This document shows positions 1-64,000 of a DNA stretch of 64,000 bases, piece after piece. Below the pieces are notes generated by a model. The model searched no databases. It was not told the DNA's origin and was given only the letters and a program-made list of their open reading frames with translations. The stretch's first letter is position 1. Each line of letters begins with the position of its first letter. The stretch lies in NCBI RefSeq assembly GCF_020731145.1, contig NZ_JAJFZN010000005.1, positions 1-64,000 of the forward strand, read 5' to 3'. The DNA is from Sneathiella sp. HT1-7. Its GTDB lineage: Bacteria > Pseudomonadota > Alphaproteobacteria > Sneathiellales > Sneathiellaceae. Position numbers and translations under genes: made by a program.

Positions 1-65
1 GAGAAACATTCAAGCTTCAACGAAATGCTGCGCTGGCCGAGTGGCAGCAGCTTAGCGTGGCATAA
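1..65 (+). pseudogene. IS6-family transposase, C-terminal remnant
   Basis: Reading from base 3, the last 20 codons before a TAA at 63-65 match the C-terminus of the intact transposase at 17164-17871 nearly residue for residue (both carry FKLQRNAA, then A.WQQLS). Only the tail is inside the window, so whether the rest of the gene lies upstream is unknown. It marks the left IS boundary of the catabolic island. Confidence 0.8.
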
Positions 66-242
66 TTGGGGTGCTTTATTGGCAAATTGCGTCAAATAGA
101 GACGAGGTCGCATTAGTCTGACAGCACCGCCATACGGAGACGATGTCGCATTCTTCTGACAGCACCTAGCGCAGCGTAATCGGGACGTCATATTGGTAAA
201 TTTCGTCAAACAGAAACGAGTTCGCATTCGCTTGATAGAACC
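66..242 (+). repeat. three nested IS6 right ends
   Basis: Three successive versions of the IS right terminus (GACGAGGTCGCATT, then TCTGACAGCACC) lie in the same orientation and end at 128, 166 and 242. The first is nearly identical to the end of the intact element at 17934. The second is a short partial copy. The third, the most diverged, keeps the subterminal stretch that follows the transposase gene. This looks like repeated insertion or slippage at one site. No other gene is visible between 66 and 269. Confidence 0.75.
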
Positions 243-269
243 TGACCGGTTCATTTTTGTCGGATAGAG

Positions 270-1427
270 TCATTTATGTGGGCCATGGATTCCAAGTTCC
301 TTGCAGATAACTTGAAGCATAACCTCGTTTGCTCCGCCACCAACGGCCGTTTGACGAGCTTCCCGATATATGCGAGAGATGAAACTTTCATTCATGAAGC
401 CTTGGCCACCCCAGAATTGGGTGAGTTCTACCGGGATTTCCATGGAAAGCCGCCCGATCAGATATTTGGCCATGCTAGCAAGCTTGGTGACATTTTCTCC
501 GGCGACATATTTCTCGGTCGCCTGATAGAGAAGGGCACGGACTGATTCTATTTTTGCCTGGAATTCGGCAATCTTGAAATGAATAAACTGATTGTCCAGC
601 AAAGGTTTGCCAAAGGCGATACGCTGTCCAAGATATGTGACAGTTTCCTCGATGGCGAGCTCCAGAAAGCGGATGGAACGGGCGACGACAAAGAGACGTT
701 CTTCCTGGAATTGCTGCATTTGATAGATAAAGCCCTTTCCTTCCTCGCCGATTATATTCCGTTTGGGAACCCGGACATCATCAAAGAAAAGCAGGGCCGT
801 ATCTGAAGAGCGATAACCAACCTTGTCGAGTTTCTTTCCGACGGAAACGCCCTTTGTGTCCAGCGGGACAACGATCAGTGATTTGTTACGATGCGGCCCA
901 TTCTCCGTGGAGGTATTGACGAGTAGGCATATCCAGTCGCCTTGTACACCATTGGTAATCCACATTTTGCTGCCGTTGATTACATAATCATCCCCGTCCG
1001 CTATGGCAGTGGTTTTGATATTGGCGACATCGGATCCGGCGCCGGCTTCACTGACACCGATACAGCCGACCAGGTCGCCCGCGATGGTTGGGGCCAGAAA
1101 CTCGCGTTTCAGCTCTTCCGATCCATAATTCGTGAGCGCCGGGGTGCACATGTTGGTCTGTACACCTATCGCGGAGCAAATTCCCATTGTGTGCAAGTTG
1201 CCGAGTTCTTCCGCAAAGGCGACCTCATAGGAAAAATCGAGATCAGATCCGCCATATTCGGTGGGCTTGCCAATGCCGAGAAGTCCCGCATCGCCTAGCC
1301 TTTTCATAACCTGATGGGCAGGGAAGATGCCTTCTTCCTCCCATTGATCAACATGCGGGTTGATATGTTCGTCGATTATTTTACGGGTGACCCGACGAAG
1401 TTCGTCATGCTCATGGTTCCAAATCAC
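270..1427 (-). CDS. acyl-CoA dehydrogenase (LCAD/IVD-like base position)
   Basis: A 385-residue FAD-dependent acyl-CoA dehydrogenase that would introduce the alpha,beta double bond into an acyl-CoA. The FAD-binding stretches (CIGVSEAGAGSD near 122, KMWITNG near 154) and the C-terminal GGQGF segment are clear. The usual C-terminal catalytic Glu (YEGT motif) is replaced by VGGGANE. A Glu occurs instead in QEERL (about residue 243), the base position used by long-chain and isovaleryl-CoA dehydrogenases. The start is GTG with GAGGAGA just upstream. It is the last gene of the leftward operon, and its stop lies 28 nt from the IS end at 242. Substrate unknown. Confidence 0.9.
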   Translation of the reverse strand: MIWNHEHDELRRVTRKIIDEHINPHVDQWEEEGIFPAHQVMKRLGDAGLLGIGKPTEYGGSDLDFSYEVAFAEELGNLHTMGICSAIGVQTNMCTPALTNYGSEELKREFLAPTIAGDLVGCIGVSEAGAGSDVANIKTTAIADGDDYVINGSKMWITNGVQGDWICLLVNTSTENGPHRNKSLIVVPLDTKGVSVGKKLDKVGYRSSDTALLFFDDVRVPKRNIIGEEGKGFIYQMQQFQEERLFVVARSIRFLELAIEETVTYLGQRIAFGKPLLDNQFIHFKIAEFQAKIESVRALLYQATEKYVAGENVTKLASMAKYLIGRLSMEIPVELTQFWGGQGFMNESFISRIYREARQTAVGGGANEVMLQVICKELGIHGPHK

Positions 1428-1478
1428 CGTTCTCTCCTCATTTGGTGTTGCGGGAGTATTATTATTCTTTCGGCTGGG

Positions 1479-1844
1479 TTACAGCTCCAGCCAGCCCTTG
1501 ATCACAAGATCGCCGTTCTGTGTTTTGACGAATACGTCATACCGGTTTTCCTGATCCGCGGTTTGTGTGCCTCCCGCGGTAACAATATCGCCATTCCGCA
1601 CGGGCGCGGAGAAGCGGATATTCAGCTTGGCAGAGGACACGGCCTCCTTGCCGAAGGTCCGGGTAGCCGACTGCCAGATCAGGGACAGGGACATCGTGCC
1701 GTGGGCAATCACATCGCCAAAAGGCGTTTTGCGGGCGAATTCCGGATCGGTATGGATTGGGTTGAAGTCATCCGTGATTTCGGCGTATTTCTGAATGGCA
1801 GCCTGATCGACCGAGAGGCTGCTCTCAACAAGATTTTGACCCAT
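1479..1844 (-). CDS. MaoC-like hotdog dehydratase/hydratase, small subunit
   Basis: 121 residues with the (R)-hydratase 2 motif YAEITDDFNPIH near 20-31. Asp26, Asn28 and His31 are the expected catalytic region, and AHGTM follows at about 47-51. The length is one hotdog domain, so activity would need a dimer. The neighbouring MaoC-N type protein (1850-2236), only 5 nt away, lacks the motif and is the natural partner. Such pairs hydrate enoyl-CoAs in steroid side-chain degradation (ChsH1/ChsH2-like). GGAGG upstream supports the ATG. Hydration of the product of a local acyl-CoA dehydrogenase is inferred. Confidence 0.85.
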   Translation of the reverse strand: MGQNLVESSLSVDQAAIQKYAEITDDFNPIHTDPEFARKTPFGDVIAHGTMSLSLIWQSATRTFGKEAVSSAKLNIRFSAPVRNGDIVTAGGTQTADQENRYDVFVKTQNGDLVIKGWLEL

Positions 1845-1849
1845 TTCCC

Positions 1850-2236
1850 TCAGCCTCCCCAGATAATGCCCATGAAACCGGTGAACAGCAGATCGCCGTT
1901 CTGGTCATGGGATTTCGTTTCAAAGTAAACCCAGTTGTTGTTCTTGCGGGTTTCCTTTTCCCGGCAATAGGTCGTGGTTGTAATCTCATCGCCAACTTGC
2001 GGAAGTTTGTGGACTTTAAACTCCTGCGTGCCGTGAATATTGCCTTTGGGGCGCGGTTGTACCGTGGCGAGAAAGGCGCGCATGGTAATGGCTGAAATCA
2101 TGCTCGGCGGTAGATCAGGCAGCAGCTCTTTATCTGCCGGAAATAGTTCGCACCACTGTTCGGCCGACGCATCATTGAACGTCTGGGCGTTGGTTCCGAG
2201 GTTATTACCCGGCTGTAGTTTGTCGAAGGTAAGCAT
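1850..2236 (-). CDS. MaoC N-terminal-type hotdog protein, non-catalytic partner
   Basis: 128 residues resembling the N-terminal half of FAS1-type MaoC dehydratases. It has a conserved MRAFLATVQPRPKGNIHG segment near 53-70 and a terminal FTGFMGIIWGG, but no D-x-N-P-x-H motif. In related systems this half binds the acyl-CoA while the motif-bearing half supplies catalysis. It ends 5 nt before the MaoC gene and begins 2 nt after the DUF35 gene, so it is probably translated with both. Heterodimer formation is inferred from context and the missing motif. Confidence 0.8.
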   Translation of the reverse strand: MLTFDKLQPGNNLGTNAQTFNDASAEQWCELFPADKELLPDLPPSMISAITMRAFLATVQPRPKGNIHGTQEFKVHKLPQVGDEITTTTYCREKETRKNNNWVYFETKSHDQNGDLLFTGFMGIIWGG

Positions 2237-2238
2237 GA

Positions 2239-2646
2239 TTACCCTTTGCTGACTGGTTTTGCCTGCGGGATGTACTGCTTACCGCGACGTTCAAAGGTAA
2301 GCTCGACATCCATACCGATATGAACATCGGCCACGTCGCAATCGAGGATATTCATCATGGCTCTGACACCCTCTTCCAGGTCGATCAAGGCAAGTACATA
2401 GGGCAAGTCTGCCTTAAAGGCCGGGCTAGGCGCGTGATTGACGACGGTGAAGGTTTTGACCTTTCCGCGGCCACTAACTTCTTGCCATTCAAGGTCTTTC
2501 GAGTGACAACTTTTGCAGAGTGCACGGGGGTAGAATTGCTTCTCGCCACAGGAATTGCAGCTTTGGATTAGGAACCGTTTTTCATTGCAGGCTTCCCAGA
2601 AGACTGCGGAATCGGGGTTGGCTACAGGAACTGGTTTGCCGGTCAT
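2239..2646 (-). CDS. DUF35 zinc-ribbon/OB-fold protein
   Basis: 135 residues. A four-cysteine zinc ribbon (Cys30, Cys33, Cys44, Cys47) is followed by an OB-fold ending near FERRGKQYIPQAKPV. DUF35 proteins form complexes with SCP2-thiolase-like enzymes, for example the ChsH2 DUF35 domain with the aldolase Ltp2. Here the thiolase-fold gene is immediately upstream in the operon (stop 3 nt before this start), so this is very likely its obligate partner. It probably has no independent catalysis and acts as a CoA-substrate docking subunit. Confidence 0.85.
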   Translation of the reverse strand: MTGKPVPVANPDSAVFWEACNEKRFLIQSCNSCGEKQFYPRALCKSCHSKDLEWQEVSGRGKVKTFTVVNHAPSPAFKADLPYVLALIDLEEGVRAMMNILDCDVADVHIGMDVELTFERRGKQYIPQAKPVSKG

Positions 2647-2649
2647 ATT

Positions 2650-3801
2650 TTAGACCCTCCCAAGGACGAGTGAGCAATGAGCGGAGAGAATGCCGCCATC
2701 TCCGTGAACGAAGGCAAGTTGGCTATCCTCCACCTGACGGCCTTCTGCTTCGTGGCGCAGTTGCCGAACCGCTTCAACAACATGGAACATGCCGCCTGCC
2801 GCCCCGGAATGACCATAACTCATCAGGCCGCCGTGAGTATTGCAGGGAAGGCGACCGCCGATTTTGAGGGCGCCGTCAAGGCAGGCGGGACCGGCCTCGC
2901 CACGTTCAAAAAAGCCGATTGATTCCAGTTCGACCAGCAGCGTAATCGTGAAGGAATCATAGATTTCCGCAACGTCGATGTCCTTCGCGGTAACGCCGGC
3001 GCGTTCAAATGCCGTGCGGGCGGCCTGTTTGCAGCCGAAATCGCTGAGGGACGGGGCCGCCATAATATGTTCATGAGTGTGACCCTGACCGGTACCCATA
3101 ATCTCGATAGAGGTTTTAGGCCGATCGCCGCCCGAATCCGCGGCACTCACTACGATGGCTGCGCCGCCATCAGAAATCAGACAGCAATCCAGGACATGCA
3201 GGGGGCTCGCGATCATCCGGCTGTTCAGCACATCTTCAATGGTGATTGGCGTTTGCCGATGGGCTTTCGAATTCATCATCGCATGTTCGCGCGCGGTGAC
3301 GGAGATTGATGCAAGCTGCTCGGACGTCACGCCATATTCATTCATATAATGCGTCGCGACGAGGGCGTAGGCAGCCGGGACGGACATTCCGTAGGGATGT
3401 TCAAACTGGCCATGCCCGACCTTGGCAAGCGTCGCGACCGCGCCGCCCTTGGCCATGCCGGTTAGGCGGTTATCACCCGTGACGACTAAAACATTTCGGC
3501 ATTGTCCGCTTTCCACGAGGGAGGCTGCCTGCATGACCATGATGCAGGCCGTGGCTCCGCCAACCACGATGGCGGCGTTAAACTTTGGTTGCAGGCCCAT
3601 ATATTCACAGAAAACGGAACTCAGCATCAGATGAGGTTCCGTGAAGGAATAGGCGCAGAGAACGCCGTCTATGTCAGATTTGTTCAGTCCTGCATCAGCA
3701 ATGGCACCAAGGGCTGCATCGGCATGTAGGCCCATACAGCTGCTGCCGGGAAGCTCCCCGACATCTGTATCATATGCACCGGTGATAATCGCTTTTTTCA
3801 T
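2650..3801 (-). CDS. thiolase-fold (SCP2/Ltp-like) protein, likely retro-aldolase or acyl-CoA lyase
   Basis: A 383-residue thiolase-superfamily protein. At the usual nucleophile site the sequence is VGGATACIMV. Aligned on the downstream ESG, the classical Cys position holds Gly82, and Cys86 is displaced by four residues. The C-terminal CxGGGxG cysteine is also absent: the region reads FVHGDGG, with His366. His-containing NTHGG and GHSGAAGG motifs remain. This is the pattern of lipid-transfer-protein-type thiolases, including Ltp2 retro-aldolases, which work with DUF35 proteins. With DUF35, MaoC pair and acyl-CoA dehydrogenases adjacent, a C-C lyase acting on a beta-hydroxyacyl-CoA is more likely than true thiolysis. 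Thiolase activity through Cys86 is not excluded. Confidence 0.75.
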   Translation of the reverse strand: MKKAIITGAYDTDVGELPGSSCMGLHADAALGAIADAGLNKSDIDGVLCAYSFTEPHLMLSSVFCEYMGLQPKFNAAIVVGGATACIMVMQAASLVESGQCRNVLVVTGDNRLTGMAKGGAVATLAKVGHGQFEHPYGMSVPAAYALVATHYMNEYGVTSEQLASISVTAREHAMMNSKAHRQTPITIEDVLNSRMIASPLHVLDCCLISDGGAAIVVSAADSGGDRPKTSIEIMGTGQGHTHEHIMAAPSLSDFGCKQAARTAFERAGVTAKDIDVAEIYDSFTITLLVELESIGFFERGEAGPACLDGALKIGGRLPCNTHGGLMSYGHSGAAGGMFHVVEAVRQLRHEAEGRQVEDSQLAFVHGDGGILSAHCSLVLGRV

Positions 3802-3813
3802 AGAGAAGCCTCT

Positions 3814-4629
3814 TTACTTGATTTTTTCTTTGTCCCAGTTGAACGCCAGAGGCTGCTTCGCGAGGAACCGCGCAACCGCATCATGGTGATAGTCCGTCTC
3901 CAGGCAGATTGCCTGCGCGTAATTTTCCATTTCTGAAAGGGCGCGCTGGTCGAGTTCGGAAGACTTGTTGAGGATAGTTTTGGCCATACCGATTGCCGGA
4001 CGGGACGCATTGGCAAATTGCTTGGCAAAGGCGAGAGCATGGGTGACGAGATCTTCATGCGGTACAATATCCCGGATCATGCCAAGGGATTTCGCCTCTT
4101 CGGGTTCTACTGTCCGGGCCGTGAATACAATGTCTTTTGCCGCCTGTAACCCGACAAGGCGCGGCAACAGGAAGAAGCCGCCCAGATCCGGCACTAGTCC
4201 GATGCGACCGAATACCGCGCAGAAGCGGGCGCGGGGGGAGGCGAAGATGAAATCAGCCGCTAGCGCAAGGTTCAATCCGGCACCGAATGCAGGGCCGTCA
4301 ACGGCGGCAATCACGGGCAGTTCCAGATCAACCAATTCACGGAACCAGAGATGCAAATCCTGTACTCGCTTGCGATTGACTATGGTGGGGCGGCGGGCCT
4401 CGCTCAATGATTTCAGATCGCCGCCCGCGCAAAAAGACCCACCCGATCCGGTAATGACAAGAGCCACAATATCCTGATCCTCGCGGACATGAAGGATGAC
4501 TTTTGTGAGATCGGTCCGCATCTGCAGATCGAGGGCATTTTTGCTGTCTGGCCGGTTCAGCGTAATCAGGCCAATATTGTCATTTACCTCGAAAGTGAGG
4601 GTTTCAAGATCTGAAATCGGCTCAGACAT
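3814..4629 (-). CDS. enoyl-CoA hydratase/isomerase family, PaaG-like active site
   Basis: 271 residues of crotonase fold. Oxyanion-hole segments are SFCAGGDL (about 65-72) and DGPAFGAGL (about 111-119). The canonical hydratase Glu is missing. The active-site loop reads FGRIGLVPDLGG with Asp148, as in PaaG-type ring-oxepin or double-bond isomerases. I place the start at the ATG at 4629, two bases past the TAA of the upstream acyl-CoA dehydrogenase (TAATCATG, translational coupling). An open frame continues upstream only as a shadow of that gene. An isomerase or lyase role is favoured over simple hydration. Confidence 0.85.
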   Translation of the reverse strand: MSEPISDLETLTFEVNDNIGLITLNRPDSKNALDLQMRTDLTKVILHVREDQDIVALVITGSGGSFCAGGDLKSLSEARRPTIVNRKRVQDLHLWFRELVDLELPVIAAVDGPAFGAGLNLALAADFIFASPRARFCAVFGRIGLVPDLGGFFLLPRLVGLQAAKDIVFTARTVEPEEAKSLGMIRDIVPHEDLVTHALAFAKQFANASRPAIGMAKTILNKSSELDQRALSEMENYAQAICLETDYHHDAVARFLAKQPLAFNWDKEKIK

Positions 4630-4631
4630 GA

Positions 4632-5768
4632 TTATAGCTCCAGACTGCGGGCGATCAGATTTCTTTGGATCTCGCTCGTTCCCTCGCCAATAACATAGAC
4701 CAAGGCATCCCGATGATAGCGGCCGACCGGATATTCCCGCATGATACCGGCGCCGCCATGAATACGAATGGCGTTTTCTGTAGCTCTCAAGGCGACTTCC
4801 GATGAAATCAGTTTGGCCTTGGAGGCAACCGCGTGGGTCAAAGTATCCTGATCTACACACCATGCGGCATAATAAACGAGCCATTTGGCGGCTTCAATTT
4901 CCGCACTCATATCCGCAAGCTTATGGGCAATTGCCTGGAAGTCACCGACTTTCTTGCTGCCGATCTTGCGATCACGCGCATATTCGAGGGAGGCGTCAAG
5001 AGCGGCCCGCGCAATGCCGAGGGAGTTGGCGGCAACACCAACCCGGTTCTCCATCAGGGAATCAAGAATAATGGGGTAGGTGCCTGTTTCGCCGCCCAGT
5101 AGGCAGTCGTCAGGAACAAAGGCGTCGCTGATATAGATCAATCCCGTTTCCGAACTGCGGATACCTTCTTTCTTGAGTTTCGAAATTTCGAATCCATCAT
5201 TCGGCATTTCAACGATAAACAGGCTGATAGCATCGGCAGTTGGTTCCGGGCTGGTTCGTGCGGCCAGCAGGATGAAATCGGCGAAGGGCGCGTTGGTGAT
5301 ATACATTTTCGCGCCATTGACGCGCCAGCCACCATCGACTTTCTCCGCCCGGGTTTTAAGGCCGCGCACGTTAGAGCCCACGTCGGGTTCGCTCAGGCCA
5401 AAGGCGGCAATTTTATCTCCGTCGACGGCCGGCTTGAAGAACCGTTCTTTCTGATCTTCGGTTCCGGCTTTCCATATGGGCCAGATGCCAAGGTGCGAAT
5501 GTGCGGACATGCTGGAAGCGAAGGCCTGGCTTACGTAACTTAGCTCTTCGCGGATGATGCAGTCCGAAATCTTGTCCATGCCCGTGCCGCCGCTTTCAAC
5601 AGGATAACGGGTACCAAGGATGCCAAGCTCTCCCCACTTTTTAAACATCTCTTTCGGGAAGGATTCTGTCTCTTCCGACTCAAATACAAGGGGGCGCATT
5701 TCTGACTCACAAAAACGCTTGATTGTTTCACGAATTTGTTGTTGTTCCTCAGTGAAGGTGAAGTCCAT
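4632..5768 (-). CDS. acyl-CoA dehydrogenase (MCAD-type base)
   Basis: About 378 residues and the first gene of the leftward operon. The FAD motif FGLSEPDVGSN near 134-144 and the C-terminal RIHGGAGIMREYPVGR are typical. The catalytic base is in the standard place, IGEGTSEIQ, with Glu near 362. This contrasts with the other dehydrogenase of the operon (270-1427). The two could act at different steps or form a mixed tetramer like ChsE1-ChsE2. The start is the ATG at 5768 behind AGGGA; a TTG one codon earlier is less likely. The promoter should lie in 5769-5945, shared divergently with the TRAP genes. Confidence 0.9.
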   Translation of the reverse strand: MDFTFTEEQQQIRETIKRFCESEMRPLVFESEETESFPKEMFKKWGELGILGTRYPVESGGTGMDKISDCIIREELSYVSQAFASSMSAHSHLGIWPIWKAGTEDQKERFFKPAVDGDKIAAFGLSEPDVGSNVRGLKTRAEKVDGGWRVNGAKMYITNAPFADFILLAARTSPEPTADAISLFIVEMPNDGFEISKLKKEGIRSSETGLIYISDAFVPDDCLLGGETGTYPIILDSLMENRVGVAANSLGIARAALDASLEYARDRKIGSKKVGDFQAIAHKLADMSAEIEAAKWLVYYAAWCVDQDTLTHAVASKAKLISSEVALRATENAIRIHGGAGIMREYPVGRYHRDALVYVIGEGTSEIQRNLIARSLEL

Positions 5769-5860
5769 CAAATGGTTCCCTGCTGTTGCTAATTAGGTTT
5801 CAGAATTTGTATTGAATTATTGCAATCCAAAAACATATTGCATTCTTTATAAAAAACAAT

Positions 5861-5876
5861 ATTCTGTAAAGAGAAT
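5861..5876. promoter_or_regulatory. candidate IclR-type operator in divergent promoter region
   Basis: A perfect inverted repeat ATTCT-N6-AGAAT sits in the 177-nt region between the leftward lipid operon and the rightward dctQMP genes. A close match (ATTCT-N6-GGAAT) overlaps the promoter before the E1-alpha gene at 10262-10277. The only local regulator is the IclR protein encoded at 9089-9877. A weak -10-like TATTCT overlaps the left arm. Confidence 0.4.
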
Positions 5877-5945
5877 TTTTGAGGCGCTGGGGCAACTGAT
5901 GAATCAGTGTCCTGATAATAAATAATATTCTATTCGGGAGGATAG

Positions 5946-6479
5946 ATGATAAAGCGGTTTCTCGATCGAATTACCTCGAGTTTTACAATGCTCTCCGGCA
6001 TAGCGCTGATCTTTATGCTGTTGCAGATCAGTGTGGATGTGTTTTGTAAATATGTTTTCAATACTCCGTTGCTTTGGACAATGGATGTGGTTGCGTCCTA
6101 TATGATGGTAGCGATCGTGTTCCTGCCACTGGCGGAAGTAGAGCGTAAGAATAGCCATATTCGAGTTGAATTGCTGATCCAGGGTATGAGTTATCCGGTT
6201 CGGCGCGTGATGGTGGCATTCTCGACAGTTGCCACGATTGTGTATTTCAGCGCGCTGACATGGCGCGCCTGGGGCGACGCAGTCGAAAAATATGAAATTG
6301 GCGAATATGTGATGGGTGAAGCGCAAGTAACTGTCTGGCCCGGGCGGTTTTTTGTGCCTTTTGGCTGTGCCGTTCTGGTGCTTTTGCTGATCTACAAGCT
6401 ATGGCGCTACATTACGGATAAAGAATTTCTAGAATCCGAAGAAAAACTTGCAGCCTCCGGAGAACTTTTCGATGAGTGA
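5946..6479 (+). CDS. TRAP transporter small permease (DctQ family)
   Basis: 177 residues with four predicted membrane segments (about 13-33, 47-65, 88-106, 130-150), typical of DctQ. A GGGAGG ribosome site precedes the ATG. It overlaps dctM by 8 nt, and the binding protein follows downstream. TRAP systems use the membrane ion gradient to import carboxylates. Substrate is unknown, but the setting among acyl-CoA genes and a CoA ligase suggests an organic acid that is then activated to its CoA ester. Confidence 0.9.
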   Translation: MIKRFLDRITSSFTMLSGIALIFMLLQISVDVFCKYVFNTPLLWTMDVVASYMMVAIVFLPLAEVERKNSHIRVELLIQGMSYPVRRVMVAFSTVATIVYFSALTWRAWGDAVEKYEIGEYVMGEAQVTVWPGRFFVPFGCAVLVLLLIYKLWRYITDKEFLESEEKLAASGELFDE

Positions 6480-7779
6480 TATTCAGATTGGTTTTGCCGG
6501 GCTGGCCATTATGGTTGTGCTCATGCTGCTTTACGTCCCTGTTGGCGTTGCGTTGGGGCTTGTCGGTGCGCTTGGCATCTTTTTTGTGCTGGGCAGTGGT
6601 GCCATGTGGGGGATTATTACGGCAATCCCTTATGATTTTGCTGCACACTGGACGCTCAGCTCCGTCCCGATGTTCCTTCTGATGGGCTATGTTGCCTATC
6701 ATGCGAAGCTGACGGATGGTTTGTTCCGTATGGCCCGACTGTGGCTGTCGGCACTGCCGGGTGGGCTTGCTATTGCTTCCATCGGCGGTGCGGCGGGCTT
6801 TTCGGCCGTGACGGGCTCCAGCCTTGCCTGCGCGGCTGCCATGGGGCGGATCGCGGTACCGGAAATGCTACGTTACAACTATGACAAGGGGCTCGCTTCC
6901 GGCGTGGTAGCGGCGGCTGGTACAATTGGCTCAATGATCCCACCAAGCATTATGCTGCTTATCTACGGTGTTTTTGCTGAAGTTCCGATTGGCAAGCTGT
7001 TTGTAGCGGGTGTCATTCCGGGCATTCTGACCGCATTTATGTTCGCCTTGATGGTTGTTGCCCGCGTCAAAATAAATCCGTCGCTCGCGCCCTCACTTGA
7101 TGCACGACCGACTTGGAGTGAACGGTTTGTGTCGCTTGGTGAAACATGGCCGATCATGGTGATCATCATATCGGTGATCGGTGGCCTTTTCCTCGGCGTC
7201 TTCACACCAACGGAAGCCGGTGCGGTCGGTGCCTTCATGTCCTTTGTTGTCGCTGGTTTGCGCCGCAAACTGAATTTCGACCTGATCAAAAAATCTGTAT
7301 CGGAAACACTTGTCAGCACGGCATCTATCTTCGTGATTGCAATTGGTGCCGCCATACTGACGCGTTTTCTGGCTTTGACCGGGGTGCCTGACTTCTTGTC
7401 AGACTTTGTTTTGGAGGCGGCTGTCAACCCGCTGACAATCCTTTTGGGTATGGCGGTAGTCTATATCATCCTCGGAATGTTCCTGGATCCGATTGGCATC
7501 ATGCTTTTAACATTGCCGATCTTCCTGCCGGTTGTCGAAGCTGCGGATATCAACCTGGTCTGGTTTGGTATTTTGATCGCGAAATTCCTGGAGATTGCTT
7601 TAATCACTCCGCCAGTTGGACTGAATGTGTTCGTTATCAAGGGCATAGTGGGCGATGCAATATCCACAGTTACGATCTTCAAGGGGATCGTGTGGTTCTT
7701 GGTCGCGGATTTGATCACCATGACATTACTTATCGTGTTCCCGCAACTAAGCCTCTGGTTACCGGCTCTGATGAATTAG
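6472..7779 (+). CDS. TRAP transporter large permease (DctM family)
   Basis: 435 residues, strongly hydrophobic along its length (about 12 membrane helices), with the family hallmarks GSMIPPSIMLLIYG (about residues 150-165) and LIKKSVSETL. The start is the ATG at 6472, overlapping the end of dctQ (ATGAGTGA). An in-frame start further upstream would add residues not found in the family. It carries the transport path and works with DctQ and the DctP at 7889. Confidence 0.92.
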   Translation: MSDIQIGFAGLAIMVVLMLLYVPVGVALGLVGALGIFFVLGSGAMWGIITAIPYDFAAHWTLSSVPMFLLMGYVAYHAKLTDGLFRMARLWLSALPGGLAIASIGGAAGFSAVTGSSLACAAAMGRIAVPEMLRYNYDKGLASGVVAAAGTIGSMIPPSIMLLIYGVFAEVPIGKLFVAGVIPGILTAFMFALMVVARVKINPSLAPSLDARPTWSERFVSLGETWPIMVIIISVIGGLFLGVFTPTEAGAVGAFMSFVVAGLRRKLNFDLIKKSVSETLVSTASIFVIAIGAAILTRFLALTGVPDFLSDFVLEAAVNPLTILLGMAVVYIILGMFLDPIGIMLLTLPIFLPVVEAADINLVWFGILIAKFLEIALITPPVGLNVFVIKGIVGDAISTVTIFKGIVWFLVADLITMTLLIVFPQLSLWLPALMN

Positions 7780-7888
7780 TTCGGTGGCGGAATAATAAGA
7801 AGAATATGCCTGCAGGATGCGTATTACCACACTGCCACACAGTTATCGCGCAGGCTTAAAATGAAGGAAAAAAGAGAGGAAAAATAAA

Positions 7889-9028
7889 ATGAAAATCGAA
7901 CTTTCTAAAATTTCACTGGTTGCAGGGGTAGCACTTGCCGCGTCGGTTTCCTTCGCCAGTGTATCTTCTGCAGATCAAGGACGTTTTGCTTCCTTTGTCT
8001 CCCCGAAGAACCCGGTCGTTGAATTCGGTGCCGAGCCATTCATTGAAAGGGTTGCCGAGGAAACTAACGGCGAACTGACCTACAAGATGTTCGCGGGCGG
8101 TTCTCTGCTCGGTGGTAAAAACATGGTTCAGGGTCTGCGAGACGGCGTTGCTGACATCGGCCAGATCGTTTTTGGCTACTATCCGGCTGAGTTTCCTTAT
8201 GCCAGCCTAGTTGCCGACATGGCCATTTATGGTGAGTATCCGCCAGCTGTGGCGGCTGCCGTGACAGAATTCAATTTCCTGAACTGCACGGGTTGCCTTG
8301 AAGATTACAAGCGGAATGGCATTGTTGTTCTGGGGACAACCAGCACATCCGCCTATCAGCTGCTGGCTGCTGAGGATATGAGCACGGTTGAGGCTCTGAA
8401 GGGTAAGAAGATCCGTACGGCCGGTGCCCTGTGGTCTCGTTGGGCAGTTTCTGTTGGTGCGATTCCGGTTTCCGCTCCGTCCAGCGAAATGTATGAGCAG
8501 ATGTCCCGTGGTCAGGTTGAAGTTGCTATTCAGCCGACAGGCGCCCTGAAGAGCCATAGCATCTGGGATGTTGCTCGCAAGGTTACCAAACTGAATCTTG
8601 GCACTTACCGCTCATGGGGTATCTTCTCCGTTAGCTCCAAGCATTGGGCTACGCTTAACACTGATCAGCGGACGATCCTGATGAAGAACGCATCGATCGG
8701 CCTGATTGATGCGGCGCTCGGCTATATGGCGAAAGATGATGAAGTCGAAGCCGTTGCTGAAGAAAAGCAGGTCGAAATTATCGAACCTTCTGAAGCGCTG
8801 AAGAAATCCGTTACAGACTTCCTAAAAACCGACCGGGCGACCGTGATCGAATTGGCAAAAACCAAGTATAAGATCGCAGATCCTGAGCCGCTGATGGACA
8901 AGTTTGTTGAACTCATCAACAAGTGGGAAGATCTGTATAAGCCGATTCAGGGTGACCGGGATGCAATGTCACAGATGCTTTGGGACGAAGTGATGTCCAA
9001 GGTTGATGTAGCAACACTGGGCAACTAA
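7889..9028 (+). CDS. TRAP transporter substrate-binding protein (DctP family)
   Basis: 379 residues with a Sec signal peptide ending near residue 28 (SVSSA, then DQG). The DctP signature region is present, including the Arg of KKIRTAGALWSRW near 175-187, which in the family clamps the substrate carboxylate. It is preceded by a purine-rich ribosome site and a 109-nt gap containing a GCCTGC/GCAGGC inverted repeat (7808-7855). Such gaps often give the binding protein higher expression than the permeases. A strong terminator follows. Confidence 0.92.
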   Translation: MKIELSKISLVAGVALAASVSFASVSSADQGRFASFVSPKNPVVEFGAEPFIERVAEETNGELTYKMFAGGSLLGGKNMVQGLRDGVADIGQIVFGYYPAEFPYASLVADMAIYGEYPPAVAAAVTEFNFLNCTGCLEDYKRNGIVVLGTTSTSAYQLLAAEDMSTVEALKGKKIRTAGALWSRWAVSVGAIPVSAPSSEMYEQMSRGQVEVAIQPTGALKSHSIWDVARKVTKLNLGTYRSWGIFSVSSKHWATLNTDQRTILMKNASIGLIDAALGYMAKDDEVEAVAEEKQVEIIEPSEALKKSVTDFLKTDRATVIELAKTKYKIADPEPLMDKFVELINKWEDLYKPIQGDRDAMSQMLWDEVMSKVDVATLGN

Positions 9029-9055
9029 TCAGGTCTGGATATTTTATAAAGACGG

Positions 9056-9087
9056 AATGAGCGGGAATTTTCCCGCTCATTTTTTTG
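9056..9087 (+). terminator. Rho-independent terminator after dctP
   Basis: AATGAGCGGGAA pairs perfectly with TTCCCGCTCATT across a two-base loop and is followed by seven T on the + strand. It closes the dctQMP transcript. The minus strand lacks a good T-run, so it is probably not a terminator for the facing IclR gene. Confidence 0.9.
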
Positions 9088-9088
9088 A

Positions 9089-9877
9089 TTAACTGGTCTG
9101 TTTCGGGATACCCTGAATGGCCGCCGTAATCTTGGTTGCGGCGTTTTTTACTGCAATGGCTATATTGTTCAGTTTTTCGGGATCAAGCTGTGCGCTAATT
9201 CCAACGGCACTGATTGTCATTTCCGGCTGCCCTTCAATATCAAACACCGGCGCAGAAACTGTCGTAAATCCGCGCGAGAAATTTCCTTCGTCGATTGCGC
9301 AATAGTTATTGCGAACCTCCGTTAGACTTTCATACCATTCCTCGAAAGGAGCGGGGTTTTCTATCCGAATGCCTGAATAGGCTGCTTTCAGCTGTTTTTT
9401 CGGAAGGCCGGAAAAGGCGGCGAAGCAACGCCCGAGAGCACCGACAAAGCAAGGAAGCCTTTGACCGATGTTCATATGGATACTGATTACAGCGCCGGAT
9501 TCTGTAATGGCAATTAGCATGACCCGATCATCCCGTACCTTTTGCCATAATGTAACAGTGACTTGATATTCCGTTGATATTTGGTCAAGCAGCGGCTGAA
9601 TCATTCGGACCAAACTGGCACTGTTGAGCGCCGAATGGGCTATCTCGACCAAGCCCAGCCCGATTTGATATGTTTTCGTATCCGGATTAAAGACCACTAG
9701 TCCTTCATGAACCAGAGTACGTAATAGGTTGAAGCAGGTGCTCGGGTTTATCTTCAAGTCGCGGGCAACTTGTGTAACGCCGAGGGGGCTATTGCTGGCA
9801 CTAAGGTATCTCAACACGCTGATACCGCCGACCAATGCACCGACGAGTTTTGTTTGTGGAATAGTCTCGCTTTCCAT
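9089..9877 (-). CDS. IclR-family transcriptional regulator
   Basis: 262 residues. The N-terminal winged helix-turn-helix is near 15-75 (GVTQVARDLKINPSTCFNLL), followed by the IclR effector domain (about 85-255) with RGFTTVSAPVFD in the typical place. It sits between the TRAP genes and the E1/E2 operon, converging on dctP. It is the only regulator in the 17-kb island and so is the prime candidate controller of all three operons, probably binding ATTCT-N6-RGAAT sites. The effector is probably the imported acid or a CoA or oxo derivative (inference). Confidence 0.9.
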   Translation of the reverse strand: MESETIPQTKLVGALVGGISVLRYLSASNSPLGVTQVARDLKINPSTCFNLLRTLVHEGLVVFNPDTKTYQIGLGLVEIAHSALNSASLVRMIQPLLDQISTEYQVTVTLWQKVRDDRVMLIAITESGAVISIHMNIGQRLPCFVGALGRCFAAFSGLPKKQLKAAYSGIRIENPAPFEEWYESLTEVRNNYCAIDEGNFSRGFTTVSAPVFDIEGQPEMTISAVGISAQLDPEKLNNIAIAVKNAATKITAAIQGIPKQTS

Positions 9878-9966
9878 ATTGCTCCACTACTCTGCTTTTC
9901 TGAAATGTAACAAAATCATTCTAAACGAACCTGTTCTCCGGGCAAGCCGGTATTTAATAGAATCTA

Positions 9967-9987
9967 TTTTCTCAGTTCCAGAGAAAA
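9967..9987. promoter_or_regulatory. inverted repeat upstream of the iclR gene
   Basis: TTTTCTC-AGTTCCA-GAGAAAA is a perfect 7+7 repeat about 90 nt upstream of the IclR start. A looser ATTCT-N7-TGAAT lies at 10009-10025. Autoregulation by IclR is possible. The 440-nt region 9878-10321 holds no gene that I can support. It is AT-rich and contains the promoters of iclR and of the E1-alpha operon. Confidence 0.35.
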
Positions 9988-10248
9988 GTAGATAATTGGA
10001 TGATTACTATTCTCTTGTTTTGAATAATCGATTTATCTTCTGTCCTAGCAAGGCAGACAAGTACCTCTACGTCTTGTAACCGAAAGTAACTCCTTGCCTC
10101 AAACTCCCAGGAACGTCACCTATACTCTATGCTGAAGGGAAGATACTTTTATCGCCCTAAATGACCTCACGATCTGTTGCTTTTATCGAGCAAATTCTGC
10201 AAAACCAAAGAAGTTGAGGCAAGCATCAATTGAAATTCTTGTATTCTC

Positions 10249-10277
10249 TTGACAGAAAATTATTCTCATATAGGAAT
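10249..10277 (+). promoter_or_regulatory. promoter with overlapping candidate operator for the E1/E2 operon
   Basis: A perfect -35 TTGACA (10249-10254) is followed at 16 nt by a weak -10 (TAGGAA). The repeat ATTCT-CATATA-GGAAT (10262-10277) covers the spacer and -10, a layout expected for repression. It matches the palindrome at 5861-5876 in arm sequence and spacing. Confidence 0.45.
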
Positions 10278-10321
10278 ATATTCAAGAAGTTTTTTTGCCC
10301 ACGCAAATCAGGCGAATGCAT

Positions 10322-11311
10322 ATGTCACCAGCGAAATCGGACAATTCGGTGCCTAAATCCCGGCTATTGGAATTCTATGAACAGATGCTTCTGGTAAGGG
10401 AGGCAGAGAACCGGCTAAGCAAATTGTTTGCGGATGGTGAGGTTCCGGGATTTATCCATCTAAGCGTAGGACAGGAGGCCGTGTGTGTTGGCGTGACCTC
10501 GGCGCTTAAGAGGGAAGATACACTTGCTTCCAATCATCGGGGGCATGGGCATGCCCTTTCCAAGGGGGTAGAATTAAACAGCTTCTTTCTGGAGATTATG
10601 GGCAAGGAAGAAGGGATTTGCGGCGGCCGGGGCGGATCGATGCATGTGGCGGATATGTCTGTCGGGATGCTTGGGGCGAATGGCATTGTCGGTGCCGGTA
10701 TTCCACTCGCGGTGGGTAGTGCCCTTGCGCATCAGGTGCGGGAAAATGGGGCGATAGCCGCCGCCTTTTTCGGGGATGGAGCGCTGGCAGAGGGCGTGCT
10801 GCATGAATCTTTTAATCTCGCGGCGCTCTGGAAGTTGCCCATTCTCTTTGTGTGTGAAAACAATGGCTGGTCGGAATTCTCTCCGACGGACCGTCAGTTT
10901 GGCGCCAATGTGAGGGAACTCGCCGGGGTGTTCGGAATTCCTTCAGATTACGTAGATGGAGATGACGTGCTCGATGTCCATGACGCGGCATCCGATCTTG
11001 TAACCGCGATCCGCGCGGGTGAGGGTCCGCGCGTTCTGGAATGCGTCACCCACCGGGTGAGAGGGCATTTTGAGGGAGACTCCCAGAAATATCGCGCGGA
11101 AGATGAGATGAATTCGCTGTCCAATCATGATCCGATTGCGAAACTTGAATCCGTCATATCGAAGCGACGCATTCCTAAGAAAGAAGTTGCGGCAATCCGG
11201 GAGAAAATTGACGCCAAGATCAATGCGGCGGTGGAGGCTGGTCGCGCCGGCAACGCCCCGGATTTTGACCGGGCGCAGGCGGATGTCTACACCGCAGTGA
11301 GAGGGGTTTGA
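10322..11311 (+). CDS. thiamine-diphosphate dehydrogenase E1 alpha (acetoin/pyruvate dehydrogenase type)
   Basis: About 329 residues. The ThDP motif starts at GDGALAEG (about 151) and ends at CENNGW (about 178-183). The substrate-channel segment SNHRGHGHALSKG near 70-82 and GGRGGSMH near 101-108 are typical of AcoA/PdhA proteins. I chose the ATG at 10322, with AGG 9 nt upstream. ATG at 10316 or TTG at 10295 are alternatives. With E1-beta it would decarboxylate a 2-oxoacid, or cleave an acetoin-like diketone precursor, and transfer the acyl group to the lipoyl E2 at 13090. No E3 gene is present, so the housekeeping enzyme is presumably used. Confidence 0.9.
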   Translation: MSPAKSDNSVPKSRLLEFYEQMLLVREAENRLSKLFADGEVPGFIHLSVGQEAVCVGVTSALKREDTLASNHRGHGHALSKGVELNSFFLEIMGKEEGICGGRGGSMHVADMSVGMLGANGIVGAGIPLAVGSALAHQVRENGAIAAAFFGDGALAEGVLHESFNLAALWKLPILFVCENNGWSEFSPTDRQFGANVRELAGVFGIPSDYVDGDDVLDVHDAASDLVTAIRAGEGPRVLECVTHRVRGHFEGDSQKYRAEDEMNSLSNHDPIAKLESVISKRRIPKKEVAAIREKIDAKINAAVEAGRAGNAPDFDRAQADVYTAVRGV

Positions 11312-11313
11312 AA

Positions 11314-12288
11314 ATGGCGGAAGTCAGATTTGGGAAGGCCGTGAACATGGCCCTTGATGACGCACTGGCGGCTGATCCGACAGTTATCCTCTTCGGTGAA
11401 GATGTGGCGGAAGCAGGTGGTCCCTTCGGTGTGACCCGTGGTCTGCTTGAGAAGTACGGCGATCGCCGGGTGAGAGATACTCCAATATCAGAAGCAGCCA
11501 TTGTCGGTGCGGCAGTTGGCGCAGCAATGAGCGGGTTAAAGCCCATTGTTGAGATCATGTTTATGGATTTTGTCGCTATCGCCATGGATGCAATGGTCAA
11601 TCAGGCGGCGAAGGCGCGCTTCATGTTCGGCGGGCAATGCTCGGTTCCGATGGTGCTGCGCACACCTCATGGGGGCGGTGTGAATGCAGGCCCACAACAT
11701 TCGCAGTGTCTGGAAGCCTGGTTCGCGCATATTCCCGGCCTGAAAGTCGTGGTGCCGAGTAATCCGTCCGACGCAAACCGTCTGTTGAGGGCGGCGATTG
11801 CAGATCCTGATCCGATCGTGTTTGTTGAGAATAAAGCGATGTATTCCCTTAAAGGGGAGTTTGACGAAAGCAGTGAACCAATCGAGATTGGTAAGGCTTA
11901 TGTGGCGCGAGCGGGGAATGATGTCACCATCGTCAGCTATGGTGCTGCTGTAAATACGGCCTTGCAGGCCGCGGACAAGCTGGCATCCCGGAATATCTCT
12001 GTCGAGGTGGTCGATTTACGGTCCATCCAGCCCTGGGATGAGGAGGCGGTTCTAGCCTCTCTCTCACGGACCCATCGTCTCGTCGTCCTGCATGAGGCAG
12101 TTACGGCCTTTGGCGTCGGGGCGGAGATTGTCGCGCGCATGTCGGATATCGGATTCGATGAGCTGGATGCCCCGATCAAGCGGGTCGGCGCCCCCTTTAT
12201 GCCGACACCTTTTGCGAAGTCCCTTGAAAGCCAATACCTGCCGAATGCGGAAGACGTGATCGCCGCAGTTGAGCAGGTGCTCGCCTAA
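11314..12288 (+). CDS. thiamine-diphosphate dehydrogenase E1 beta
   Basis: 324 residues of transketolase-like pyrimidine-binding plus C-terminal domain. Typical segments are FGEDVAEAGGPFGVT near 30-44, DTPISEAAIVGAAVGAA near 57-73 and HEAVTAFGVGAEI near 253. The start is ATG at 11314, 2 nt past the E1-alpha TGA, with GAGGGG upstream. It forms an alpha2beta2 E1 with the preceding gene. Confidence 0.92.
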   Translation: MAEVRFGKAVNMALDDALAADPTVILFGEDVAEAGGPFGVTRGLLEKYGDRRVRDTPISEAAIVGAAVGAAMSGLKPIVEIMFMDFVAIAMDAMVNQAAKARFMFGGQCSVPMVLRTPHGGGVNAGPQHSQCLEAWFAHIPGLKVVVPSNPSDANRLLRAAIADPDPIVFVENKAMYSLKGEFDESSEPIEIGKAYVARAGNDVTIVSYGAAVNTALQAADKLASRNISVEVVDLRSIQPWDEEAVLASLSRTHRLVVLHEAVTAFGVGAEIVARMSDIGFDELDAPIKRVGAPFMPTPFAKSLESQYLPNAEDVIAAVEQVLA

Positions 12289-12301
12289 ACCGGAGATAAA
12301 A

Positions 12302-13087
12302 ATGACTGAGAACGCTATCCTTATTGAGCAGAACGGACCTGTTGCTACTCTGACCATCAACAGACCGGAAACACTCAACGCCCTGGATGTGCCGACACTT
12401 CTGGAAATGGAGAAGGCGCTCACAAAACTGGAGAACGACGATAGCGTACGGGTGATCGTGTTTACCGGCGCAGGTGATCGCGCCTTTGTTGCGGGCGGTG
12501 ATATCAGTGATCTCAATTCGCGGGAAGGGCTCGCCCATTATGAGGAGTTTGCCGAGATCATCCATCGGGTATTCCGTCGGATCGAAAGCTGTGACAAACC
12601 AACAATTGCCGCCGTCAATGGCTGGGCACTTGGCGGTGGAACAGAACTAATCCTCGCGCTGGATATTAGGATACTCTCCGACAAGTCGAAACTGGGTCTG
12701 CCGGAAATTACGTTGGGGCTATTCCCCGGTGCCGGAGGAACGCAGCGGATTATCCGGCAGATCCCGCTCTGTCGGGCCAAGGAAATCATGTTTACCGGCG
12801 ATCGCATTGATCCCGAGGAGGCCGTCAGTCTCGGCCTTGCCAATAAAGTTGTTCCGGCGGATCAATTGATGGACCATGTGAAGGAACTGGCGGAGAAGAT
12901 TGCCCATAAATCGCCGCTCGTCCTCAAGCTCTTGAAGCGTGGCCTATTGAATGGAGCAGATATGCCGCTTTCCGCGGCCTTGCCGTATGAACAAAGCCTG
13001 ATCGGGCTCGTTCTCGATTCCAAGGATGCCCATGAAGGATGCAGTGCGTTTCTTGAGAAACGGCCGGCGAGCTTCGAAGGAAAGTAA
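12302..13087 (+). CDS. enoyl-CoA hydratase
   Basis: 261 residues of crotonase fold. Both hydratase glutamates are present: Glu115 (LGGGTEL) and Glu135 (LPEITLG), 20 residues apart as in classical enoyl-CoA hydratase. Oxyanion-hole segments are FVAGGDI and NGWALGGG. The gene lies between E1-beta and E2, 13 nt after the former and 2 nt before the latter, an unusual place. Its product therefore probably acts in the same pathway as the dehydrogenase complex. Unlike the 3814-4629 paralogue, it has a full hydratase active site. Confidence 0.92.
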   Translation: MTENAILIEQNGPVATLTINRPETLNALDVPTLLEMEKALTKLENDDSVRVIVFTGAGDRAFVAGGDISDLNSREGLAHYEEFAEIIHRVFRRIESCDKPTIAAVNGWALGGGTELILALDIRILSDKSKLGLPEITLGLFPGAGGTQRIIRQIPLCRAKEIMFTGDRIDPEEAVSLGLANKVVPADQLMDHVKELAEKIAHKSPLVLKLLKRGLLNGADMPLSAALPYEQSLIGLVLDSKDAHEGCSAFLEKRPASFEGK

Positions 13088-13089
13088 AC

Positions 13090-14334
13090 ATGTCACATGT
13101 GACAAACCTGAATATGCCGAAGCTGGGGCTGACCATGACGGAGGGGACCATTTCCGAATGGATGATCTCCCCCGGGGCCAGCTTCAAGAAGGATGATGTT
13201 GTTCTGGTTGTTGAAACGGAAAAAATAGCGAATGAGATCGAGGCACCCGCCGATGGTGTCTTGCATGACATCCTTGTCGAGGCGGGCGAAACCGTTGCGG
13301 TCGGGGCGCCGCTTGCGAATTGGGATGTCGGCGCTGCCGTAATGTTCGAGGCTGCAGTCGAAGGAGAGGATGCCGCTGCAACGACGCCCGAACCCGCAAA
13401 GGAAATTGCAGCCGCTACTACTTCCATAGAGGTGACAAAAATCACGGCGCGTGGAGTAGAAAGCAAGCGTATTATCGCGACGCCACTTGCCAGACGCATT
13501 GCCCGCCAGAATGACATTGACCTGGCGGACATTTCAGGTTCCGGCCCCAAAGGACGGATCAAGGCAGAGGATGTGCACGCCGCAATAGCGGGCGGCACGT
13601 CCCGCGCTGCGCAAAGTTCCGGCGTGACGGTTACGTCACCTGATGTCCTCCCAGACCGTCGCGCCGCGACCTCCTATGAGACTGCGGCCGCCCGCCGACT
13701 GACCGAGGCGAAGCGCGATACGCCGCATTTCTACCTCTCGACAGAGGTGGATGCGGCCGCGCTGCTCGCACTGCGTCAGCAGTTGAACGCCGACAATGAG
13801 GGGCTGCGGATCAGTGTGAACCATCTGATCATCGCGGCGGTAGCCCGCGCGCTTCAGGAAAATGAGACTGCCAACTGCGTATGGCGCGATGGCGAGATTA
13901 TGACCTACGGCACCACCGATATCGGGATGGCGGTCAATACAGAGAAGGGCCTCTTCGCCCCGGTTTTGAAGAATATCGGGAACTTTGGCATTGCTTCCAT
14001 CGCCGAGGCAGCGAGGGAACTTGCGGAGCGGGCGCGGAGTGGCCAGCTCTCCTCCGATGATCTGAGTGGTGGTGCGGCAACGATTTCAAACGCGGGGATG
14101 TTCGACGTCACCTATATGGGATCGATCATTAATCCGGGCCAATCCTCCATTCTGGGCGTGGGAAGCATTCGCGAAATCTTCCGGCCCGATGAAGACGGGC
14201 AGCCTGAGTTGAAACAGGAAATGGGGCTGGTGCTGTCCTGTGATCACCGAATTTTCGATGGCGTCAGCGGGCTTACATTTTTGAATTCCATAAAAGCAAA
14301 TCTGGAAAAACCGCTCCGGTTGCTGGTCAACTAG
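13090..14334 (+). CDS. dihydrolipoamide acyltransferase E2
   Basis: 414 residues. The lipoyl domain (about 1-78) has Lys45 in VVETEKIANEI. An Ala/Glu-rich linker leads to a peripheral-subunit-binding domain near 131-165 (ATPLARRIARQ, GSGPKGRI). The catalytic acyltransferase domain begins near 190 and has the active-site SCDHRIFDG with His386 and Asp390. The start codon overlaps the upstream stop region (TAAACATG). It transfers the acyl group made by E1 to CoA. There is a single lipoyl domain, as in AcoC-type E2 proteins. Confidence 0.92.
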   Translation: MSHVTNLNMPKLGLTMTEGTISEWMISPGASFKKDDVVLVVETEKIANEIEAPADGVLHDILVEAGETVAVGAPLANWDVGAAVMFEAAVEGEDAAATTPEPAKEIAAATTSIEVTKITARGVESKRIIATPLARRIARQNDIDLADISGSGPKGRIKAEDVHAAIAGGTSRAAQSSGVTVTSPDVLPDRRAATSYETAAARRLTEAKRDTPHFYLSTEVDAAALLALRQQLNADNEGLRISVNHLIIAAVARALQENETANCVWRDGEIMTYGTTDIGMAVNTEKGLFAPVLKNIGNFGIASIAEAARELAERARSGQLSSDDLSGGAATISNAGMFDVTYMGSIINPGQSSILGVGSIREIFRPDEDGQPELKQEMGLVLSCDHRIFDGVSGLTFLNSIKANLEKPLRLLVN

Positions 14335-14350
14335 AATAAGGGACAAAGAG

Positions 14351-15523
14351 ATGGACTTTCGTTTAACCGACGAGCAGAAAATGATCGCCAACACCGCCTA
14401 TCAGGTGGGCGCAGAATTCGGTGTTGATTACTGGCGCGCGCAGGATGCGAAAAAAGAATTCCCGAAAGAGCTTTGGCAGGCGGTTTGTGATGCGGGCCTC
14501 GCCGGTGTTGCCCTGCCGGAGGAGTATGGCGGTGCAGGCGCGGGAATGCTTGAAATGGCGTTGATTGTTGAAAATCTGTCGGCAAGCGGTGGTGGATCGA
14601 CACTCGGCCAGCTGTTTATGATCAATCCCATCTTTGGCGGGGTTACGATTTCCAAATATGGCACGGACAAGATGAAGCGGGAGCTTCTACCCAAGCTGAT
14701 TTCGGGGGAGATCAACTTCTGCATGGCCCTGACGGAAGCGCGGGCGGGAAGTAACAGTCTGGAGCTAAAAACCTTCGCGCGCGAGGATGGCGACGGCTGG
14801 CGGCTGAATGGGGAAAAACTCTGGATCACTGCAGTTGATAATGCGCAGAAAATGCTGGTGATCGCCCGGACCAAGAAAGTGGAAGATGTCCAGAAGAGAA
14901 CGGAAGGCCTTTCCATGTTCATGATCGATGTCGAGCGGGATGGCCTGACCTATCACCCCATCGATAAAGTTGGAACCAAGACTCTTTCTTCCTGCTCCGT
15001 CTTTTTTGATGATGTCCGTATCGAGCCAGAGGAACTTGTTGGCACCTTGCATGGTGGTTGGAAAGAGTTGCTTGATACGCTCAATACCGAGCGGATCGTG
15101 ACGACAGCAGGACTCGTGGGCGCGGGTGATCTTGCACTGCGCCTGGCGATTGACTATGCGAACGAACGGAAAGTCTTTGGTGACAAGCCAGTCAGTGCTT
15201 ATCAGGGAATCCAGTTCCCACTCGCTCAAGCAAAGGCAGAAATCGAATGCGCCCGGCTGATGAACTACAAGGCGGCGGCGCAATTCGATATCGGGGAGCC
15301 TTTCGGAAGCGAGGCAAATGCGGCGAAACTGATCGCGGCGCAGGCGGTGGCATCGGCAACCGAAAAGGCGATGCAGGCCATGGGCGGCATGGGTTATGCG
15401 ACGGAATCGCATCTGGAGCGGCTGTGGCGGGATGCGCGATTGTTCCGTTTCGCACCGGTATCCGAGGAAATGATCCTGAATTTTATTGCCGTGCATGATC
15501 TCGGGATGCCACGCTCCTACTAA
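14351..15523 (+). CDS. acyl-CoA dehydrogenase (third of the island)
   Basis: 390 residues. FAD-site motifs are MALTEARAGSNS near 125-136 and KLWITAVDN near 156-164; the C-terminus is LGMPRSY. The YEGT Glu position is replaced by FAPVSEEM (Pro at the base position). A Glu is present in LNTERIV (Glu247), the alternative LCAD/IVD base position. It lies 16 nt after E2 and 30 nt before the ligase in a single operon. It probably oxidises the CoA ester produced by the adjacent ligase. A branched or bulky substrate is plausible. Confidence 0.88.
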   Translation: MDFRLTDEQKMIANTAYQVGAEFGVDYWRAQDAKKEFPKELWQAVCDAGLAGVALPEEYGGAGAGMLEMALIVENLSASGGGSTLGQLFMINPIFGGVTISKYGTDKMKRELLPKLISGEINFCMALTEARAGSNSLELKTFAREDGDGWRLNGEKLWITAVDNAQKMLVIARTKKVEDVQKRTEGLSMFMIDVERDGLTYHPIDKVGTKTLSSCSVFFDDVRIEPEELVGTLHGGWKELLDTLNTERIVTTAGLVGAGDLALRLAIDYANERKVFGDKPVSAYQGIQFPLAQAKAEIECARLMNYKAAAQFDIGEPFGSEANAAKLIAAQAVASATEKAMQAMGGMGYATESHLERLWRDARLFRFAPVSEEMILNFIAVHDLGMPRSY

Positions 15524-15553
15524 GACTCTTAATTTGACGGCGAGGCGATAGCG

Positions 15554-17068
15554 ATGATCAATCTCAGCAGTTTCCTGAAATATCATGCGGAGCGGTGGCC
15601 AGATAACATCGCCATTGTCTATGAGGACCGCCGCATCAGCTATGCCGAACTATGGGAACGTGTCCGGCAACTCGCGCGCTATATGACAGAGCAGGGGATC
15701 GGGCGCGGGGATGTCGTGGCAGCATTCATGAAGAATAGCCCGGCTTTTTTGGAAATCTCCTTCGCAAGCAGCTATCTGGGGGCGGTCTTCCTGCCCATAA
15801 ACTACCGGCTCGCGACTGATGAGATTGCTTATATCGTCGGAAATGCCGAGGCCTCAATCCTTTTCGGGGATGAGGAGTTTGCGGATATTCTCAAACTTGA
15901 TGTGCCGGTCCGGCTTCTGGATGAAGAGATGCAGAAAGATATTTCCATCCTGACGGGGTGGGGGGAGGCTATTCCCCCGCAAGCCTATGTGAAGCCCGAT
16001 GATCTGTTCCGGCTCATGTATACTTCCGGGACGACGGATCGACCGAAAGGCGTGATGCATAGCTACCAGAATTTCTACTGGAAAAGCATGGAACATGTGG
16101 TCGTCCTCGGTCTCAGCCGGGAGACCCGTTTGCTCGTCACCGGTCCGCTATATCATGTTGGGGCTTATGATCTTCCAGGTGTGGCGGTTCTTTGGCTCGG
16201 TGGAATGTTGAAAATCCATCGGGAATATGATCCGCTTGAGGTCCTCGCCGGGATTGAAGCGGAAAAACTCAACGGGGCTTGGCTTGCGCCGGTCATGCTC
16301 TCCGGTATTCTGGGGCATCCCGAGCGAGAGAAGTATGAGGTGAGCAGTCTTGAGTGGTGCATCGGTGGCGGCGAGAAAACGCCGGAAGGCCGTATCCGGG
16401 AATTTCAGGATTATTTCAAAAACGGGCGTTATATCGATGCTTATGGCCTCACGGAATCCTGCAGCGGTGATACCTTTATGGAGCCGGGCTGGGAGATAAA
16501 GAAAATCGGCTCGACTGGACGGGCAACACCACATGTCTCCATCCGTATCACGGATGAGGAAGGGGCCTCCCTGAATGCCGGGGAGGAGGGGGAAATCTGC
16601 CTCCTCGGGCCGAAGGTGGCGGAAGGGTATTGGAAAGATCCGGAAAAGACAGCCGAGACGCGACATGGCGACTGGTTCCGGACAGGGGATGTCGGCTATC
16701 TTGATGACGACGGGTTCCTCTATCTGACTGATCGTATGAAGGACATAATCATTTCCGGCGGTGAAAACATTGCCTCCTCCGAGATTGAGCGGGTCATCTA
16801 TCAGATGCCGGGCGTTCTCGAAACGGCAGTCATCGGCATACCTGATTCCCGTTGGGGGGAAGTGCCAATCGCAGTGGTTGTGATGGAGAATGAGGAAAAA
16901 CTGAACGAGCAGGAATTGGAAGCACACTGCAGAGAACATCTTGCAGGTTTTAAGGTGCCAAAACATTTTATCTTGAGAGAGACCTTACCACGGAATCCTT
17001 CAGGCAAGATTTTGAAACGTGTTTTGCGGGACCAAATTTCAGTTTGCAGCCTTGTAAATGGAAAGTGA
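15554..17068 (+). CDS. AMP-forming acyl-CoA ligase
   Basis: A 504-residue ANL-superfamily enzyme. The P-loop YTSGTTDRPKG is at 156-166, the adenylate motif AYGLTES near 296, the hinge TGDVGYLDDDGF near 380, and the C-terminal catalytic Lys485 in NPSGKILKR. It activates a carboxylic acid to its CoA thioester with ATP. As the last gene of the E1/E2 operon and the only ligase in the island, it probably activates the acid imported by DctQMP. The last 12 residues after VLRDQ look unusual, and the gene ends about 40 nt before the IS left end. Confidence 0.9.
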   Translation: MINLSSFLKYHAERWPDNIAIVYEDRRISYAELWERVRQLARYMTEQGIGRGDVVAAFMKNSPAFLEISFASSYLGAVFLPINYRLATDEIAYIVGNAEASILFGDEEFADILKLDVPVRLLDEEMQKDISILTGWGEAIPPQAYVKPDDLFRLMYTSGTTDRPKGVMHSYQNFYWKSMEHVVVLGLSRETRLLVTGPLYHVGAYDLPGVAVLWLGGMLKIHREYDPLEVLAGIEAEKLNGAWLAPVMLSGILGHPEREKYEVSSLEWCIGGGEKTPEGRIREFQDYFKNGRYIDAYGLTESCSGDTFMEPGWEIKKIGSTGRATPHVSIRITDEEGASLNAGEEGEICLLGPKVAEGYWKDPEKTAETRHGDWFRTGDVGYLDDDGFLYLTDRMKDIIISGGENIASSEIERVIYQMPGVLETAVIGIPDSRWGEVPIAVVVMENEEKLNEQELEAHCREHLAGFKVPKHFILRETLPRNPSGKILKRVLRDQISVCSLVNGK

Positions 17069-17106
17069 GACATTGTTGCAAGAAAACAGTTTGATGGGTA
17101 TTCGCA

Positions 17107-17934
17107 CAGCATTGTCAGATAAAAATAGCTTGTCCCCAATATATGGATTCTTAATCTCTCTGTATGACAGGACATAATCCATTTCGCTATTTTAAGACCT
17201 CACCTGAGATCATCCGCTTGGCGGTGATGATGTATGTCAGTTTTCCTCTTTCACTTCGCAATGTCGAAGACCTTCTTCATGAGCGCGGCATCGATATCTG
17301 TCATGAAACAGTATGCTATTGGTGGGGCAGATTTGGCCCACTGTTCGTCGGCGAACTCCGTAAGAAGCGGACCCAACCGTTTCACAGTTACTCAAATTGG
17401 AAATGGCATCTCGATGAGGTCATTGTAAAGATAATTGGAGAGACACATTACCTTTGGCGTGCCGTTGACCATGAGGGGGACGTGCTGGAAGCCTATGTTT
17501 CTAAACGCCGCGATCGCAAAGCAGCAATGGTTTTTCTTAAGAAACTTATGAAACGGTATGGACGCCCGCGCAAAATAGTGACGGATAAATTACGTTCATA
17601 TCGTGCCGCAATGAAAACCATCGAAAATGCTGAGATACAAGAAGTCGGGCGGTGGAAGAACAATCGCTGTGAAAACTCCCATCTCCCGTTCCAACAAAGA
17701 GGGCAGGCGATGCTGCAATTCAGGCGCCGGTGTTGTTTGCAGAAATTTGCCTCAATCCACGCATCAGCCCATAACCACTTCAACCTTGAGCGCCACTTAG
17801 CCAACCGAGAAAAATTCAAGCTTCAGAGAAATGCCGCACGGGCCCAGTGGCAGCAACTTAGCGCGGTATAATGGAGGCACTTTTGTGCTATTCTACGTCA
17901 TACAGAGACGAGGTCGCATTAGTCTGACAGCACC
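17107..17934 (+). mobile_element. IS6-family insertion sequence, apparently intact
   Basis: About 828 bp. The right end carries TCTGACAGCACC (17923-17934). The left end has a degenerate complement (ACAGCATTGTCAGA near 17107-17120). A single transposase gene fills the interior, which is the usual IS6 size. It has the same orientation as the IS end at 1-242 and the remnants at 24089 and 35547. I see no clear 8-bp target duplication. The left boundary is approximate. Confidence 0.75.
17164..17871 (+). CDS. IS6-family DDE transposase
   Basis: 235 residues. The catalytic triad is visible: Asp84 (WHLDEV), Asp141 (IVTDKLRSY) and Glu170 (NNRCENSH). The N-terminal zinc-finger/HTH region matches the remnants elsewhere in the window. 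It catalyses replicative, cointegrate-forming transposition. It is full length, with no stop or frameshift, so it may be active and is the best source copy for the decayed relatives here. Confidence 0.92.
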   Translation: MTGHNPFRYFKTSPEIIRLAVMMYVSFPLSLRNVEDLLHERGIDICHETVCYWWGRFGPLFVGELRKKRTQPFHSYSNWKWHLDEVIVKIIGETHYLWRAVDHEGDVLEAYVSKRRDRKAAMVFLKKLMKRYGRPRKIVTDKLRSYRAAMKTIENAEIQEVGRWKNNRCENSHLPFQQRGQAMLQFRRRCCLQKFASIHASAHNHFNLERHLANREKFKLQRNAARAQWQQLSAV

Positions 17935-17996
17935 TCTTTTCCCCCTGCCCGGTCATGCTTTTTTTGAAGGCACAGTTCCGGCGTTTGCTCGGCAAC

Positions 17997-18911
17997 TCAA
18001 TTCAGTTTCTTGCTTGAAGACAACGCCCACAACCGTTCAATTTCGGTACGGCTTCTCTCTATCGAGCGGTGTAGTTTTACTGATAAACTTGTTTCCTGGT
18101 CGTAAGAGCTAATTCGTATCAACCTCCCGTCTTTAAGTTCGTTTTTAATGCCGATCGAAGGGAGCCATGCGACGCCAAGACCTTCAACACATGCAGCCTT
18201 TAAAGCTTCCGATACCGAGTTTTCATATCGAAACTCCGCATATTCAGTGAGGTTTGATTTTTCGAGAACATAGCTCGTAACACGACCTAACAGGCTTTCC
18301 GCAGTATAGGCCAGGTAAGGAAAATTCCCCCCACTGTTGATGGTATGTTTCGGGTTTCCAGCTGCATCTGGTGCACTAACAGCAATCAGTCGGTCTTCAG
18401 CCAGTTTAATCGAGGGATAACGGTCATCGTCGAACGTGGTGGGCACGATAGAATGCTGGTAACACAGCATGAAGTCGCTGGAATCCGAGAGAAGTGATTC
18501 GACACAACTGGAAAAATTCTCAGCATTAATCCGAACTTTCAGTGCCCCCAGGGAGCGCTCGATTTCGGATATCCAGACTGGATAATAGGATATTGCGAGA
18601 GTATGAAGCGCGACAATGTCGATGATTTCACCATGTCGTGATGCCAGATCCCGTGCTTCTTCCTTGGCTATCGAAAGTGATTTTATCACTTCATGAGCCG
18701 TTGGCTTGAACACTTCTCCGGCAGGGGTAAGCCGAACGGGATGTACGCTTCGATCAAACAATGGTGTCCCAATCCAGTACTCAAGGTTCTTAATTCGGCG
18801 TGTGAAGGCCGGCTGACTTACATTGCGCGCCTCCGCTGCACGGGAAAAAATCCTGAGGGATGACAATGCCAAAAAATCTTCAAGCCAGGCCAATTCCATG
18901 CTGTTCTCCAT
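17997..18911 (-). CDS. LysR-family regulator, divergent from amino acid ABC genes
   Basis: 304 residues. The LysR winged HTH is near 8-66 (FSRAAEARNVSQPAFTRRIK), with an effector-binding domain from about 95. It is transcribed away from the polar amino acid transporter genes at 19239 and is their likely regulator. The start is ATG at 18911; an in-frame ATG at 18899 would remove four residues. A T-N11-A palindrome lies 42-56 nt upstream. Confidence 0.9.
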   Translation of the reverse strand: MENSMELAWLEDFLALSSLRIFSRAAEARNVSQPAFTRRIKNLEYWIGTPLFDRSVHPVRLTPAGEVFKPTAHEVIKSLSIAKEEARDLASRHGEIIDIVALHTLAISYYPVWISEIERSLGALKVRINAENFSSCVESLLSDSSDFMLCYQHSIVPTTFDDDRYPSIKLAEDRLIAVSAPDAAGNPKHTINSGGNFPYLAYTAESLLGRVTSYVLEKSNLTEYAEFRYENSVSEALKAACVEGLGVAWLPSIGIKNELKDGRLIRISSYDQETSLSVKLHRSIERSRTEIERLWALSSSKKLN

Positions 18912-18952
18912 TTTTACGTTGTAACGGTAAACCAGATTTCAGGAATTACATG

Positions 18953-18967
18953 ATGCAAATGTTGCAT
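18953..18967. promoter_or_regulatory. candidate LysR-box (ATGCAA-N3-TTGCAT)
   Basis: This perfect palindrome contains TGCAAATGTTGCA, i.e. T-N11-A with dyad symmetry, the standard LysR recognition shape. It lies 42 nt upstream of the LysR start and 271 nt from the transporter genes. A half-site TTTGCAA occurs again near 18983. The rest of the 327-nt region 18912-19238 is AT-rich and holds no gene that I can support. Confidence 0.5.
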
Positions 18968-19238
18968 AGCCCTTGCGGTTTTTGCAATGGAAAGAGTTCG
19001 ACTATTATGCGTTTATATTATTGCTTTCGCATGAAGTGACGTGTTCAATAGCGATTATCATTCGCATTCGATTGTTTGGGAGAAGGATAAAAAATACGAC
19101 AAATTCCAATTGAAAATATTGAGTTCGTTTAATTGGTAGATAGTGGCGTGCGTTAAGAAAAATTTGTGGAGAATTAAACCGCATAGATTCTCAAAATTTG
19201 CGTAATTGTTGCGGATATAAACTAGGGAGACTGAATCA

Positions 19239-20048
19239 ATGAAGACAACTATCAAATGCATCATTGGCACTTTATGCTTGGGCGCAGCCGCCCTTTCAGG
19301 TCAGGTCGCGAATGCAGAGGCGCTGGATGACATCAAAGCGGCAGGCGTAATAAAAGTTGGCGTGAAAGCCGATTACAAGCCGTATGGCTTTTTGGATTCT
19401 TCCGGTGCGTCCATTGGAATCGAACCAGAACTCGCACAAGATGTTGCAGACAAACTCGGTGTGGAAATTGAATTTGTGCCAGTTGTCAGCTCAAACCGGA
19501 TGCAATTCCTCGAGCAGGGCAAGATCGACCTCATGATTGCCACGATGACGGATAAGCCAGATCGCCGGAAGGTCGTCGGCATTGTTGATCCAAATTATTA
19601 TTCATCAGGTACAAATATCCTGGCACCCAAAAAATATGGCTTTAAGAAATGGGAAGATTTGAACGGTAAGCCTGTTTGCGGTATCCAAGGCGCTTTTTAT
19701 AATAAGCGGACATCCGAAAATTACGGTGCGACAATCGTCGCCTTTAAAGGCACAGCGGAAGCCTATGCAGCATTGCAGGCAGGTAGCTGTGTCGCGTTTG
19801 TCTATGATGATTCTGCGATCGTTGCGAAAGCCAAGGAAGCTGGCTTCGAAGAATATGAGATGCCTTTGCCAACCATTGATGATGCCCCATGGGGCCTGGC
19901 GGTTCCGTTGGGCGAAGAAAAATTCAAGGACTTCATGAGCGAAATGACGATCGACTGGCACAAGTCAGGCCGCATTCTGGAGCTTGAGACAAAATGGGGC
20001 GTTGCCAACACGCCATTCGCCATAGCAATGCACGAAAAGTACAAATAG
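19239..20048 (+). CDS. polar amino acid ABC transporter substrate-binding protein
   Basis: 269 residues with a Sec signal peptide cleaved near residue 26 (VANA, then EALDD). It is SBP family 3 throughout, with IKVGVKADYKPYGF near 38-51 and the amino-acid-carboxylate region FLEQGKIDLMIATMT. It is followed after 83 nt by two permeases and an ATPase. The racemase fusion next to the module suggests acidic or D-amino acids as ligand (inference). Confidence 0.9.
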   Translation: MKTTIKCIIGTLCLGAAALSGQVANAEALDDIKAAGVIKVGVKADYKPYGFLDSSGASIGIEPELAQDVADKLGVEIEFVPVVSSNRMQFLEQGKIDLMIATMTDKPDRRKVVGIVDPNYYSSGTNILAPKKYGFKKWEDLNGKPVCGIQGAFYNKRTSENYGATIVAFKGTAEAYAALQAGSCVAFVYDDSAIVAKAKEAGFEEYEMPLPTIDDAPWGLAVPLGEEKFKDFMSEMTIDWHKSGRILELETKWGVANTPFAIAMHEKYK

Positions 20049-20131
20049 GCTGCACATTCCTCCCAAGGTGTTGCGTCGTAGGGCGCAACACCCACCATTT
20101 GTGAATTCGGTAATACCCAGGGGCAGGTAAT

Positions 20132-20878
20132 ATGCAGGAATATTTTGAATGGTTCCGGATCCTTTATGAAGAGACGGGGATAAACCTTCCCTTCTTATAT
20201 GATTCCTATGACCGTAACCGGATGTTCCAAGGCTTTCTGATGACGATTAAATTATCCGTCGTCTGTCTTTTCTTCTCGGTCATCATCGGCATTATCGGCG
20301 CCTGGCTGCAAGGCTCCTCACTTAAATGGACGCGCCGAATTGTCGATGCCTATATTCAGCTGTTTAGAAATACGCCGCCGTTGGTCCAGCTCTATTTCTT
20401 CTATTTTGCCATCGGTTCGTTAATGCCGAAAGTCGCGACGGAGTGGGGGGGCGAAGCGCCGCTTCTGGGTAATTTTGCATGGGCCGTGATTTCGCTTTCC
20501 TTTTTTGCCGGTGCCTTCAACGTGGAAATTTTTCGGTCCGGTATCGAAGCTGTTCCTAACTCCACGGTTGAGGCGGCGGAAGCCTTGGGGTTTTCCAAAT
20601 TTCAAATTTATAAAGACATTACTCTGCCGCTTGCCTTCCGGGTGTGTCTTCCCTCCCTCAACAACAATCTCGTAAACCTAGTGAAAACGACCACGCTTGC
20701 ATATGCGATTGCTGTGCCGGAAATGCTGTATGAGGCTAATCAAATCTGGTCGGACAATGTTAATGTTACCGAAATGATGCTGTTCTTGCTGTTTGCCTAT
20801 TTCATTCTCGTCGGGGCGTTGGTGTGGTGCACGAACCGGTGGGAACGGGCTTTAAGAATTCCGGGGTATGGATCATGA
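20132..20878 (+). CDS. amino acid ABC transporter permease (HisM/GlnP family)
   Basis: 248 residues with about five membrane helices and the family EAA loop GIEAVPNSTVEAAEALGFSK near 139-158, which docks the ATPase. It overlaps the next permease gene by 4 nt (ATGA). The permease heterodimer forms the membrane channel. Confidence 0.92.
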   Translation: MQEYFEWFRILYEETGINLPFLYDSYDRNRMFQGFLMTIKLSVVCLFFSVIIGIIGAWLQGSSLKWTRRIVDAYIQLFRNTPPLVQLYFFYFAIGSLMPKVATEWGGEAPLLGNFAWAVISLSFFAGAFNVEIFRSGIEAVPNSTVEAAEALGFSKFQIYKDITLPLAFRVCLPSLNNNLVNLVKTTTLAYAIAVPEMLYEANQIWSDNVNVTEMMLFLLFAYFILVGALVWCTNRWERALRIPGYGS

Positions 20879-21723
20879 GAACAACGACTCTGAAATCTGT
20901 CCTGCCTGTATTACTGCCTGCCAAGGCTAAATCAGGCAGTTTATTCAGTTTCCGATTGAAGCTGTGGCACGGGATTATCCTGCTTTGCATTTGCCTGCTG
21001 ACCTCGACAGCCGGATTTGCGCAATCGGATCCGATCAAAGCGTCCGTATTCGAAATTCTACTACGTTGGATGCCGTTGTTACTGACGGCATTTATTTTCA
21101 ACATCGCCATTTCCATGCTGGCAATGGGGATTGGTACAGCGGCGGGAACCGTTCTTGGTCTTGGCCAGATCTCTCCGAACGCTGGGTTGCGCAAGTTCTG
21201 CTGGTTTATCACTCAATTCTTCCGCAACTCACCTTGGTTGGTTCTATTGTTTTTTGCGATGTTCCTTCTGCCTTTCGAATTTAGCATTGGCGGAATAGAT
21301 ATTCCGCTCCCTGACTGGCTGAAGGCAACGATTGGTCTGTCATTGCCGGTTATGGCCAATATGTCGGAGATTGTCCGGGGGGCGGTCAATTCATTGCCAA
21401 GTGGACAATGGGAGGCTGCGGAAAGCCTTGCTTATTCGCGTCGGCAGACCCTGTGGCTGGTTATATTGCCCCAATGTGTAAAACGCATGCTGCCGCCCTG
21501 GATGAACCTTTATTCCATATTGACGATGGCTACTGTACTTGCCTCGGTGGTTGGTGTTTCAGAGGTGATGACGACCACGGGTCGGGCTTTGGCGTCCGAA
21601 GGCGGCCGCCCGGATCTGCTTGCTCCTTTTTACTCATTCGTGCTCCTGATTTTCTTCATCTACTGCTATCCGATCGCGCGGTGGACAGTTTATTTGGAAA
21701 AGAAATTTGCGGTGAAAGGTTAG
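20875..21723 (+). CDS. amino acid ABC transporter permease, second subunit
   Basis: About 282 residues from the ATG overlapping the upstream TGA. The EAA loop, about residues 175-200, reads GAVNSLPSGQWEAAESLAY. It carries an N-terminal extension of about 50 residues with an extra hydrophobic stretch (FAQSD after a signal-like helix) that the first permease lacks. It pairs with the upstream permease. Confidence 0.9.
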   Translation: MRTTTLKSVLPVLLPAKAKSGSLFSFRLKLWHGIILLCICLLTSTAGFAQSDPIKASVFEILLRWMPLLLTAFIFNIAISMLAMGIGTAAGTVLGLGQISPNAGLRKFCWFITQFFRNSPWLVLLFFAMFLLPFEFSIGGIDIPLPDWLKATIGLSLPVMANMSEIVRGAVNSLPSGQWEAAESLAYSRRQTLWLVILPQCVKRMLPPWMNLYSILTMATVLASVVGVSEVMTTTGRALASEGGRPDLLAPFYSFVLLIFFIYCYPIARWTVYLEKKFAVKG

Positions 21724-21729
21724 AATTTG

Positions 21730-22476
21730 ATGACTTGGACAATAAACGAACCCATGGTTTCCATCCGTGATGTCTATAAGTCCTTTGGAGCCTTTGAAGT
21801 ACTCAAAGGCATTTCGCTCGATGTCATGAAAGGTGAAGTTATCTGCATCATAGGGCCTTCCGGTTCCGGAAAATCCACACTTATACGCTGCATCAATGCC
21901 CTCAATGATATTCAGAAGGGCTCCATACTGGTTGAGGGACAGGAAGTAAATGACCCCAAGCTGGATAAACTGGAGCTTCGAAAGAAAGTTGGCATGGTTT
22001 TCCAGCAGTATAATCTTTTCCCTCATAAAACGGCCTTACAAAATATCATGATGGCGCCTGTCAGGGTGCTGAAACAGGATAAGGCAGAAGTTGAAAAAAT
22101 TGCACGGGAACTGATTAGAAAGGTACGCCTCGAGGGGAAAGAAGACGCCTATCCGGGAGAACTATCCGGTGGGCAGCAACAGCGCGTTGCGATTGCCCGT
22201 TCGTTGGCCATGAATCCGGATGTTATCCTGTTCGATGAAGTGACAGCGGCTCTCGACCCGGAAACTGTTGGCGAGGTTCTGCAAACGATCAAGCTTTTAG
22301 CGGAAGAAGGGATGACGTGTATTCTTGTAACGCATGAAATGGCCTTTGCGCGTGAAGTTGCGGACCACATCTATTTTACGGATCGTGGTGTCATTGTTGA
22401 GCACGGTCCACCGGAGACTTTTTTCTCCGAGGCCAAGGATCCGAGAACGAAAGAGTTTCTAAGTCAGATTTTATAA
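21730..22476 (+). CDS. amino acid ABC transporter ATPase
   Basis: 248 residues. Walker A is GPSGSGKST, the signature is [15 protein letters not shown], and Walker B is [14 protein letters not shown] (DEVT where DEPT is common, a frequent variant in this subfamily). The ATG at 21730 is preferred over the in-frame TTG before it. It energises import together with the two permeases. Confidence 0.93.
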
Positions 22477-22589
22477 TCCCTGAAATTCCTGATTCAAATT
22501 GGAAAAGCCAAATTGCGGAGGCTTTTGGTAACATCGTCGCTTAAGACAGCCCGCGATAAGTTGCTCTTCTTACGGAGATGAAGTTTAAG

Positions 22590-24041
22590 ATGACATCTGG
22601 CAGGCACTTAAAGCTGGGCATTGTTGGAGGACTAGGTGCGCGCGCGGGTGCTGACATTCTCAATCAAATAGTTCGGCTGACGCCTATCAGATCTGAAGGG
22701 GATCATCGAGAGATCTCCTTCGAACAAAAGCCGCTGATGGAAAGTATCTCCGCCGCAGACAAAGATTATGTCCCGACCCACCGCAAGTTCTATGTGTATG
22801 ATACCCTGGCCCGCATGGAAAAAAACATGTGCGATGCTGCGCTTTTGCCATGTTTCATCACTCACACCTTTATCGAAGAATTGCGCGTGGAACTCGGAAT
22901 TAAGCTAATTTCCATGATGGAAGCCATTGGCGAGTATATTCACGATCATTATTCCGGGGTTCATCGAATAGGTGTTCTGACAACACCTTATGTACGAGAT
23001 AAAAGACTCTTTGATAATTTGTTGGGGCCGCAAATTGAGGTGATCTATCCTGATAAGGAAGCCCAATCGGAAATGCTGCAAGCCATCTATGGCACGGCGG
23101 GTTTTAAGGCCGGTCACAGCGGAAATGAAGTAAATGACCGCATTGCAAATGTTATTGCCAATCTTGTAAAAAATGATGCTGAAATCATCGTCCCGGGTAT
23201 GACGGAAATACCCTTGATGAATATTAATATGAGTCGCCACAGGAACATTCCGCTCATCAACACCAACGAAGTCTATGCGCAATTCGCGTTGAGCCAAACT
23301 TCTGAAGTATATGGCAAACCGTTCAAGATCGGAATTGTCGGAGGTGTTGGACCCGCCGCGACAATAGATTTCATGTCCAAGCTCATTGCTGCGACTGAAG
23401 CGGAGCGCGATCAGGATCACATCAAACTTATGGTCGAGCAAAACCCGCAGATTCCAGATCGGACGTCAAATCTATTATCAGACGGGACGGATCCCACTCT
23501 CGCGCTGTATTCCACCTGCAAAAAACTGGAAAGTGGTGGCGCAGATATAATCGCAATTCCCTGCAATACTGCGCATGCGTATGTCGATCGCATTCAGCGT
23601 CATTTGAATATACCAATTGTCAATATTCTGACGGAAACCGTCGACCATATTCGCAAGAGTCGTCCGAAAATACGAAAGGTTGGGATTTTGGCGACATCAG
23701 GAACGATCGCTAGCTGTCTCTATCAGGAAGCTCTTCGCGCCGAAAATCTGGTGCCGGTCGTTCTTCAGTCCGATGTCCAGGCGAAGGTTATGGATGCGAT
23801 TTACGGTGAGATGGGCGTCAAGGCGGGCCATAGAGAAGGTCTATGTCGGCAGCATATGATCGAAGCCATTTCGGCACTTGCGGATAATGGTGCCGAAGCT
23901 GTCATCATGGGTTGCACGGAACTACCACTCATCGCGCCCGAACAATGCGATACTCAATCTCTAATACTTTTTGATCCAACCCAAATTCTCGCTCGAAAAT
24001 GCGTCGATTTTTCTGGAAAGCAAAAACTCCCGGCTTTGTAA
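22590..24041 (+). CDS. tandem Asp/Glu-racemase-like fusion, N-domain lacking one cysteine
   Basis: 483 residues made of two racemase-superfamily domains (about 5-235 and 245-475), each opening with a KxGIVGGxG motif. The C-terminal domain keeps both catalytic cysteines: Cys325 (PCNTAH) and Cys442 (GCTELP). The N-terminal domain has Cys88 (PCFITH) but Met204 in PGMTEIP where the second Cys should be, so it cannot do two-base racemisation. Family members are single-domain proteins of about 230 residues that dimerise; this fusion may be a built-in pseudo-dimer. GGAG at 22574 favours ATG 22590; ATG 22578 is possible. It could also be a decarboxylase or isomerase of this superfamily. It follows the amino acid transporter genes. 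Confidence 0.8.
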   Translation: MTSGRHLKLGIVGGLGARAGADILNQIVRLTPIRSEGDHREISFEQKPLMESISAADKDYVPTHRKFYVYDTLARMEKNMCDAALLPCFITHTFIEELRVELGIKLISMMEAIGEYIHDHYSGVHRIGVLTTPYVRDKRLFDNLLGPQIEVIYPDKEAQSEMLQAIYGTAGFKAGHSGNEVNDRIANVIANLVKNDAEIIVPGMTEIPLMNINMSRHRNIPLINTNEVYAQFALSQTSEVYGKPFKIGIVGGVGPAATIDFMSKLIAATEAERDQDHIKLMVEQNPQIPDRTSNLLSDGTDPTLALYSTCKKLESGGADIIAIPCNTAHAYVDRIQRHLNIPIVNILTETVDHIRKSRPKIRKVGILATSGTIASCLYQEALRAENLVPVVLQSDVQAKVMDAIYGEMGVKAGHREGLCRQHMIEAISALADNGAEAVIMGCTELPLIAPEQCDTQSLILFDPTQILARKCVDFSGKQKLPAL

Positions 24042-24088
24042 AAAGAAAATGGCTTGTTGTCCTATTATTCATTTTCTACTCTTCCTGA

Positions 24089-24632
24089 ATGAAAAGAACA
24101 TAACCCATTTCGCTATTTCAAAACGTCACCTGAGATCATCCGCCTGAGTGTGATGATGTATATCAGATTTCCGTTGTCCCTTCGCAACGTTGAAGATTTA
24201 CTTCATGAACGGGGTATCGACATTTACAACAAGACTGTGCGCTATTGATGGAATAAATTTGGCACACTGTTCGCGCGCGAAATTCGTGAGAAACGGGTCA
24301 GTCGACCTCAAAATTATTCGAACTGGAAATGGCATCTTGACGAAGTCTTCGTAAAGATCAATGGCGAGACATATTACATTCGGCGAACCATCGACCATGA
24401 GGACGAAGTGCTGGAAGTCTATGTTTCCAAGCGCCGAGATCGCAAGGCAGCGATCATATTTCTTAAGAAGCTTATGAAACGGTAAGGACGTCCGCATCAA
24501 ATAGTGACGGATAGATTACGTTCATATTGTGCCGCGCTGGCGGAGTGGCAGCAGCTTAGTGCAGCACAATAGCGGGGCCTTTGTGCCATTTTACGTCATA
24601 CGGAGACGAGGCCGCATTCGTCTGACAGCACC
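24089..24632 (+). mobile_element. decayed IS6-family copy with transposase pseudogene
   Basis: The region is collinear with the intact transposase (PFRYFKTSPEIIRL onward) but broken. There is one extra base at the start, TGA replacing a Trp codon near 24246, a TAA near 24484, and an internal deletion near 24533 that joins the middle of the gene to its last codons. The right terminus TCTGACAGCACC ends at 24632; no left terminus is recognisable. It separates the amino acid ABC module from the acylase module. Nothing else is seen in 24042-24731. Confidence 0.85.
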
Positions 24633-24731
24633 AAATATACTATTACGGGAAATTAAATTGGCCCGTTTAATCAACGGGCCAATTCAACTTACAGAAAGAA
24701 TAATATATTGAGAACGATAAATATTGATTGA

Positions 24732-27530
24732 TTACAGCTTAGATTTAATCTTATGTCCCTTGCGGAGCGTTTGTTGTGGTTTCGGTTTTTCGCCAATCGG
24801 CAGTGAAAAATCAATCATTGGCCGGAAGTCATTGTCACGGTATAGCGGCACTTGGTTGTCGGTAAACTTTGTTTTGTCTCCACGATACTCGCGAACTCCG
24901 CCGGGAATGGCATTATAGGCTGTCACTTTTTCTCTACTATCAAACGCGACAATATGGTTTTGAGCCCCGCGATTGCGGAAATAAGGTATGCTGAGCGTTG
25001 GCTTCCGACGGCTAGTTGTTGCTTTTTCCGCCATTCTAGTTGAAATGCCATAATAGCTCCGGTACGCCGCCGGAATATTTCCATTACTGTCCTTTACTTC
25101 GGAATACATTTTGTCGAATTGACTATTGGCCATTTTCAAAGCAGTAGCCATCATCATAAGCGCCTTCTTCTGCGACGTTTTCTTATTAATATTATCAGAA
25201 TTAGTGCCACCGATGATGTCGTAAGCATTTGGGTCGGCATACTGCACATTTCTAAAAATGAAATGCAGGTTGTTGAGCATAATGCGGCCAATCGGATGAA
25301 TGTTGGAACTTGTATCAAAAGTTAGCTTGCGTTTTGTACCATTAGAAAACTTCGGCTGTTTCAACTTGGAAAAGTTTGCGGTCCAGGCTCTTGCCAGACC
25401 TTCACGCGCCTCTTTTTCGCCCGCAAGAACAGGAATTTGGAACAAATTCGCAAATTCCTGCAACCAGAGCTGGAAAAGAACCTGACCGCCATTCACCCAC
25501 CTATCTTCATCATAGCGCGTCAAATTATTCGCATCATCACGATATCCATTCCATGTGAGAATTTTTTTAAGTGCTTTGCGTTGATCGCCGTTTAACGAAT
25601 TGACATCCAGTTTTTCCAGAAATTGTTTGAACTGACCGTAATAAACGTCCTTTAACGACAAAACTCCATTCGTCAAAGCCGTCGACAATACCGATGGCCG
25701 CGTGTTTTTCAGGGCGTCAACGATATACAGCGAACGATCCCACTGGAACCAGGCGGAATGGATATAGTCCGGATCCTGCATCATCAGGTAAGGTTTATGA
25801 TTCCAACTCGTGATCGCGCCGTCATCTGTGGCATAATTAAGTTTATAATACTGAGGAGATTCTTTGCGCCAACCCTTGGTAGGAGACATTGGAATTGGCA
25901 TGCGAAGATCAAATTTGGTCAAGAAGTTCATTGGATCGAAGGGATTCTTCGATTTGTCAACATTCGTACCGATGCGAGGCGGAATAACACCTGTCAAACG
26001 GAAGAGAATAATGCCGGATTTATGGGCCGCCACGACATTCAAGTTACCCCCGAAGGAATCATGCGCCTTTTGAAGTTCTTTTATTGTTTTCGCCTGACTT
26101 GCCTCAATGCCGGCGGCGAATGAGCGGATCGTCTGTCCTTCCCAACTCAGGCGCTTAACAAAGGCAACCGCTTTACTACCATTTTCGTTTTTATCCAACA
26201 AGACGACCGGCCAGTTGGTACCCCTAATATAATATCCTGTTACGCCAATTTCCCTAAGATCAGGGTTTTGCGCCAGTTCTAGACCTTCGGCGGATTTGTA
26301 ATTCCCATTTGGGCTCATCGCAACATCTATACAGAAAAGATCGGAACTCCCGTTATTGGCGGCAGTCACCCCAAATGCAAGATTTCCATTTTGGCCGGTG
26401 AGAGGTGAAAAAGTACCGGGGAAAGTAGTGCCAGCATACCTGAAACCTTCTTCGCTGCTCAGATTAATCGGATAGAATAAGCTCGGATCAAGTGCGCCGG
26501 TCTGAGGACCGTTGATCAACAGGCTTTTCAAATTAGGGTCGACGCTTTTTCCGGCAACAGCCCAGAAGTTACTTGCCGTTGTCGGATACATTTCCGCGGC
26601 AGCAAGCTTTTGATCCGGGCGACCATTAACTTTTTTCACAAAGTCGGTTGCGGACGAATAAATGTGGCATTGCGCACTCTTATCTGACTCAAGAAACGCC
26701 CCTTCCATCATGTCGCGATATTGCGCCATCATTTTGCGCATCTTCGCGCCCTCTTCGTCGTTGGGCACCGGAATCTCCGTGGCTGCATTTGGATCAGCTA
26801 CCCATTTACTCGTATTGAAAAGACGGCGGGCTCTTTCAAGATCGTTTGGGTTTGCGCTTTCCAGAGCTTTATAGAAGGCGAGACCGTTCAGCTGATCGTT
26901 TCTTGCTGAAAACATATCCATAATTCTATTATGGAAAACGTGGAATATGTCGAATCTGGTCCACTTCCCAGGGAACTCCCAATGATCTAGTGCGAGTTTA
27001 ATTTGTTTGATTTCACCTTCATCCAAGGCATCTCCAAAAGAAAGTTGCGAGCGAATTTTTTTCTGCAACGGACCTGAATAGCAGGAGTTCTTTACCGCTT
27101 CTTTGCCATCTACAGAAGGCTTCGAATTAAGATCGGTCAAAAACTGGTTAATACCGGCGGCCATACAATCTGCAACGGCAAGGGGAAGCGTCGTTATATT
27201 GTCCTCCAAATTACCAAAGTTCTCTATTTCTTTATTTAGCTGGCTATGGATGTTTGGATACCGGCTTCTGATAATAACGTTGTAGGGGAAAACATTTTCA
27301 TCTTTTTTTGAGTTTCCGTTAGCGAGGCGCAAAAGGGCGGCCATTTGACCTATTCTGTCTCGCGCCATGGAATAACCCAGCCCGTAGAACAATTCCTTAT
27401 TAGTGGTAGCCCGGATGGCAGGGACACCAAATTCATCTCTATTTATCGAGAGCTCCGCAAACGCAGCACCTGGCAAAATAAATGTTGTAAAAAGGAAAGT
27501 GCATAGGGATCTTTTTGATATTCTACGCAT
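24732..27530 (-). CDS. penicillin-acylase-family Ntn hydrolase (S45), periplasmic
   Basis: 932 residues with a signal peptide (cleavage near AAFA, residue 25). The Ntn nucleophile is Ser320 in TTASNFWAV, the start of the beta chain after autoproteolysis. GPQTG (341-345) and GVTAANNGSSD follow as in penicillin and AHL acylases. Members hydrolyse amide bonds of N-acyl compounds (beta-lactams, acyl-homoserine lactones, acyl amino acids). It is longer than usual (about 750-850). It looks more AT-rich than its surroundings, consistent with transfer. It lies between an IS remnant and a LysR gene that reads the same way. The import and amidohydrolase genes opposite suggest a nutrient role, but quorum quenching or antibiotic hydrolysis cannot be excluded. 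Confidence 0.85.
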   Translation of the reverse strand: MRRISKRSLCTFLFTTFILPGAAFAELSINRDEFGVPAIRATTNKELFYGLGYSMARDRIGQMAALLRLANGNSKKDENVFPYNVIIRSRYPNIHSQLNKEIENFGNLEDNITTLPLAVADCMAAGINQFLTDLNSKPSVDGKEAVKNSCYSGPLQKKIRSQLSFGDALDEGEIKQIKLALDHWEFPGKWTRFDIFHVFHNRIMDMFSARNDQLNGLAFYKALESANPNDLERARRLFNTSKWVADPNAATEIPVPNDEEGAKMRKMMAQYRDMMEGAFLESDKSAQCHIYSSATDFVKKVNGRPDQKLAAAEMYPTTASNFWAVAGKSVDPNLKSLLINGPQTGALDPSLFYPINLSSEEGFRYAGTTFPGTFSPLTGQNGNLAFGVTAANNGSSDLFCIDVAMSPNGNYKSAEGLELAQNPDLREIGVTGYYIRGTNWPVVLLDKNENGSKAVAFVKRLSWEGQTIRSFAAGIEASQAKTIKELQKAHDSFGGNLNVVAAHKSGIILFRLTGVIPPRIGTNVDKSKNPFDPMNFLTKFDLRMPIPMSPTKGWRKESPQYYKLNYATDDGAITSWNHKPYLMMQDPDYIHSAWFQWDRSLYIVDALKNTRPSVLSTALTNGVLSLKDVYYGQFKQFLEKLDVNSLNGDQRKALKKILTWNGYRDDANNLTRYDEDRWVNGGQVLFQLWLQEFANLFQIPVLAGEKEAREGLARAWTANFSKLKQPKFSNGTKRKLTFDTSSNIHPIGRIMLNNLHFIFRNVQYADPNAYDIIGGTNSDNINKKTSQKKALMMMATALKMANSQFDKMYSEVKDSNGNIPAAYRSYYGISTRMAEKATTSRRKPTLSIPYFRNRGAQNHIVAFDSREKVTAYNAIPGGVREYRGDKTKFTDNQVPLYRDNDFRPMIDFSLPIGEKPKPQQTLRKGHKIKSKL

Positions 27531-27680
27531 TATTTTTCATCTCCTTGGTTAAAAAAAAGAAGACGTAAAAATTTTCTACTTTGTGAAAAGTAAAATTAAA
27601 TATCGATCCGATAGTATTTTAATATTTGGAATTAATAATTCTACGTTCGGATTTGCATAATTTTTGTATTTGCAGTGCTG

Positions 27681-28589
27681 TTATTGCGTATTCGATAACA
27701 GTAACATCGAGTCGCGTAACGAACGAATGTAAAGGTCATCGACAGCCCGATTTGCTGCACCTGCATTTCGAATAGCTTGTACTCTAACGCTAATATCGAC
27801 GGATAATGGTATTGCCTTTATGTCAATATGCGCGCTTGCAGCAGCTGTCAGGCTGTCTGAAATCCCGCAACAGCCAAGTGCTTCGGCCAACCGCGGTACA
27901 ATTGCTGGGGAAACTGCGGTCATCAATCTTTTCGCTGAAATACCATGCTTTGTTAGTTCCCGGTCAATAAACCTGCCGACAGGCGCGCGGGTGAAAGGCA
28001 TAACACAAGGGTATTCTTCCATAGCCGATATGGGGAAGACATCCTCCTGCGCCATGGGATGATTTTTCGGGACAATCATCACAATTTTCGTATGCCCTAT
28101 GGTAGAAATCTTCAATTCTGGGGTTTCAGGTATTTCAGCGGCGAGGCCGACATCTATATTTCCCTCTCGAAGGGATTGTATTTGATTGGCGCTTGAGCCG
28201 ACGTCCACCGATACATCAATTTCTGGGTATTCTTCCTTAACTCTTTTCAGGGCAACGGCGAGGAACGGGAACGAAAAGAAACTTGGAGCAGACATCAGGC
28301 GTAATGTTTGGCCTCGCCCCTCGCGAATTCCGGCAATGTCATTTTCAACCTGTCGTATTCTTTCGTATGCTCCTTCGCAAATTTGGAATAGGCGATGCGC
28401 TTCCCAGGTCGGTTTTATTCTCCCGCTTTTATTAATGAAAAGGCTGAGTTTTAAAGCGGCCTCAAAATCCCTGATGTGCCGGCTGACGGTGGGTTGCGCC
28501 AGATTTAGGCGGCGTGCAGCCTCACTTATACTGTTAGTCTCGTAAATAGTTTTGAAAATTTCGAGACGCTGGAGAGTTAGTATTCGCAT
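27681..28589 (-). CDS. LysR-family regulator, divergent from second TRAP operon
   Basis: 302 residues. The HTH is near 6-64 (ISEAARRLNLAQPTVSRHIR), with an effector domain from about 92. It is divergent from the TRAP/amidohydrolase operon (28710) and upstream of, and collinear with, the acylase gene. It may control both. The 119-nt divergent region contains a palindrome at 28646-28662. Confidence 0.9.
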   Translation of the reverse strand: MRILTLQRLEIFKTIYETNSISEAARRLNLAQPTVSRHIRDFEAALKLSLFINKSGRIKPTWEAHRLFQICEGAYERIRQVENDIAGIREGRGQTLRLMSAPSFFSFPFLAVALKRVKEEYPEIDVSVDVGSSANQIQSLREGNIDVGLAAEIPETPELKISTIGHTKIVMIVPKNHPMAQEDVFPISAMEEYPCVMPFTRAPVGRFIDRELTKHGISAKRLMTAVSPAIVPRLAEALGCCGISDSLTAAASAHIDIKAIPLSVDISVRVQAIRNAGAANRAVDDLYIRSLRDSMLLLSNTQ

Positions 28590-28645
28590 TAGTCGATACC
28601 CAGTTTTGTATGCCGCACAATCTATAGTAAAAAGCTATGGATAGG

Positions 28646-28662
28646 CAATATATTTTCTATTG
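28646..28662. promoter_or_regulatory. candidate operator (CAATA-N7-TATTG)
   Basis: A perfect 5+5 inverted repeat lies midway between the divergent LysR and TRAP genes, flanked by repeated CTAT/ATAG words. A LysR binding site is plausible. In such AT-rich DNA chance occurrence is also possible. Confidence 0.3.
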
Positions 28663-28709
28663 TGTTATTGAGCGGTGATTGCCATTCTCCTTTAAACAGG
28701 GAAAATAAA

Positions 28710-29999
28710 ATGACATTGATCTGGACACCCTTTCTATTTCTAGTGGTCGCATTGATTTCCGGGACAGCCATTGCCTACCTCGTTGGTGGGTCCGCGGTAA
28801 TCGGCTTCATTGTGTCTGATAACTCACAATTTTTGGCGGCTTTGCCGCAGCGGGTTTTTAGCCAGCTTGATGTCTTTGCGTTTCTTGCGATGCCATTGTT
28901 CATATTCGTTGGTGAATTGATGAACAGAGGCGGAATAGCCGATGCGCTGATCCGTTTTTCCTTGACCATCCTCGGTCGCTTCAAGGGAGGGCTCGGTCAC
29001 GTCAATATTCTCACGAGCGTTTTTTTTGCAGGAGTATCAGGATCGGCAACGGCAGACGCTGCCGCACTCGGCAATACTCTGGTTCCGATTATGGAGAAAG
29101 AGGGCTATCCAAAGGAGTACGCAATCGCGATAACGGCGGCATCATCCATTATCGGGCCCATCATTCCACCCAGCATCATTTTAATTTTTTATGGTGCGCT
29201 GATGAACACTTCTGTCGTCGCATTGTTTGCTGCGGGTATTGTTCCCGGTTTGCTACTGGCCGTTATGCTTATGATTCTTAATAGTTTTTTTGCTGTTAAG
29301 TATGACCATCCTGGTGGCAGGGGGTCGGATATCCCCAAATTTTTCCCTGCGCTCTCGCATGCCCTTCCGGCCCTCAGTCTTCCGGTCATCATCTTGAGTG
29401 GAATTCTATTTGGTTTCATGACTCCGGCTGAGGCGGCCGCGTTGGCTGTTGTTGTTGCTGCCTTGGTCGGATTTATGTATCGGGAGCTTAATGTCACGAA
29501 AGTGATTGCCGCTGCCCATCGGACGATAATATTGACGGGTGCGATTTTCGTAATTCTCGTCGCCATTGCTACATTTGGGTATCTATCTTCTCTGGAGCAG
29601 ATACCGCAATTGCTTGCTTCGTCGATAACGTCGATGGGGCTAGGGGCAACAGGATATATGTTAGTCCTCAACCTTATTTTGATTATTGCCGGAATGGTGA
29701 TGGATGTTAAGGCTGCCGTCGCACTGCTTGCGCCTCTTCTTGTCCCACCGGCTCTCTTGATGGGGGTTGATCCGACGCATATGGGCATCGTCGTGGGCTT
29801 TAATCTGACAGTGGGCCTGTTGACACCTCCTCTGGGGGGTGTGCTGCTAATCTTGTCGACGGTAACCAATTTCAATTACTGGAGTATTGTTCGCGCCATT
29901 ATCCCATTCCTGGTGGCTGAACTGTTCTTCTTGGGCTTCCTGATCTTCGTTCCGGAGATCAGCTTAGCGCTGCCAAGAGCTCTCGGATACTTGGGCTAA
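28710..29999 (+). CDS. TRAP transporter large permease (DctM family)
   Basis: 429 residues, hydrophobic throughout, with SSIIGPIIPPSIILIFYG (about 148-165) as the family signature. The ATG at 28710 has AGGGAA upstream. This operon has the unusual order dctM-dctP-dctQ, unlike dctQ-dctM-dctP in the first module, so the two TRAP systems are not recent duplicates. Confidence 0.92.
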   Translation: MTLIWTPFLFLVVALISGTAIAYLVGGSAVIGFIVSDNSQFLAALPQRVFSQLDVFAFLAMPLFIFVGELMNRGGIADALIRFSLTILGRFKGGLGHVNILTSVFFAGVSGSATADAAALGNTLVPIMEKEGYPKEYAIAITAASSIIGPIIPPSIILIFYGALMNTSVVALFAAGIVPGLLLAVMLMILNSFFAVKYDHPGGRGSDIPKFFPALSHALPALSLPVIILSGILFGFMTPAEAAALAVVVAALVGFMYRELNVTKVIAAAHRTIILTGAIFVILVAIATFGYLSSLEQIPQLLASSITSMGLGATGYMLVLNLILIIAGMVMDVKAAVALLAPLLVPPALLMGVDPTHMGIVVGFNLTVGLLTPPLGGVLLILSTVTNFNYWSIVRAIIPFLVAELFFLGFLIFVPEISLALPRALGYLG

Positions 30000-30073
30000 C
30001 TTCTACACCAAATCTCGACAGTGCACCTGTCATAGTAAACGATATTTTTAACTTTCAATGGAGATTGATATTC

Positions 30074-31054
30074 ATGAAACGTTTATTAGGTATTTCGATG
30101 GCTTTACTTTTGACCTTCTCGTCTGCAGCGATTGCGCAGGAAGTCAAAATTGCTCTCGCGGGAACGGAAGATATCCAGAAGAATGGGGAATATGTTTTTA
30201 TTAAAGCTTTCGCCGATCATCTGAATGCTAACGGTATGAAGACAAAAGTTTTTCCATCAGATACCCTCGGGAAGGAAAAAGAGCGGTTCGACCAGGTTTC
30301 CCAAGGCCTGATTCAAGTCGACATGGCTAATTCAGCCGTCCTGTTCAAGCTCGCCCCTATTAGCAAGGGTATTTTTCTGCCTTTCCTGTTTTCTGGCAAT
30401 GACCATTTCGATACAGCGATGAAAAGAGGGAAAATTATTGAAAAAATTAACAAGCAGATCGAACCGCACGGTGTGCGCCTCGCCGGATTTCCTATGCGAG
30501 GTGGTAGCGCGGGTCTCTTTAACACTAAGGTGCCGGTAAGCAAACTAGATGACGTTAAAGCGCTTCGAATTCGAGGTAAGGACGGCGAGCAAATTAAGTT
30601 GTTTGAGGCGTGGGGTACAAAAGGGACGGTCGTCAGCTGGGCGGAGGTCGCCAACGCTCTTCAAACAGGTGTTGCTGACGGCTACTTTAACCCTCCCGCA
30701 TCGGCACTTCTTTATGGGCATACAGCAATTTTGAAGCATTTTACCCCTCTCGACAGTGGTGTTTCAGCTCGCGTTGCGCTGCTTTCCGAGGATTGGTACA
30801 GCGGCCTGGATGACAAAGATAAATCTGTCGTTGATGAAGCCGTCGCAAAGGGCATTGCCGCGAACCGTAAGTGGACTGAAGAGTGGAGTAAAAACGCTTT
30901 GAATATGCTTAAGGGTGAAGGCGTAACTATAACCGAATTGGAGCCTGGCGAGAGGGATCTCTTTGTCCAGGCAAGTCAGGCGATTTGGGAAGATATAGTT
31001 TCGAAAGATGATCTCGAAATTCTCATAGATGCTTCACAGTACCAAGGGAACTAA
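30074..31054 (+). CDS. TRAP transporter substrate-binding protein (DctP family)
   Basis: 326 residues. The signal peptide ends near AAIA (about residue 21), and the mature protein is of standard DctP length. KALRIRGKDGEQIKLFEAWG near 160-180 contains the substrate-binding Arg of the family. The ATG at 30074 has GGAGA nine bases upstream; a TTG three codons earlier is rejected. The ligand is probably the organic or acyl-amino acid processed by the downstream amidohydrolase (inference). Confidence 0.9.
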   Translation: MKRLLGISMALLLTFSSAAIAQEVKIALAGTEDIQKNGEYVFIKAFADHLNANGMKTKVFPSDTLGKEKERFDQVSQGLIQVDMANSAVLFKLAPISKGIFLPFLFSGNDHFDTAMKRGKIIEKINKQIEPHGVRLAGFPMRGGSAGLFNTKVPVSKLDDVKALRIRGKDGEQIKLFEAWGTKGTVVSWAEVANALQTGVADGYFNPPASALLYGHTAILKHFTPLDSGVSARVALLSEDWYSGLDDKDKSVVDEAVAKGIAANRKWTEEWSKNALNMLKGEGVTITELEPGERDLFVQASQAIWEDIVSKDDLEILIDASQYQGN

Positions 31055-31077
31055 TAATTTCTGGAAAGGCGAGTACC

Positions 31078-31614
31078 ATGACGTCCATAACGAAGGCCAT
31101 TACCAAGATAAGTAACGGTTGCGACCGAGTGGTTACAATTGCCGCCATAGCATTCCTCGGGGCGATGGTGTTTGCTATCGCCCTGCAGGTTGTGGCGAGG
31201 TATGTCTTTGACTCGCCTCCACCCTGGACAGAAGAAGTTGCCCGTTATGCAATGGTATGGGTCGGCTTGTTAGGGGCAACCGTGTCGTTTAAGGCCGGTT
31301 TCGACCCGGTTCTTGCCCGCGTACCCGATAATCTGCCAATCTTCTTGAAACGATGTGCCGGCCTGGTCCGGTGGGCTGCCGTGCTCATATTCTTACTGCC
31401 CATACTTTGGTACTCGTTTTTTGGTCCAGGCACTAACTTTGTCCGCGGATTTCTGGCAAGGCACTGGTATCTGGAGGCAGAGACTTTCGAAATATCGACC
31501 TTCTACGTTGCGATCGGAGTTCCGATATTCATTGTAGTGATACTTCTACATGGGCTTAGCCTTTCGCTCCTTCCAATAACGAAAAGAAATGAAGAAGAAA
31601 ATGACTCTGTATAG
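31078..31614 (+). CDS. TRAP transporter small permease (DctQ family)
   Basis: 178 residues with four membrane segments and the DctQ segment VARYVFDSPPPWTEEVARY near 39-57. It lies 23 nt after dctP, and its 3' end overlaps the amidohydrolase start by 26 nt, so translation is coupled. Confidence 0.9.
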   Translation: MTSITKAITKISNGCDRVVTIAAIAFLGAMVFAIALQVVARYVFDSPPPWTEEVARYAMVWVGLLGATVSFKAGFDPVLARVPDNLPIFLKRCAGLVRWAAVLIFLLPILWYSFFGPGTNFVRGFLARHWYLEAETFEISTFYVAIGVPIFIVVILLHGLSLSLLPITKRNEEENDSV

Positions 31615-32797
31615 TGATTTGGGTTTGGAAGCTGACCCTGAATTTTTTGAAGAGCTGGTAACGTTGCGCCGGGATATTCACAAATATCCGGAAACAGCAT
31701 TTCAGGAAACACGAACAGCAGCAATCGTTGCCGCCGAGCTCGAAAAAGCAGGTATTTCGGTAAACTGCGGTCTGGCGGCAACAGGTGTCGTTGGTACTCT
31801 AAAAGGAAAGACCGCGAGCTCCCGAACTATCGGCCTGAGAGCAGACATGGACGCACTCTTCATCCATGAAAAAAACGAATTTGAATATAAATCGGTAAAT
31901 GCTGGAAAAATGCATGCTTGTGGCCATGACGGACATACGGCAATGCTTCTGGGAGCGGCTAAGTATCTTGCGAAACATCGTAATTTTTCTGGAACCGTTC
32001 ATTTTATATTCCAGCCCGCCGAAGAAAGTGAAGGCGGTGCCCGCGTAATGATCGAGCAAGGCTTGTTTGATAAATTTCCTTGTGACGTTGTTTATGGGAT
32101 GCATAACATGCCGGGGCTTGGCGTTGGAAAATTTGTCATCAAATCTGGGCCGATGATGGCGGCCGGGGATACATGGCAGGTTGAGTTTGTCGGCACGGGT
32201 GGTCATGGAGCCGCTCCGCATCTGGCAACAGATCCGACGATGGCATCCGCCATGTTTATGAGCAATATTTCCACTGTTGTTGCCCGTAACGTCCCTGCTG
32301 TTGATTCTGCAGTGATTAGTATTGGACATATCGCAGCGGGTGAATTCAACTCGCCAAATATTATTCCATCCACTGTCCTGGTTCGGGGGACGGCGCGAAG
32401 CTATACGCCTGAAACGCGTGACAATATAGAGGCAAGACTGTCAGTTCTGGCGCAATCTTCAGCAAGCGCTTATGAGTGTCAGGCGAATTACAAATTCATC
32501 CGCCGTTATCCACCCTTGATTAATTGGCCGGACCAAACTGCTACTGCTATCGACGCGGCGACACTTACGACCGGGCATAAAAATGTCGACGGGAAAGGAC
32601 AAGCTCTAGGTGGCTCTGAAGACTTCGCCTTCATGCTGGAAAAAGTGCCTGGAGCCTATATTCTGGTTGGGAACGGTGACAAGGAATCCAACAAATTTGT
32701 TCATAACTCTCTTTATGATTTCAACGATGAGGCATTGCCATACGGCGTGGCTTACTGGGTAAATCTTGTTGGTGTCGAGCTTGGTGGCGTTTCATGA
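31589..32797 (+). CDS. M20-family amidohydrolase (HipO/AbgB-like)
   Basis: 402 residues. Metal ligands of the dinuclear M20D site are visible: Cys111 and His113 (HACGHDGH), Glu145-Glu146 (QPAEESEGG) and His172 (GMHNMPG). A lid dimerisation domain follows at about 195-310. The family hydrolyses N-acyl or N-carbamoyl amino acids and related amides in the cytoplasm. It overlaps dctQ and, by 4 nt, the MmgE/PrpD gene, so import and cleavage are tightly linked. The start could be the ATG four codons later. Confidence 0.9.
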   Translation: MKKKMTLYSDLGLEADPEFFEELVTLRRDIHKYPETAFQETRTAAIVAAELEKAGISVNCGLAATGVVGTLKGKTASSRTIGLRADMDALFIHEKNEFEYKSVNAGKMHACGHDGHTAMLLGAAKYLAKHRNFSGTVHFIFQPAEESEGGARVMIEQGLFDKFPCDVVYGMHNMPGLGVGKFVIKSGPMMAAGDTWQVEFVGTGGHGAAPHLATDPTMASAMFMSNISTVVARNVPAVDSAVISIGHIAAGEFNSPNIIPSTVLVRGTARSYTPETRDNIEARLSVLAQSSASAYECQANYKFIRRYPPLINWPDQTATAIDAATLTTGHKNVDGKGQALGGSEDFAFMLEKVPGAYILVGNGDKESNKFVHNSLYDFNDEALPYGVAYWVNLVGVELGGVS

Positions 32798-34134
32798 CAA
32801 AAGTCCCAGTCGCAAGCATATTGGCGGAATGGGCTGCAGATCTTCCGTCACCTAACTCGGATCTTAGTGATAGTCGGGCAAATAATGCCTTCATAGATAC
32901 GTTGGCCTGTATTTTTGCAGGCAGTCAAGAAAAGGCGACGCTTTCCGTCCTCGATGCGGCACGTAAGATTCAAGGTGAAGGCAATCATACGATTTTCGGG
33001 CATGATGTGAAATTACCGCCCGCCGGAGCCGCCCTGGTCAATGGCATGGCCGCCCATGCGTTAGACTTTGATGACAATTTCCTACCCGGTTATACACATG
33101 CCAGCGCGGTCTTGGTGCCGACATTGATTGTCATCGGCGAGATGCAAAAACATTCGGGCCTACGATTGCGAGACGCTTATGTGGTTGGACTTGAATTGCA
33201 GGCCCGTGTTTCTTCGCTGCTAAATCCTGGTCACTACGGCGCCGGATGGCACTCTACATCCACGGTCGGCGTTATTGGTGCCGCGGGTGCTGCGGCGGCC
33301 TTAATGGGTTTGCCGCCTGAAAGTATTTGTTCCGCTATGAGCATTGGTTTCAGTCTTGCTGCTGGGTCAAAACTCCAGTTTGGGACTTCGACAAAGCCAT
33401 TACACGCAGGTCTCGCGGCTCACAATGCGGTTTTGGCAGCCAGCATGGCGGCATCCGGTATCGGAGCTCAATCGGAGTTCCTGACAGGACGGTGGAGCTT
33501 TCAAGAGTTATATGGTCATGGGAAAAAGGTGGATGATCGCATAGCTCTCGAGGGCTTTGGAACGCATTGGGCTATTGAAGAGCACGGCTTGATGACGAAA
33601 AGATTTCCCTGTTGCGCTGCATCACATCTGGCGCTGGATGCCATTGAAATATTAAGGGAAAAATTGGGAGCGGATACCAGTGATCTTTGCAAGGTAACGG
33701 CGAGGCTCCCCAAGAGATTATATGATAACCTTCGCTTTGACCGTCCAACTACAGAAAATGAAGCAAGGTTTAGTTTTACCTATCCTGCAGCATGTCTGTT
33801 GCGTGAAGGCCATGTATCACTGCATCATTTCACGCCAGAAGCAATTCAAGATACGAAAAGAACGACACAATTGGAGTTATTCCGACGAGAGAGCGTTGAT
33901 ATGAGTCCGGACGACACCCCGATTTCGGTAACGCTTTTGGCCGAGTTTAAATCGGGCAGAAAAGAAGAGATCGTCGCAACGGACTTAATCGGCGGTTCAA
34001 ACCAGCCTTTAAGTGAAGACGATCTGCAAAGGAAAATATCGGATTGTCTTGCTTGGTCTGGACTGGAGACGAAACGCTCCGTTATCGATAAATTTTCTGA
34101 CCTCAAAAATATCCAAAGTCTCGAATGCTCCTAA
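32794..34134 (+). CDS. MmgE/PrpD-family protein
   Basis: 446 residues of the 2-methylcitrate dehydratase superfamily, with the hallmarks AHALDFDDNF near 86-95 and KPLHAGLAAHNAV near 200. The family includes 2-methylcitrate dehydratase, cis-aconitate decarboxylase and iminodisuccinate epimerase, all acting on polycarboxylates. With an amidohydrolase (ATGA overlap) and racemase-like genes adjacent, an epimerase or lyase step on an amino-dicarboxylate is attractive, but the reaction is not determined by sequence. There is no prpB/prpC nearby, which argues against propionate metabolism. Confidence 0.88.
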   Translation: MTKVPVASILAEWAADLPSPNSDLSDSRANNAFIDTLACIFAGSQEKATLSVLDAARKIQGEGNHTIFGHDVKLPPAGAALVNGMAAHALDFDDNFLPGYTHASAVLVPTLIVIGEMQKHSGLRLRDAYVVGLELQARVSSLLNPGHYGAGWHSTSTVGVIGAAGAAAALMGLPPESICSAMSIGFSLAAGSKLQFGTSTKPLHAGLAAHNAVLAASMAASGIGAQSEFLTGRWSFQELYGHGKKVDDRIALEGFGTHWAIEEHGLMTKRFPCCAASHLALDAIEILREKLGADTSDLCKVTARLPKRLYDNLRFDRPTTENEARFSFTYPAACLLREGHVSLHHFTPEAIQDTKRTTQLELFRRESVDMSPDDTPISVTLLAEFKSGRKEEIVATDLIGGSNQPLSEDDLQRKISDCLAWSGLETKRSVIDKFSDLKNIQSLECS

Positions 34135-34287
34135 TGTCTGATTTGACGCCGTTGATGGCATATGAGGTATCTAGAGTTTTGGGCTGAAAAGGAGATATTT
34201 GGGCTGGGTTGCCACCTTTCTGATTCAGCTTTTTGATATCTCCCTGGAGGACGATGGCTGGCTCATCAGACTTATCCTCCTACTTAA

Positions 34288-34341
34288 CCAATGCCCACAG
34301 TGGGAAATACACGTTGTCCCGCCATGGGCATTGGTTTTTTT
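34288..34341 (+). terminator. Rho-independent terminator after the TRAP/amidohydrolase operon
   Basis: CCAATGCCCA (34288-34297) pairs with TGGGCATTGG (34325-34334), with a further inner stem GTGGGA/TCCCGC, followed by seven T. It separates the operon from the racemase gene at 34571. The rest of 34135-34570 is AT-rich. I see no gene there, only probable promoter sequence for 34571. Confidence 0.85.
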
Positions 34342-34570
34342 GTTTGGGCAGTTTTTTTATCGAAGAGCTGCATGGGCTCTCTGTTTTTATTCTACTGCGG
34401 TCGCTGAGTGGTGAAGAAGCCACCGTATTCTTCTACCATGCAATCAAAATATCCTGCAGTCCCAACCACTGCCGCATTTCACATCGCGGTCAAAATAATC
34501 GATATATACAACTTTAAATAGTAATTATATTTTTTAAATACTCTCTATTAGTTCATCTAAGGAGAGAAAA

Positions 34571-35518
34571 ATGTCTGATAAAGAGGTTTTAGCGGAAGAG
34601 AAAAAAACTGATGTTCAACAATTTAAAAAAGTCATTCTGTTAGCGGGTGGTGTTGGTCCTGCAGCGGGTGTTTCAGCGCACCATCAAATTGTCGGTCTGA
34701 CGGATAACGGAAGTTGCAAGGATCAAGGGCATGCATCTGTCATTCATTTAAGTTTCTCGGGAAGTGTTCTGGACAGAACCGTTTGGTTATTTTCGGACCG
34801 AAAAGCGCCAAATCCAGGTGGTGAAATGGCAAAGGCTGTGAATCGAGCAATGGACGGCTTTATGAAACAAAATTGTAAAGTGGTGCTGGGGGTTCCCTGC
34901 AATACCTTTCATGCGCCGGCTATCTGGGATGTGTTTATAAAAAATCTTAATTTTGTAAATCGGATAAAAATCGTCCACATGATTGAAGAAACGGCTCAAG
35001 CAATCAAGAAAGTTAAAAAGAACAACGGTAAAGTACTTAAAGTTGGCCTTATGGCGACGGACGGAACGCGAAAATCAAAAGTTTACGATAACATCTTTAA
35101 GAAATACGGCGATCTGCAACTCGTTTTTCCAGAGGTTTTCGATCAAAAAAACATTATGGATGCCATTTACAACTCGAATTATGGGGTCAAGGGTCAGACG
35201 CCCGACATGCAAAAAGACCTTAAGTTAATTAATGGCGTTATCGACAAACTTCGCCAAAAAGGTGCAACCGCCTTTATCCTCGGTTGTACGGAACTTCCGC
35301 TTCCATTCCAGGCTGTCAATGGCAAGATTCCTAACGACTGTTTCGATCCAGCAAATATCCTTGTCAGAACTTTAATTACCCAAAGCGGGCATACTTTGAA
35401 GGGGCTTTTGAATATGAAGAAAGATGGCGAAAAGGACCCGATAACAGGGAACGATTTCCTCAATATACCGACCTCTGGGAAGTTTTTTGAGCGAATATAT
35501 AGACCCTCGAAACTCTGA
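34571..35518 (+). CDS. Asp/Glu racemase-superfamily protein with terminal extensions
   Basis: 315 residues. The racemase core (about 20-275) keeps both catalytic cysteines, Cys110 (PCNTFH) and Cys239 (GCTELP). It carries a charged N-terminal extension of about 18 residues and a C-terminal extension of about 45 (KKDGEKDPITGNDF onward) not expected in this family. Lys- and Ile-rich composition and AT-rich codons differ from the neighbours, which suggests separate acquisition. GGAGAG precedes the ATG, and a terminator isolates it upstream, so it likely has its own promoter. Racemase, maleate isomerase or hydantoin-type activities are all possible. Confidence 0.8.
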   Translation: MSDKEVLAEEKKTDVQQFKKVILLAGGVGPAAGVSAHHQIVGLTDNGSCKDQGHASVIHLSFSGSVLDRTVWLFSDRKAPNPGGEMAKAVNRAMDGFMKQNCKVVLGVPCNTFHAPAIWDVFIKNLNFVNRIKIVHMIEETAQAIKKVKKNNGKVLKVGLMATDGTRKSKVYDNIFKKYGDLQLVFPEVFDQKNIMDAIYNSNYGVKGQTPDMQKDLKLINGVIDKLRQKGATAFILGCTELPLPFQAVNGKIPNDCFDPANILVRTLITQSGHTLKGLLNMKKDGEKDPITGNDFLNIPTSGKFFERIYRPSKL

Positions 35519-35546
35519 GGTTAGAGGATTTATAAGATGCATGGAT

Positions 35547-35807
35547 GGCTTTGTCAGGAGAAAATTGCTTGATGGCTATTTACGCGTGGACTAGCCTCCG
35601 CGCATGACAAAAAAGGATACCTTCTGGAGTTTTAAAACCTTACCTGAGATTATCCGCCTCGCGATGATGATGTATGTCCGATTTCCGCTTTCTCTGCGAA
35701 ATGTCGAAGACCTTCTTCATGAGCTCGGCATTGATATCAGCCACAAGACTGTGCGCTATTGGTGGAACAGATTTGGCCCCTGTTTGCGCGCGAGATCCGC
35801 AAGAATG
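35547..35807 (+). mobile_element. IS6-family left-end fragment
   Basis: It starts with the left terminus GGCTTTGTCAGGAG (35547) and continues through the first ~67 codons of the transposase from ATG 35604 (PEIIRLAMMMYVRFPLSL). One base is lost near 35780, where the intact copy has GGCCCAC. Homology stops near 35807, where a fumarylacetoacetate-hydrolase remnant begins. The whole right part of the element is missing. Confidence 0.85.
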
Positions 35808-36242
35808 TTGTAGAGGAGAATGCTCTCGATTATGTCGCGGGATACTTCATTGTCAATGAACTCTCTGAACGCGAATGGCAGGCTGAGCGTGAAGGACAGT
35901 GGACCAAAGGAAAAAGTCACGACACATTCGCCCCGCTTGGGCCTTGGTTTGTCACCGCAGATGACATTGCAGATCCCGGTGACGTGAACTTAAAGCTTAC
36001 GGTGAATGGGGGGCCGGCAGGATGGATCAACAAAAACCATGATATTTGGGGTCGCGAAGGTCTTGAGCTATATTAGTGGTTTCATGACCTTGGAACCAGG
36101 TGATATCATCTCTACCGGGACGCCGCCTGGGGTAGGGCTGGGCATGAAACCGCCGCTCTATTTGAAAGAAGGGGATCGTATGCGCCTGCAAATCAATGGT
36201 CTTGGCCATCAAGAGCAGCTTGTCGTCAAGAAGGCAGATTGA
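35808..36242 (+). pseudogene. fumarylacetoacetate hydrolase family, 5'-truncated and frameshifted
   Basis: The reading frame gives ALDYVAGYFIVNELSE and KGKSHDTFAPLGPWFV, typical of FAH-family 2-keto-acid hydrolase/ureidoglycolate-lyase-like proteins. The frame then shifts at a six-G run near 36008-36013; the other frame continues as QDGSTKTMIFGV and FMTLEPGDIISTGTPPGVG to a TGA at 36240. The N-terminal half, including the first metal ligands, is gone at the IS junction. It ends 7 nt before the GMC oxidoreductase start, so the two probably formed an operon once. Confidence 0.88.
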
Positions 36243-36249
36243 CTTCATC

Positions 36250-37869
36250 ATGGCGAATTCGAACAATCCCGCAGTTTATGGTGAATTTGATATTGTCATA
36301 GTTGGCGCCGGATCTGCGGGGTGCGTGCTCGCGAATAGATTAAGCGCCGATGCGGACACCCGTGTTTTGCTGATTGAGGCAGGGGGAAGTGATAATCGGT
36401 TCTGGATCCATGTCCCTGTTGGGTATCTCTATTGCATGGGGAATCCCAAGACGGATTGGTGCTATAAGACCGAGCCGGAAGAAGGACTAAATGGGCGCTC
36501 CCTCGCCTATCCTCGAGGTAAGGTGCTTGGCGGCTGTTCCTCCATCAATGGCATGATTTACATGCGCGGGCAGGCGCGCGATTATGATATATGGCGTCAG
36601 CAGGGCAATATCGGTTGGGGGTGGGATGACTTACTGCCCTATTTCAAAAAATCTGAACATCATTATGGCGCGGCGGACGAGTTTCACGGCACGGATGGGG
36701 AGCTGTTGGTTGAAAAACAGCGTCTGGCTTGGCCCGCTCTGGACGCAGTGCGTGAAGCGGCAGAAGAACTTGATATTGCGCGGACTGATGATTTTAATTC
36801 GGGTGACAATGAAGGATCTGGCTACTTTCCGGTGAACCAGAAAAAAGGCATCCGATGGAATGCCCGAAAGGCATTTATTGATCCAGTCCGTAATCGTAGC
36901 AATCTCACGATATTAAAAAATGCCCAAGTGGAGAAACTGATATTCGAGGGCAAGCGGGTTGTTGGACTGGAATTCAGACGCAATAATGTGGTTGAACAGG
37001 TTACAGCCCGGAAAGAAGTTATTCTTTCTGCGGGCTCCATTGGTACACCGCAAATTCTCCAGCTTTCAGGAATTGGCCCGTCGCAAGTTCTGAAGGATAA
37101 ATCTATCCCGGTCATTCATGAACTCAAAGGCGTCGGCGAGAACCTGCAGGATCATTTGCAGATCAGGACAATTTTCGGAATTGAAGGGGCCGCCACGTTG
37201 AATGAACGCTCCAATAGCCTTTTTGGCAAATTGTCGATTGCCGCGGAGTATTTTCTTAAGCAGTCGGGTCCGATGGCGATGGCACCCAGTCAGCTTGGCA
37301 TATTTACAAAATCGTCAGATGAATATGACACGGCGAATATCGAATATCATGTTCAGCCTTTGTCACTGGACGCTTTCGGAGAACCCTTACATAAGTTTCC
37401 GGCCATTACTGTCTCTGTCTGTAACTTGCGACCGGAAAGCCGTGGCACATGCCATATTCGAAGCAATGACCCGAGTGATTTTCCTGTAATCAAACCCAAT
37501 TACCTTTCAACGGTGACGGACCGAAACGTCGCGGTGGACAGTATTCTGCATGCCCGAAAATTGATGGCGACAAAAAGAATGACTGAGTTTTCACCTGTCG
37601 AGCTCAAGCCCGGCGCGGATATTTGCACCGCGGAGGAATTGGCGAAAGCAGCGGGAGACATTTCGACGACGATATTCCATCCTGTGGGAACAGCTAAGAT
37701 GGGTAATGATGAAAATGCCGTCGTAGATGACCAACTCCGCGTTCACGGCGTCGGTGGGTTGAGAATTGTTGATGCGTCTATCATGCCGACCATAACTTCC
37801 GGCAATACTCACGCTCCGGTCACCATGATAGCTGAAAAAGCGGCGGATCTGATCGCATTAACACGTTAG
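36250..37869 (+). CDS. GMC-family FAD oxidoreductase (choline/alcohol dehydrogenase-like)
   Basis: 539 residues. The Rossmann FAD motif VIVGAGSAGCVLANRLS is near 17-33, PRGKVLGGCSSINGM near 80-95, and the catalytic His pair in IFHPVGTAKMG and GNTHAPVT near the C-terminus. Members oxidise alcohols or choline to aldehydes. The start is ATG at 36250, without a good ribosome site. Its original promoter may have been lost with the 5' part of the FAH gene, so expression may depend on read-through from the IS side. Confidence 0.9.
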   Translation: MANSNNPAVYGEFDIVIVGAGSAGCVLANRLSADADTRVLLIEAGGSDNRFWIHVPVGYLYCMGNPKTDWCYKTEPEEGLNGRSLAYPRGKVLGGCSSINGMIYMRGQARDYDIWRQQGNIGWGWDDLLPYFKKSEHHYGAADEFHGTDGELLVEKQRLAWPALDAVREAAEELDIARTDDFNSGDNEGSGYFPVNQKKGIRWNARKAFIDPVRNRSNLTILKNAQVEKLIFEGKRVVGLEFRRNNVVEQVTARKEVILSAGSIGTPQILQLSGIGPSQVLKDKSIPVIHELKGVGENLQDHLQIRTIFGIEGAATLNERSNSLFGKLSIAAEYFLKQSGPMAMAPSQLGIFTKSSDEYDTANIEYHVQPLSLDAFGEPLHKFPAITVSVCNLRPESRGTCHIRSNDPSDFPVIKPNYLSTVTDRNVAVDSILHARKLMATKRMTEFSPVELKPGADICTAEELAKAAGDISTTIFHPVGTAKMGNDENAVVDDQLRVHGVGGLRIVDASIMPTITSGNTHAPVTMIAEKAADLIALTR

Positions 37870-37971
37870 TCGATCTATTTACTAACGCGGCATTATAATA
37901 TGACGTTTTCTTAATGGATTATTGCGCGTCAATGCCTTTTCGGACTGTCATATCGCGAAAAAAACTAACCG

Positions 37972-38673
37972 CTAGTTATGAAGATCCCTACTTGCTAATA
38001 CGGCTAGCTGATGGCTATCAGTCACAGTAATTTTCTTTCGGCTGCTCTTAACTATTCCCTTGTTTTCCCACGCACTTAGGAGTCGGGAAACGGTATGTAG
38101 TGTCGTGCCGGTCATTTCTGAAATATCCTGCCGTGATATGGGAAAAGAGATCAAAATGCCGTCGTCGGTTTTTTGTCCTGTCTGATTGGCGAGTTTTGAA
38201 ATGGCCTTGGCGACACGTTGTTCGACCCGTTCCGTCGCCATCTCCACCATTTTGTTCTGTGCCTCCTGAAGACGCGCGCCGACTGTTTTGTATGTGTTGG
38301 TCGCAAATGTTGGATACCTGTCAGTGATAGTTTGCCAATATGATCCGGGCCAAGATAACGCTATGCAGTCTACTGCGGCCACGGCGTTGGCCGGATAGCT
38401 ATCGAGGCTAAGCGCTTGCGCAATCCCGAAGAGTTCACCGCTTGATATATAGCGGGCGATCATCTGATCTCCATCGGGGGTAACTCTGACAACGCGGATA
38501 TGTCCGTCCAGCAGCAGGAAAAAAGAATGCGCTTCTTCCCCCTGACGGAAAATTGTTCTGCCCATTTCATATCGTTCCGACCTTGCTTTTGAGAGCAATT
38601 CAACAAGATTTTGACGCTCTATTCCGCGAAAAGGCGGGACATCGGCGATGAGAGAGGCGTCCAGCAAAGACAT
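37972..38673 (-). CDS. Crp/Fnr-family regulator, NnrR/Dnr-like
   Basis: 233 residues from the ATG at 38673 (AGGA eight bases upstream); a TTG 13 codons earlier is less likely. A cyclic-nucleotide-binding-like sensor domain (about 10-130) is followed by a C-terminal HTH (ISRQDISEMTGTTLHTVSRLL). There is no N-terminal FNR-type cysteine cluster, so it is not an iron-sulfur FNR. Beside nnrS and nos genes, a nitric-oxide-responsive NnrR/Dnr role is the best guess. Confidence 0.82.
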   Translation of the reverse strand: MSLLDASLIADVPPFRGIERQNLVELLSKARSERYEMGRTIFRQGEEAHSFFLLLDGHIRVVRVTPDGDQMIARYISSGELFGIAQALSLDSYPANAVAAVDCIALSWPGSYWQTITDRYPTFATNTYKTVGARLQEAQNKMVEMATERVEQRVAKAISKLANQTGQKTDDGILISFPISRQDISEMTGTTLHTVSRLLSAWENKGIVKSSRKKITVTDSHQLAVLASRDLHN

Positions 38674-38811
38674 AGAAAAATCCTGTTCAATATTTGTCGA
38701 AACGCAAATCAATAGTGGCGCTGGCTTGATATACTAAGGCAACATGAATTCCCATAATTTGTGAAAGATATACTACGCGAAAGCAGCCGGATATCGCAAT
38801 TCTAATGGCGG

Positions 38812-40002
38812 ATGGATTTCTTGATGGCTATTCCAAGACTAAAAAAATATCGGGGCCCCGCTCTTCTGAGCTATGGCTATCGCCCATTTTTCATGTTTGG
38901 CGCTCTTTATGGTGGCGCCTCAATTTTGCTCTGGCTGCCCCTTTTCTATGGAGAGCTTACGCTTTCTACGGAATTTGCTGTCGTGGACTGGCATATTCAT
39001 GAGATGTTTTTTGGCTTCCTGAGTGCAGTGATTACAGGATTTCTGTTCACCGCAATTCCCAACTGGACCGGTCGTATGCCGATTCAGGGAATTCCTTTGC
39101 TCTTTCTTCTATTGATCTGGGTAGCAGGAAGGATCGCTGTTACCTATTCAAGCCATATTGGATGGATCGCGGCTATGATAATTGATGTGGCGTTTCTTGC
39201 GATCATACTTGCGGTTCTAGCCAACGAGATTATCGCCGGTAAGAACTGGCGCAATCTCAAGGTTCTTTTTCCGCTCGGCTTGCTGATTGCGGCGAATACA
39301 GGGTTCCATCTGGAAGCGCATTTCTACGGTTTGAGTGATATTAGCCGGCGGCTCGCAATGGCGGCCGCTATTATACTTATAATGTTGATTGGTGGGCGTA
39401 TAGTTCCGAGCTTCACCCGAAACTGGCTCGTGCAGAATAATCCCGGCCGCTTGCCTGTTCCCTTCAATCGATTTGATGTTGTGACTATTGGCGTCGCGAT
39501 TGTTGGCATGACAGCCTGGATCATCAATGATGTGGATGTTTACACGGGCATAGTTTTGTTACTGGCAGCGGCAATGAATTTTTGCCGGTTGGCCCGATGG
39601 GGTGGGGATCGTACGCTACGGGAGCCTTTGGTGCTTGTATTGCATCTCAGCTATCTTTTTATTCCAGTCGGGTTCACCCTTCTGGGGCTGGCAGGGTTGT
39701 TTCCGGATAGCTTTTCTGCCCTTGCGGGTATTCATGCGCTGGCCACCGGTGCGGTTGGCGCGATGACGCTTTCTGTAATGCTTCGGGCTACGCTTGGACA
39801 TTCAGGCCAGGCCATTCGTGCCGGAACTGCTGCGAACCTGATATTTGCGTGTATTTATCTATCTGCCACGTCCAGGATTGCGGCTGAGTTCTGGGGCGAC
39901 AATTACAACGTTCTTTTACATATCTCAGCGTTTGCCTGGTTTTTTGCCTTTGTCGGGTTTGGCATTGCTTTTGCCCCGTTATTTCTAAAAAGGAAAAGAT
40001 AA
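38812..40002 (+). CDS. nnrS: NnrS family membrane protein
   Basis: 396 residues with about 12 membrane helices. The N-terminal WHIHEMFFGF near 60-69 and the GYRPFFMFG segment are typical of NnrS, a haem/copper membrane protein linked to protection from nitric-oxide stress. It is divergent from the Crp/Fnr gene and precedes nosR. The 149-nt divergent region shows only a half Fnr-like site (TTGAT at 38726). Confidence 0.88.
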   Translation: MDFLMAIPRLKKYRGPALLSYGYRPFFMFGALYGGASILLWLPLFYGELTLSTEFAVVDWHIHEMFFGFLSAVITGFLFTAIPNWTGRMPIQGIPLLFLLLIWVAGRIAVTYSSHIGWIAAMIIDVAFLAIILAVLANEIIAGKNWRNLKVLFPLGLLIAANTGFHLEAHFYGLSDISRRLAMAAAIILIMLIGGRIVPSFTRNWLVQNNPGRLPVPFNRFDVVTIGVAIVGMTAWIINDVDVYTGIVLLLAAAMNFCRLARWGGDRTLREPLVLVLHLSYLFIPVGFTLLGLAGLFPDSFSALAGIHALATGAVGAMTLSVMLRATLGHSGQAIRAGTAANLIFACIYLSATSRIAAEFWGDNYNVLLHISAFAWFFAFVGFGIAFAPLFLKRKR

Positions 40003-40148
40003 CCCAGGACAGTAGGAAAAACTAATGTGAGCTTGTTTAAGAACAAATAAGCGGAAAAATTAGCAGCTAAATTATGCCAAGTATCTGAATTAATCCGACC
40101 GTTGGCGAAGTGTCGTCGCAGGATAAATTAAAAGGATCTGGCGACGAG

Positions 40149-42401
40149 ATGCAAAATCGAGCTCCGACAGGATTGACTAAAAAAGCTTTGGCTAGGCTTA
40201 TAGTTTTTAGTCTGTGTGGATATCTTTTGACCATCGCATTCGGCCATGCGGCGCAACCCGGAAAACTTTCCAGCTACCTCGAAAATATTTCTCCATCTGA
40301 AATGCTTGCGGGTGCGGATAAGTATGGGCAGTTAATCGAGAATACGCCTGTGGTTCCGGTGATGAGCGGGAACAATGTTGTTGGCTATGTTTTTCTGAAT
40401 ACGGATTTTGTTGGTGCAATAGGCTATTCCGGGAAACCGATTGAAGTTCTTATCGCCATGACCCCGGAGGGACGTATCGCCGCGGGTCGTCTCATGCATC
40501 ATGCAGAACCAATTGTGCTTTCAGGTATTCCAGAGCAGAAGATTATCGATTTCATTGAGGGCTATAAAGATACCGATATTCTTAAATTGGCGCGGGAAAA
40601 AGGTGGAGAGCCACCGCCAGTTGATATTGTATCCGGTGCGACGGTTACTGTTATGGTTATCGATGATAGTATCAAAAGGGCCGCAGTTCGTGCTGCTGCT
40701 GCTTTGGGCCTTGGCGGCTTGCAGGGAGTATCACGCGCCACCTCTCCAAAAAAATCTCTCGTCATCGAAGATGGTGATGTTGAAGACTGGCAAACCCTTC
40801 TTGGAAACGGGTCCGTCCGTCGCTTGCGCCTTAATCTGAAGGATGTAAACGACGCCTTTATTGCGCAAGGCAATGCGAAGGCGATAGAGCGACCGGAACT
40901 TGGCGGTGATGATGAGGTTTTTATCGATCTTTATGTTGCGTCACTCGCTATCCCGACAATTGCCCGTAGTCTTTTAGGTGTGCGTGAGTACCAAAATCTT
41001 CAAAAAAAACTGAAGCCCGGACAAAATGCGTTTCTGGTTATGGGATCCGGGCGTTATTCCTTTCGGGGGTCGGGGTATGTCCGCGGCGGCATCTTTGATC
41101 GGATACAGGTCGTTCAGGGCGAGGAGGCATTTCGCTTTAGGGATCGGGGATACAAGAACCTCGGTCGCGTCGAGGCGGAAGGCGCGCCTGATTTCAAAGA
41201 AGTTGCCCTCTTCAGAACGTCCAAGGGAGCTATCTTCGACCCTGCCGAACCATGGGAACTTCAACTCCTCGTGCAAAGAGCCATTGGCGCCCTCGAAAAA
41301 GTATTTGTGGCATTCGAGCTTAACTATCAGTTTCCCGACCAATATGTGAAAACAGAGGCTCTTCCGGACACTGCGGCACCCGTCGAACAGAGCACCTCAA
41401 CTTTTGAAGCTGAGGATACAGCTGCCGCGAATGCTCTATGGCAGCGCATCTGGAAACAAAAGTTACCTGAAATCGTTGTCCTTGTATGCGCCCTCGTCAT
41501 TCTGACTATTCTTTTCTTCGTTCAGGATCAGGTTGTTCGCAGCAAGAAATTCACAGACTGGTTCCGCATCGGCTTCTTGACTTTCACTTTGTTCGGGATT
41601 GGCTTCTATGCGCAGGCCCAGCTATCAGTCGTCAATGTGTTTGTCTTTGTCAACGCCCTGCTGACGGATTTCCAGTGGCAGTTCTTCCTGATGGAGCCCT
41701 TGATCTTCATCCTGTGGTGCTCTGTCGCCGTCTCCCTGATTTTCTGGGGACGGGGTGCTTTTTGCGGATGGCTTTGTCCTTTCGGTGCCTTGCAGGAACT
41801 CACCAACAAAATCGCCCGGTTTGTCGGCATCAAGCAGTTTACAGTTCCCTGGTGGCTGCATGAACGCCTTTGGCCCATCAAATACATCATTTTCTTAGGG
41901 TTGCTCGGCCTCTCCATATACTCGCTGCACCTTGCAGAAACATTTGCAGAGGTTGAGCCATTCCGCACCTCCATTGTGCTGCGGTTCATGCGGGGCTGGC
42001 CGTATCTCCTGTTCGTGTTCTCGCTATTGTTTGCAGGTCTATTTATTGAGCGGTTCTTCTGTCGGTATTTGTGCCCACTAGGTGCGGCGCTTGCCATCCC
42101 CGGTAAGCTGGCCATGTTCAACTGGCTGAAAAGATATCGAAACTGCGGTGATCCCTGTCAGACATGTGCCAAGGAATGCATGGTCCAGGCTATCGATCCG
42201 CTTGGCAACATTAACCCGAATGAGTGCCTCTATTGCCTGCATTGCCAGGTGAATTACTACGACGAGGATGTTTGCCCGGTTGTTATTCATGCACTTGCCA
42301 AGGCGCGCAAAATGGACCCTGCCGCGAAGAACACGGTTGCCGATCAAGACCCAGCCTATCGCAGGGGGCGACGGCTAAATCAGCCCAGAGCCTATGAGTA
42401 G
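40149..42401 (+). CDS. nosR: NosR, N2O reductase regulatory/electron-transfer flavoprotein
   Basis: About 750 residues. A signal helix is followed by a periplasmic FMN-binding domain with the flavinylation motif DIVSGATVT (Thr near 165). Membrane helices follow, with CGWLCPFGA and CRYLCPLGA cysteine motifs, then two 4Fe-4S sites (CGDPCQTCAKEC and CLYCLHC). It feeds electrons to and helps assemble NosZ. The start is uncertain: GTG at 40110 or ATG at 40149 (AAGGA 12 bases upstream). The FMN is presumably attached by the ApbE at 47957. Confidence 0.93.
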   Translation: MQNRAPTGLTKKALARLIVFSLCGYLLTIAFGHAAQPGKLSSYLENISPSEMLAGADKYGQLIENTPVVPVMSGNNVVGYVFLNTDFVGAIGYSGKPIEVLIAMTPEGRIAAGRLMHHAEPIVLSGIPEQKIIDFIEGYKDTDILKLAREKGGEPPPVDIVSGATVTVMVIDDSIKRAAVRAAAALGLGGLQGVSRATSPKKSLVIEDGDVEDWQTLLGNGSVRRLRLNLKDVNDAFIAQGNAKAIERPELGGDDEVFIDLYVASLAIPTIARSLLGVREYQNLQKKLKPGQNAFLVMGSGRYSFRGSGYVRGGIFDRIQVVQGEEAFRFRDRGYKNLGRVEAEGAPDFKEVALFRTSKGAIFDPAEPWELQLLVQRAIGALEKVFVAFELNYQFPDQYVKTEALPDTAAPVEQSTSTFEAEDTAAANALWQRIWKQKLPEIVVLVCALVILTILFFVQDQVVRSKKFTDWFRIGFLTFTLFGIGFYAQAQLSVVNVFVFVNALLTDFQWQFFLMEPLIFILWCSVAVSLIFWGRGAFCGWLCPFGALQELTNKIARFVGIKQFTVPWWLHERLWPIKYIIFLGLLGLSIYSLHLAETFAEVEPFRTSIVLRFMRGWPYLLFVFSLLFAGLFIERFFCRYLCPLGAALAIPGKLAMFNWLKRYRNCGDPCQTCAKECMVQAIDPLGNINPNECLYCLHCQVNYYDEDVCPVVIHALAKARKMDPAAKNTVADQDPAYRRGRRLNQPRAYE

Positions 42402-42453
42402 ACTTACAGGTTGCCACAGAAACAAGGGAATTTATTGAAGAAGGAAGAGAAAG

Positions 42454-44352
42454 ATGACGGATAACTCAGAAAAAATTGCAGATGTGTCACGCCGTTCATT
42501 GTTGAGGGGGTCTGCTGTCGCTGCCGGGATGGGTGTGGTGGGCGGGGCAAGTCTGATGCCCATCTCAACCGCACGCGCCGCAAGTGGAAAGAATGAAGTT
42601 GCTCCCGGTGATCTTGATGAATATTACGGCTTCTGGAGTGGCGGGCAGTCTGGCGAGCTGCGGATCATGGGGGTTCCCTCCATGCGGGAACTGATGCGAA
42701 TTCCTGTTTTCAACCGATGCAGCGCCACAGGATGGGGACAGACGGACGAAAGTATCAAAATCCTCACAGAAAATATGTTGCCGCGTGAAAAAGAATTCTG
42801 GGCGGACAAAGGCGGCTTTCCAAGCAATGGTGATACTCATCATCCACATATGTCTTTTACAGACGGGACATATGACGGGCGGTATATTTGGGTGAATGAC
42901 AAGGCAAACACCCGCGTCGCTCGCATCCGCTGCGATATCATGAAAGTGGACAAGATCATCTCCGTTCCCAATGCCGCGAGTATTCATGGCCTGCGTCCAC
43001 AAAGATTTCCAAAAACCAAGTATATCTTTGCGAATGATGAACATCGCGTACCGTTGCCCAATGATGGAACCGTACTCGACGATCCGACAAAATATCACGC
43101 TGTTTTCACGGCCATAGACGGCGAGAAAATGGAAGTTGCCTGGCAGGTCATCGTCAACGGCAACCTTGATAATGTCGATGCGGACTATCAAGGAAAGTAT
43201 GCGATTTCCAGCTGCTATAACTCAGAAGAGGGCGTGACACTTGCCGAAATGACTGCAAACGAGCAGGACTGGGCGGTTGTATTCGATATTGCTGCGATTG
43301 AGGCCGGAGTCGCCGCGGGCGATTTCAAGAAATATGAAGGGGATGTGCCGGTCCTGGATGGTCGCAAGGGGTCGAAATATACTCGGTATATTCCGATTTC
43401 GAACAGCCCGCATGGCGTAAATGCGTCGCCGGACGGTAAATATATGATGATCAACGGCAAGCTGTCGCCAACTGTGTCTGTTATCGAAATGGCAAAATTG
43501 CCGGACCTTTTTGCAGATAAGATAAAGCCCCGCGACGCTGTGGTCGCTGAACCGGAGTTGGGTTTAGGCCCGCTCCACACGGCTTTCGACGGGCGGGGAA
43601 ATGCTTATACGACCCTGTTCCTTGATAGTCAGATTTGTAAGTGGAATATCGATAAAGCTATCCGCAAATTCGCTGGAGAAGAGGTAGATCCGATTGTCGA
43701 GAAGCTCGACGTTCACTATCAGCCAGGCCATAACCACACATCCATGGGAGAAACCAGTCAAGCCGATGGCAAATGGCTGATTTCACTAAATAAATTCTCA
43801 AAAGATCGATATATTAATGTGGGGCCTCTGAAGCCGGAAAATGACCAGCTTATTGATATTTCGGGCAATAAAATGAAGTTGGTGCATGACGGGCCGACAT
43901 TTGCCGAACCACATGATTGCATTATCGTTCATCGCTCAATTGTTAATCCGAGCCAGACCTATGATCGTGAAGACCCCATGTTCGACGCCATCAAGGCGCA
44001 GGCAAAAGCCGATGGGGTCGAGGATCTGGATTATGCGGAAGACGTGATCCGGGACGGGAATAAGGTTCGGGTCTATATGCATTCGACCGCGCCGATATTC
44101 TCTTTGGAGAAATTTACTGTGAAACAGGGGGATGAAGTCACCGTCGTCGTCACCAATATCGATGACGTGGATGATCTCACCCATGGTTTTACAATTTCCA
44201 ACTACGGTGTGGCGATGGAAATAGGCCCGCAGCAAACTGCGTCGGTTACCTTCAAGGCCGATATGCCGGGTGTTCACTGGTTTTATTGCCAGTGGTTTTG
44301 CCATGCACTGCATATGGAAATGCGCGGTCGCATGTTTGTTGAGCCAGCATAA
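42454..44352 (+). CDS. nosZ: nitrous oxide reductase, clade I (Tat-exported)
   Basis: 632 residues. The twin-arginine signal SRRSLLRG is at 12-19, with cleavage near residue 42, so the enzyme is exported folded. A seven-bladed propeller holds the CuZ histidines. The C-terminal cupredoxin domain has the CuA ligands Cys612, Cys616, His620 and Met623 ([12 protein letters not shown]). It reduces N2O to N2 in the periplasm, the terminal step of denitrification. It is complete, with no lesions. Confidence 0.97.
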
Positions 44353-45633
44353 ATGATGTCCATCCAAAGAAAAATTCTTTGGCTTTGCAAGGTTGCGGTG
44401 GCAGGCATAGTCACCGCATCCTTCACTTATTCTTATGCGACGGCGCGTGAGATTAACGTCTCGGGGGATCTTCAAAAAGCGATTGATGCGGCAGCAGCAG
44501 GCGATACCTTGACCTTGCAGCCCGGAACCTATGACGGACCGATTTCCATCATAAAGCCGCTCACAATTTTAGGGTCTGGGAAATCTGAGATAATCGGATT
44601 ATCGACAGGCTCTGTCATTCAAGTTTTGGCGCCAAATACAACGCTGAAAGGTCTGACGATTACTGGTTCCGGTCTTTCTTTGGAAACACAGGATAGCGGA
44701 ATCTTTCTACATCCTGAGGCCCTCAACGCCGTTGTTGTGGACAATGATGTAACGGATAACCTAATTGGCATTTATGTATCCGGAGCGGAAAACGCGCGGG
44801 TGTCGGGCAATCGCATTTCTGGTCGTCGTGATCTGAGGATGAACGAGCGGGGCAATGGAGTCCAGATATGGAATGCGCCCGGAACCGTCATAGAAAAGAA
44901 TGACATTCGTTACGGCCGAGACGGCATCTTCGTCACGACGAGCAAACGGAATATTTTCAGAGCCAACCGGATGCAGGATCTTCGGTTTGCCATTCACTAT
45001 ATGTACACCAACGACAGCCAGGTCATCGGCAATCAATCTATCGGAAATCATATTGGTTACGCGATTATGTCGTCGCGTAATCTGAAAATTGAAGGCAATA
45101 TTTCCGATCAGGATCGTGACCGTGGATTGCTGTTCAACTATGCGAACCACGTATCCGTAAAACGCAATATTGTGCGTGGTGGAACGGAAAAATGTATTTT
45201 TATCTATAATTCGAACAGGAATGCCTTCGAAGAGAATCTGCTGTCAGATTGCGCTATCGGCATCCATTTCACGGCAGGTTCCGAGAGAAATGCTCTGACA
45301 CGAAACGCTTTTGTAAACAACCAGAATCAAGTCAAGTATGTCGGCACAAGGTGGCTCGAATGGTCTCGTGATGGTGTTGGAAATTACTGGTCGGATCAGG
45401 TCGCTCTGGATCTGGATCGCAACGGTATAGCAGACAGCGTATATCGCCCTAACGATCTAACGGACCGGATAATCTGGCAATATCCATCTGCACGTCTTCT
45501 TATGAACAGTCCGGCGGTCCAGGTTTTGAAGTATGCGCAAGGAAACTTTCCGGCATTACATCCTGGTGGCGTTATCGACAGCGCTCCGTTGATGGCCATT
45601 CCAGAAAGCCTGACCGATGGGGGGAAGTCATGA
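44353..45633 (+). CDS. nosD: NosD, copper-site maturation protein
   Basis: 426 residues. The signal peptide ends near SYATA, followed by a right-handed beta-helix of CASH repeats (NRISGRRDLRMNERGNGVQI, NRMQDLRFAIHYMY). It directly abuts the nosZ stop codon and overlaps nosF by 4 nt. It works with the NosFY ABC transporter in delivering sulfur/copper for CuZ assembly. Confidence 0.95.
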   Translation: MMSIQRKILWLCKVAVAGIVTASFTYSYATAREINVSGDLQKAIDAAAAGDTLTLQPGTYDGPISIIKPLTILGSGKSEIIGLSTGSVIQVLAPNTTLKGLTITGSGLSLETQDSGIFLHPEALNAVVVDNDVTDNLIGIYVSGAENARVSGNRISGRRDLRMNERGNGVQIWNAPGTVIEKNDIRYGRDGIFVTTSKRNIFRANRMQDLRFAIHYMYTNDSQVIGNQSIGNHIGYAIMSSRNLKIEGNISDQDRDRGLLFNYANHVSVKRNIVRGGTEKCIFIYNSNRNAFEENLLSDCAIGIHFTAGSERNALTRNAFVNNQNQVKYVGTRWLEWSRDGVGNYWSDQVALDLDRNGIADSVYRPNDLTDRIIWQYPSARLLMNSPAVQVLKYAQGNFPALHPGGVIDSAPLMAIPESLTDGGKS

Positions 45634-46580
45634 GAATGGAAAGACTTTCTATGATCGAGTTACTTGGCATCAGCAAATCCTATGGCAGAAAAAAGGCGCT
45701 TGAGGGTATTTCCCTCACGCTTTCAAACGGTCAGTGTCTTGCTTTGGTGGGGCATAATGGTGCGGGTAAGACAACGCTCATCAAGATTATCTTAGGCCTC
45801 TTAAAGCCCAGTAACGGATCGGTGGCGGTATTGCACGGTGATCCAGGAAATCGGAGCTTCAATCGCAATCGTCGCCACATCGGGTTTTTGCCGGAGCAGG
45901 TACTCTTCCAGAAAACACTGACAGGGCGTGAAACTCTTGCCTTTTATGCGCGTCTTAAAGGGCTTTCTGTGAAAACACTCGATACGTATTTTGAACGTGT
46001 GGACTTGCTAGGCGCCGCGGACCGCCGTGTCGGGACTTACTCTAAAGGGATGCGGCAGCGTCTCGGTATTGCACAGGCACTCCTCGGGCAGCCAAAATTG
46101 CTGATATTGGATGAACCGACAAGTGGGCTGGATCCTGTTGCGCGCCAGAATATCTATAAAATTCTGGATGAAGAAAAGCGGAAGGGCGCCGCGGTACTTA
46201 TTTCGTCACATGTTCTTACGGAACTCGATGACCGGATTGACAGGGTTGCTATTCTCAATGATGGAAAGCTGGTCGCGCAAGGATCTATTCCTACTCTTCG
46301 ACATCAGATTGGTATGCATTCGCAGATGAAAATCAGTGCGGACAGGGAAATCTGTCGCGAGCTAATGACAATGTTCCAGAATGAGATTCCTGCGCGGAGC
46401 CAGTTTGCAGGGGAGGTAATTCTGACTTGCCCGCCTGCACGAAAAGTGGAAATTCTTGGTAAGGTGATGGCCTTTAGGGGCAGAATTCAAGACATTGAAC
46501 TAACTGATCCAACGCTTGAACAGGTCTTTAATGCCTATTCAACGTCTGATCATTCTGCGGGGGAACTATCAGATGCCTAA
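45630..46580 (+). CDS. nosF: NosF, ABC ATPase for CuZ maturation
   Basis: 316 residues. Walker A GHNGAGKTT (41-49), signature YSKGMRQRLGIAQAL, Walker B LLILDEPTSGLDP. It overlaps nosD by ATGA and nosY by 8 nt. It forms the NosFY transporter with the next protein. Confidence 0.95.
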   Translation: MRMERLSMIELLGISKSYGRKKALEGISLTLSNGQCLALVGHNGAGKTTLIKIILGLLKPSNGSVAVLHGDPGNRSFNRNRRHIGFLPEQVLFQKTLTGRETLAFYARLKGLSVKTLDTYFERVDLLGAADRRVGTYSKGMRQRLGIAQALLGQPKLLILDEPTSGLDPVARQNIYKILDEEKRKGAAVLISSHVLTELDDRIDRVAILNDGKLVAQGSIPTLRHQIGMHSQMKISADREICRELMTMFQNEIPARSQFAGEVILTCPPARKVEILGKVMAFRGRIQDIELTDPTLEQVFNAYSTSDHSAGELSDA

Positions 46581-47406
46581 TATGCTGATACTTGCGCAAA
46601 AAGAAATCAGGGACGGTTATCGAAACAAATGGATTTCTGTCATGACACTGGTCATGGCAGGTTTTGCGTTGGTACTTGCGTTTCTCGGAAGCGCGCCTGT
46701 TGGAACTACCGTTATCAGTCCGCTTGCTGTAACGGTAGTTAGTCTCTCCTCTTTGGGTATTTTCTTTATCCCCTTGATTGCTTTGCTGTTATCTTATGAC
46801 AGTATTGTTGGAGAAGATGATCGTGGCACCCTAACCCTGTTGCTTGCCTATCCGATAACTCGTTCTGATATCGCGCTTGGTAAGTTTCTTGGACAATTAT
46901 TTATACTCGCCTTCGCTATTATTGTCGGATATGGCTCTGCCACTCTCGCGATTGCATCGTTCGGGGAAATGCCTGTGGCTGACTTGCCGTGGAGCATATT
47001 TCTGAAGCTGGTTTTCTCTTCCATTCTGCTCGGGTGTATTTTTCTCGCGCTGGGTCTGCTCCTAAGCATTTTAACAAGGGAACGCGGAACGGCCGCTGCA
47101 GGTGCCATCGGCATCTGGCTGGTATTTGTCGTATTGTTTGATATGGCTCTGCTTGGAATTCTTTCCTCCGGAGCCTCAAGCCTTATCCCGGACGACGCCG
47201 TTAAATGGATTATGATGGCGAGCCCATCAGATGCGTTTCGAATGTATAATTTGGCAACTAACAACGAGACTGCGTTGTTATCGGGGATGTCGGGATTGCG
47301 CGCCGATCAAGTTGTCCCCGCCTCAATATTGCTTGTTTTTCTATGCAGCTGGATAGTCATCCCGCTTTTTGCCTCCTGCGTTTTTTTCCAACGGAGGGCG
47401 TTATGA
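46573..47406 (+). CDS. nosY: NosY, ABC permease for CuZ maturation
   Basis: 277 residues from the ATG at 46573 (GGGGAA upstream) with about six membrane helices of the ABC-2 type and DDRGTLTLLLAYPITRSD in the first loop. It overlaps nosF and, by ATGA, nosL. It forms the membrane part of the NosFY complex that docks NosD. Confidence 0.93.
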   Translation: MPNMLILAQKEIRDGYRNKWISVMTLVMAGFALVLAFLGSAPVGTTVISPLAVTVVSLSSLGIFFIPLIALLLSYDSIVGEDDRGTLTLLLAYPITRSDIALGKFLGQLFILAFAIIVGYGSATLAIASFGEMPVADLPWSIFLKLVFSSILLGCIFLALGLLLSILTRERGTAAAGAIGIWLVFVVLFDMALLGILSSGASSLIPDDAVKWIMMASPSDAFRMYNLATNNETALLSGMSGLRADQVVPASILLVFLCSWIVIPLFASCVFFQRRAL

Positions 47407-47960
47407 CCTCAATTTTCAGAGTGGGATCGGCCCTGATATTTTTGTTGCTCGTATCCGCCTGTGAAGATGGCATTGGCGATATTCCTTTGCCGCAGGCGTT
47501 GCCGGAAGGGGCTGTTGGTACATATTGCGGGATGATCCTGACTGAACATGCCGGGCCAAAAGCGCAAATATTTGAAAAGGGTCGCTCGGAACCACTCTGG
47601 TTTACGGCGGTCCGGGATGCAATAACCTATACCCGGCTACCCGGTGAAGGACAGAGCGTCGTCGGTTTCTATGTCCATGATATGGCGCGCGCTAGCAGCT
47701 GGGAAAAACCACAATCTGAAGGTATCTGGATTACTGCCGATGCCGCTTTTTTTGTTGTTGGCAGCAATAGGCTTGGTGGTATGGGGATGCCGGAAACGGT
47801 GCCCTTCGGGACAGTAGAAGCCGCCGAAACTTTTGCGGAAAAATACGGAGGACATGTGTTTAGGTTAACCGAAATTCCAGTCTCCGCTCTGTTAGTTATG
47901 GATACAGACAATGGTGACAAAATTGCCGATCAACATTTTGGGGCAGAGTCGCAAAAATGA
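47403..47960 (+). CDS. nosL: NosL, copper-chaperone lipoprotein
   Basis: 185 residues. The lipobox is LVSAC (Cys20), and the family copper-binding CGMILTEHAGPKAQI is near 42-56. It overlaps nosY and nosX by 4 nt each. It delivers Cu(I) for NosZ metal centres from the outer face of a membrane. Confidence 0.93.
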   Translation: MTSIFRVGSALIFLLLVSACEDGIGDIPLPQALPEGAVGTYCGMILTEHAGPKAQIFEKGRSEPLWFTAVRDAITYTRLPGEGQSVVGFYVHDMARASSWEKPQSEGIWITADAAFFVVGSNRLGGMGMPETVPFGTVEAAETFAEKYGGHVFRLTEIPVSALLVMDTDNGDKIADQHFGAESQK

Positions 47961-48943
47961 CAAAAATACCACCCATACCAAAAATTACCCGCCGCCGCTT
48001 TATCATCACGGCAAGCGCAGCTGGCGCTTTTGCTTCCCAGCCCGTAAGCGCGGCCACATTGGCGGGCGGATTACAGCAGGTTAACTGGAAAGGCGCGGCA
48101 CTGGGAGCCGAGGCCTCCATTCAGCTATTCCATCGCGATCCGCAATGGGCGAGAGAGCAGCTTCAACGATGTCAGAAGGAAATCTATCGGCTCGAAGAAC
48201 TCTTCAGCCTGTATCGCCCTGATTCCACGATCTGCCGGTTGAATGCGGATGGATATCTCGATAATCCGGATATTGAGTTCTTGAATCTCCTGTCATTGTC
48301 AAAGTCATTCTCTGAGCAAACGAAGGGTTTTTTTGACGTAACGATACAGCCGCTCTGGAAACTATATGCCGATCATTTTTCCGAAAATAATGCAGACCCG
48401 TTTGGTCCATCGCCTTCAGCGATCAGTGCGGCACTTGAGAAAGTTGGATCCTCGAAGATTGAACTGTCTGCCAGCCGGATAACGTTCAAACGACCCGAAA
48501 TGGCAATTACCTTAAACGGTATTGCCCAAGGCTATATAACTGATCGTGTCTCAGACCTTCTCAAATCGGCGGGCTTCGAAGATGTCCTTGTTTCTTTGGG
48601 CGAAAACTTTGCATTGGGCAGGAAATCAGATGGAAGTCCATGGCGAGTAGGGATTCTGTCGCCGGCCGATGGGAAAACAATTTCATCGACCGTAAATCTG
48701 ACGAACAAAGCGCTCGCGACGTCAGGGGGATATGGAAGTCCTTTTTCTGAAATATCCAAGGCTAATCATCTTCTCAATCCACAAACTGGAGAATGGTCAG
48801 AGCTTAATCGCTCTGTTTCAGTCATATCCAGTTCCGCCACTCATGCAGATGCTGCGTCGACAGCGCTTGCCTTGATGACCAGTGAGGAACGTGCTGATTT
48901 TATTGAAAGGCAGCCTTTAATAGAAGAGGTGATTTACGGATAA
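47957..48943 (+). CDS. nosX: NosX/ApbE, FAD:protein FMN transferase
   Basis: 328 residues. The Tat-like signal ITRRRFIITAS is near 10-20. The ApbE core has LNGIAQGYITDRV and the C-terminal THADAASTALALM motif, which binds Mg and FAD. It transfers FMN to the Thr of NosR. It is the last gene of the overlapping nosRZDFYLX operon. Confidence 0.93.
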   Translation: MTKIPPIPKITRRRFIITASAAGAFASQPVSAATLAGGLQQVNWKGAALGAEASIQLFHRDPQWAREQLQRCQKEIYRLEELFSLYRPDSTICRLNADGYLDNPDIEFLNLLSLSKSFSEQTKGFFDVTIQPLWKLYADHFSENNADPFGPSPSAISAALEKVGSSKIELSASRITFKRPEMAITLNGIAQGYITDRVSDLLKSAGFEDVLVSLGENFALGRKSDGSPWRVGILSPADGKTISSTVNLTNKALATSGGYGSPFSEISKANHLLNPQTGEWSELNRSVSVISSSATHADAASTALALMTSEERADFIERQPLIEEVIYG

Positions 48944-49015
48944 ATTTTGCACGGTCAGAAGAAAACTGCCTCCAGAAATTCTTTGCCCTTTACATTTTAG
49001 TCTTTTCGAACGCCA

Positions 49016-50113
49016 TCAGGAAGTATTCTTCGTTGATAAAGCTGCCGGTTCGGCAAACATCTGATTGTATATTGCGAAAATGATCAGGAGAGATGGTACT
49101 GCAATGAAGCCGCCCAAAGGCCCCCATAGCCAGATCCAGAAGACGATGGCAAGGAATACGATAAAGGGGTTCAAGGTTACTCGACGGCCGATCACCAATG
49201 GCGTTATGATCTGAGCTTCCAAGAGATTAATTGCCAGAAATACAAAGGCCGGTGTAACCATGCCCCAAAGAGACGCCGAACTGATCAGACCGACACCAAG
49301 CAAGACAACGAAAGTAACGGCCGGTCCAATAAAAATCACATAATTGAGAACGGCGGCGAGCATTCCCCAAAGCAAAGGTGAAGGGACGCCCAATGCCCAT
49401 AACGCAAGGGTTACGCTTAATCCCATTCCAATATTTATGATGGTTATCGCGAGGAGATAGTCCGATACATTGTTTTCAATTTCACGGAAAACACGCGCCA
49501 TGTGCCATCGGGTTCTTCGGCTCATCGGCAAGCTCAATATGGTTCTTCTCAAGGTGTGGCGCGCCGCAACGAAGAAATAGAAACTCGCTAGAAATAGCAC
49601 TATTTGACCGGCAATGGTGGGGGCAAGAATAGCAGCGTCCTGAACGGCGGAGCTATCGTCTACGACAACGGTATCCTCGCTTTTCTGACCCGTTACGCTT
49701 CGAAGCTGAGCCTGCAATTCCGAGATTGTGTCCAGGTTATCCTGCCAGCTCGCGAGCTCAAACCGCAGCCTCGCCCAAATTCTGGGTAATTGGTCAATCC
49801 AGGTCGACAACGGGGCCGCAAATACGGCGATTGCTATGCTTATTAGGATAATAAACAGCAACACAACAATCGCCGCCGAGCGGGATGCCGGAATATGAAA
49901 TCTTTCAATGCGGTCCGCTATTGGGCCGAACATGATACCGATCACAACCGCAAGCATTATGGGCGCCAGGATTGTCTTGGAAAAATGCAGCGTTGCGACA
50001 AGTGCAACTAAGGCAAGGAATATAATCGATACTCTCGCCGCCGCTTCAATTCTGCTTCTATGTTTTGAAGCAGCAGAGGAGGTGCCGATTGTTACTTGTT
50101 CCAAGTTTTGCAT
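49016..50113 (-). CDS. AI-2E family transporter (PerM-like)
   Basis: 365 residues with about eight membrane helices. The C-terminal half has LEAQIITPLVIGRRVTLNPF and the typical GPLGGFIAVP. The family name derives from autoinducer-2 export, but many members have other roles. It lies 23 nt downstream of the hemerythrin gene, so it is probably transcribed from the EcfG-type promoter at 50614-50638. Confidence 0.88.
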   Translation of the reverse strand: MQNLEQVTIGTSSAASKHRSRIEAAARVSIIFLALVALVATLHFSKTILAPIMLAVVIGIMFGPIADRIERFHIPASRSAAIVVLLFIILISIAIAVFAAPLSTWIDQLPRIWARLRFELASWQDNLDTISELQAQLRSVTGQKSEDTVVVDDSSAVQDAAILAPTIAGQIVLFLASFYFFVAARHTLRRTILSLPMSRRTRWHMARVFREIENNVSDYLLAITIINIGMGLSVTLALWALGVPSPLLWGMLAAVLNYVIFIGPAVTFVVLLGVGLISSASLWGMVTPAFVFLAINLLEAQIITPLVIGRRVTLNPFIVFLAIVFWIWLWGPLGGFIAVPSLLIIFAIYNQMFAEPAALSTKNTS

Positions 50114-50136
50114 TTCGGTGTGTCCGATGCCGGTTT

Positions 50137-50580
50137 CTAAACGTGTTCTTCTTCTTGTTGCTTGCGTTTATCAAACATCCGAGACATTTCAGTCGCATCC
50201 GCACCGCTTACCAGGTCTTTAGCAAGTTTAAATACGTCTTGTTCTTCTTCCTCGATATGATGTTCAAGCTCATCTTTTAGCTTTTCGAATTTCTGTATCC
50301 AGCCTGCGCTGCTCATATCCATGTCAGAAAGCTCATTGATCAGTTCATCCGCACCTTGATGCTCAGAAACGCTATGGCGTGCTTGTTCCTGGCTATTCGG
50401 ATCCTCGATCAGAACGGCGTAGAGGGTTTGCTCTTCGGCGTTGGCATGGCTCACTGCTTCTGCCTTGAACTGTTCGAACAGGCGACGCCGTTCGTCGGAA
50501 TTTCCCGACGTCTCCATAATTTGATTAGCGAGGTTCTTTTGTTTATCGTGATCCTTGATGAGGCGCTCATAGATATCCAT
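50137..50580 (-). CDS. hemerythrin HHE-domain protein
   Basis: 147 residues forming a four-helix bundle with di-iron ligands at His11 (IKDHDK), His45 and Glu49 (HANAEEQ), a His in HSVSEHQ and the HHIEEEE pair near 107. Such proteins sense or buffer oxygen, nitric oxide or iron under stress. AAGGAG precedes the ATG, and an EcfG-type promoter lies 34-58 nt upstream. Confidence 0.9.
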   Translation of the reverse strand: MDIYERLIKDHDKQKNLANQIMETSGNSDERRRLFEQFKAEAVSHANAEEQTLYAVLIEDPNSQEQARHSVSEHQGADELINELSDMDMSSAGWIQKFEKLKDELEHHIEEEEQDVFKLAKDLVSGADATEMSRMFDKRKQQEEEHV

Positions 50581-50613
50581 AGATCTGCTCCTTGTGTTGT
50601 TTGACGCATTACA

Positions 50614-50638
50614 AACATCCGCAAACGCAAAGAGTTCC
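50614..50638 (-). promoter_or_regulatory. EcfG-type promoter for hemerythrin/AI-2E genes
   Basis: On the minus strand, GGAAC (50638-50634), then exactly 16 nt, then TGTT (50617-50614). It has the same elements and spacing as five other sites in this block. Confidence 0.75.
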
Positions 50639-50693
50639 CAATGAATGAGATTTTTTGGGGGACAACGCTTATCGATCCGTCGGAGTTACAGCT

Positions 50694-50876
50694 CTAATTA
50701 AGCGATTTTTTCCACCACATCTTGAGCAATTGTTTATGTCGCAATTGAGTGAAGTAGTATTTTCTGGCGTTTGGATTAGCTGAAATAATTCTTTCTACGC
50801 GTCGGATATCTGCCGGTTTCAGCATGCCGTCCACATAGCGCTGGACTTCCTCCTTGCTAAACTCGCTTGAACTCAT
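50694..50876 (-). CDS. small protein resembling an anti-sigma factor N-terminal domain
   Basis: 60 residues from ATG 50876 (TTG at 50903 would give 69). The pattern FSKEEVQRYVDGMLKPADIR, then VERIISANPNARKYY, resembles the YVDGxLxxxxxxxVExxLxxxP helix region at the start of many anti-sigma factors. It has no zinc site and no membrane segment. It lies in the same block as the EcfG-like sigma gene (53606), so a soluble anti-sigma role is conceivable. It does not resemble NepR. Translation signals are weak. Confidence 0.5.
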   Translation of the reverse strand: MSSSEFSKEEVQRYVDGMLKPADIRRVERIISANPNARKYYFTQLRHKQLLKMWWKKSLN

Positions 50877-50977
50877 ACCACTAGAATATTTGTCATGAGG
50901 CAATGAACAACTCTCTTTAGTCTAAATTTCCAATCCTACTCATATACCCAATGAATTTAGATCGGTTTTGGTTCCAT

Positions 50978-51002
50978 GGAACTTTTTGCAGGCTGCGCTG
51001 TT
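50978..51002 (+). promoter_or_regulatory. EcfG-type promoter for the DUF1328 gene
   Basis: GGAAC (50978-50982), 16 nt, TGTT (50999-51002), ending 38 nt before the ATG at 51040. The -35 lies in a GGTTCCATGGAACC palindrome, but no matching -10 is present on the minus strand. Confidence 0.75.
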
Positions 51003-51039
51003 TGTAAGTCTGTATGAAGCAAATTTGAGGAGAATCCAG

Positions 51040-51216
51040 ATGATTGGTTGGGCAATAACATTTTTATTAATTGCATTGGTTGCGGCAGTATTTGGTTTTG
51101 GCGGGGTCGCCGCTGCCTCCGCTGGGATTGCAAAGATTATTTTCGCGGTATTCATCATCCTGTTCGTTGTGAGCGCGATCGTACATGTCATCAGAGGCCG
51201 TAAACCTCCTATGTAA
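51040..51216 (+). CDS. DUF1328 small membrane protein (YtjA-like)
   Basis: 58 residues with two hydrophobic helices around [15 protein letters not shown] and a C-terminal [10 protein letters not shown]. The ATG at 51040 follows GAGGAGA. Function is unknown. In alphaproteobacteria DUF1328 genes are commonly under general-stress control, in line with the promoter at 50978. A terminator follows. Confidence 0.88.
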
Positions 51217-51260
51217 GTAGCGAACTTTCCATATTTCAGGATAGCACGGTTAAATTGATC

Positions 51261-51291
51261 AAAACGGCACTTCTGTTGAAGTGCCGTTTTT
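51261..51291 (+). terminator. Rho-independent terminator after the DUF1328 gene
   Basis: AAAACGGCACTTC pairs perfectly with GAAGTGCCGTTTT around a TGTT loop, ending in five T. The A-run on the left also allows termination on the minus strand. Confidence 0.92.
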
Positions 51292-51328
51292 GTTTCTCGT
51301 AAAGAACCAGCTCTTGTAAGATGGGAAA

Positions 51329-53584
51329 ATGAAATATTTATCCCTGAAGTTTTTCTCAGCTTATCTCGCAGTTTTGCTCTTCGGCTTGGTGTTTTGCACA
51401 TTCCTGCTTGTTGTCGGTGAAAGCCGGATAAGGGCCGAAAGCAAAAATATTCAGCAATTGGTGCAGTCCCTTTTTGAAATGGAATCCGCGAACCTTCTGG
51501 TCGAAAAAATGCTTCTGAGCCAGCAGGGTTATATGATTTTCGGTGAACAACAATTTATTGAGGATTATGAAGAAACGACGCAGAGGCTCTCTAAAACGCT
51601 GACTGATTTGTCGGTCTTTAGCCTAGAGGATCAGTTACAACGAGGTATCCTCGGGTCAGTGGATCAAAAAATTTCCCTCCTTGAAACAGAACTTGAAAGC
51701 CGGGCAGCCAACAGGCTGACTGTGAATACAGCTGACATCGTTACTGCCAACCAAAAAATTGATGCGTTGAAAAGTGAAATTTCCGAGACTTTTGAAGCCC
51801 TTATTATCGAGGGAAAAAGTCTTCTCGATGCTCAAAGCCTGTCTGCGGAAAATAAAACAAGGCAAAATGAACAGCTCATGCTTGTAACGGCGGGCATTGC
51901 AATATTGCTGATTATATCGATCGCGGTGAATTTCATTCTCAGGCGAAGTTTTCGCCGTCTTTTTTCCGGACAGGTTTCTGAAGAAGAGCAGGTTTTGGAG
52001 CTGGCGGTTGAGGGTAGCAAGGACGGCATTTTCGACTGGGATATTCAGTCCGGAGAAGTTAATTACTCGGATCAGTTTATCGCCATGTTGGGATGTGATC
52101 GCGAAGAGTTCAGCGGGAAAGTTGAAGATTTTGCTGACAGGCTGCACCCGGAAGAAAAAGAAACAGTCCAAAACTATATCGAGCTTTATCTAAAGGGGCG
52201 TTTATCCGAATATTCAAGTACTTTCCGGATGCGGCATAAGTCCGGGCGATGGATTTGGATCAGGGCGCGGGGGGCTGTCATACAGGATGACAACGATAAG
52301 CCGTCTCGATTTGTCGGCACGGTTACGGATATTAGTGCAGAAAAAGACTACGAATTGAAACTTGAAGGGGCGATACAAAAGGCTGAAGAGGCGAATGCCG
52401 CGAAAAGCGAGTTCCTTGCCCATATGAGCCATGAAATAAGGACCCCACTGACAGCGATTACCGGTGTCGCGGACATACTAAACCAAGGCTCAGGTGAATT
52501 GGATCAGAAAAAGCAGAAACTAGTCAAAGTGCTGCATTCCAGCTCTATCAGCCTGAAGGATCTCATCTCGGACATTTTGGATTTCTCCAAGATTGAGAGT
52601 GGAGAACTTGAACTGGAGGAAACGTCTTTCAGCCTGCCAAACATCTTTGAGCATATAACAAGTATTATGTCCGTCAGGACAAAAGAGAAAAATCTGGAAT
52701 TTGTTTTCGACTATGCGGGCGTAAAGGAGCTTGAATTCTTCGGTGATCCTGTTCGCATTCGCCAGATATTGATCAATCTAATTGGCAATGCTGTCAAATT
52801 CACCGAAGAGGGCCATGTCCATGTGGAAGCCAAGACCGAAGATCAAGGTGATTTTTCAGTTCTCAGAATAGATGTCGAGGATACAGGTATCGGGATTTCC
52901 AAGGATCAGGCGAATCTGATTTTTGAACGTTTTAAACAGGCGGATTCGACAGTATCGAGAAAGTTTGGTGGCACGGGGCTTGGGCTTCCCATTTCGAAGA
53001 AGCTTGCCAGCTTGATGGGCGGGAGTATCGAAGTTGATAGCGAGATCGGCAAAGGATCTGTTTTCTCTCTTATCTTGCCAATCACCGGCGGCATCAAACA
53101 GTTCAAGGATGGATTTGAGCAAAGTGAAGCCGATAGAAAGAAGCGCATCGATGAAATGAAAGCCCAAATTGAAGAAACTCAAAAAGCCTTGCTTGTCGAA
53201 GACTACGAAGGAAATATTACCGTTCTAGGGCATATCCTGGGTGATCTGGATGTAGAGTTTGATATCGCAAAGACGGGTCTGGAAGCGGTCAATCTTTGGA
53301 AAGAAAATCACTACGGCCTCATTTTGATGGATATTCAAATGCCGGAGATGGACGGATTTACGAGTACCAGACTAATCCGGAGCATCGAAAGCGAGAAGGG
53401 GTTTGATCGAACGCCAATTGTCGGTATGACCGCCCACGCCCTTGTTAGCGATAAGGCGAAATGTATTGAAGCCGGTATGGATGGGTATTTGCCGAAGCCG
53501 ATTGTTGAAATTGACCTGAAGGCGACTGTATTGAAATATCTGGGCAATATGTCGGCAGAAGAACTAGAAAGCCCGGATGTTTGA
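51329..53584 (+). CDS. hybrid sensor histidine kinase
   Basis: 751 residues. Membrane helices near 8-30 and 186-204 flank a helical periplasmic sensor. Then come a PAS domain (about 225-340, FDWDIQSGEVNYSDQF), HisKA with His368 (SHEIRTP), an ATPase domain (N-box LINLIGNAVK 481-490, DTGIG 518-522, GTGLGLP) and a receiver with Asp668 (LILMDIQMPEMDG). It lacks an Hpt domain, so a separate phosphotransferase or cognate regulator is needed. It is near the EcfG-like sigma gene and the OmpR regulator, but the target is not determined. The stop lies inside a terminator hairpin. Confidence 0.92.
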   Translation: MKYLSLKFFSAYLAVLLFGLVFCTFLLVVGESRIRAESKNIQQLVQSLFEMESANLLVEKMLLSQQGYMIFGEQQFIEDYEETTQRLSKTLTDLSVFSLEDQLQRGILGSVDQKISLLETELESRAANRLTVNTADIVTANQKIDALKSEISETFEALIIEGKSLLDAQSLSAENKTRQNEQLMLVTAGIAILLIISIAVNFILRRSFRRLFSGQVSEEEQVLELAVEGSKDGIFDWDIQSGEVNYSDQFIAMLGCDREEFSGKVEDFADRLHPEEKETVQNYIELYLKGRLSEYSSTFRMRHKSGRWIWIRARGAVIQDDNDKPSRFVGTVTDISAEKDYELKLEGAIQKAEEANAAKSEFLAHMSHEIRTPLTAITGVADILNQGSGELDQKKQKLVKVLHSSSISLKDLISDILDFSKIESGELELEETSFSLPNIFEHITSIMSVRTKEKNLEFVFDYAGVKELEFFGDPVRIRQILINLIGNAVKFTEEGHVHVEAKTEDQGDFSVLRIDVEDTGIGISKDQANLIFERFKQADSTVSRKFGGTGLGLPISKKLASLMGGSIEVDSEIGKGSVFSLILPITGGIKQFKDGFEQSEADRKKRIDEMKAQIEETQKALLVEDYEGNITVLGHILGDLDVEFDIAKTGLEAVNLWKENHYGLILMDIQMPEMDGFTSTRLIRSIESEKGFDRTPIVGMTAHALVSDKAKCIEAGMDGYLPKPIVEIDLKATVLKYLGNMSAEELESPDV

Positions 53585-53595
53585 TCCGGGCTTTC
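53567..53595. terminator. terminator hairpin overlapping the kinase stop codon
   Basis: GAAAGCCCGGAT and ATCCGGGCTTTC form a perfect 12-bp stem around GTTTG, covering the kinase TGA (53582-53584). It lies between the convergent kinase and sigma-factor genes and could serve both, although T-runs are short. Confidence 0.65.
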
Positions 53596-53605
53596 AGCAA
53601 AAACA

Positions 53606-54094
53606 TTAATGAACTGTTGGTGCCTCTAGAAGCTGCTGTAAACTCTCACGGGCGCGTGAGAGACGGGAGCGTACCGTGCCGATCGCGATCTTCAGGAAAT
53701 CGGATACTTCCTGGTAGCTCAGGCCCTGGACGCAAATCAGGATCAGAATTTCCTGATGTTCATGGGAAAGTCTGTTCATGGCCTCATTCACCGTCTTCAG
53801 TTCCATTTGCTTATCTTGTGGCGCTTCAATGGATTCTGCTTCCAGGTAGCTTTCCGGATCGTATTTTGTTTCATACTTTGCTTTCCGACGATAGTCAGAT
53901 GCAAACTGGTTATACATGATCTTCGATGTCCATTTAAAAAGATCCGTGTTTTCCTGGAACAAATGCTTCTTCTCAATAGCTCTTAATAGCGTATATTGAA
54001 GTAGATCTTCTGCATCATGATTGTTCTGGGTCAGGCGACGGGCAAAATTCCTGAGACCGGACACTTCTGTAGTCAATTCTTGATTGTTGAACAT
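53606..54094 (-). CDS. ECF sigma factor, EcfG-like (general stress response)
   Basis: 162 residues from the ATG at 54094 (AAGGAAG six bases upstream). Region 2 has DAEDLLQYTLLRAI near 28-41 and WTSKIMYNQFASDYRRK. Region 4 has LSHEHQEILILICVQGLSYQEV with the HTH up to GTVRSRLSRARESL. This matches the EcfG group that reads GGAAC/GTT promoters, six of which flank it. The usual nepR-phyR partners are not adjacent. The gene itself has no visible GGAAC promoter. Confidence 0.85.
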   Translation of the reverse strand: MFNNQELTTEVSGLRNFARRLTQNNHDAEDLLQYTLLRAIEKKHLFQENTDLFKWTSKIMYNQFASDYRRKAKYETKYDPESYLEAESIEAPQDKQMELKTVNEAMNRLSHEHQEILILICVQGLSYQEVSDFLKIAIGTVRSRLSRARESLQQLLEAPTVH

Positions 54095-54173
54095 TTGCGT
54101 CTTCCTTTTTGCTAGTCGTTTTCGATATTGCAAAATGGAAGTTAGTTGACCGATGTAACTTGTGATTTTCGCC

Positions 54174-54211
54174 TTTGTATGAATTGCGAAAGAGTTTGTA
54201 ACATTTTTGTA
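54174..54211 (+). promoter_or_regulatory. TTTGTA direct repeats before the response-regulator gene
   Basis: TTTGTA occurs at 54174, 54195 and 54206, i.e. at 21- and 11-nt steps, 47-84 nt before the regulator start. An 11-nt direct-repeat period is the usual layout for OmpR/PhoB-type binding, so autoregulation is plausible. The sites lie in the divergent region shared with the sigma-factor gene. Confidence 0.4.
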
Positions 54212-54257
54212 TGCGGCTGATAAAATGCCCTGAGGCTCTATAAAAAGGATAGCTTAA

Positions 54258-54974
54258 ATGAATAAGGGCGCGGTCCTGTTAATTGATGATGATGAGGGGC
54301 TTCGGACAGTGCTATCGCACTATTTCGAGGCAGAGGGGTACTCAGTCATCACGGCAAAGGATGGCGCAGAAGTTTCAAATAAACTTGCCGCCGAGCAATT
54401 AGACGTCATTTTGCTTGATCTGGTGCTCCCCGATACGGAGGGTACCAGCCTTATTCCTGTTATAAGACAGTCGACATCAGCGCCGATTATCGTTGTCAGC
54501 GGGAAAAATGACACTACAGAGAAGATTATTTGTCTGGAAATGGGGGCAGATGACTATCTCACAAAACCCTTTGAGTTGAGAGAGTTAAAGGCTCGTATAA
54601 AGGCTGCGATGCGGCGCGCGAATGAACATAAAGCCGATCCTGCGGCGGTGTCTGAAACAGTAACGGAGACTGAGGTCATTGCTTTTGGCCGTTTCACACT
54701 GGATCGCGATCAGTATCAGGTTTTTGATAAGGACGGTAATTCCGTCGATTTCACCATTGGTGAGTTCCAGTTGTTGGAGGCCTTGGTAACCTCTCCTAAA
54801 AGAACCTTAAGTCGCGAACAATTGTTTGAAAAAACCCGCGATGGCAAGTTTGATGTTTATGATCGTGCAATTGATATTCAGATAGGCCGCATTCGTAAAA
54901 AGCTCGGTGAGGATGGGCCAATTCTTATCAAGACGATGCGCGGCGTCGGTTATATGTACGCGCCAAAAAGCTAG
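54258..54974 (+). CDS. OmpR/PhoB-type response regulator
   Basis: 238 residues. The receiver has acidic pocket Asp10-Asp12, phospho-acceptor Asp54 (LLDLVLPD) and Lys103 (LTKPF). The winged-helix domain, from about 140, ends with IRKKLGEDG and the MRGVGYMY wing. It is divergent from the sigma gene. It is not PhyR, which has a sigma-like N-terminal domain. A partnership with the hybrid kinase at 51329 is possible but unproven. Confidence 0.92.
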   Translation: MNKGAVLLIDDDEGLRTVLSHYFEAEGYSVITAKDGAEVSNKLAAEQLDVILLDLVLPDTEGTSLIPVIRQSTSAPIIVVSGKNDTTEKIICLEMGADDYLTKPFELRELKARIKAAMRRANEHKADPAAVSETVTETEVIAFGRFTLDRDQYQVFDKDGNSVDFTIGEFQLLEALVTSPKRTLSREQLFEKTRDGKFDVYDRAIDIQIGRIRKKLGEDGPILIKTMRGVGYMYAPKS

Positions 54975-54991
54975 AGCCCGTCCAAAATATT

Positions 54992-55016
54992 GGAACTTTT
55001 TTTTGATTTGTTTGTT
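54992..55016 (+). promoter_or_regulatory. EcfG-type promoter for the DUF883/holin-like operon
   Basis: GGAAC (54992-54996), 16 nt rich in T, TGTT (55013-55016), ending 36 nt before the ATG at 55052. Confidence 0.75.
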
Positions 55017-55051
55017 TGTTGGATGCGAACGAAATCAAATGGAGTTTTACA

Positions 55052-55339
55052 ATGGTCAAATCTACCGAAACTTACCCAGAAATTGACGAGCTGAAAGACG
55101 ATCTTGCGGCTCTGAAAAAACATATGTCGGAACTGACGGCAAGCCTGAAACAGGATGGCGTTGATGAAGCAGAAAAAATTGGCGCAAGAGCCAAGGAAAA
55201 ACTTGGTGAGTTGAAAGACCGAGGAAGTCAGGGTATCGAGCAGATCGAAGGCAGGGTCAGAGAGAAGCCAGGCCAGAGTATTGCGATCGCCTTTGCCGCT
55301 GGTTTCTTGGCCAGCATGCTTATGCGGAACCGGAGCTAA
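55052..55339 (+). CDS. DUF883 family protein (ElaB/YqjD-like)
   Basis: 95 residues. A long charged, probably coiled-coil region (about 8-70) precedes a C-terminal membrane helix (IAIAFAAGFLASMLM) and RNRS tail, the layout of YqjD/ElaB inner-membrane ribosome-associated stress proteins. GGAG precedes the ATG. It is co-transcribed with the holin-like gene, 3 nt away. Confidence 0.85.
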   Translation: MVKSTETYPEIDELKDDLAALKKHMSELTASLKQDGVDEAEKIGARAKEKLGELKDRGSQGIEQIEGRVREKPGQSIAIAFAAGFLASMLMRNRS

Positions 55340-55342
55340 CCC

Positions 55343-55774
55343 GTGAATCCGCTGCTGCAAATCCTACAACAAACGCTCGCCGATAATTTTGCGCCTAAAA
55401 AATCAGGCATTTTGCAACGTGGAGCAATAGGGGCGTTTGTTGTGGCCTTAGTCGTGGCCCTATCATTTATTGCGTTATTCTTCCTGGCGCTGTCCTTTTA
55501 CAGCTGGATGCTCATGTATGTTGTGCCTCCTATGGCAGCACTGGCCACCGCCGGAAGCATCCTGCTGATATGTCTTATTGTTGTAACGGCGCTGTACTTC
55601 ATTTTGAGGTCGAAGCCGAATACACCGTCGCAGGCGGATGAGACGGCCCGGATGATTTCGACCGTCGCCGCAATTGCAGGAGACGAACTTGGTAAAACAG
55701 CGGAAACCAACCCGAAGACGACGCTGCTTCTTGCGGGTGTCGCCGGCCTTATTGCCGGAAAGTATCTAAATTAG
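55343..55774 (+). CDS. phage-holin-III/YqjE-like membrane protein
   Basis: 143 residues from a GTG start with CGGAG upstream. Two strong membrane helices near 27-55 and 60-88 and a third weak one at the end (LLLAGVAGLIAGKYL). It pairs with the DUF883 gene as yqjE pairs with yqjD. No phage context, so the holin name reflects fold only. Confidence 0.8.
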   Translation: MNPLLQILQQTLADNFAPKKSGILQRGAIGAFVVALVVALSFIALFFLALSFYSWMLMYVVPPMAALATAGSILLICLIVVTALYFILRSKPNTPSQADETARMISTVAAIAGDELGKTAETNPKTTLLLAGVAGLIAGKYLN

Positions 55775-55777
55775 TTG

Positions 55778-55802
55778 GGAACTTTTTGAGCGATCAGGCG
55801 TT
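55778..55802 (+). promoter_or_regulatory. EcfG-type promoter for the entericidin gene
   Basis: GGAAC (55778-55782), 16 nt, CGTT (55799-55802). It is the only one of the six with the textbook CGTT -10. It begins right after the stop of the holin-like gene, giving the entericidin gene its own transcript. Confidence 0.8.
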
Positions 55803-55842
55803 GGTTTTGTTGATAATCAAGAGAAAACGAAAGGACAGGCTG

Positions 55843-55995
55843 ATGAATACAATTAGCAAGGAAGCACGCGTAATTTTTATGTTGGGACTTTTCGCCCTTG
55901 CGTCACTCTCTCTTGCTGCCTGCGAGACGATGGAAGGCGCAGGCCAGGACATAGAGAAGGCTGGGGAAGCTATTCAGAAAAAAGCAAATGAATAA
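55843..55995 (+). CDS. entericidin-like lipoprotein
   Basis: 50 residues. The signal helix ends in a lipobox (LSLAAC, Cys27) followed by ETMEGAGQDIEKAGEAI, the entericidin A/B pattern. The start is ATG at 55843 with AAGGA upstream. It is a small membrane-anchored stress lipoprotein; a toxin-antidote pair is not seen, only one copy. Confidence 0.88.
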   Translation: MNTISKEARVIFMLGLFALASLSLAACETMEGAGQDIEKAGEAIQKKANE

Positions 55996-56057
55996 ATTTG
56001 CTTGAGCTGGTATCAGATGAGTAACCGAAACTCTTTCTCTTACAACATGTAACCAAT

Positions 56058-56082
56058 AAAGCCGCCTTGGTCAGGCGGCTTT
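56058..56082 (+). terminator. Rho-independent terminator after the entericidin gene
   Basis: AAAGCCGCCT pairs with AGGCGGCTTT around TGGTC, followed by ATCTTT. The rest of 55996-56253 shows no gene. Confidence 0.85.
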
Positions 56083-56253
56083 ATCTTTGCACAAATTGCA
56101 CTGTTGCCTTCTTTACTGACAATGGTCTACAAAGCGGCCTTGATAAGGCTCGACTGGAGTATACCCTTTCCGTCTATAATCAATTCTGCCATAATAATCA
56201 TCGCCTTAGGATGCTATGCTGGCGGAGTTCGGCTGTTTACGTAGGAAAATGAC

Positions 56254-56466
56254 ATGAAGTGGGTGGCCCAGAAGCTTTGCACCGAAGCTGGTGACTACGA
56301 ATTATTTGTGGAAAAACAGAAGCAGGACTGGGAATGTGATGAACCCATGGATCTGTGGAAGTGGGCAGTCGTGTTCCACGGTACAATTGTGGCGAGCGGG
56401 GCGACGAGAGATATGGAAGACGCGAAACGCATTGCCGAAGCCAGTATTCCGAAAGAAAACAACTAG
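56254..56466 (+). CDS. hypothetical small soluble protein
   Basis: 70 residues, not recognised. It has a Trp-rich centre (DWECDEPMDLWKWAVVFHG) and a C-terminal DAKRIAEASI helix resembling short single-domain proteins that decorate a beta-strand with an amphipathic helix. AGGAAA precedes the ATG. No EcfG promoter is seen. Confidence 0.6.
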   Translation: MKWVAQKLCTEAGDYELFVEKQKQDWECDEPMDLWKWAVVFHGTIVASGATRDMEDAKRIAEASIPKENN

Positions 56467-56503
56467 ATTAATTCGGTTGCCGGGTGATCGCATAAGCCTT
56501 TGG

Positions 56504-57586
56504 TTAGCCTTCCCAATCTTCTCCTACGGGTTTTCTTGACCGGTTCTTTTCAGTGTCTATCAGCCTTTCCGCCTCTTCACGATCGTCGGCGGTCGCGTCG
56601 TCTGGCAGGGAATTGTCATTTTTGAAAACCAAGGCAAATTCATAGAACATCGGAAAATGATCTGATCCGATATGCGGCTGCCGTTCAATGGACACGAGCT
56701 CAAACTCTTCCGAATGGAAAACATGATCCAGGGGCCATCTTAAAAATGGAAAGCGGGCGTCGAAAGAATTGAACATTCCGCGCCCCTGACGCGGATCCAG
56801 CAACTGGGAAATTCTGAGAAACCGCCGGGTTGTTTCTGACCAGGCGACGTCATTGAGATCTCCTGTTACGATCAGCGGCCGTTGTCTTTTCGCGGCTAAC
56901 TTTCCGGCAACAAGTATCTCCGCATCTCTTCCTTGCGTATCCCGATGTGGAACAGGAGGGTCGGGATGGATGGAAATGAGGTCAAACAGGTGCCCGTCTG
57001 TGACTTTAAACGAACAATGAAAACTCGGAATTCCCTCATTTAATAAGTACTTGATTTCACCGCTTGGCATCTCCAGGCGAGAGGTCAAATACATCCCATA
57101 GCTGTTGTCCTGCGGACAGGAAATTTTTTGAGCATACTCAGTCAGCGATGCGTCAAGGGCGTCAACCCATTGCTGATCAGTTTCCATCAGGATGAGGATG
57201 TCAGGATCACGGGTGTTAATCAGCTTGATTAGGTCTTGATACCTTCGATTGCCTTGTTTCACATTACAGACGAATAGGCTTATAACGTCTTCGCCCTTAC
57301 TATCTGTGGAATGTTTGGCTGACTGCTGTGCCCAAAGAGGCGTAAAGCGAATGATATAGATCGTTTGAATTGCAAGTGCCGCGACAAGCATTGCGAGAAA
57401 GATCAGGCTAATCCAATTGATGGGCAGAATTGCCAGCACGAAAATGGTTGTCGTGATTGAAAGGAGGGCGAGTTGAAGACGGCCGAAATCAAATACTCTA
57501 ACTGCACCATGTGCAATGGGTATAAATGGAATCAGGCTAGCCAAAAAACTGAATGACGCAACTGTGCCCAACACATAATACGACAT
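56504..57586 (-). CDS. membrane-anchored endonuclease/exonuclease/phosphatase (EEP) protein
   Basis: 360 residues. About three N-terminal membrane helices (1-85) precede an EEP domain with FVCNVKQGN, LILMETDQQW, VTGDLNDVAWS, RWPLDHVF and IGSDHFPM, i.e. the Asn, Glu, Asp-x-Asn, and terminal Asp-His catalytic set. The substrate could be a nucleic acid or phosphoester outside the membrane. The ~60-residue acidic tail after the domain is low-complexity. Confidence 0.87.
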   Translation of the reverse strand: MSYYVLGTVASFSFLASLIPFIPIAHGAVRVFDFGRLQLALLSITTTIFVLAILPINWISLIFLAMLVAALAIQTIYIIRFTPLWAQQSAKHSTDSKGEDVISLFVCNVKQGNRRYQDLIKLINTRDPDILILMETDQQWVDALDASLTEYAQKISCPQDNSYGMYLTSRLEMPSGEIKYLLNEGIPSFHCSFKVTDGHLFDLISIHPDPPVPHRDTQGRDAEILVAGKLAAKRQRPLIVTGDLNDVAWSETTRRFLRISQLLDPRQGRGMFNSFDARFPFLRWPLDHVFHSEEFELVSIERQPHIGSDHFPMFYEFALVFKNDNSLPDDATADDREEAERLIDTEKNRSRKPVGEDWEG

Positions 57587-57679
57587 GAGATTCTTTCAAA
57601 AACTATCGGTTATCAGTATATAGAGCTCAGCATGAAATTACTGCTACAATTTCATCTTATATTGTTGAGATAAATTAGT

Positions 57680-58156
57680 TTAGGCGGCACTCCCCAGGTG
57701 CCGTTTGAGGAACTTGATGTGGGAATAAGTTTCATCGAGCATTTGCATCTGACGCTCAATTAAATCTGTTGTTGCTTCTGGCGATTCGCTGTTTAGGGCG
57801 TCACGGAATTGTTCGAGTGCAACACTCTCCGCTTTTTCCAGCTTTCTTAACAAGGCGATTTCCATATCATCTATCTCGGTCCTTAATGGCCTAAATAAAT
57901 CTGAAGTCCGACCATCGCCGATCTCCTCTTCTGCTGCTTCACCGGCAATCGAAAGCGCGTGTAATCTAAGGTTAATTATGACGCTTTCTCGTGTTGAGGC
58001 AATCCTTCGGAAGGTTTCCCCCAAACTCCGACTTTTCGTGCGATACGCCGCAGTTGCGTAGAATTCACGCGCGTCTTCGCAAATGTTAATGAGATCACTC
58101 AGCATCTCTATCGTCGTATTTGGCATAATAAAACTTTCTTTGGCCTCTGCGTTCAT
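57680..58156 (-). CDS. DUF2383 (PA2169-type) ferritin-like helical protein
   Basis: About 158 residues forming a four-helix bundle (TTIEMLSDLINICEDAREFY, then YSHIKFLKRHLGSAA). Function is unknown; the family is stress-linked. The start is uncertain: the EcfG-type promoter at 58176-58200 rules out ATGs further upstream. ATG 58156 is used here and ATG 58126 is also possible. Confidence 0.75.
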   Translation of the reverse strand: MNAEAKESFIMPNTTIEMLSDLINICEDAREFYATAAYRTKSRSLGETFRRIASTRESVIINLRLHALSIAGEAAEEEIGDGRTSDLFRPLRTEIDDMEIALLRKLEKAESVALEQFRDALNSESPEATTDLIERQMQMLDETYSHIKFLKRHLGSAA

Positions 58157-58175
58157 TCGCATCAGCACCCCAACC

Positions 58176-58200
58176 AACAAACTGCTGAAAAAAAAGTTCC
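58176..58200 (-). promoter_or_regulatory. EcfG-type promoter for the DUF2383 gene
   Basis: On the minus strand, GGAAC (58200-58196), 16 nt, TGTT (58179-58176). It is back to back with the rightward site at 58209, only 8 nt apart. Confidence 0.75.
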
Positions 58201-58208
58201 TGAATGTG

Positions 58209-58233
58209 GGAACCTTTTGGCGAGTTCGGTGTT
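58209..58233 (+). promoter_or_regulatory. EcfG-type promoter for the PRC-barrel gene
   Basis: GGAAC (58209-58213), 16 nt, TGTT (58230-58233), ending 45 nt before the ATG at 58278. It forms a divergent pair with the preceding site. Confidence 0.78.
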
Positions 58234-58277
58234 TGTCATTTGTGTAACGACTTCTGAACACAAAAGAGGATTAGATA

Positions 58278-59108
58278 ATGCAAAAGAAATTTTTAGCGAC
58301 AGCATCCATCATCGCCCTTATGGCTGTATCTCCCGCGCTTGCCGGAACCGCAAATACGGAAGACAGTACGGCGAAACAAGCCACTGAGCAGGTTAAAGAA
58401 GGCTGGGATAAAACCAAAAAGGCAGTCAAGGAAACTGCCGAGGATGCCTCTGATGCAACGAAAGACGCTTACAGGGATTTCAAGGCCTTTATCTTCAGTG
58501 ATGATGACGGAAAGCTCGGCGTCGAGCAGGTTCAGGTTAATCCTCGTACGACGGCAACGGGCATCATTGGAGAACCCGTTTATAACTTTAATGATGAGCG
58601 GGTTGGCGTCGTAGAGGACGTTATCCTCGATCAGGATGGCAAGGCCGTCATGGTTATCATTGGTGATGGTGACTTCTTCGGTTTGGGCAAACTCGCGGCA
58701 TTTGACTATAACTCCATGGTCGAAATGGATGCGGATGGCGATATTGTCATGCCCCTCACGGAAGAAACCATCGAGCGTGCCGCTGAATTCTCATTTGACC
58801 GGAATGACACAGGCGAGAATGTTCGCTTGATGCCGGCCAGCGCATACAGCGTGGAAAAACTTCTCGATGCCCAGCTCGTGAACGCAAAAGGCGAGACGTT
58901 AGGTGAAGTCGATGACATCACCTTTAAGGACGGGCAAGCCGCTCAATTGATCGTGGGATTTGATAAAATTCTCGGCTTTGGCGGAGAGGAAGTAAGCCTG
59001 GCTTATAACGATGCGAAGCTCGTCAGGGACGGCGATGACGACGTCAAATTCACGCTTTCTGAAAAGAAGTCCTCGCTTATCAGTAATCATAAATCATTGA
59101 TGAACTAA
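58278..59108 (+). CDS. exported protein with two PRC-barrel domains
   Basis: 276 residues. The signal peptide ends near SPALA (about 22). A Lys/Asp-rich helical stretch (about 30-70) is followed by PRC-barrels at about 93-170 (IGEPVYNFNDERVGVVEDVI) and 190-265 (LVNAKGETLGEVDDITF). The role is structural or stress-related in the periplasm; the ligand is unknown. It is followed 31 nt later by csbD, probably in one transcript. Confidence 0.87.
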   Translation: MQKKFLATASIIALMAVSPALAGTANTEDSTAKQATEQVKEGWDKTKKAVKETAEDASDATKDAYRDFKAFIFSDDDGKLGVEQVQVNPRTTATGIIGEPVYNFNDERVGVVEDVILDQDGKAVMVIIGDGDFFGLGKLAAFDYNSMVEMDADGDIVMPLTEETIERAAEFSFDRNDTGENVRLMPASAYSVEKLLDAQLVNAKGETLGEVDDITFKDGQAAQLIVGFDKILGFGGEEVSLAYNDAKLVRDGDDDVKFTLSEKKSSLISNHKSLMN

Positions 59109-59139
59109 GTTTATTGGGCGAACTGAAAAGGAGAACGAA

Positions 59140-59346
59140 ATGCTAAACCAAGATATCCTGAAGGGTAAATGGAAACAGATCAAAGGCGAGGCCCAGAAGA
59201 AATGGGGCAAGCTGACCGATGATGATCTGGAACAGATAGACGGCGACCGTGAGATATTCCTGGGGAAATTACAGGAGAATTATGGAGTTGCCAGAGAAGA
59301 GGCCGAAGACATGTTGGATGATTTTGAAAGAGATCAAGTGTCATAG
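59140..59346 (+). CDS. CsbD-family stress protein
   Basis: 68 residues with the CsbD pattern KGKWKQIKGEAQKKWGKL near 9-26 and a C-terminal acidic helix. AAAGGAG precedes the ATG. CsbD genes are typical general-stress regulon members. A terminator follows at 59361. Confidence 0.92.
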   Translation: MLNQDILKGKWKQIKGEAQKKWGKLTDDDLEQIDGDREIFLGKLQENYGVAREEAEDMLDDFERDQVS

Positions 59347-59360
59347 GCTAACCTGACCTA

Positions 59361-59395
59361 AGAGAGCGCTGCATTCTATATGCGGCGCTCTTTTT
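59361..59395 (+). terminator. Rho-independent terminator after csbD
   Basis: AGAGCGCTGCAT pairs imperfectly with ATGCGGCGCTCT across a short loop, followed by TTTTT. Confidence 0.85.
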
Positions 59396-59493
59396 GATTC
59401 TGACCTATTGCGCAGACATTAAAGGCAGGTTTCGTAACGTCGAAGCGCTACTGCACGTCGTCTTGTTTGCACAAATAGACTAAATGCAGCTAT

Positions 59494-60474
59494 CTAGGTG
59501 AAATTCCCTGCAGCATCCACGCGGTGACAAGCAACACTATGTTCAGCGCTGATTTCGCGAAGCATCGGTGGGGTATCCTCACAGCTCTCAACGGCGAAGG
59601 GGCAGCGGCTTGCAAAGCGACAGCCTGTCGGAAGGGAAATGGGGCTGGGCGGATCACCATCGAGCATGATGCGGTCCTCTCGCGGCTTGCCGATTGAGTC
59701 AGTCGACGGCACTGCGGAGATGAGGGCTTTCGTGTATGGATGCCGGGGATTGCGAAAAATATCCTTTTTGCTGCCCTGCTCAACAATCTGACCGAGATAC
59801 ATCACCGCAATTTCGTCACAGATATGCTGGACAACAGCGAGGTCGTGACTAATGAAAAGATAGGTTAGCTCAAACTCTTTCTTGAGCTTGGCGAGCAGGT
59901 TGAGAATCTGTGCCTGAATGGCAACATCAAGAGCTGAGACAGGTTCATCGCAGACAATCAGGTCCGGCTGAGTTGCAAGGGCGCGGGCAATACCGACCCG
60001 TTGTCGCTGGCCCCCTGAAAACTGATGCGGGAAAAGCTCGCTCTGTTCAGGCCGAAGGCCCACAATCTCGAAAAGTTCCTTTACCCTTGCGTCACGTTCC
60101 GTCGCGGTCCCGATATTCATTAGCTTCAAAGGGCGCTTCACAATCGAACCGACGCGCTCCCTCGGGTTCAGGGAAGCATAGGGATCTTGAAAGACGATTT
60201 GCATCTTCTTGCGCGCATCACGCAGGGAGGTGCCCTGAATATTGGTGATGTCATCTCCGCCGAGGGTAATCTGCCCCGCCGTCGGATCGACCAGGCGAAC
60301 GCAGGCGAGTGCAGTTGTTGTCTTGCCGGAGCCGCTTTCCCCGACGAGACCAAAGGCAACGCCGCGTTTGATGGAAAAAGTGACGCCATCCACGGCATGT
60401 ACGATAGCACCGTCGCGGGTTGGAAAATGGACTTTAAGGTCGGAAACCTCAAGTAATGCGTCTTTTGAACTCAT
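59494..60474 (-). CDS. peptide/nickel ABC transporter ATPase (DppF/OppF type)
   Basis: 326 residues. Walker A GESGSGKTT, signature FSGGQRQRVGIARAL, Walker B LIVCDEPVSALD. The C-terminal oligopeptide-transporter domain has the Cys-rich GCRFASRCPFAVESC motif, which can bind an Fe-S cluster in this family. It overlaps the DppD gene by 4 nt and is the last gene of the operon. Confidence 0.93.
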   Translation of the reverse strand: MSSKDALLEVSDLKVHFPTRDGAIVHAVDGVTFSIKRGVAFGLVGESGSGKTTTALACVRLVDPTAGQITLGGDDITNIQGTSLRDARKKMQIVFQDPYASLNPRERVGSIVKRPLKLMNIGTATERDARVKELFEIVGLRPEQSELFPHQFSGGQRQRVGIARALATQPDLIVCDEPVSALDVAIQAQILNLLAKLKKEFELTYLFISHDLAVVQHICDEIAVMYLGQIVEQGSKKDIFRNPRHPYTKALISAVPSTDSIGKPREDRIMLDGDPPSPISLPTGCRFASRCPFAVESCEDTPPMLREISAEHSVACHRVDAAGNFT

Positions 60475-61466
60475 ACGGTTTCCTCCTGTGCAAGCCAGCA
60501 GCTAACCGATCGATTGTTCTCTATCTGAGTGCTCGGCGGAAATTCTACTTTGCACCGGTCAATCACATTTGGGCAGCGCGGCGCGAAGGCGCAGCCAGGT
60601 TTCGCAAGTTCAACAGCGCTTGGAACCACGCCCGGAATTTCGAAAAGAGCGTCTGGTTCATCCGGGGGGTCGGCCTGTAGCGTGGGAATGCATGAAATCA
60701 GGCCCCGCGTATAGGGATGCTGCGGGGCGCGGATAAAATCGATCGCCGGGCCTTTCTCGATATTGCGGCCCGCATACATGACCATTACCCGGTCCGCCAT
60801 TTCTGCAACAACCCCGATATCGTGGGTGATCAGTATAATGGCCGTTTTGGTCTTCTCTTGCAGTTCGCGGAAAAGATCAAAGATTTGCGCCTGAACCGTT
60901 ACATCAAGTGCGGTCGTCGGTTCGTCGGCGATCAGCAGTTTTGGTTCACAGACGAGGGAAATCGCGATCATTACGCGCTGCCGCATACCGCCGGAAAGCT
61001 GATGCGGATAATCATCAACGCGCTTCTCAGGTGAGGGAATGCCGACAAGGCGCAATATCTCAATCGCCTTGTTCCGCGCTTCCGCCCGGGAAAGGCCGAA
61101 GTGAGCCCGCGCAGTTTCGGCGATCTGCTCGCCAACAGTAAATACCGGATTGAGGGAGGTCATGGGTTCCTGAAAGACCATGGACATGTCGTTCCCGCGC
61201 AAGGCTTGCAGGTCTTTCTCGCTGGCCGTGGTTATATCGATCCCTTCCAGCAAGATACTCCCTTTGGAAATACGTCCGGGAGGGTTCGGAACAAGCCCCA
61301 TAATGGCGAGGGCTGTCATGCTCTTGCCGCAGCCGGACTCACCAACGATACCGAGTGTTTCTCCATGTTCTACATCAAAGCTGAGATCGCGAACGACGGG
61401 TACGTCTGAGCCGCCGATTTGAAAAGAAACCTCAAGATCGCGCACAGAAAGAAGAGGTGCCTGCAT
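60471..61466 (-). CDS. peptide/nickel ABC transporter ATPase (DppD/OppD type)
   Basis: 331 residues. Walker A GESGCGKS, signature [15 protein letters not shown], Walker [13 protein letters not shown], and the C-terminal [15 protein letters not shown] Cys motif. Its start overlaps the DppC stop by one base (TAATG). It pairs with DppF to power import. Confidence 0.93.
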
Positions 61467-62356
61467 TATCGTTTCCTCAACTTCGGATTCAGGGCATCAT
61501 TGAGCCCATCGCCGACAAGGCTGATTGCCAGGACCGTCAGGAAGATTGCAATTCCCGGGAAAGTGACACCCCACCAGCTATCAAGAATATAGGGCCGGTT
61601 GTCGCCAATCATGCGGCCCCAACTCATATTGTTAGGGTCACTCAAACCGAGGAAAGCGAGGCCTGCCTCAAACAGGATCGCGGTGCCGATGCTGAGAGCG
61701 GCGGAGACGATAAGCGGTGGTGCGGCATTGGGCAGGATCACAGCCCATATGATCCGCCGGTTCTTGGCGCCGATAGATCGTTCCGCCCGGACATAGTCCA
61801 TGCTGCGCAGTCGCAAAAACTCCGCTCGTGTCAGGCGTGCCGTGCTTGTCCATGAAACAATACCGATGGCAATGGCAATGTTTGTCAATGTCGCGGAGAA
61901 GAGCATCACGACGACCATGGCCAGCAGAAGGTTGGGCAAAACCTGGAAAAACTCGGTTACCCGCATCAACAGATTATCGACCCAGCCCCCGTAGTATCCG
62001 GCGAGGGCGCCGATCGTTACCCCTATCACAATAGTTAGCAATGCGGCCGACGCGCCGATGGCGATTGTTATCCGCCCGCCATTGATAAGACCGGCCAGAA
62101 TATCACGCCCGAGATAGTCCGTGCCCAGCAGATATTCCGATTCAAGCGGCGGGGTGAGCGGCATCCAGACCATTTCTGTTGGGGCAACTTGATAGACAAG
62201 AGGTCCAACCAAAGAAAAGATCAGCACAATGGCAAGCAGGATCAGACCGGCGACGGCCGATTGGTTGCTGCTGAACATCTTCCATGTCTGGCGCGCGGGA
62301 GATGCCGGTTTTTCCATCGGTTCCGTATTAAAATTATCAAGGGAGCTATCAATCAT
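61466..62356 (-). CDS. peptide/nickel ABC transporter permease (DppC type)
   Basis: 296 residues with about six membrane helices and the typical N-terminal region leading to LLGTDYLGRDILAGLINGGR (about 75-95). The EAA loop near 195 reads YVRAERSIGAKNRRI. It overlaps dppB by 4 nt. Confidence 0.92.
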   Translation of the reverse strand: MIDSSLDNFNTEPMEKPASPARQTWKMFSSNQSAVAGLILLAIVLIFSLVGPLVYQVAPTEMVWMPLTPPLESEYLLGTDYLGRDILAGLINGGRITIAIGASAALLTIVIGVTIGALAGYYGGWVDNLLMRVTEFFQVLPNLLLAMVVVMLFSATLTNIAIAIGIVSWTSTARLTRAEFLRLRSMDYVRAERSIGAKNRRIIWAVILPNAAPPLIVSAALSIGTAILFEAGLAFLGLSDPNNMSWGRMIGDNRPYILDSWWGVTFPGIAIFLTVLAISLVGDGLNDALNPKLRKR

Positions 62357-63321
62357 TTTGCGCTAATCCTTGGGTCGATAATCCGGTAGGCAATATCAAC
62401 GACGATATTGACGACCAGAACGAGCACTGCAGAGAAAAACAGAATCCCGAGCAGGGTGGGGGAATCCCGTCTCAAAATGGATTCGAACGCCAAAGTTCCC
62501 AGGCCGGGCCAGGCAAATACAGTTTCCACCAAAACCGCACCGGAGATAACTTGTGCGAACTGAAGGCCTGCAAAAGTGACGACCGGCAAGACGGCGTTAC
62601 GGAGGGCATGCTTATAGACAACAAGAAAGCGACTCAGCCCTTTTGCCCGCGCCGTCCGTATATAATCGGATTCCAAGACTTCCAGCATGCTGGCACGGGA
62701 CAGACGACTGTAAAAGGCGAGATAGATGGAAGCAAGCGTCAGAGCAGGGAGAACGAGATGCCAGACGACATCAAGGATATAGGCAAAGTTACCTTCCGGT
62801 TCATCCGCTGTGGCCATGCCAGCAATGGGGAAAATTGGGAGAGCGACGGAAAGCAGCAGAATCAGCATGATCCCGATCCAGAACACCGGCGCAGAAAACC
62901 CTGCGAGCGATAATAAGGTAACAACATTGCTCAGCAAAGAGTTGCGCTTTTGGGCGGATGCGATGCCGAGCGCTGTTCCGACGAATAATGCAAATAGAAG
63001 GGCGGTGATGACGAGCAGAAGCGTGGCGCCTATGCGATCAAATATGAGTTCTGTTACGGGCTTGTCATAGTAAAAGCTATAACCAAGGTTGCCCTGCAGG
63101 ACATTCCCAAGGTAGGTGAAAAGCTGTACATGAAAGGGTTGATCAAGGCCGAAATCGGCGCGAAGCTCTGCGAGAAGTTCTGGTGTGGCGCCACCCATTT
63201 CTCCGGCAAGAACTTCAACCGGATCGCCGGGGGCAATATGGATCAATGTAAAATTAAGGACCAGTACCGCGAGTAGCAGTATGACTGCATTGCCTATTCT
63301 TTTGGACAATGATTTTACCAT
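62353..63321 (-). CDS. peptide/nickel ABC transporter permease (DppB type)
   Basis: 322 residues. The HIAPGDPVEVLAGE loop near 28-41 and the EAA loop SDYIRTARAKGLSRF near 220 are standard for DppB. It lies 75 nt downstream of the binding-protein gene. Confidence 0.92.
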   Translation of the reverse strand: MVKSLSKRIGNAVILLLAVLVLNFTLIHIAPGDPVEVLAGEMGGATPELLAELRADFGLDQPFHVQLFTYLGNVLQGNLGYSFYYDKPVTELIFDRIGATLLLVITALLFALFVGTALGIASAQKRNSLLSNVVTLLSLAGFSAPVFWIGIMLILLLSVALPIFPIAGMATADEPEGNFAYILDVVWHLVLPALTLASIYLAFYSRLSRASMLEVLESDYIRTARAKGLSRFLVVYKHALRNAVLPVVTFAGLQFAQVISGAVLVETVFAWPGLGTLAFESILRRDSPTLLGILFFSAVLVLVVNIVVDIAYRIIDPRISAK

Positions 63322-63396
63322 TTAATGCCTCATGCATACCGCGAATGGAGACCGGGGCGAGGGTCTCTGTATAGGCCGCCGCCCCGGATATTCGTT

Positions 63397-64000
63397 TTAG
63401 TCTTTCAGATACACGTCATGCCATGGCGCCAGCGGGCCGAAGACACTTGACGGAGGATTGCCGACCTTATCGGAATAGACGGTCGCGGTGAAATCCTGCG
63501 GCATATAGATAAAGACAAGATCTTCTACTGCTTTACGCTGAATTTCAGCATAGGTAGCTTTACGTTTGTCGAGGTCTGTTTCAACGGCGGCAGCATCGAG
63601 AAGCGCATCCATAGCCGGATCGCAATACCCTTGTGTATTTGACCAGATCACATTGCGGATATTGTCGCAATCGAAATGCCGGTGAACGCCGATGACGGGA
63701 TCCGGATAGTTGAAGGAACCATTCATTGTCGCCTGATAGTCAAAGCTGGAGATGCGTTTAACCCAGGTACCAAAGTCAGGTGCCTGACGGAGTTCAACTT
63801 TTATGCCAATCTTGCCGAGCTGAGACTGAATATATTCCCCCATCGGACCATGAGCTTGTTTCGCCCAGCTCGGAATATCGAGGGTGAAGGAAAAACGCTC
63901 GTCATTTGCGCCGACCGGGTATCCTGCTTCATCAAGCAGAGCCGCTGCTTTCTCGAGATCGGCTTCAAAACTCGGCACATCACCAGAATAGAACACGCTC
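63397..64000 (-). CDS. peptide ABC transporter substrate-binding protein, 3' part (SBP family 5)
   Basis: The C-terminal ~200 residues of an SBP_bac_5 protein, with no start inside the window. Typical features are AAALLDEAGYP, then IQSQLGKIGIKVELRQ and YAEIQRKAVEDLVFIYMPQ. It continues beyond base 64000. It leads the operon and sets the substrate: a peptide, opine or other small ligand that cannot be told from this part. Confidence 0.9.
   Translation of the reverse strand, partial: SVFYSGDVPSFEADLEKAAALLDEAGYPVGANDERFSFTLDIPSWAKQAHGPMGEYIQSQLGKIGIKVELRQAPDFGTWVKRISSFDYQATMNGSFNYPDPVIGVHRHFDCDNIRNVIWSNTQGYCDPAMDALLDAAAVETDLDKRKATYAEIQRKAVEDLVFIYMPQDFTATVYSDKVGNPPSSVFGPLAPWHDVYLKD

Follow-up and report, generated by a model that had tools for sequence, protein, structure and literature searches.

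A tandem racemase fusion with one two-cysteine half and one single-cysteine half, a candidate aspartate-type racemase from Sneathiella sp. HT1-7

Gene Organization of the Locus

We analyzed 64,000 nucleotides of Sneathiella sp. HT1-7 (contig NZ_JAJFZN010000005.1, positions 1 to 64,000; hereafter the window), in which a fused tandem racemase gene that matches PF01177 twice lies on the plus strand at 22590–24041. The longest frame runs from 22578 to 24041 on the same strand, has 487 codons, and is open throughout. The second ATG (22590) appears a likelier start than the first (22578), because a GGAG at 22574–22577 touches the first ATG and sits 12 nt before the second, and because the start of the Leisingera protein aligns with residue 5. 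Also on the plus strand are genes for a family-3 solute-binding protein (19239–20048), two permeases (20132–20878 and 20824–21723), and an ATPase (21727–22476) of an amino-acid ABC transporter. The initial annotation had placed the racemase at the end of an amino acid ABC locus, and the fused gene is indeed downstream of this operon on the same strand.

A LysR regulator gene is encoded on the minus strand (17997–18911). The regulator and the racemase probably travelled together, since this LysR shares 60% identity with the LysR adjoining the fused racemase gene of Leisingera and 53% with its Phaeobacter counterpart. The cassette is flanked on the left by an IS6-family transposase gene (17164–17871, plus strand) and on the right by a degraded IS6 copy (24033–24632, plus strand), which has the same orientation as the left copy and is 77–82% identical to it (77% over 507 columns). 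This arrangement fits acquisition of the cassette by transfer; the pair is not a fresh composite transposon, because the copies are just 77% identical. An Rfam search of positions 17000–25000 of the window returned nothing at gathering scores.

Positions 1–128 of the window hold the 3′ end of another IS6, which shares 81% identity with the 17-kb copy. On the minus strand, 24732–27530 encodes a 932-aa penicillin-amidase-family protein (PF01804) that scores far under the cut-off of the PvdQ model and may be an acylase acting on N-acyl amino acids or lactones. A second cluster (28662–35518) encodes the TRAP transporter components DctM, DctP, and DctQ together with an MmgE/PrpD protein, an M20 peptidase, and another PF01177 protein, 315 aa long, in which both cysteines are present. 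It is preceded by a LysR gene (27681–28589, minus strand) and followed by an IS6 fragment (35630–35805).

Two PF01177 Domains with Different Cysteine Patterns

PF01177 was the sole Pfam family found on the fused protein, with two matches amounting to 239.2 bits. The N-half (22590–23303, plus strand) was matched at 22623–23285 with 84.1 bits (E 1.9e-23), and the C-half (23316–24038, plus strand) at 23337–23999 with 159 bits (E 2.4e-46), against a cut-off of 31; neither match contains a stop. The two halves align with each other at 25% identity over 232 columns (E 1e-27). These matches within a single frame bear out the initial annotation, which had described two racemase-superfamily domains in one chain. 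The cysteine pattern given there was also exact. The C-half holds C329 (IPCNTAHA) and C446 (MGCTELPL), together with R295, Y409, and K415. The N-half holds C92 (LPCFITH) only, with Met208 (VPGMTEIP) at the position of the second cysteine; H96 and K177 are kept, and the PDR motif of the C-half is absent. Against TIGR00035 (aspartate racemase, cut-off 93.1), the C-half scored 177 and the N-half alone 90.9, just under the cut-off.

Distribution of the Fusion

Homologues were collected from plasmids and genomes. A tblastn search of the plasmid collection matched 264 records. In 34 of them a site covered 80% or more of the query, though many of these 34 are short single-domain sites matched by both halves. 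Full-length plasmid fusions were found in Leisingera (59.8%), Phaeobacter (54.7%), and Burkholderia, Caballeronia, and Paraburkholderia (41.5–47.4%); the three annotated records (Leisingera, Phaeobacter, and Burkholderia) carry the name “amino acid racemase”. Genome contigs supplied three more fusions, the named contigs including Pandoraea and Caballeronia.

A family profile was built from ten fusions and applied at a threshold of E 1e-60, with few candidates scored per genome. It matched 4 of 398 genomes in the phylum sample (one of the four C-half-only or single-domain), 3 of 385 in the class sample (one of the three so), 3 of 194 in the order of genome G262 (two of the three so), and 65 of 299 in the family of genome G450, where 5 of the 65 retain a C-half remnant only. 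These samples overlap, with G000, G116, G262, G384, and G450 recurring. When 150 genomes were searched with PF01177, the single two-match frame among the matches listed was G450:C21, a member of the fused family. No fused homologue turned up in 23 congeneric genomes, the completeness of which is as low as 56% in some cases.

The 82 frames that matched over most of the query were reduced to 63 distinct ones, and L047, which is the window re-fetched, was dropped. The resulting alignment has 63 rows, the window and 62 homologues, and covers part of the G450-family genomes (30 loci kept, 40 regions fetched). L041, L049, L082, L083, L084, L099, and L102 were left out, their matches not extending over most of the length. 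All 62 distinct homologues have the same fused architecture, and none has the second N-half cysteine. On these comparisons the fusion is real and not an artefact or a product of chance, because 62 distinct homologues have it. The contrary case, that the halves are separate genes in close relatives and the fusion a sequencing artefact, did not hold in the loci read, where frames of the fused family that hold the C-half alone occur in Cupriavidus and look like remnants of a deletion. Nor is the architecture special to this locus, as had been thought possible, since many proteobacteria share it: it recurs in the G450 family, on the Pandoraea and Caballeronia contigs, and on the Leisingera, Phaeobacter, and Burkholderia plasmids.

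Among the matches listed from the open-licence literature, no paper on the fused, one-cysteine-short architecture was found. In PMC12661438 the tree is limited to sequences of 200–400 aa, and the fusion would therefore fall outside it. The fused two-domain architecture looks like a little-described variant. Its family (PF01177), its C-half, and the components of the gene cluster all belong to known kinds.

Conservation and Descent of the Two Halves

The C-half residues C329, C446, R295, Y409, and K415 are each present in 63 of 63 rows. In the N-half, the first cysteine is kept in 61 of 63 rows (Ser in L123 and L098), and the second in none (Leu 45, Met 13, Ala 3, Phe 1, Val 1). H96 (62/63), E101 (63/63), and K70 (61/63) are also kept, and position 177 is Lys in 50 rows, Arg in 11, and Glu or a gap in 2. 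The two cysteines of TIGR00035 members are therefore found in every C-half and in no N-half. The single-domain organization of that subfamily is absent from the window frame and from the 62 homologues, each of which has two domains. The fused protein is thus a variant of the aspartate racemase subfamily, because two domains lie in one frame, and the window protein appears to be a cofactor-independent racemase belonging to that group.

Mean pairwise identity is 0.57 for the N-half vs 0.70 for the C-half. The median dN/dS values are 0.24 and 0.18, respectively (626 pairs, dS 0.1–1.2), and single pairs reach 0.90 and 0.45; the pairs have branches in common and are non-independent, and these figures are descriptive. 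The alignment indicates that the N-half is under purifying selection and is kept as a protein, although it evolves faster than the C-half. This degree of conservation would imply a non-catalytic job. The N-half may nevertheless be dispensable, because it is shrunken in one genome (L099) and deleted in Cupriavidus, and because its dN/dS reaches the above maximum in single pairs.

A tree of 80 domains drew on 22 of the 63 fusions. Their N-halves group in a single clade (support 100/100), and the C-halves form one clade (98/91) with a single intruder, the Cupriavidus-type L049, which groups with a full fusion (100/93). A topology uniting the N- and C-halves as one clade was not rejected (p-AU 0.219), and the N-half may have arisen by internal duplication. 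The tree fits a single origin of the fusion, and the domains were apparently joined once, long ago.

The 245-aa C-half frames of Cupriavidus were considered as a stand-alone ancestor and rejected, as L049 falls inside the C-half clade; L102, from the same genome, aligns at the same relative positions. At L041, the one locus translated in three frames, a deletion likewise explains the frame better than an origin from separate genes: the start of an aspartase, recognized by eye, passes over into the C-half of the racemase, which is read in a different frame. Here, at 8300–9640 of L041 (Cupriavidus campinensis), a deletion seems to have fused the 5′ end of the aspartase gene with the sequence for the C-half, and the symporter and the N-half are missing. 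The G450-family genomes with C-half-only frames are inferred to be Cupriavidus from a near-identical frame in C. campinensis. A second subfamily (subfamily B) comprises L085–L091, L096, and L103, and 6 of these 9 have the glycine loop GVVTGAAQ in the N-half.

Structural Comparison

The predicted full-length model, built with four aligned sequences, had a pLDDT of 76.2 and a pTM of 0.49, and the packing of the halves is unreadable from it because this pTM is too low; the N-half predicted alone had a pLDDT of 50. The C-half aligned in sequence with the Pyrococcus horikoshii aspartate racemase 1jfl at E 2e-46, and the model C-half superimposed on it with a TMt of 0.90. The Z scores of the model against 1jfl, 2dx7, and 3s81 were 28.3–29.1 in rows that cover the C-half only. 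The hydantoin/allantoin racemase group gave 16.0–17.8, below the 28–29 of the aspartate racemases. The hydantoin specificity considered in the initial annotation found no support. In the alignment, R295 falls in the PDR motif and K415 in the KAG motif of the P. horikoshii aspartate racemase; the corresponding residues there, Arg48 and Lys164, hold the side-chain carboxylate of the substrate.

Gene Neighborhoods of Related Fusions

Neighbors within 3.5 kb of the racemase were surveyed by similarity to reference proteins (E 1e-20); some of the regions stop close to the racemase gene, and some loci may be represented twice, once from each of two collections. In the 36 regions of the main subfamily, a dicarboxylate/amino acid:cation symporter was found in 32, a LysR-type match in 33 (at least one of them just a short frame), and an aspartate ammonia-lyase (AspA) in 21, the other 15 having none within 3.5 kb. 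The symporter, LysR, and AspA were all absent within 3.5 kb in the nine regions of subfamily B, and the Pfam-assigned neighbors of L103 are AidB-like acyl-CoA dehydrogenase, CoA-transferase, and UvrA-like genes, which give no clue to its function. The lyase of Burkholderia pyrrocinia passes the AspA equivalog cut-off (718 vs 681.2), that of Leisingera is under it (606.9 vs 681.2), and both pass the wider NF008909 model. An E. coli plasmid carries a single-domain racemase gene, a C4-dicarboxylate transporter gene, and aspA beside a LysR gene. The aspartate genes beside the relatives and the E. coli plasmid cluster therefore support D-aspartate use, in which D-aspartate would be racemized and the product deaminated to fumarate. 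Only the neighbors and the motifs favor aspartate as the substrate.

In the window, the ABC system replaces the symporter, and neither a symporter nor a lyase gene adjoins the racemase. The binding protein shares 75% identity with a Parasedimentitalea plasmid protein whose gene lies beside MmgE/PrpD and sarcosine oxidase genes. A racemase was annotated beside the ABC relatives in none of the six loci read, and the transporter seems to have been recruited separately from the racemase. Related amino-acid ABC transporters at L125, L127, L129, and L130 adjoin MmgE/PrpD, sarcosine oxidase, N-methyltryptophan oxidase, or asparaginase genes; this recurring ABC family perhaps serves N-substituted amino acid uptake.

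A clear aspartase was not found in the window genome among the three PF00206 proteins examined. Two are 25–26% identical to the aspartases of the clusters. The third is 43–45% identical; it passes the FumC equivalog (749.9 vs 664.75), fails the AspA equivalog (502.6 vs 681.2), and also passes NF008909, named aspartate ammonia-lyase (548.4 vs a cut-off of 510).

Proposed Function and Alternative Explanations

We consider it moderately probable that the protein is an aspartate-type racemase for acidic D-amino-acid use in which a non-catalytic N-half serves as a built-in partner or effector site. In the relatives, a symporter would take up D-aspartate or a close acidic amino acid, a role that the ABC transporter would fill in the window. 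Judging from the conserved neighbors, the racemase would convert this compound to the L form, and aspartase would then deaminate it; in the window genome the L form would be passed to other L-aspartate routes, because a clear aspartase was not found there. Only the C-half would racemize, one cysteine removing a proton and the other returning one. This two-cysteine proton transfer is described for OpaE and allantoin racemase in PMC12661438. The C-half should racemize an acidic amino acid because of its homology to two-cysteine racemases, and the N-half would be incapable of the usual transfer because the second acid/base cysteine is lost.

Aspartate racemase is a dimer, and the family is known as homo-oligomers of single-domain chains. 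The N-half would be a pseudoenzyme standing in for the second subunit of the dimer, and it may bind an acidic ligand at the Cys/His/Lys pocket, stabilizing or tuning the C-half. A stronger form is put forward only tentatively: the N-half would be a ligand sensor whose one-cysteine pocket binds an acidic amino acid and which switches the C-half within an obligate pseudo-heterodimer.

It is unlikely that the enzyme instead epimerizes another or an N-substituted acidic amino acid delivered by the ABC transporter, the lyase of the relatives being a C–N lyase of wider range. The ABC relatives adjoin genes for MmgE/PrpD and sarcosine oxidase, MmgE/PrpD and asparaginase, N-methyl-L-tryptophan oxidase, or sarcosine oxidase, and the lack of a clear aspartase among the PF00206 proteins of the window genome is in keeping with an N-substituted substrate. 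However, the transporter's apparently separate recruitment (a racemase annotated beside none of the six relatives read) speaks against this explanation, and one of the six relatives has a sulfatase instead. The known iminodisuccinate epimerase, moreover, has the MmgE/PrpD fold and not PF01177, according to PMC7347537.

A role as CuyB, the cysteate racemase that supplies CuyA with D-cysteate, is quite improbable. NF052483 (cysteate racemase, cut-off 190) scored the whole protein at 352.9 and the C-half at 252.9, and on the Phaeobacter plasmid a D-cysteine desulfhydrase gene and an amino-acid ABC system lie about 4.6 kb from the fused gene, with another desulfhydrase gene 8.6 kb off on its other side. 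However, a 219-residue stretch of the P. horikoshii aspartate racemase (248.9) and the E. coli racemase beside aspA (249.5) also clear the cut-off of this model, and the N-half is under it (104.5). A Priestia racemase near a dicarboxylate symporter scored 254.6, and a Deinococcus racemase beside a desulfhydrase 270.8. The label does not decide the substrate, because an aspartate racemase also passes; this NCBI model takes in an aspartate racemase too and may over-name proteins. In addition, no TIGR01275 match over the cut-off was found in the window genome (assuming that CuyA would score there), and the recurring neighbors of the fused racemase are aspartate genes.

Catalysis by the N-half itself, as a one-base reaction through its single conserved cysteine, is very unlikely. 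Arylmalonate decarboxylase, a structural relative, works with a single cysteine, and the N-half keeps its first cysteine (61/63 rows), H96, and Lys or Arg at 177. Against this, the second cysteine is lost in 63/63 rows, the PDR motif is absent, and two members have Ser at the first cysteine. Equally remote is a decaying N-half without a role, which its faster evolution (0.57 vs 0.70), its shrinkage in L099, and its loss in the Cupriavidus remnant would suit, but which sits poorly with its median dN/dS of 0.24 and with K70, C92, E101, and H96 kept in 61–63 of 63 rows. An iminodisuccinate epimerase was rejected, the window protein matching PF01177 only and the known enzyme belonging to the MmgE/PrpD family (PMC7347537).

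As an aspartate-type racemase with a non-catalytic N-half, the protein would be a natural enzyme–pseudoenzyme fusion in a cofactor-free racemase family whose two-cysteine mechanism is well studied. With an active and an inactive site in one chain, mutants can part the roles of the two halves directly. The fusion also marks a probable D-aspartate utilization cluster, which several plasmids carry and which in the window is flanked by insertion sequences.

Comparison with Known Systems

The closest known enzymes are the aspartate racemases (TIGR00035; 1jfl, 2dx7, and 3s81; PF01177), with which the C-half shares the fold, the two cysteines, and the NPQIPDRT and GVKAG motifs at 35–39% identity in the structural alignments. 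These enzymes are single-domain proteins of approximately 228–240 residues, whereas the fused protein adds a preceding one-cysteine domain. The CuyB model NF052483, which the C-half and an aspartate racemase both pass, is likewise single-domain (225 positions). OpaE and the allantoin/hydantoin racemases belong to the same superfamily and have two conserved cysteines (PMC12661438), but they differ from the fused protein in their single domain and in their Z scores (16.0–17.8 vs 28–29). The E. coli plasmid cluster (AP026488.1) contains a LysR-type regulator, a dicarboxylate transporter, and an aspartase, as in the fused family; it differs in that its racemase has one domain and its transporter is annotated as an anaerobic C4-dicarboxylate transporter rather than the symporter of the fused family.
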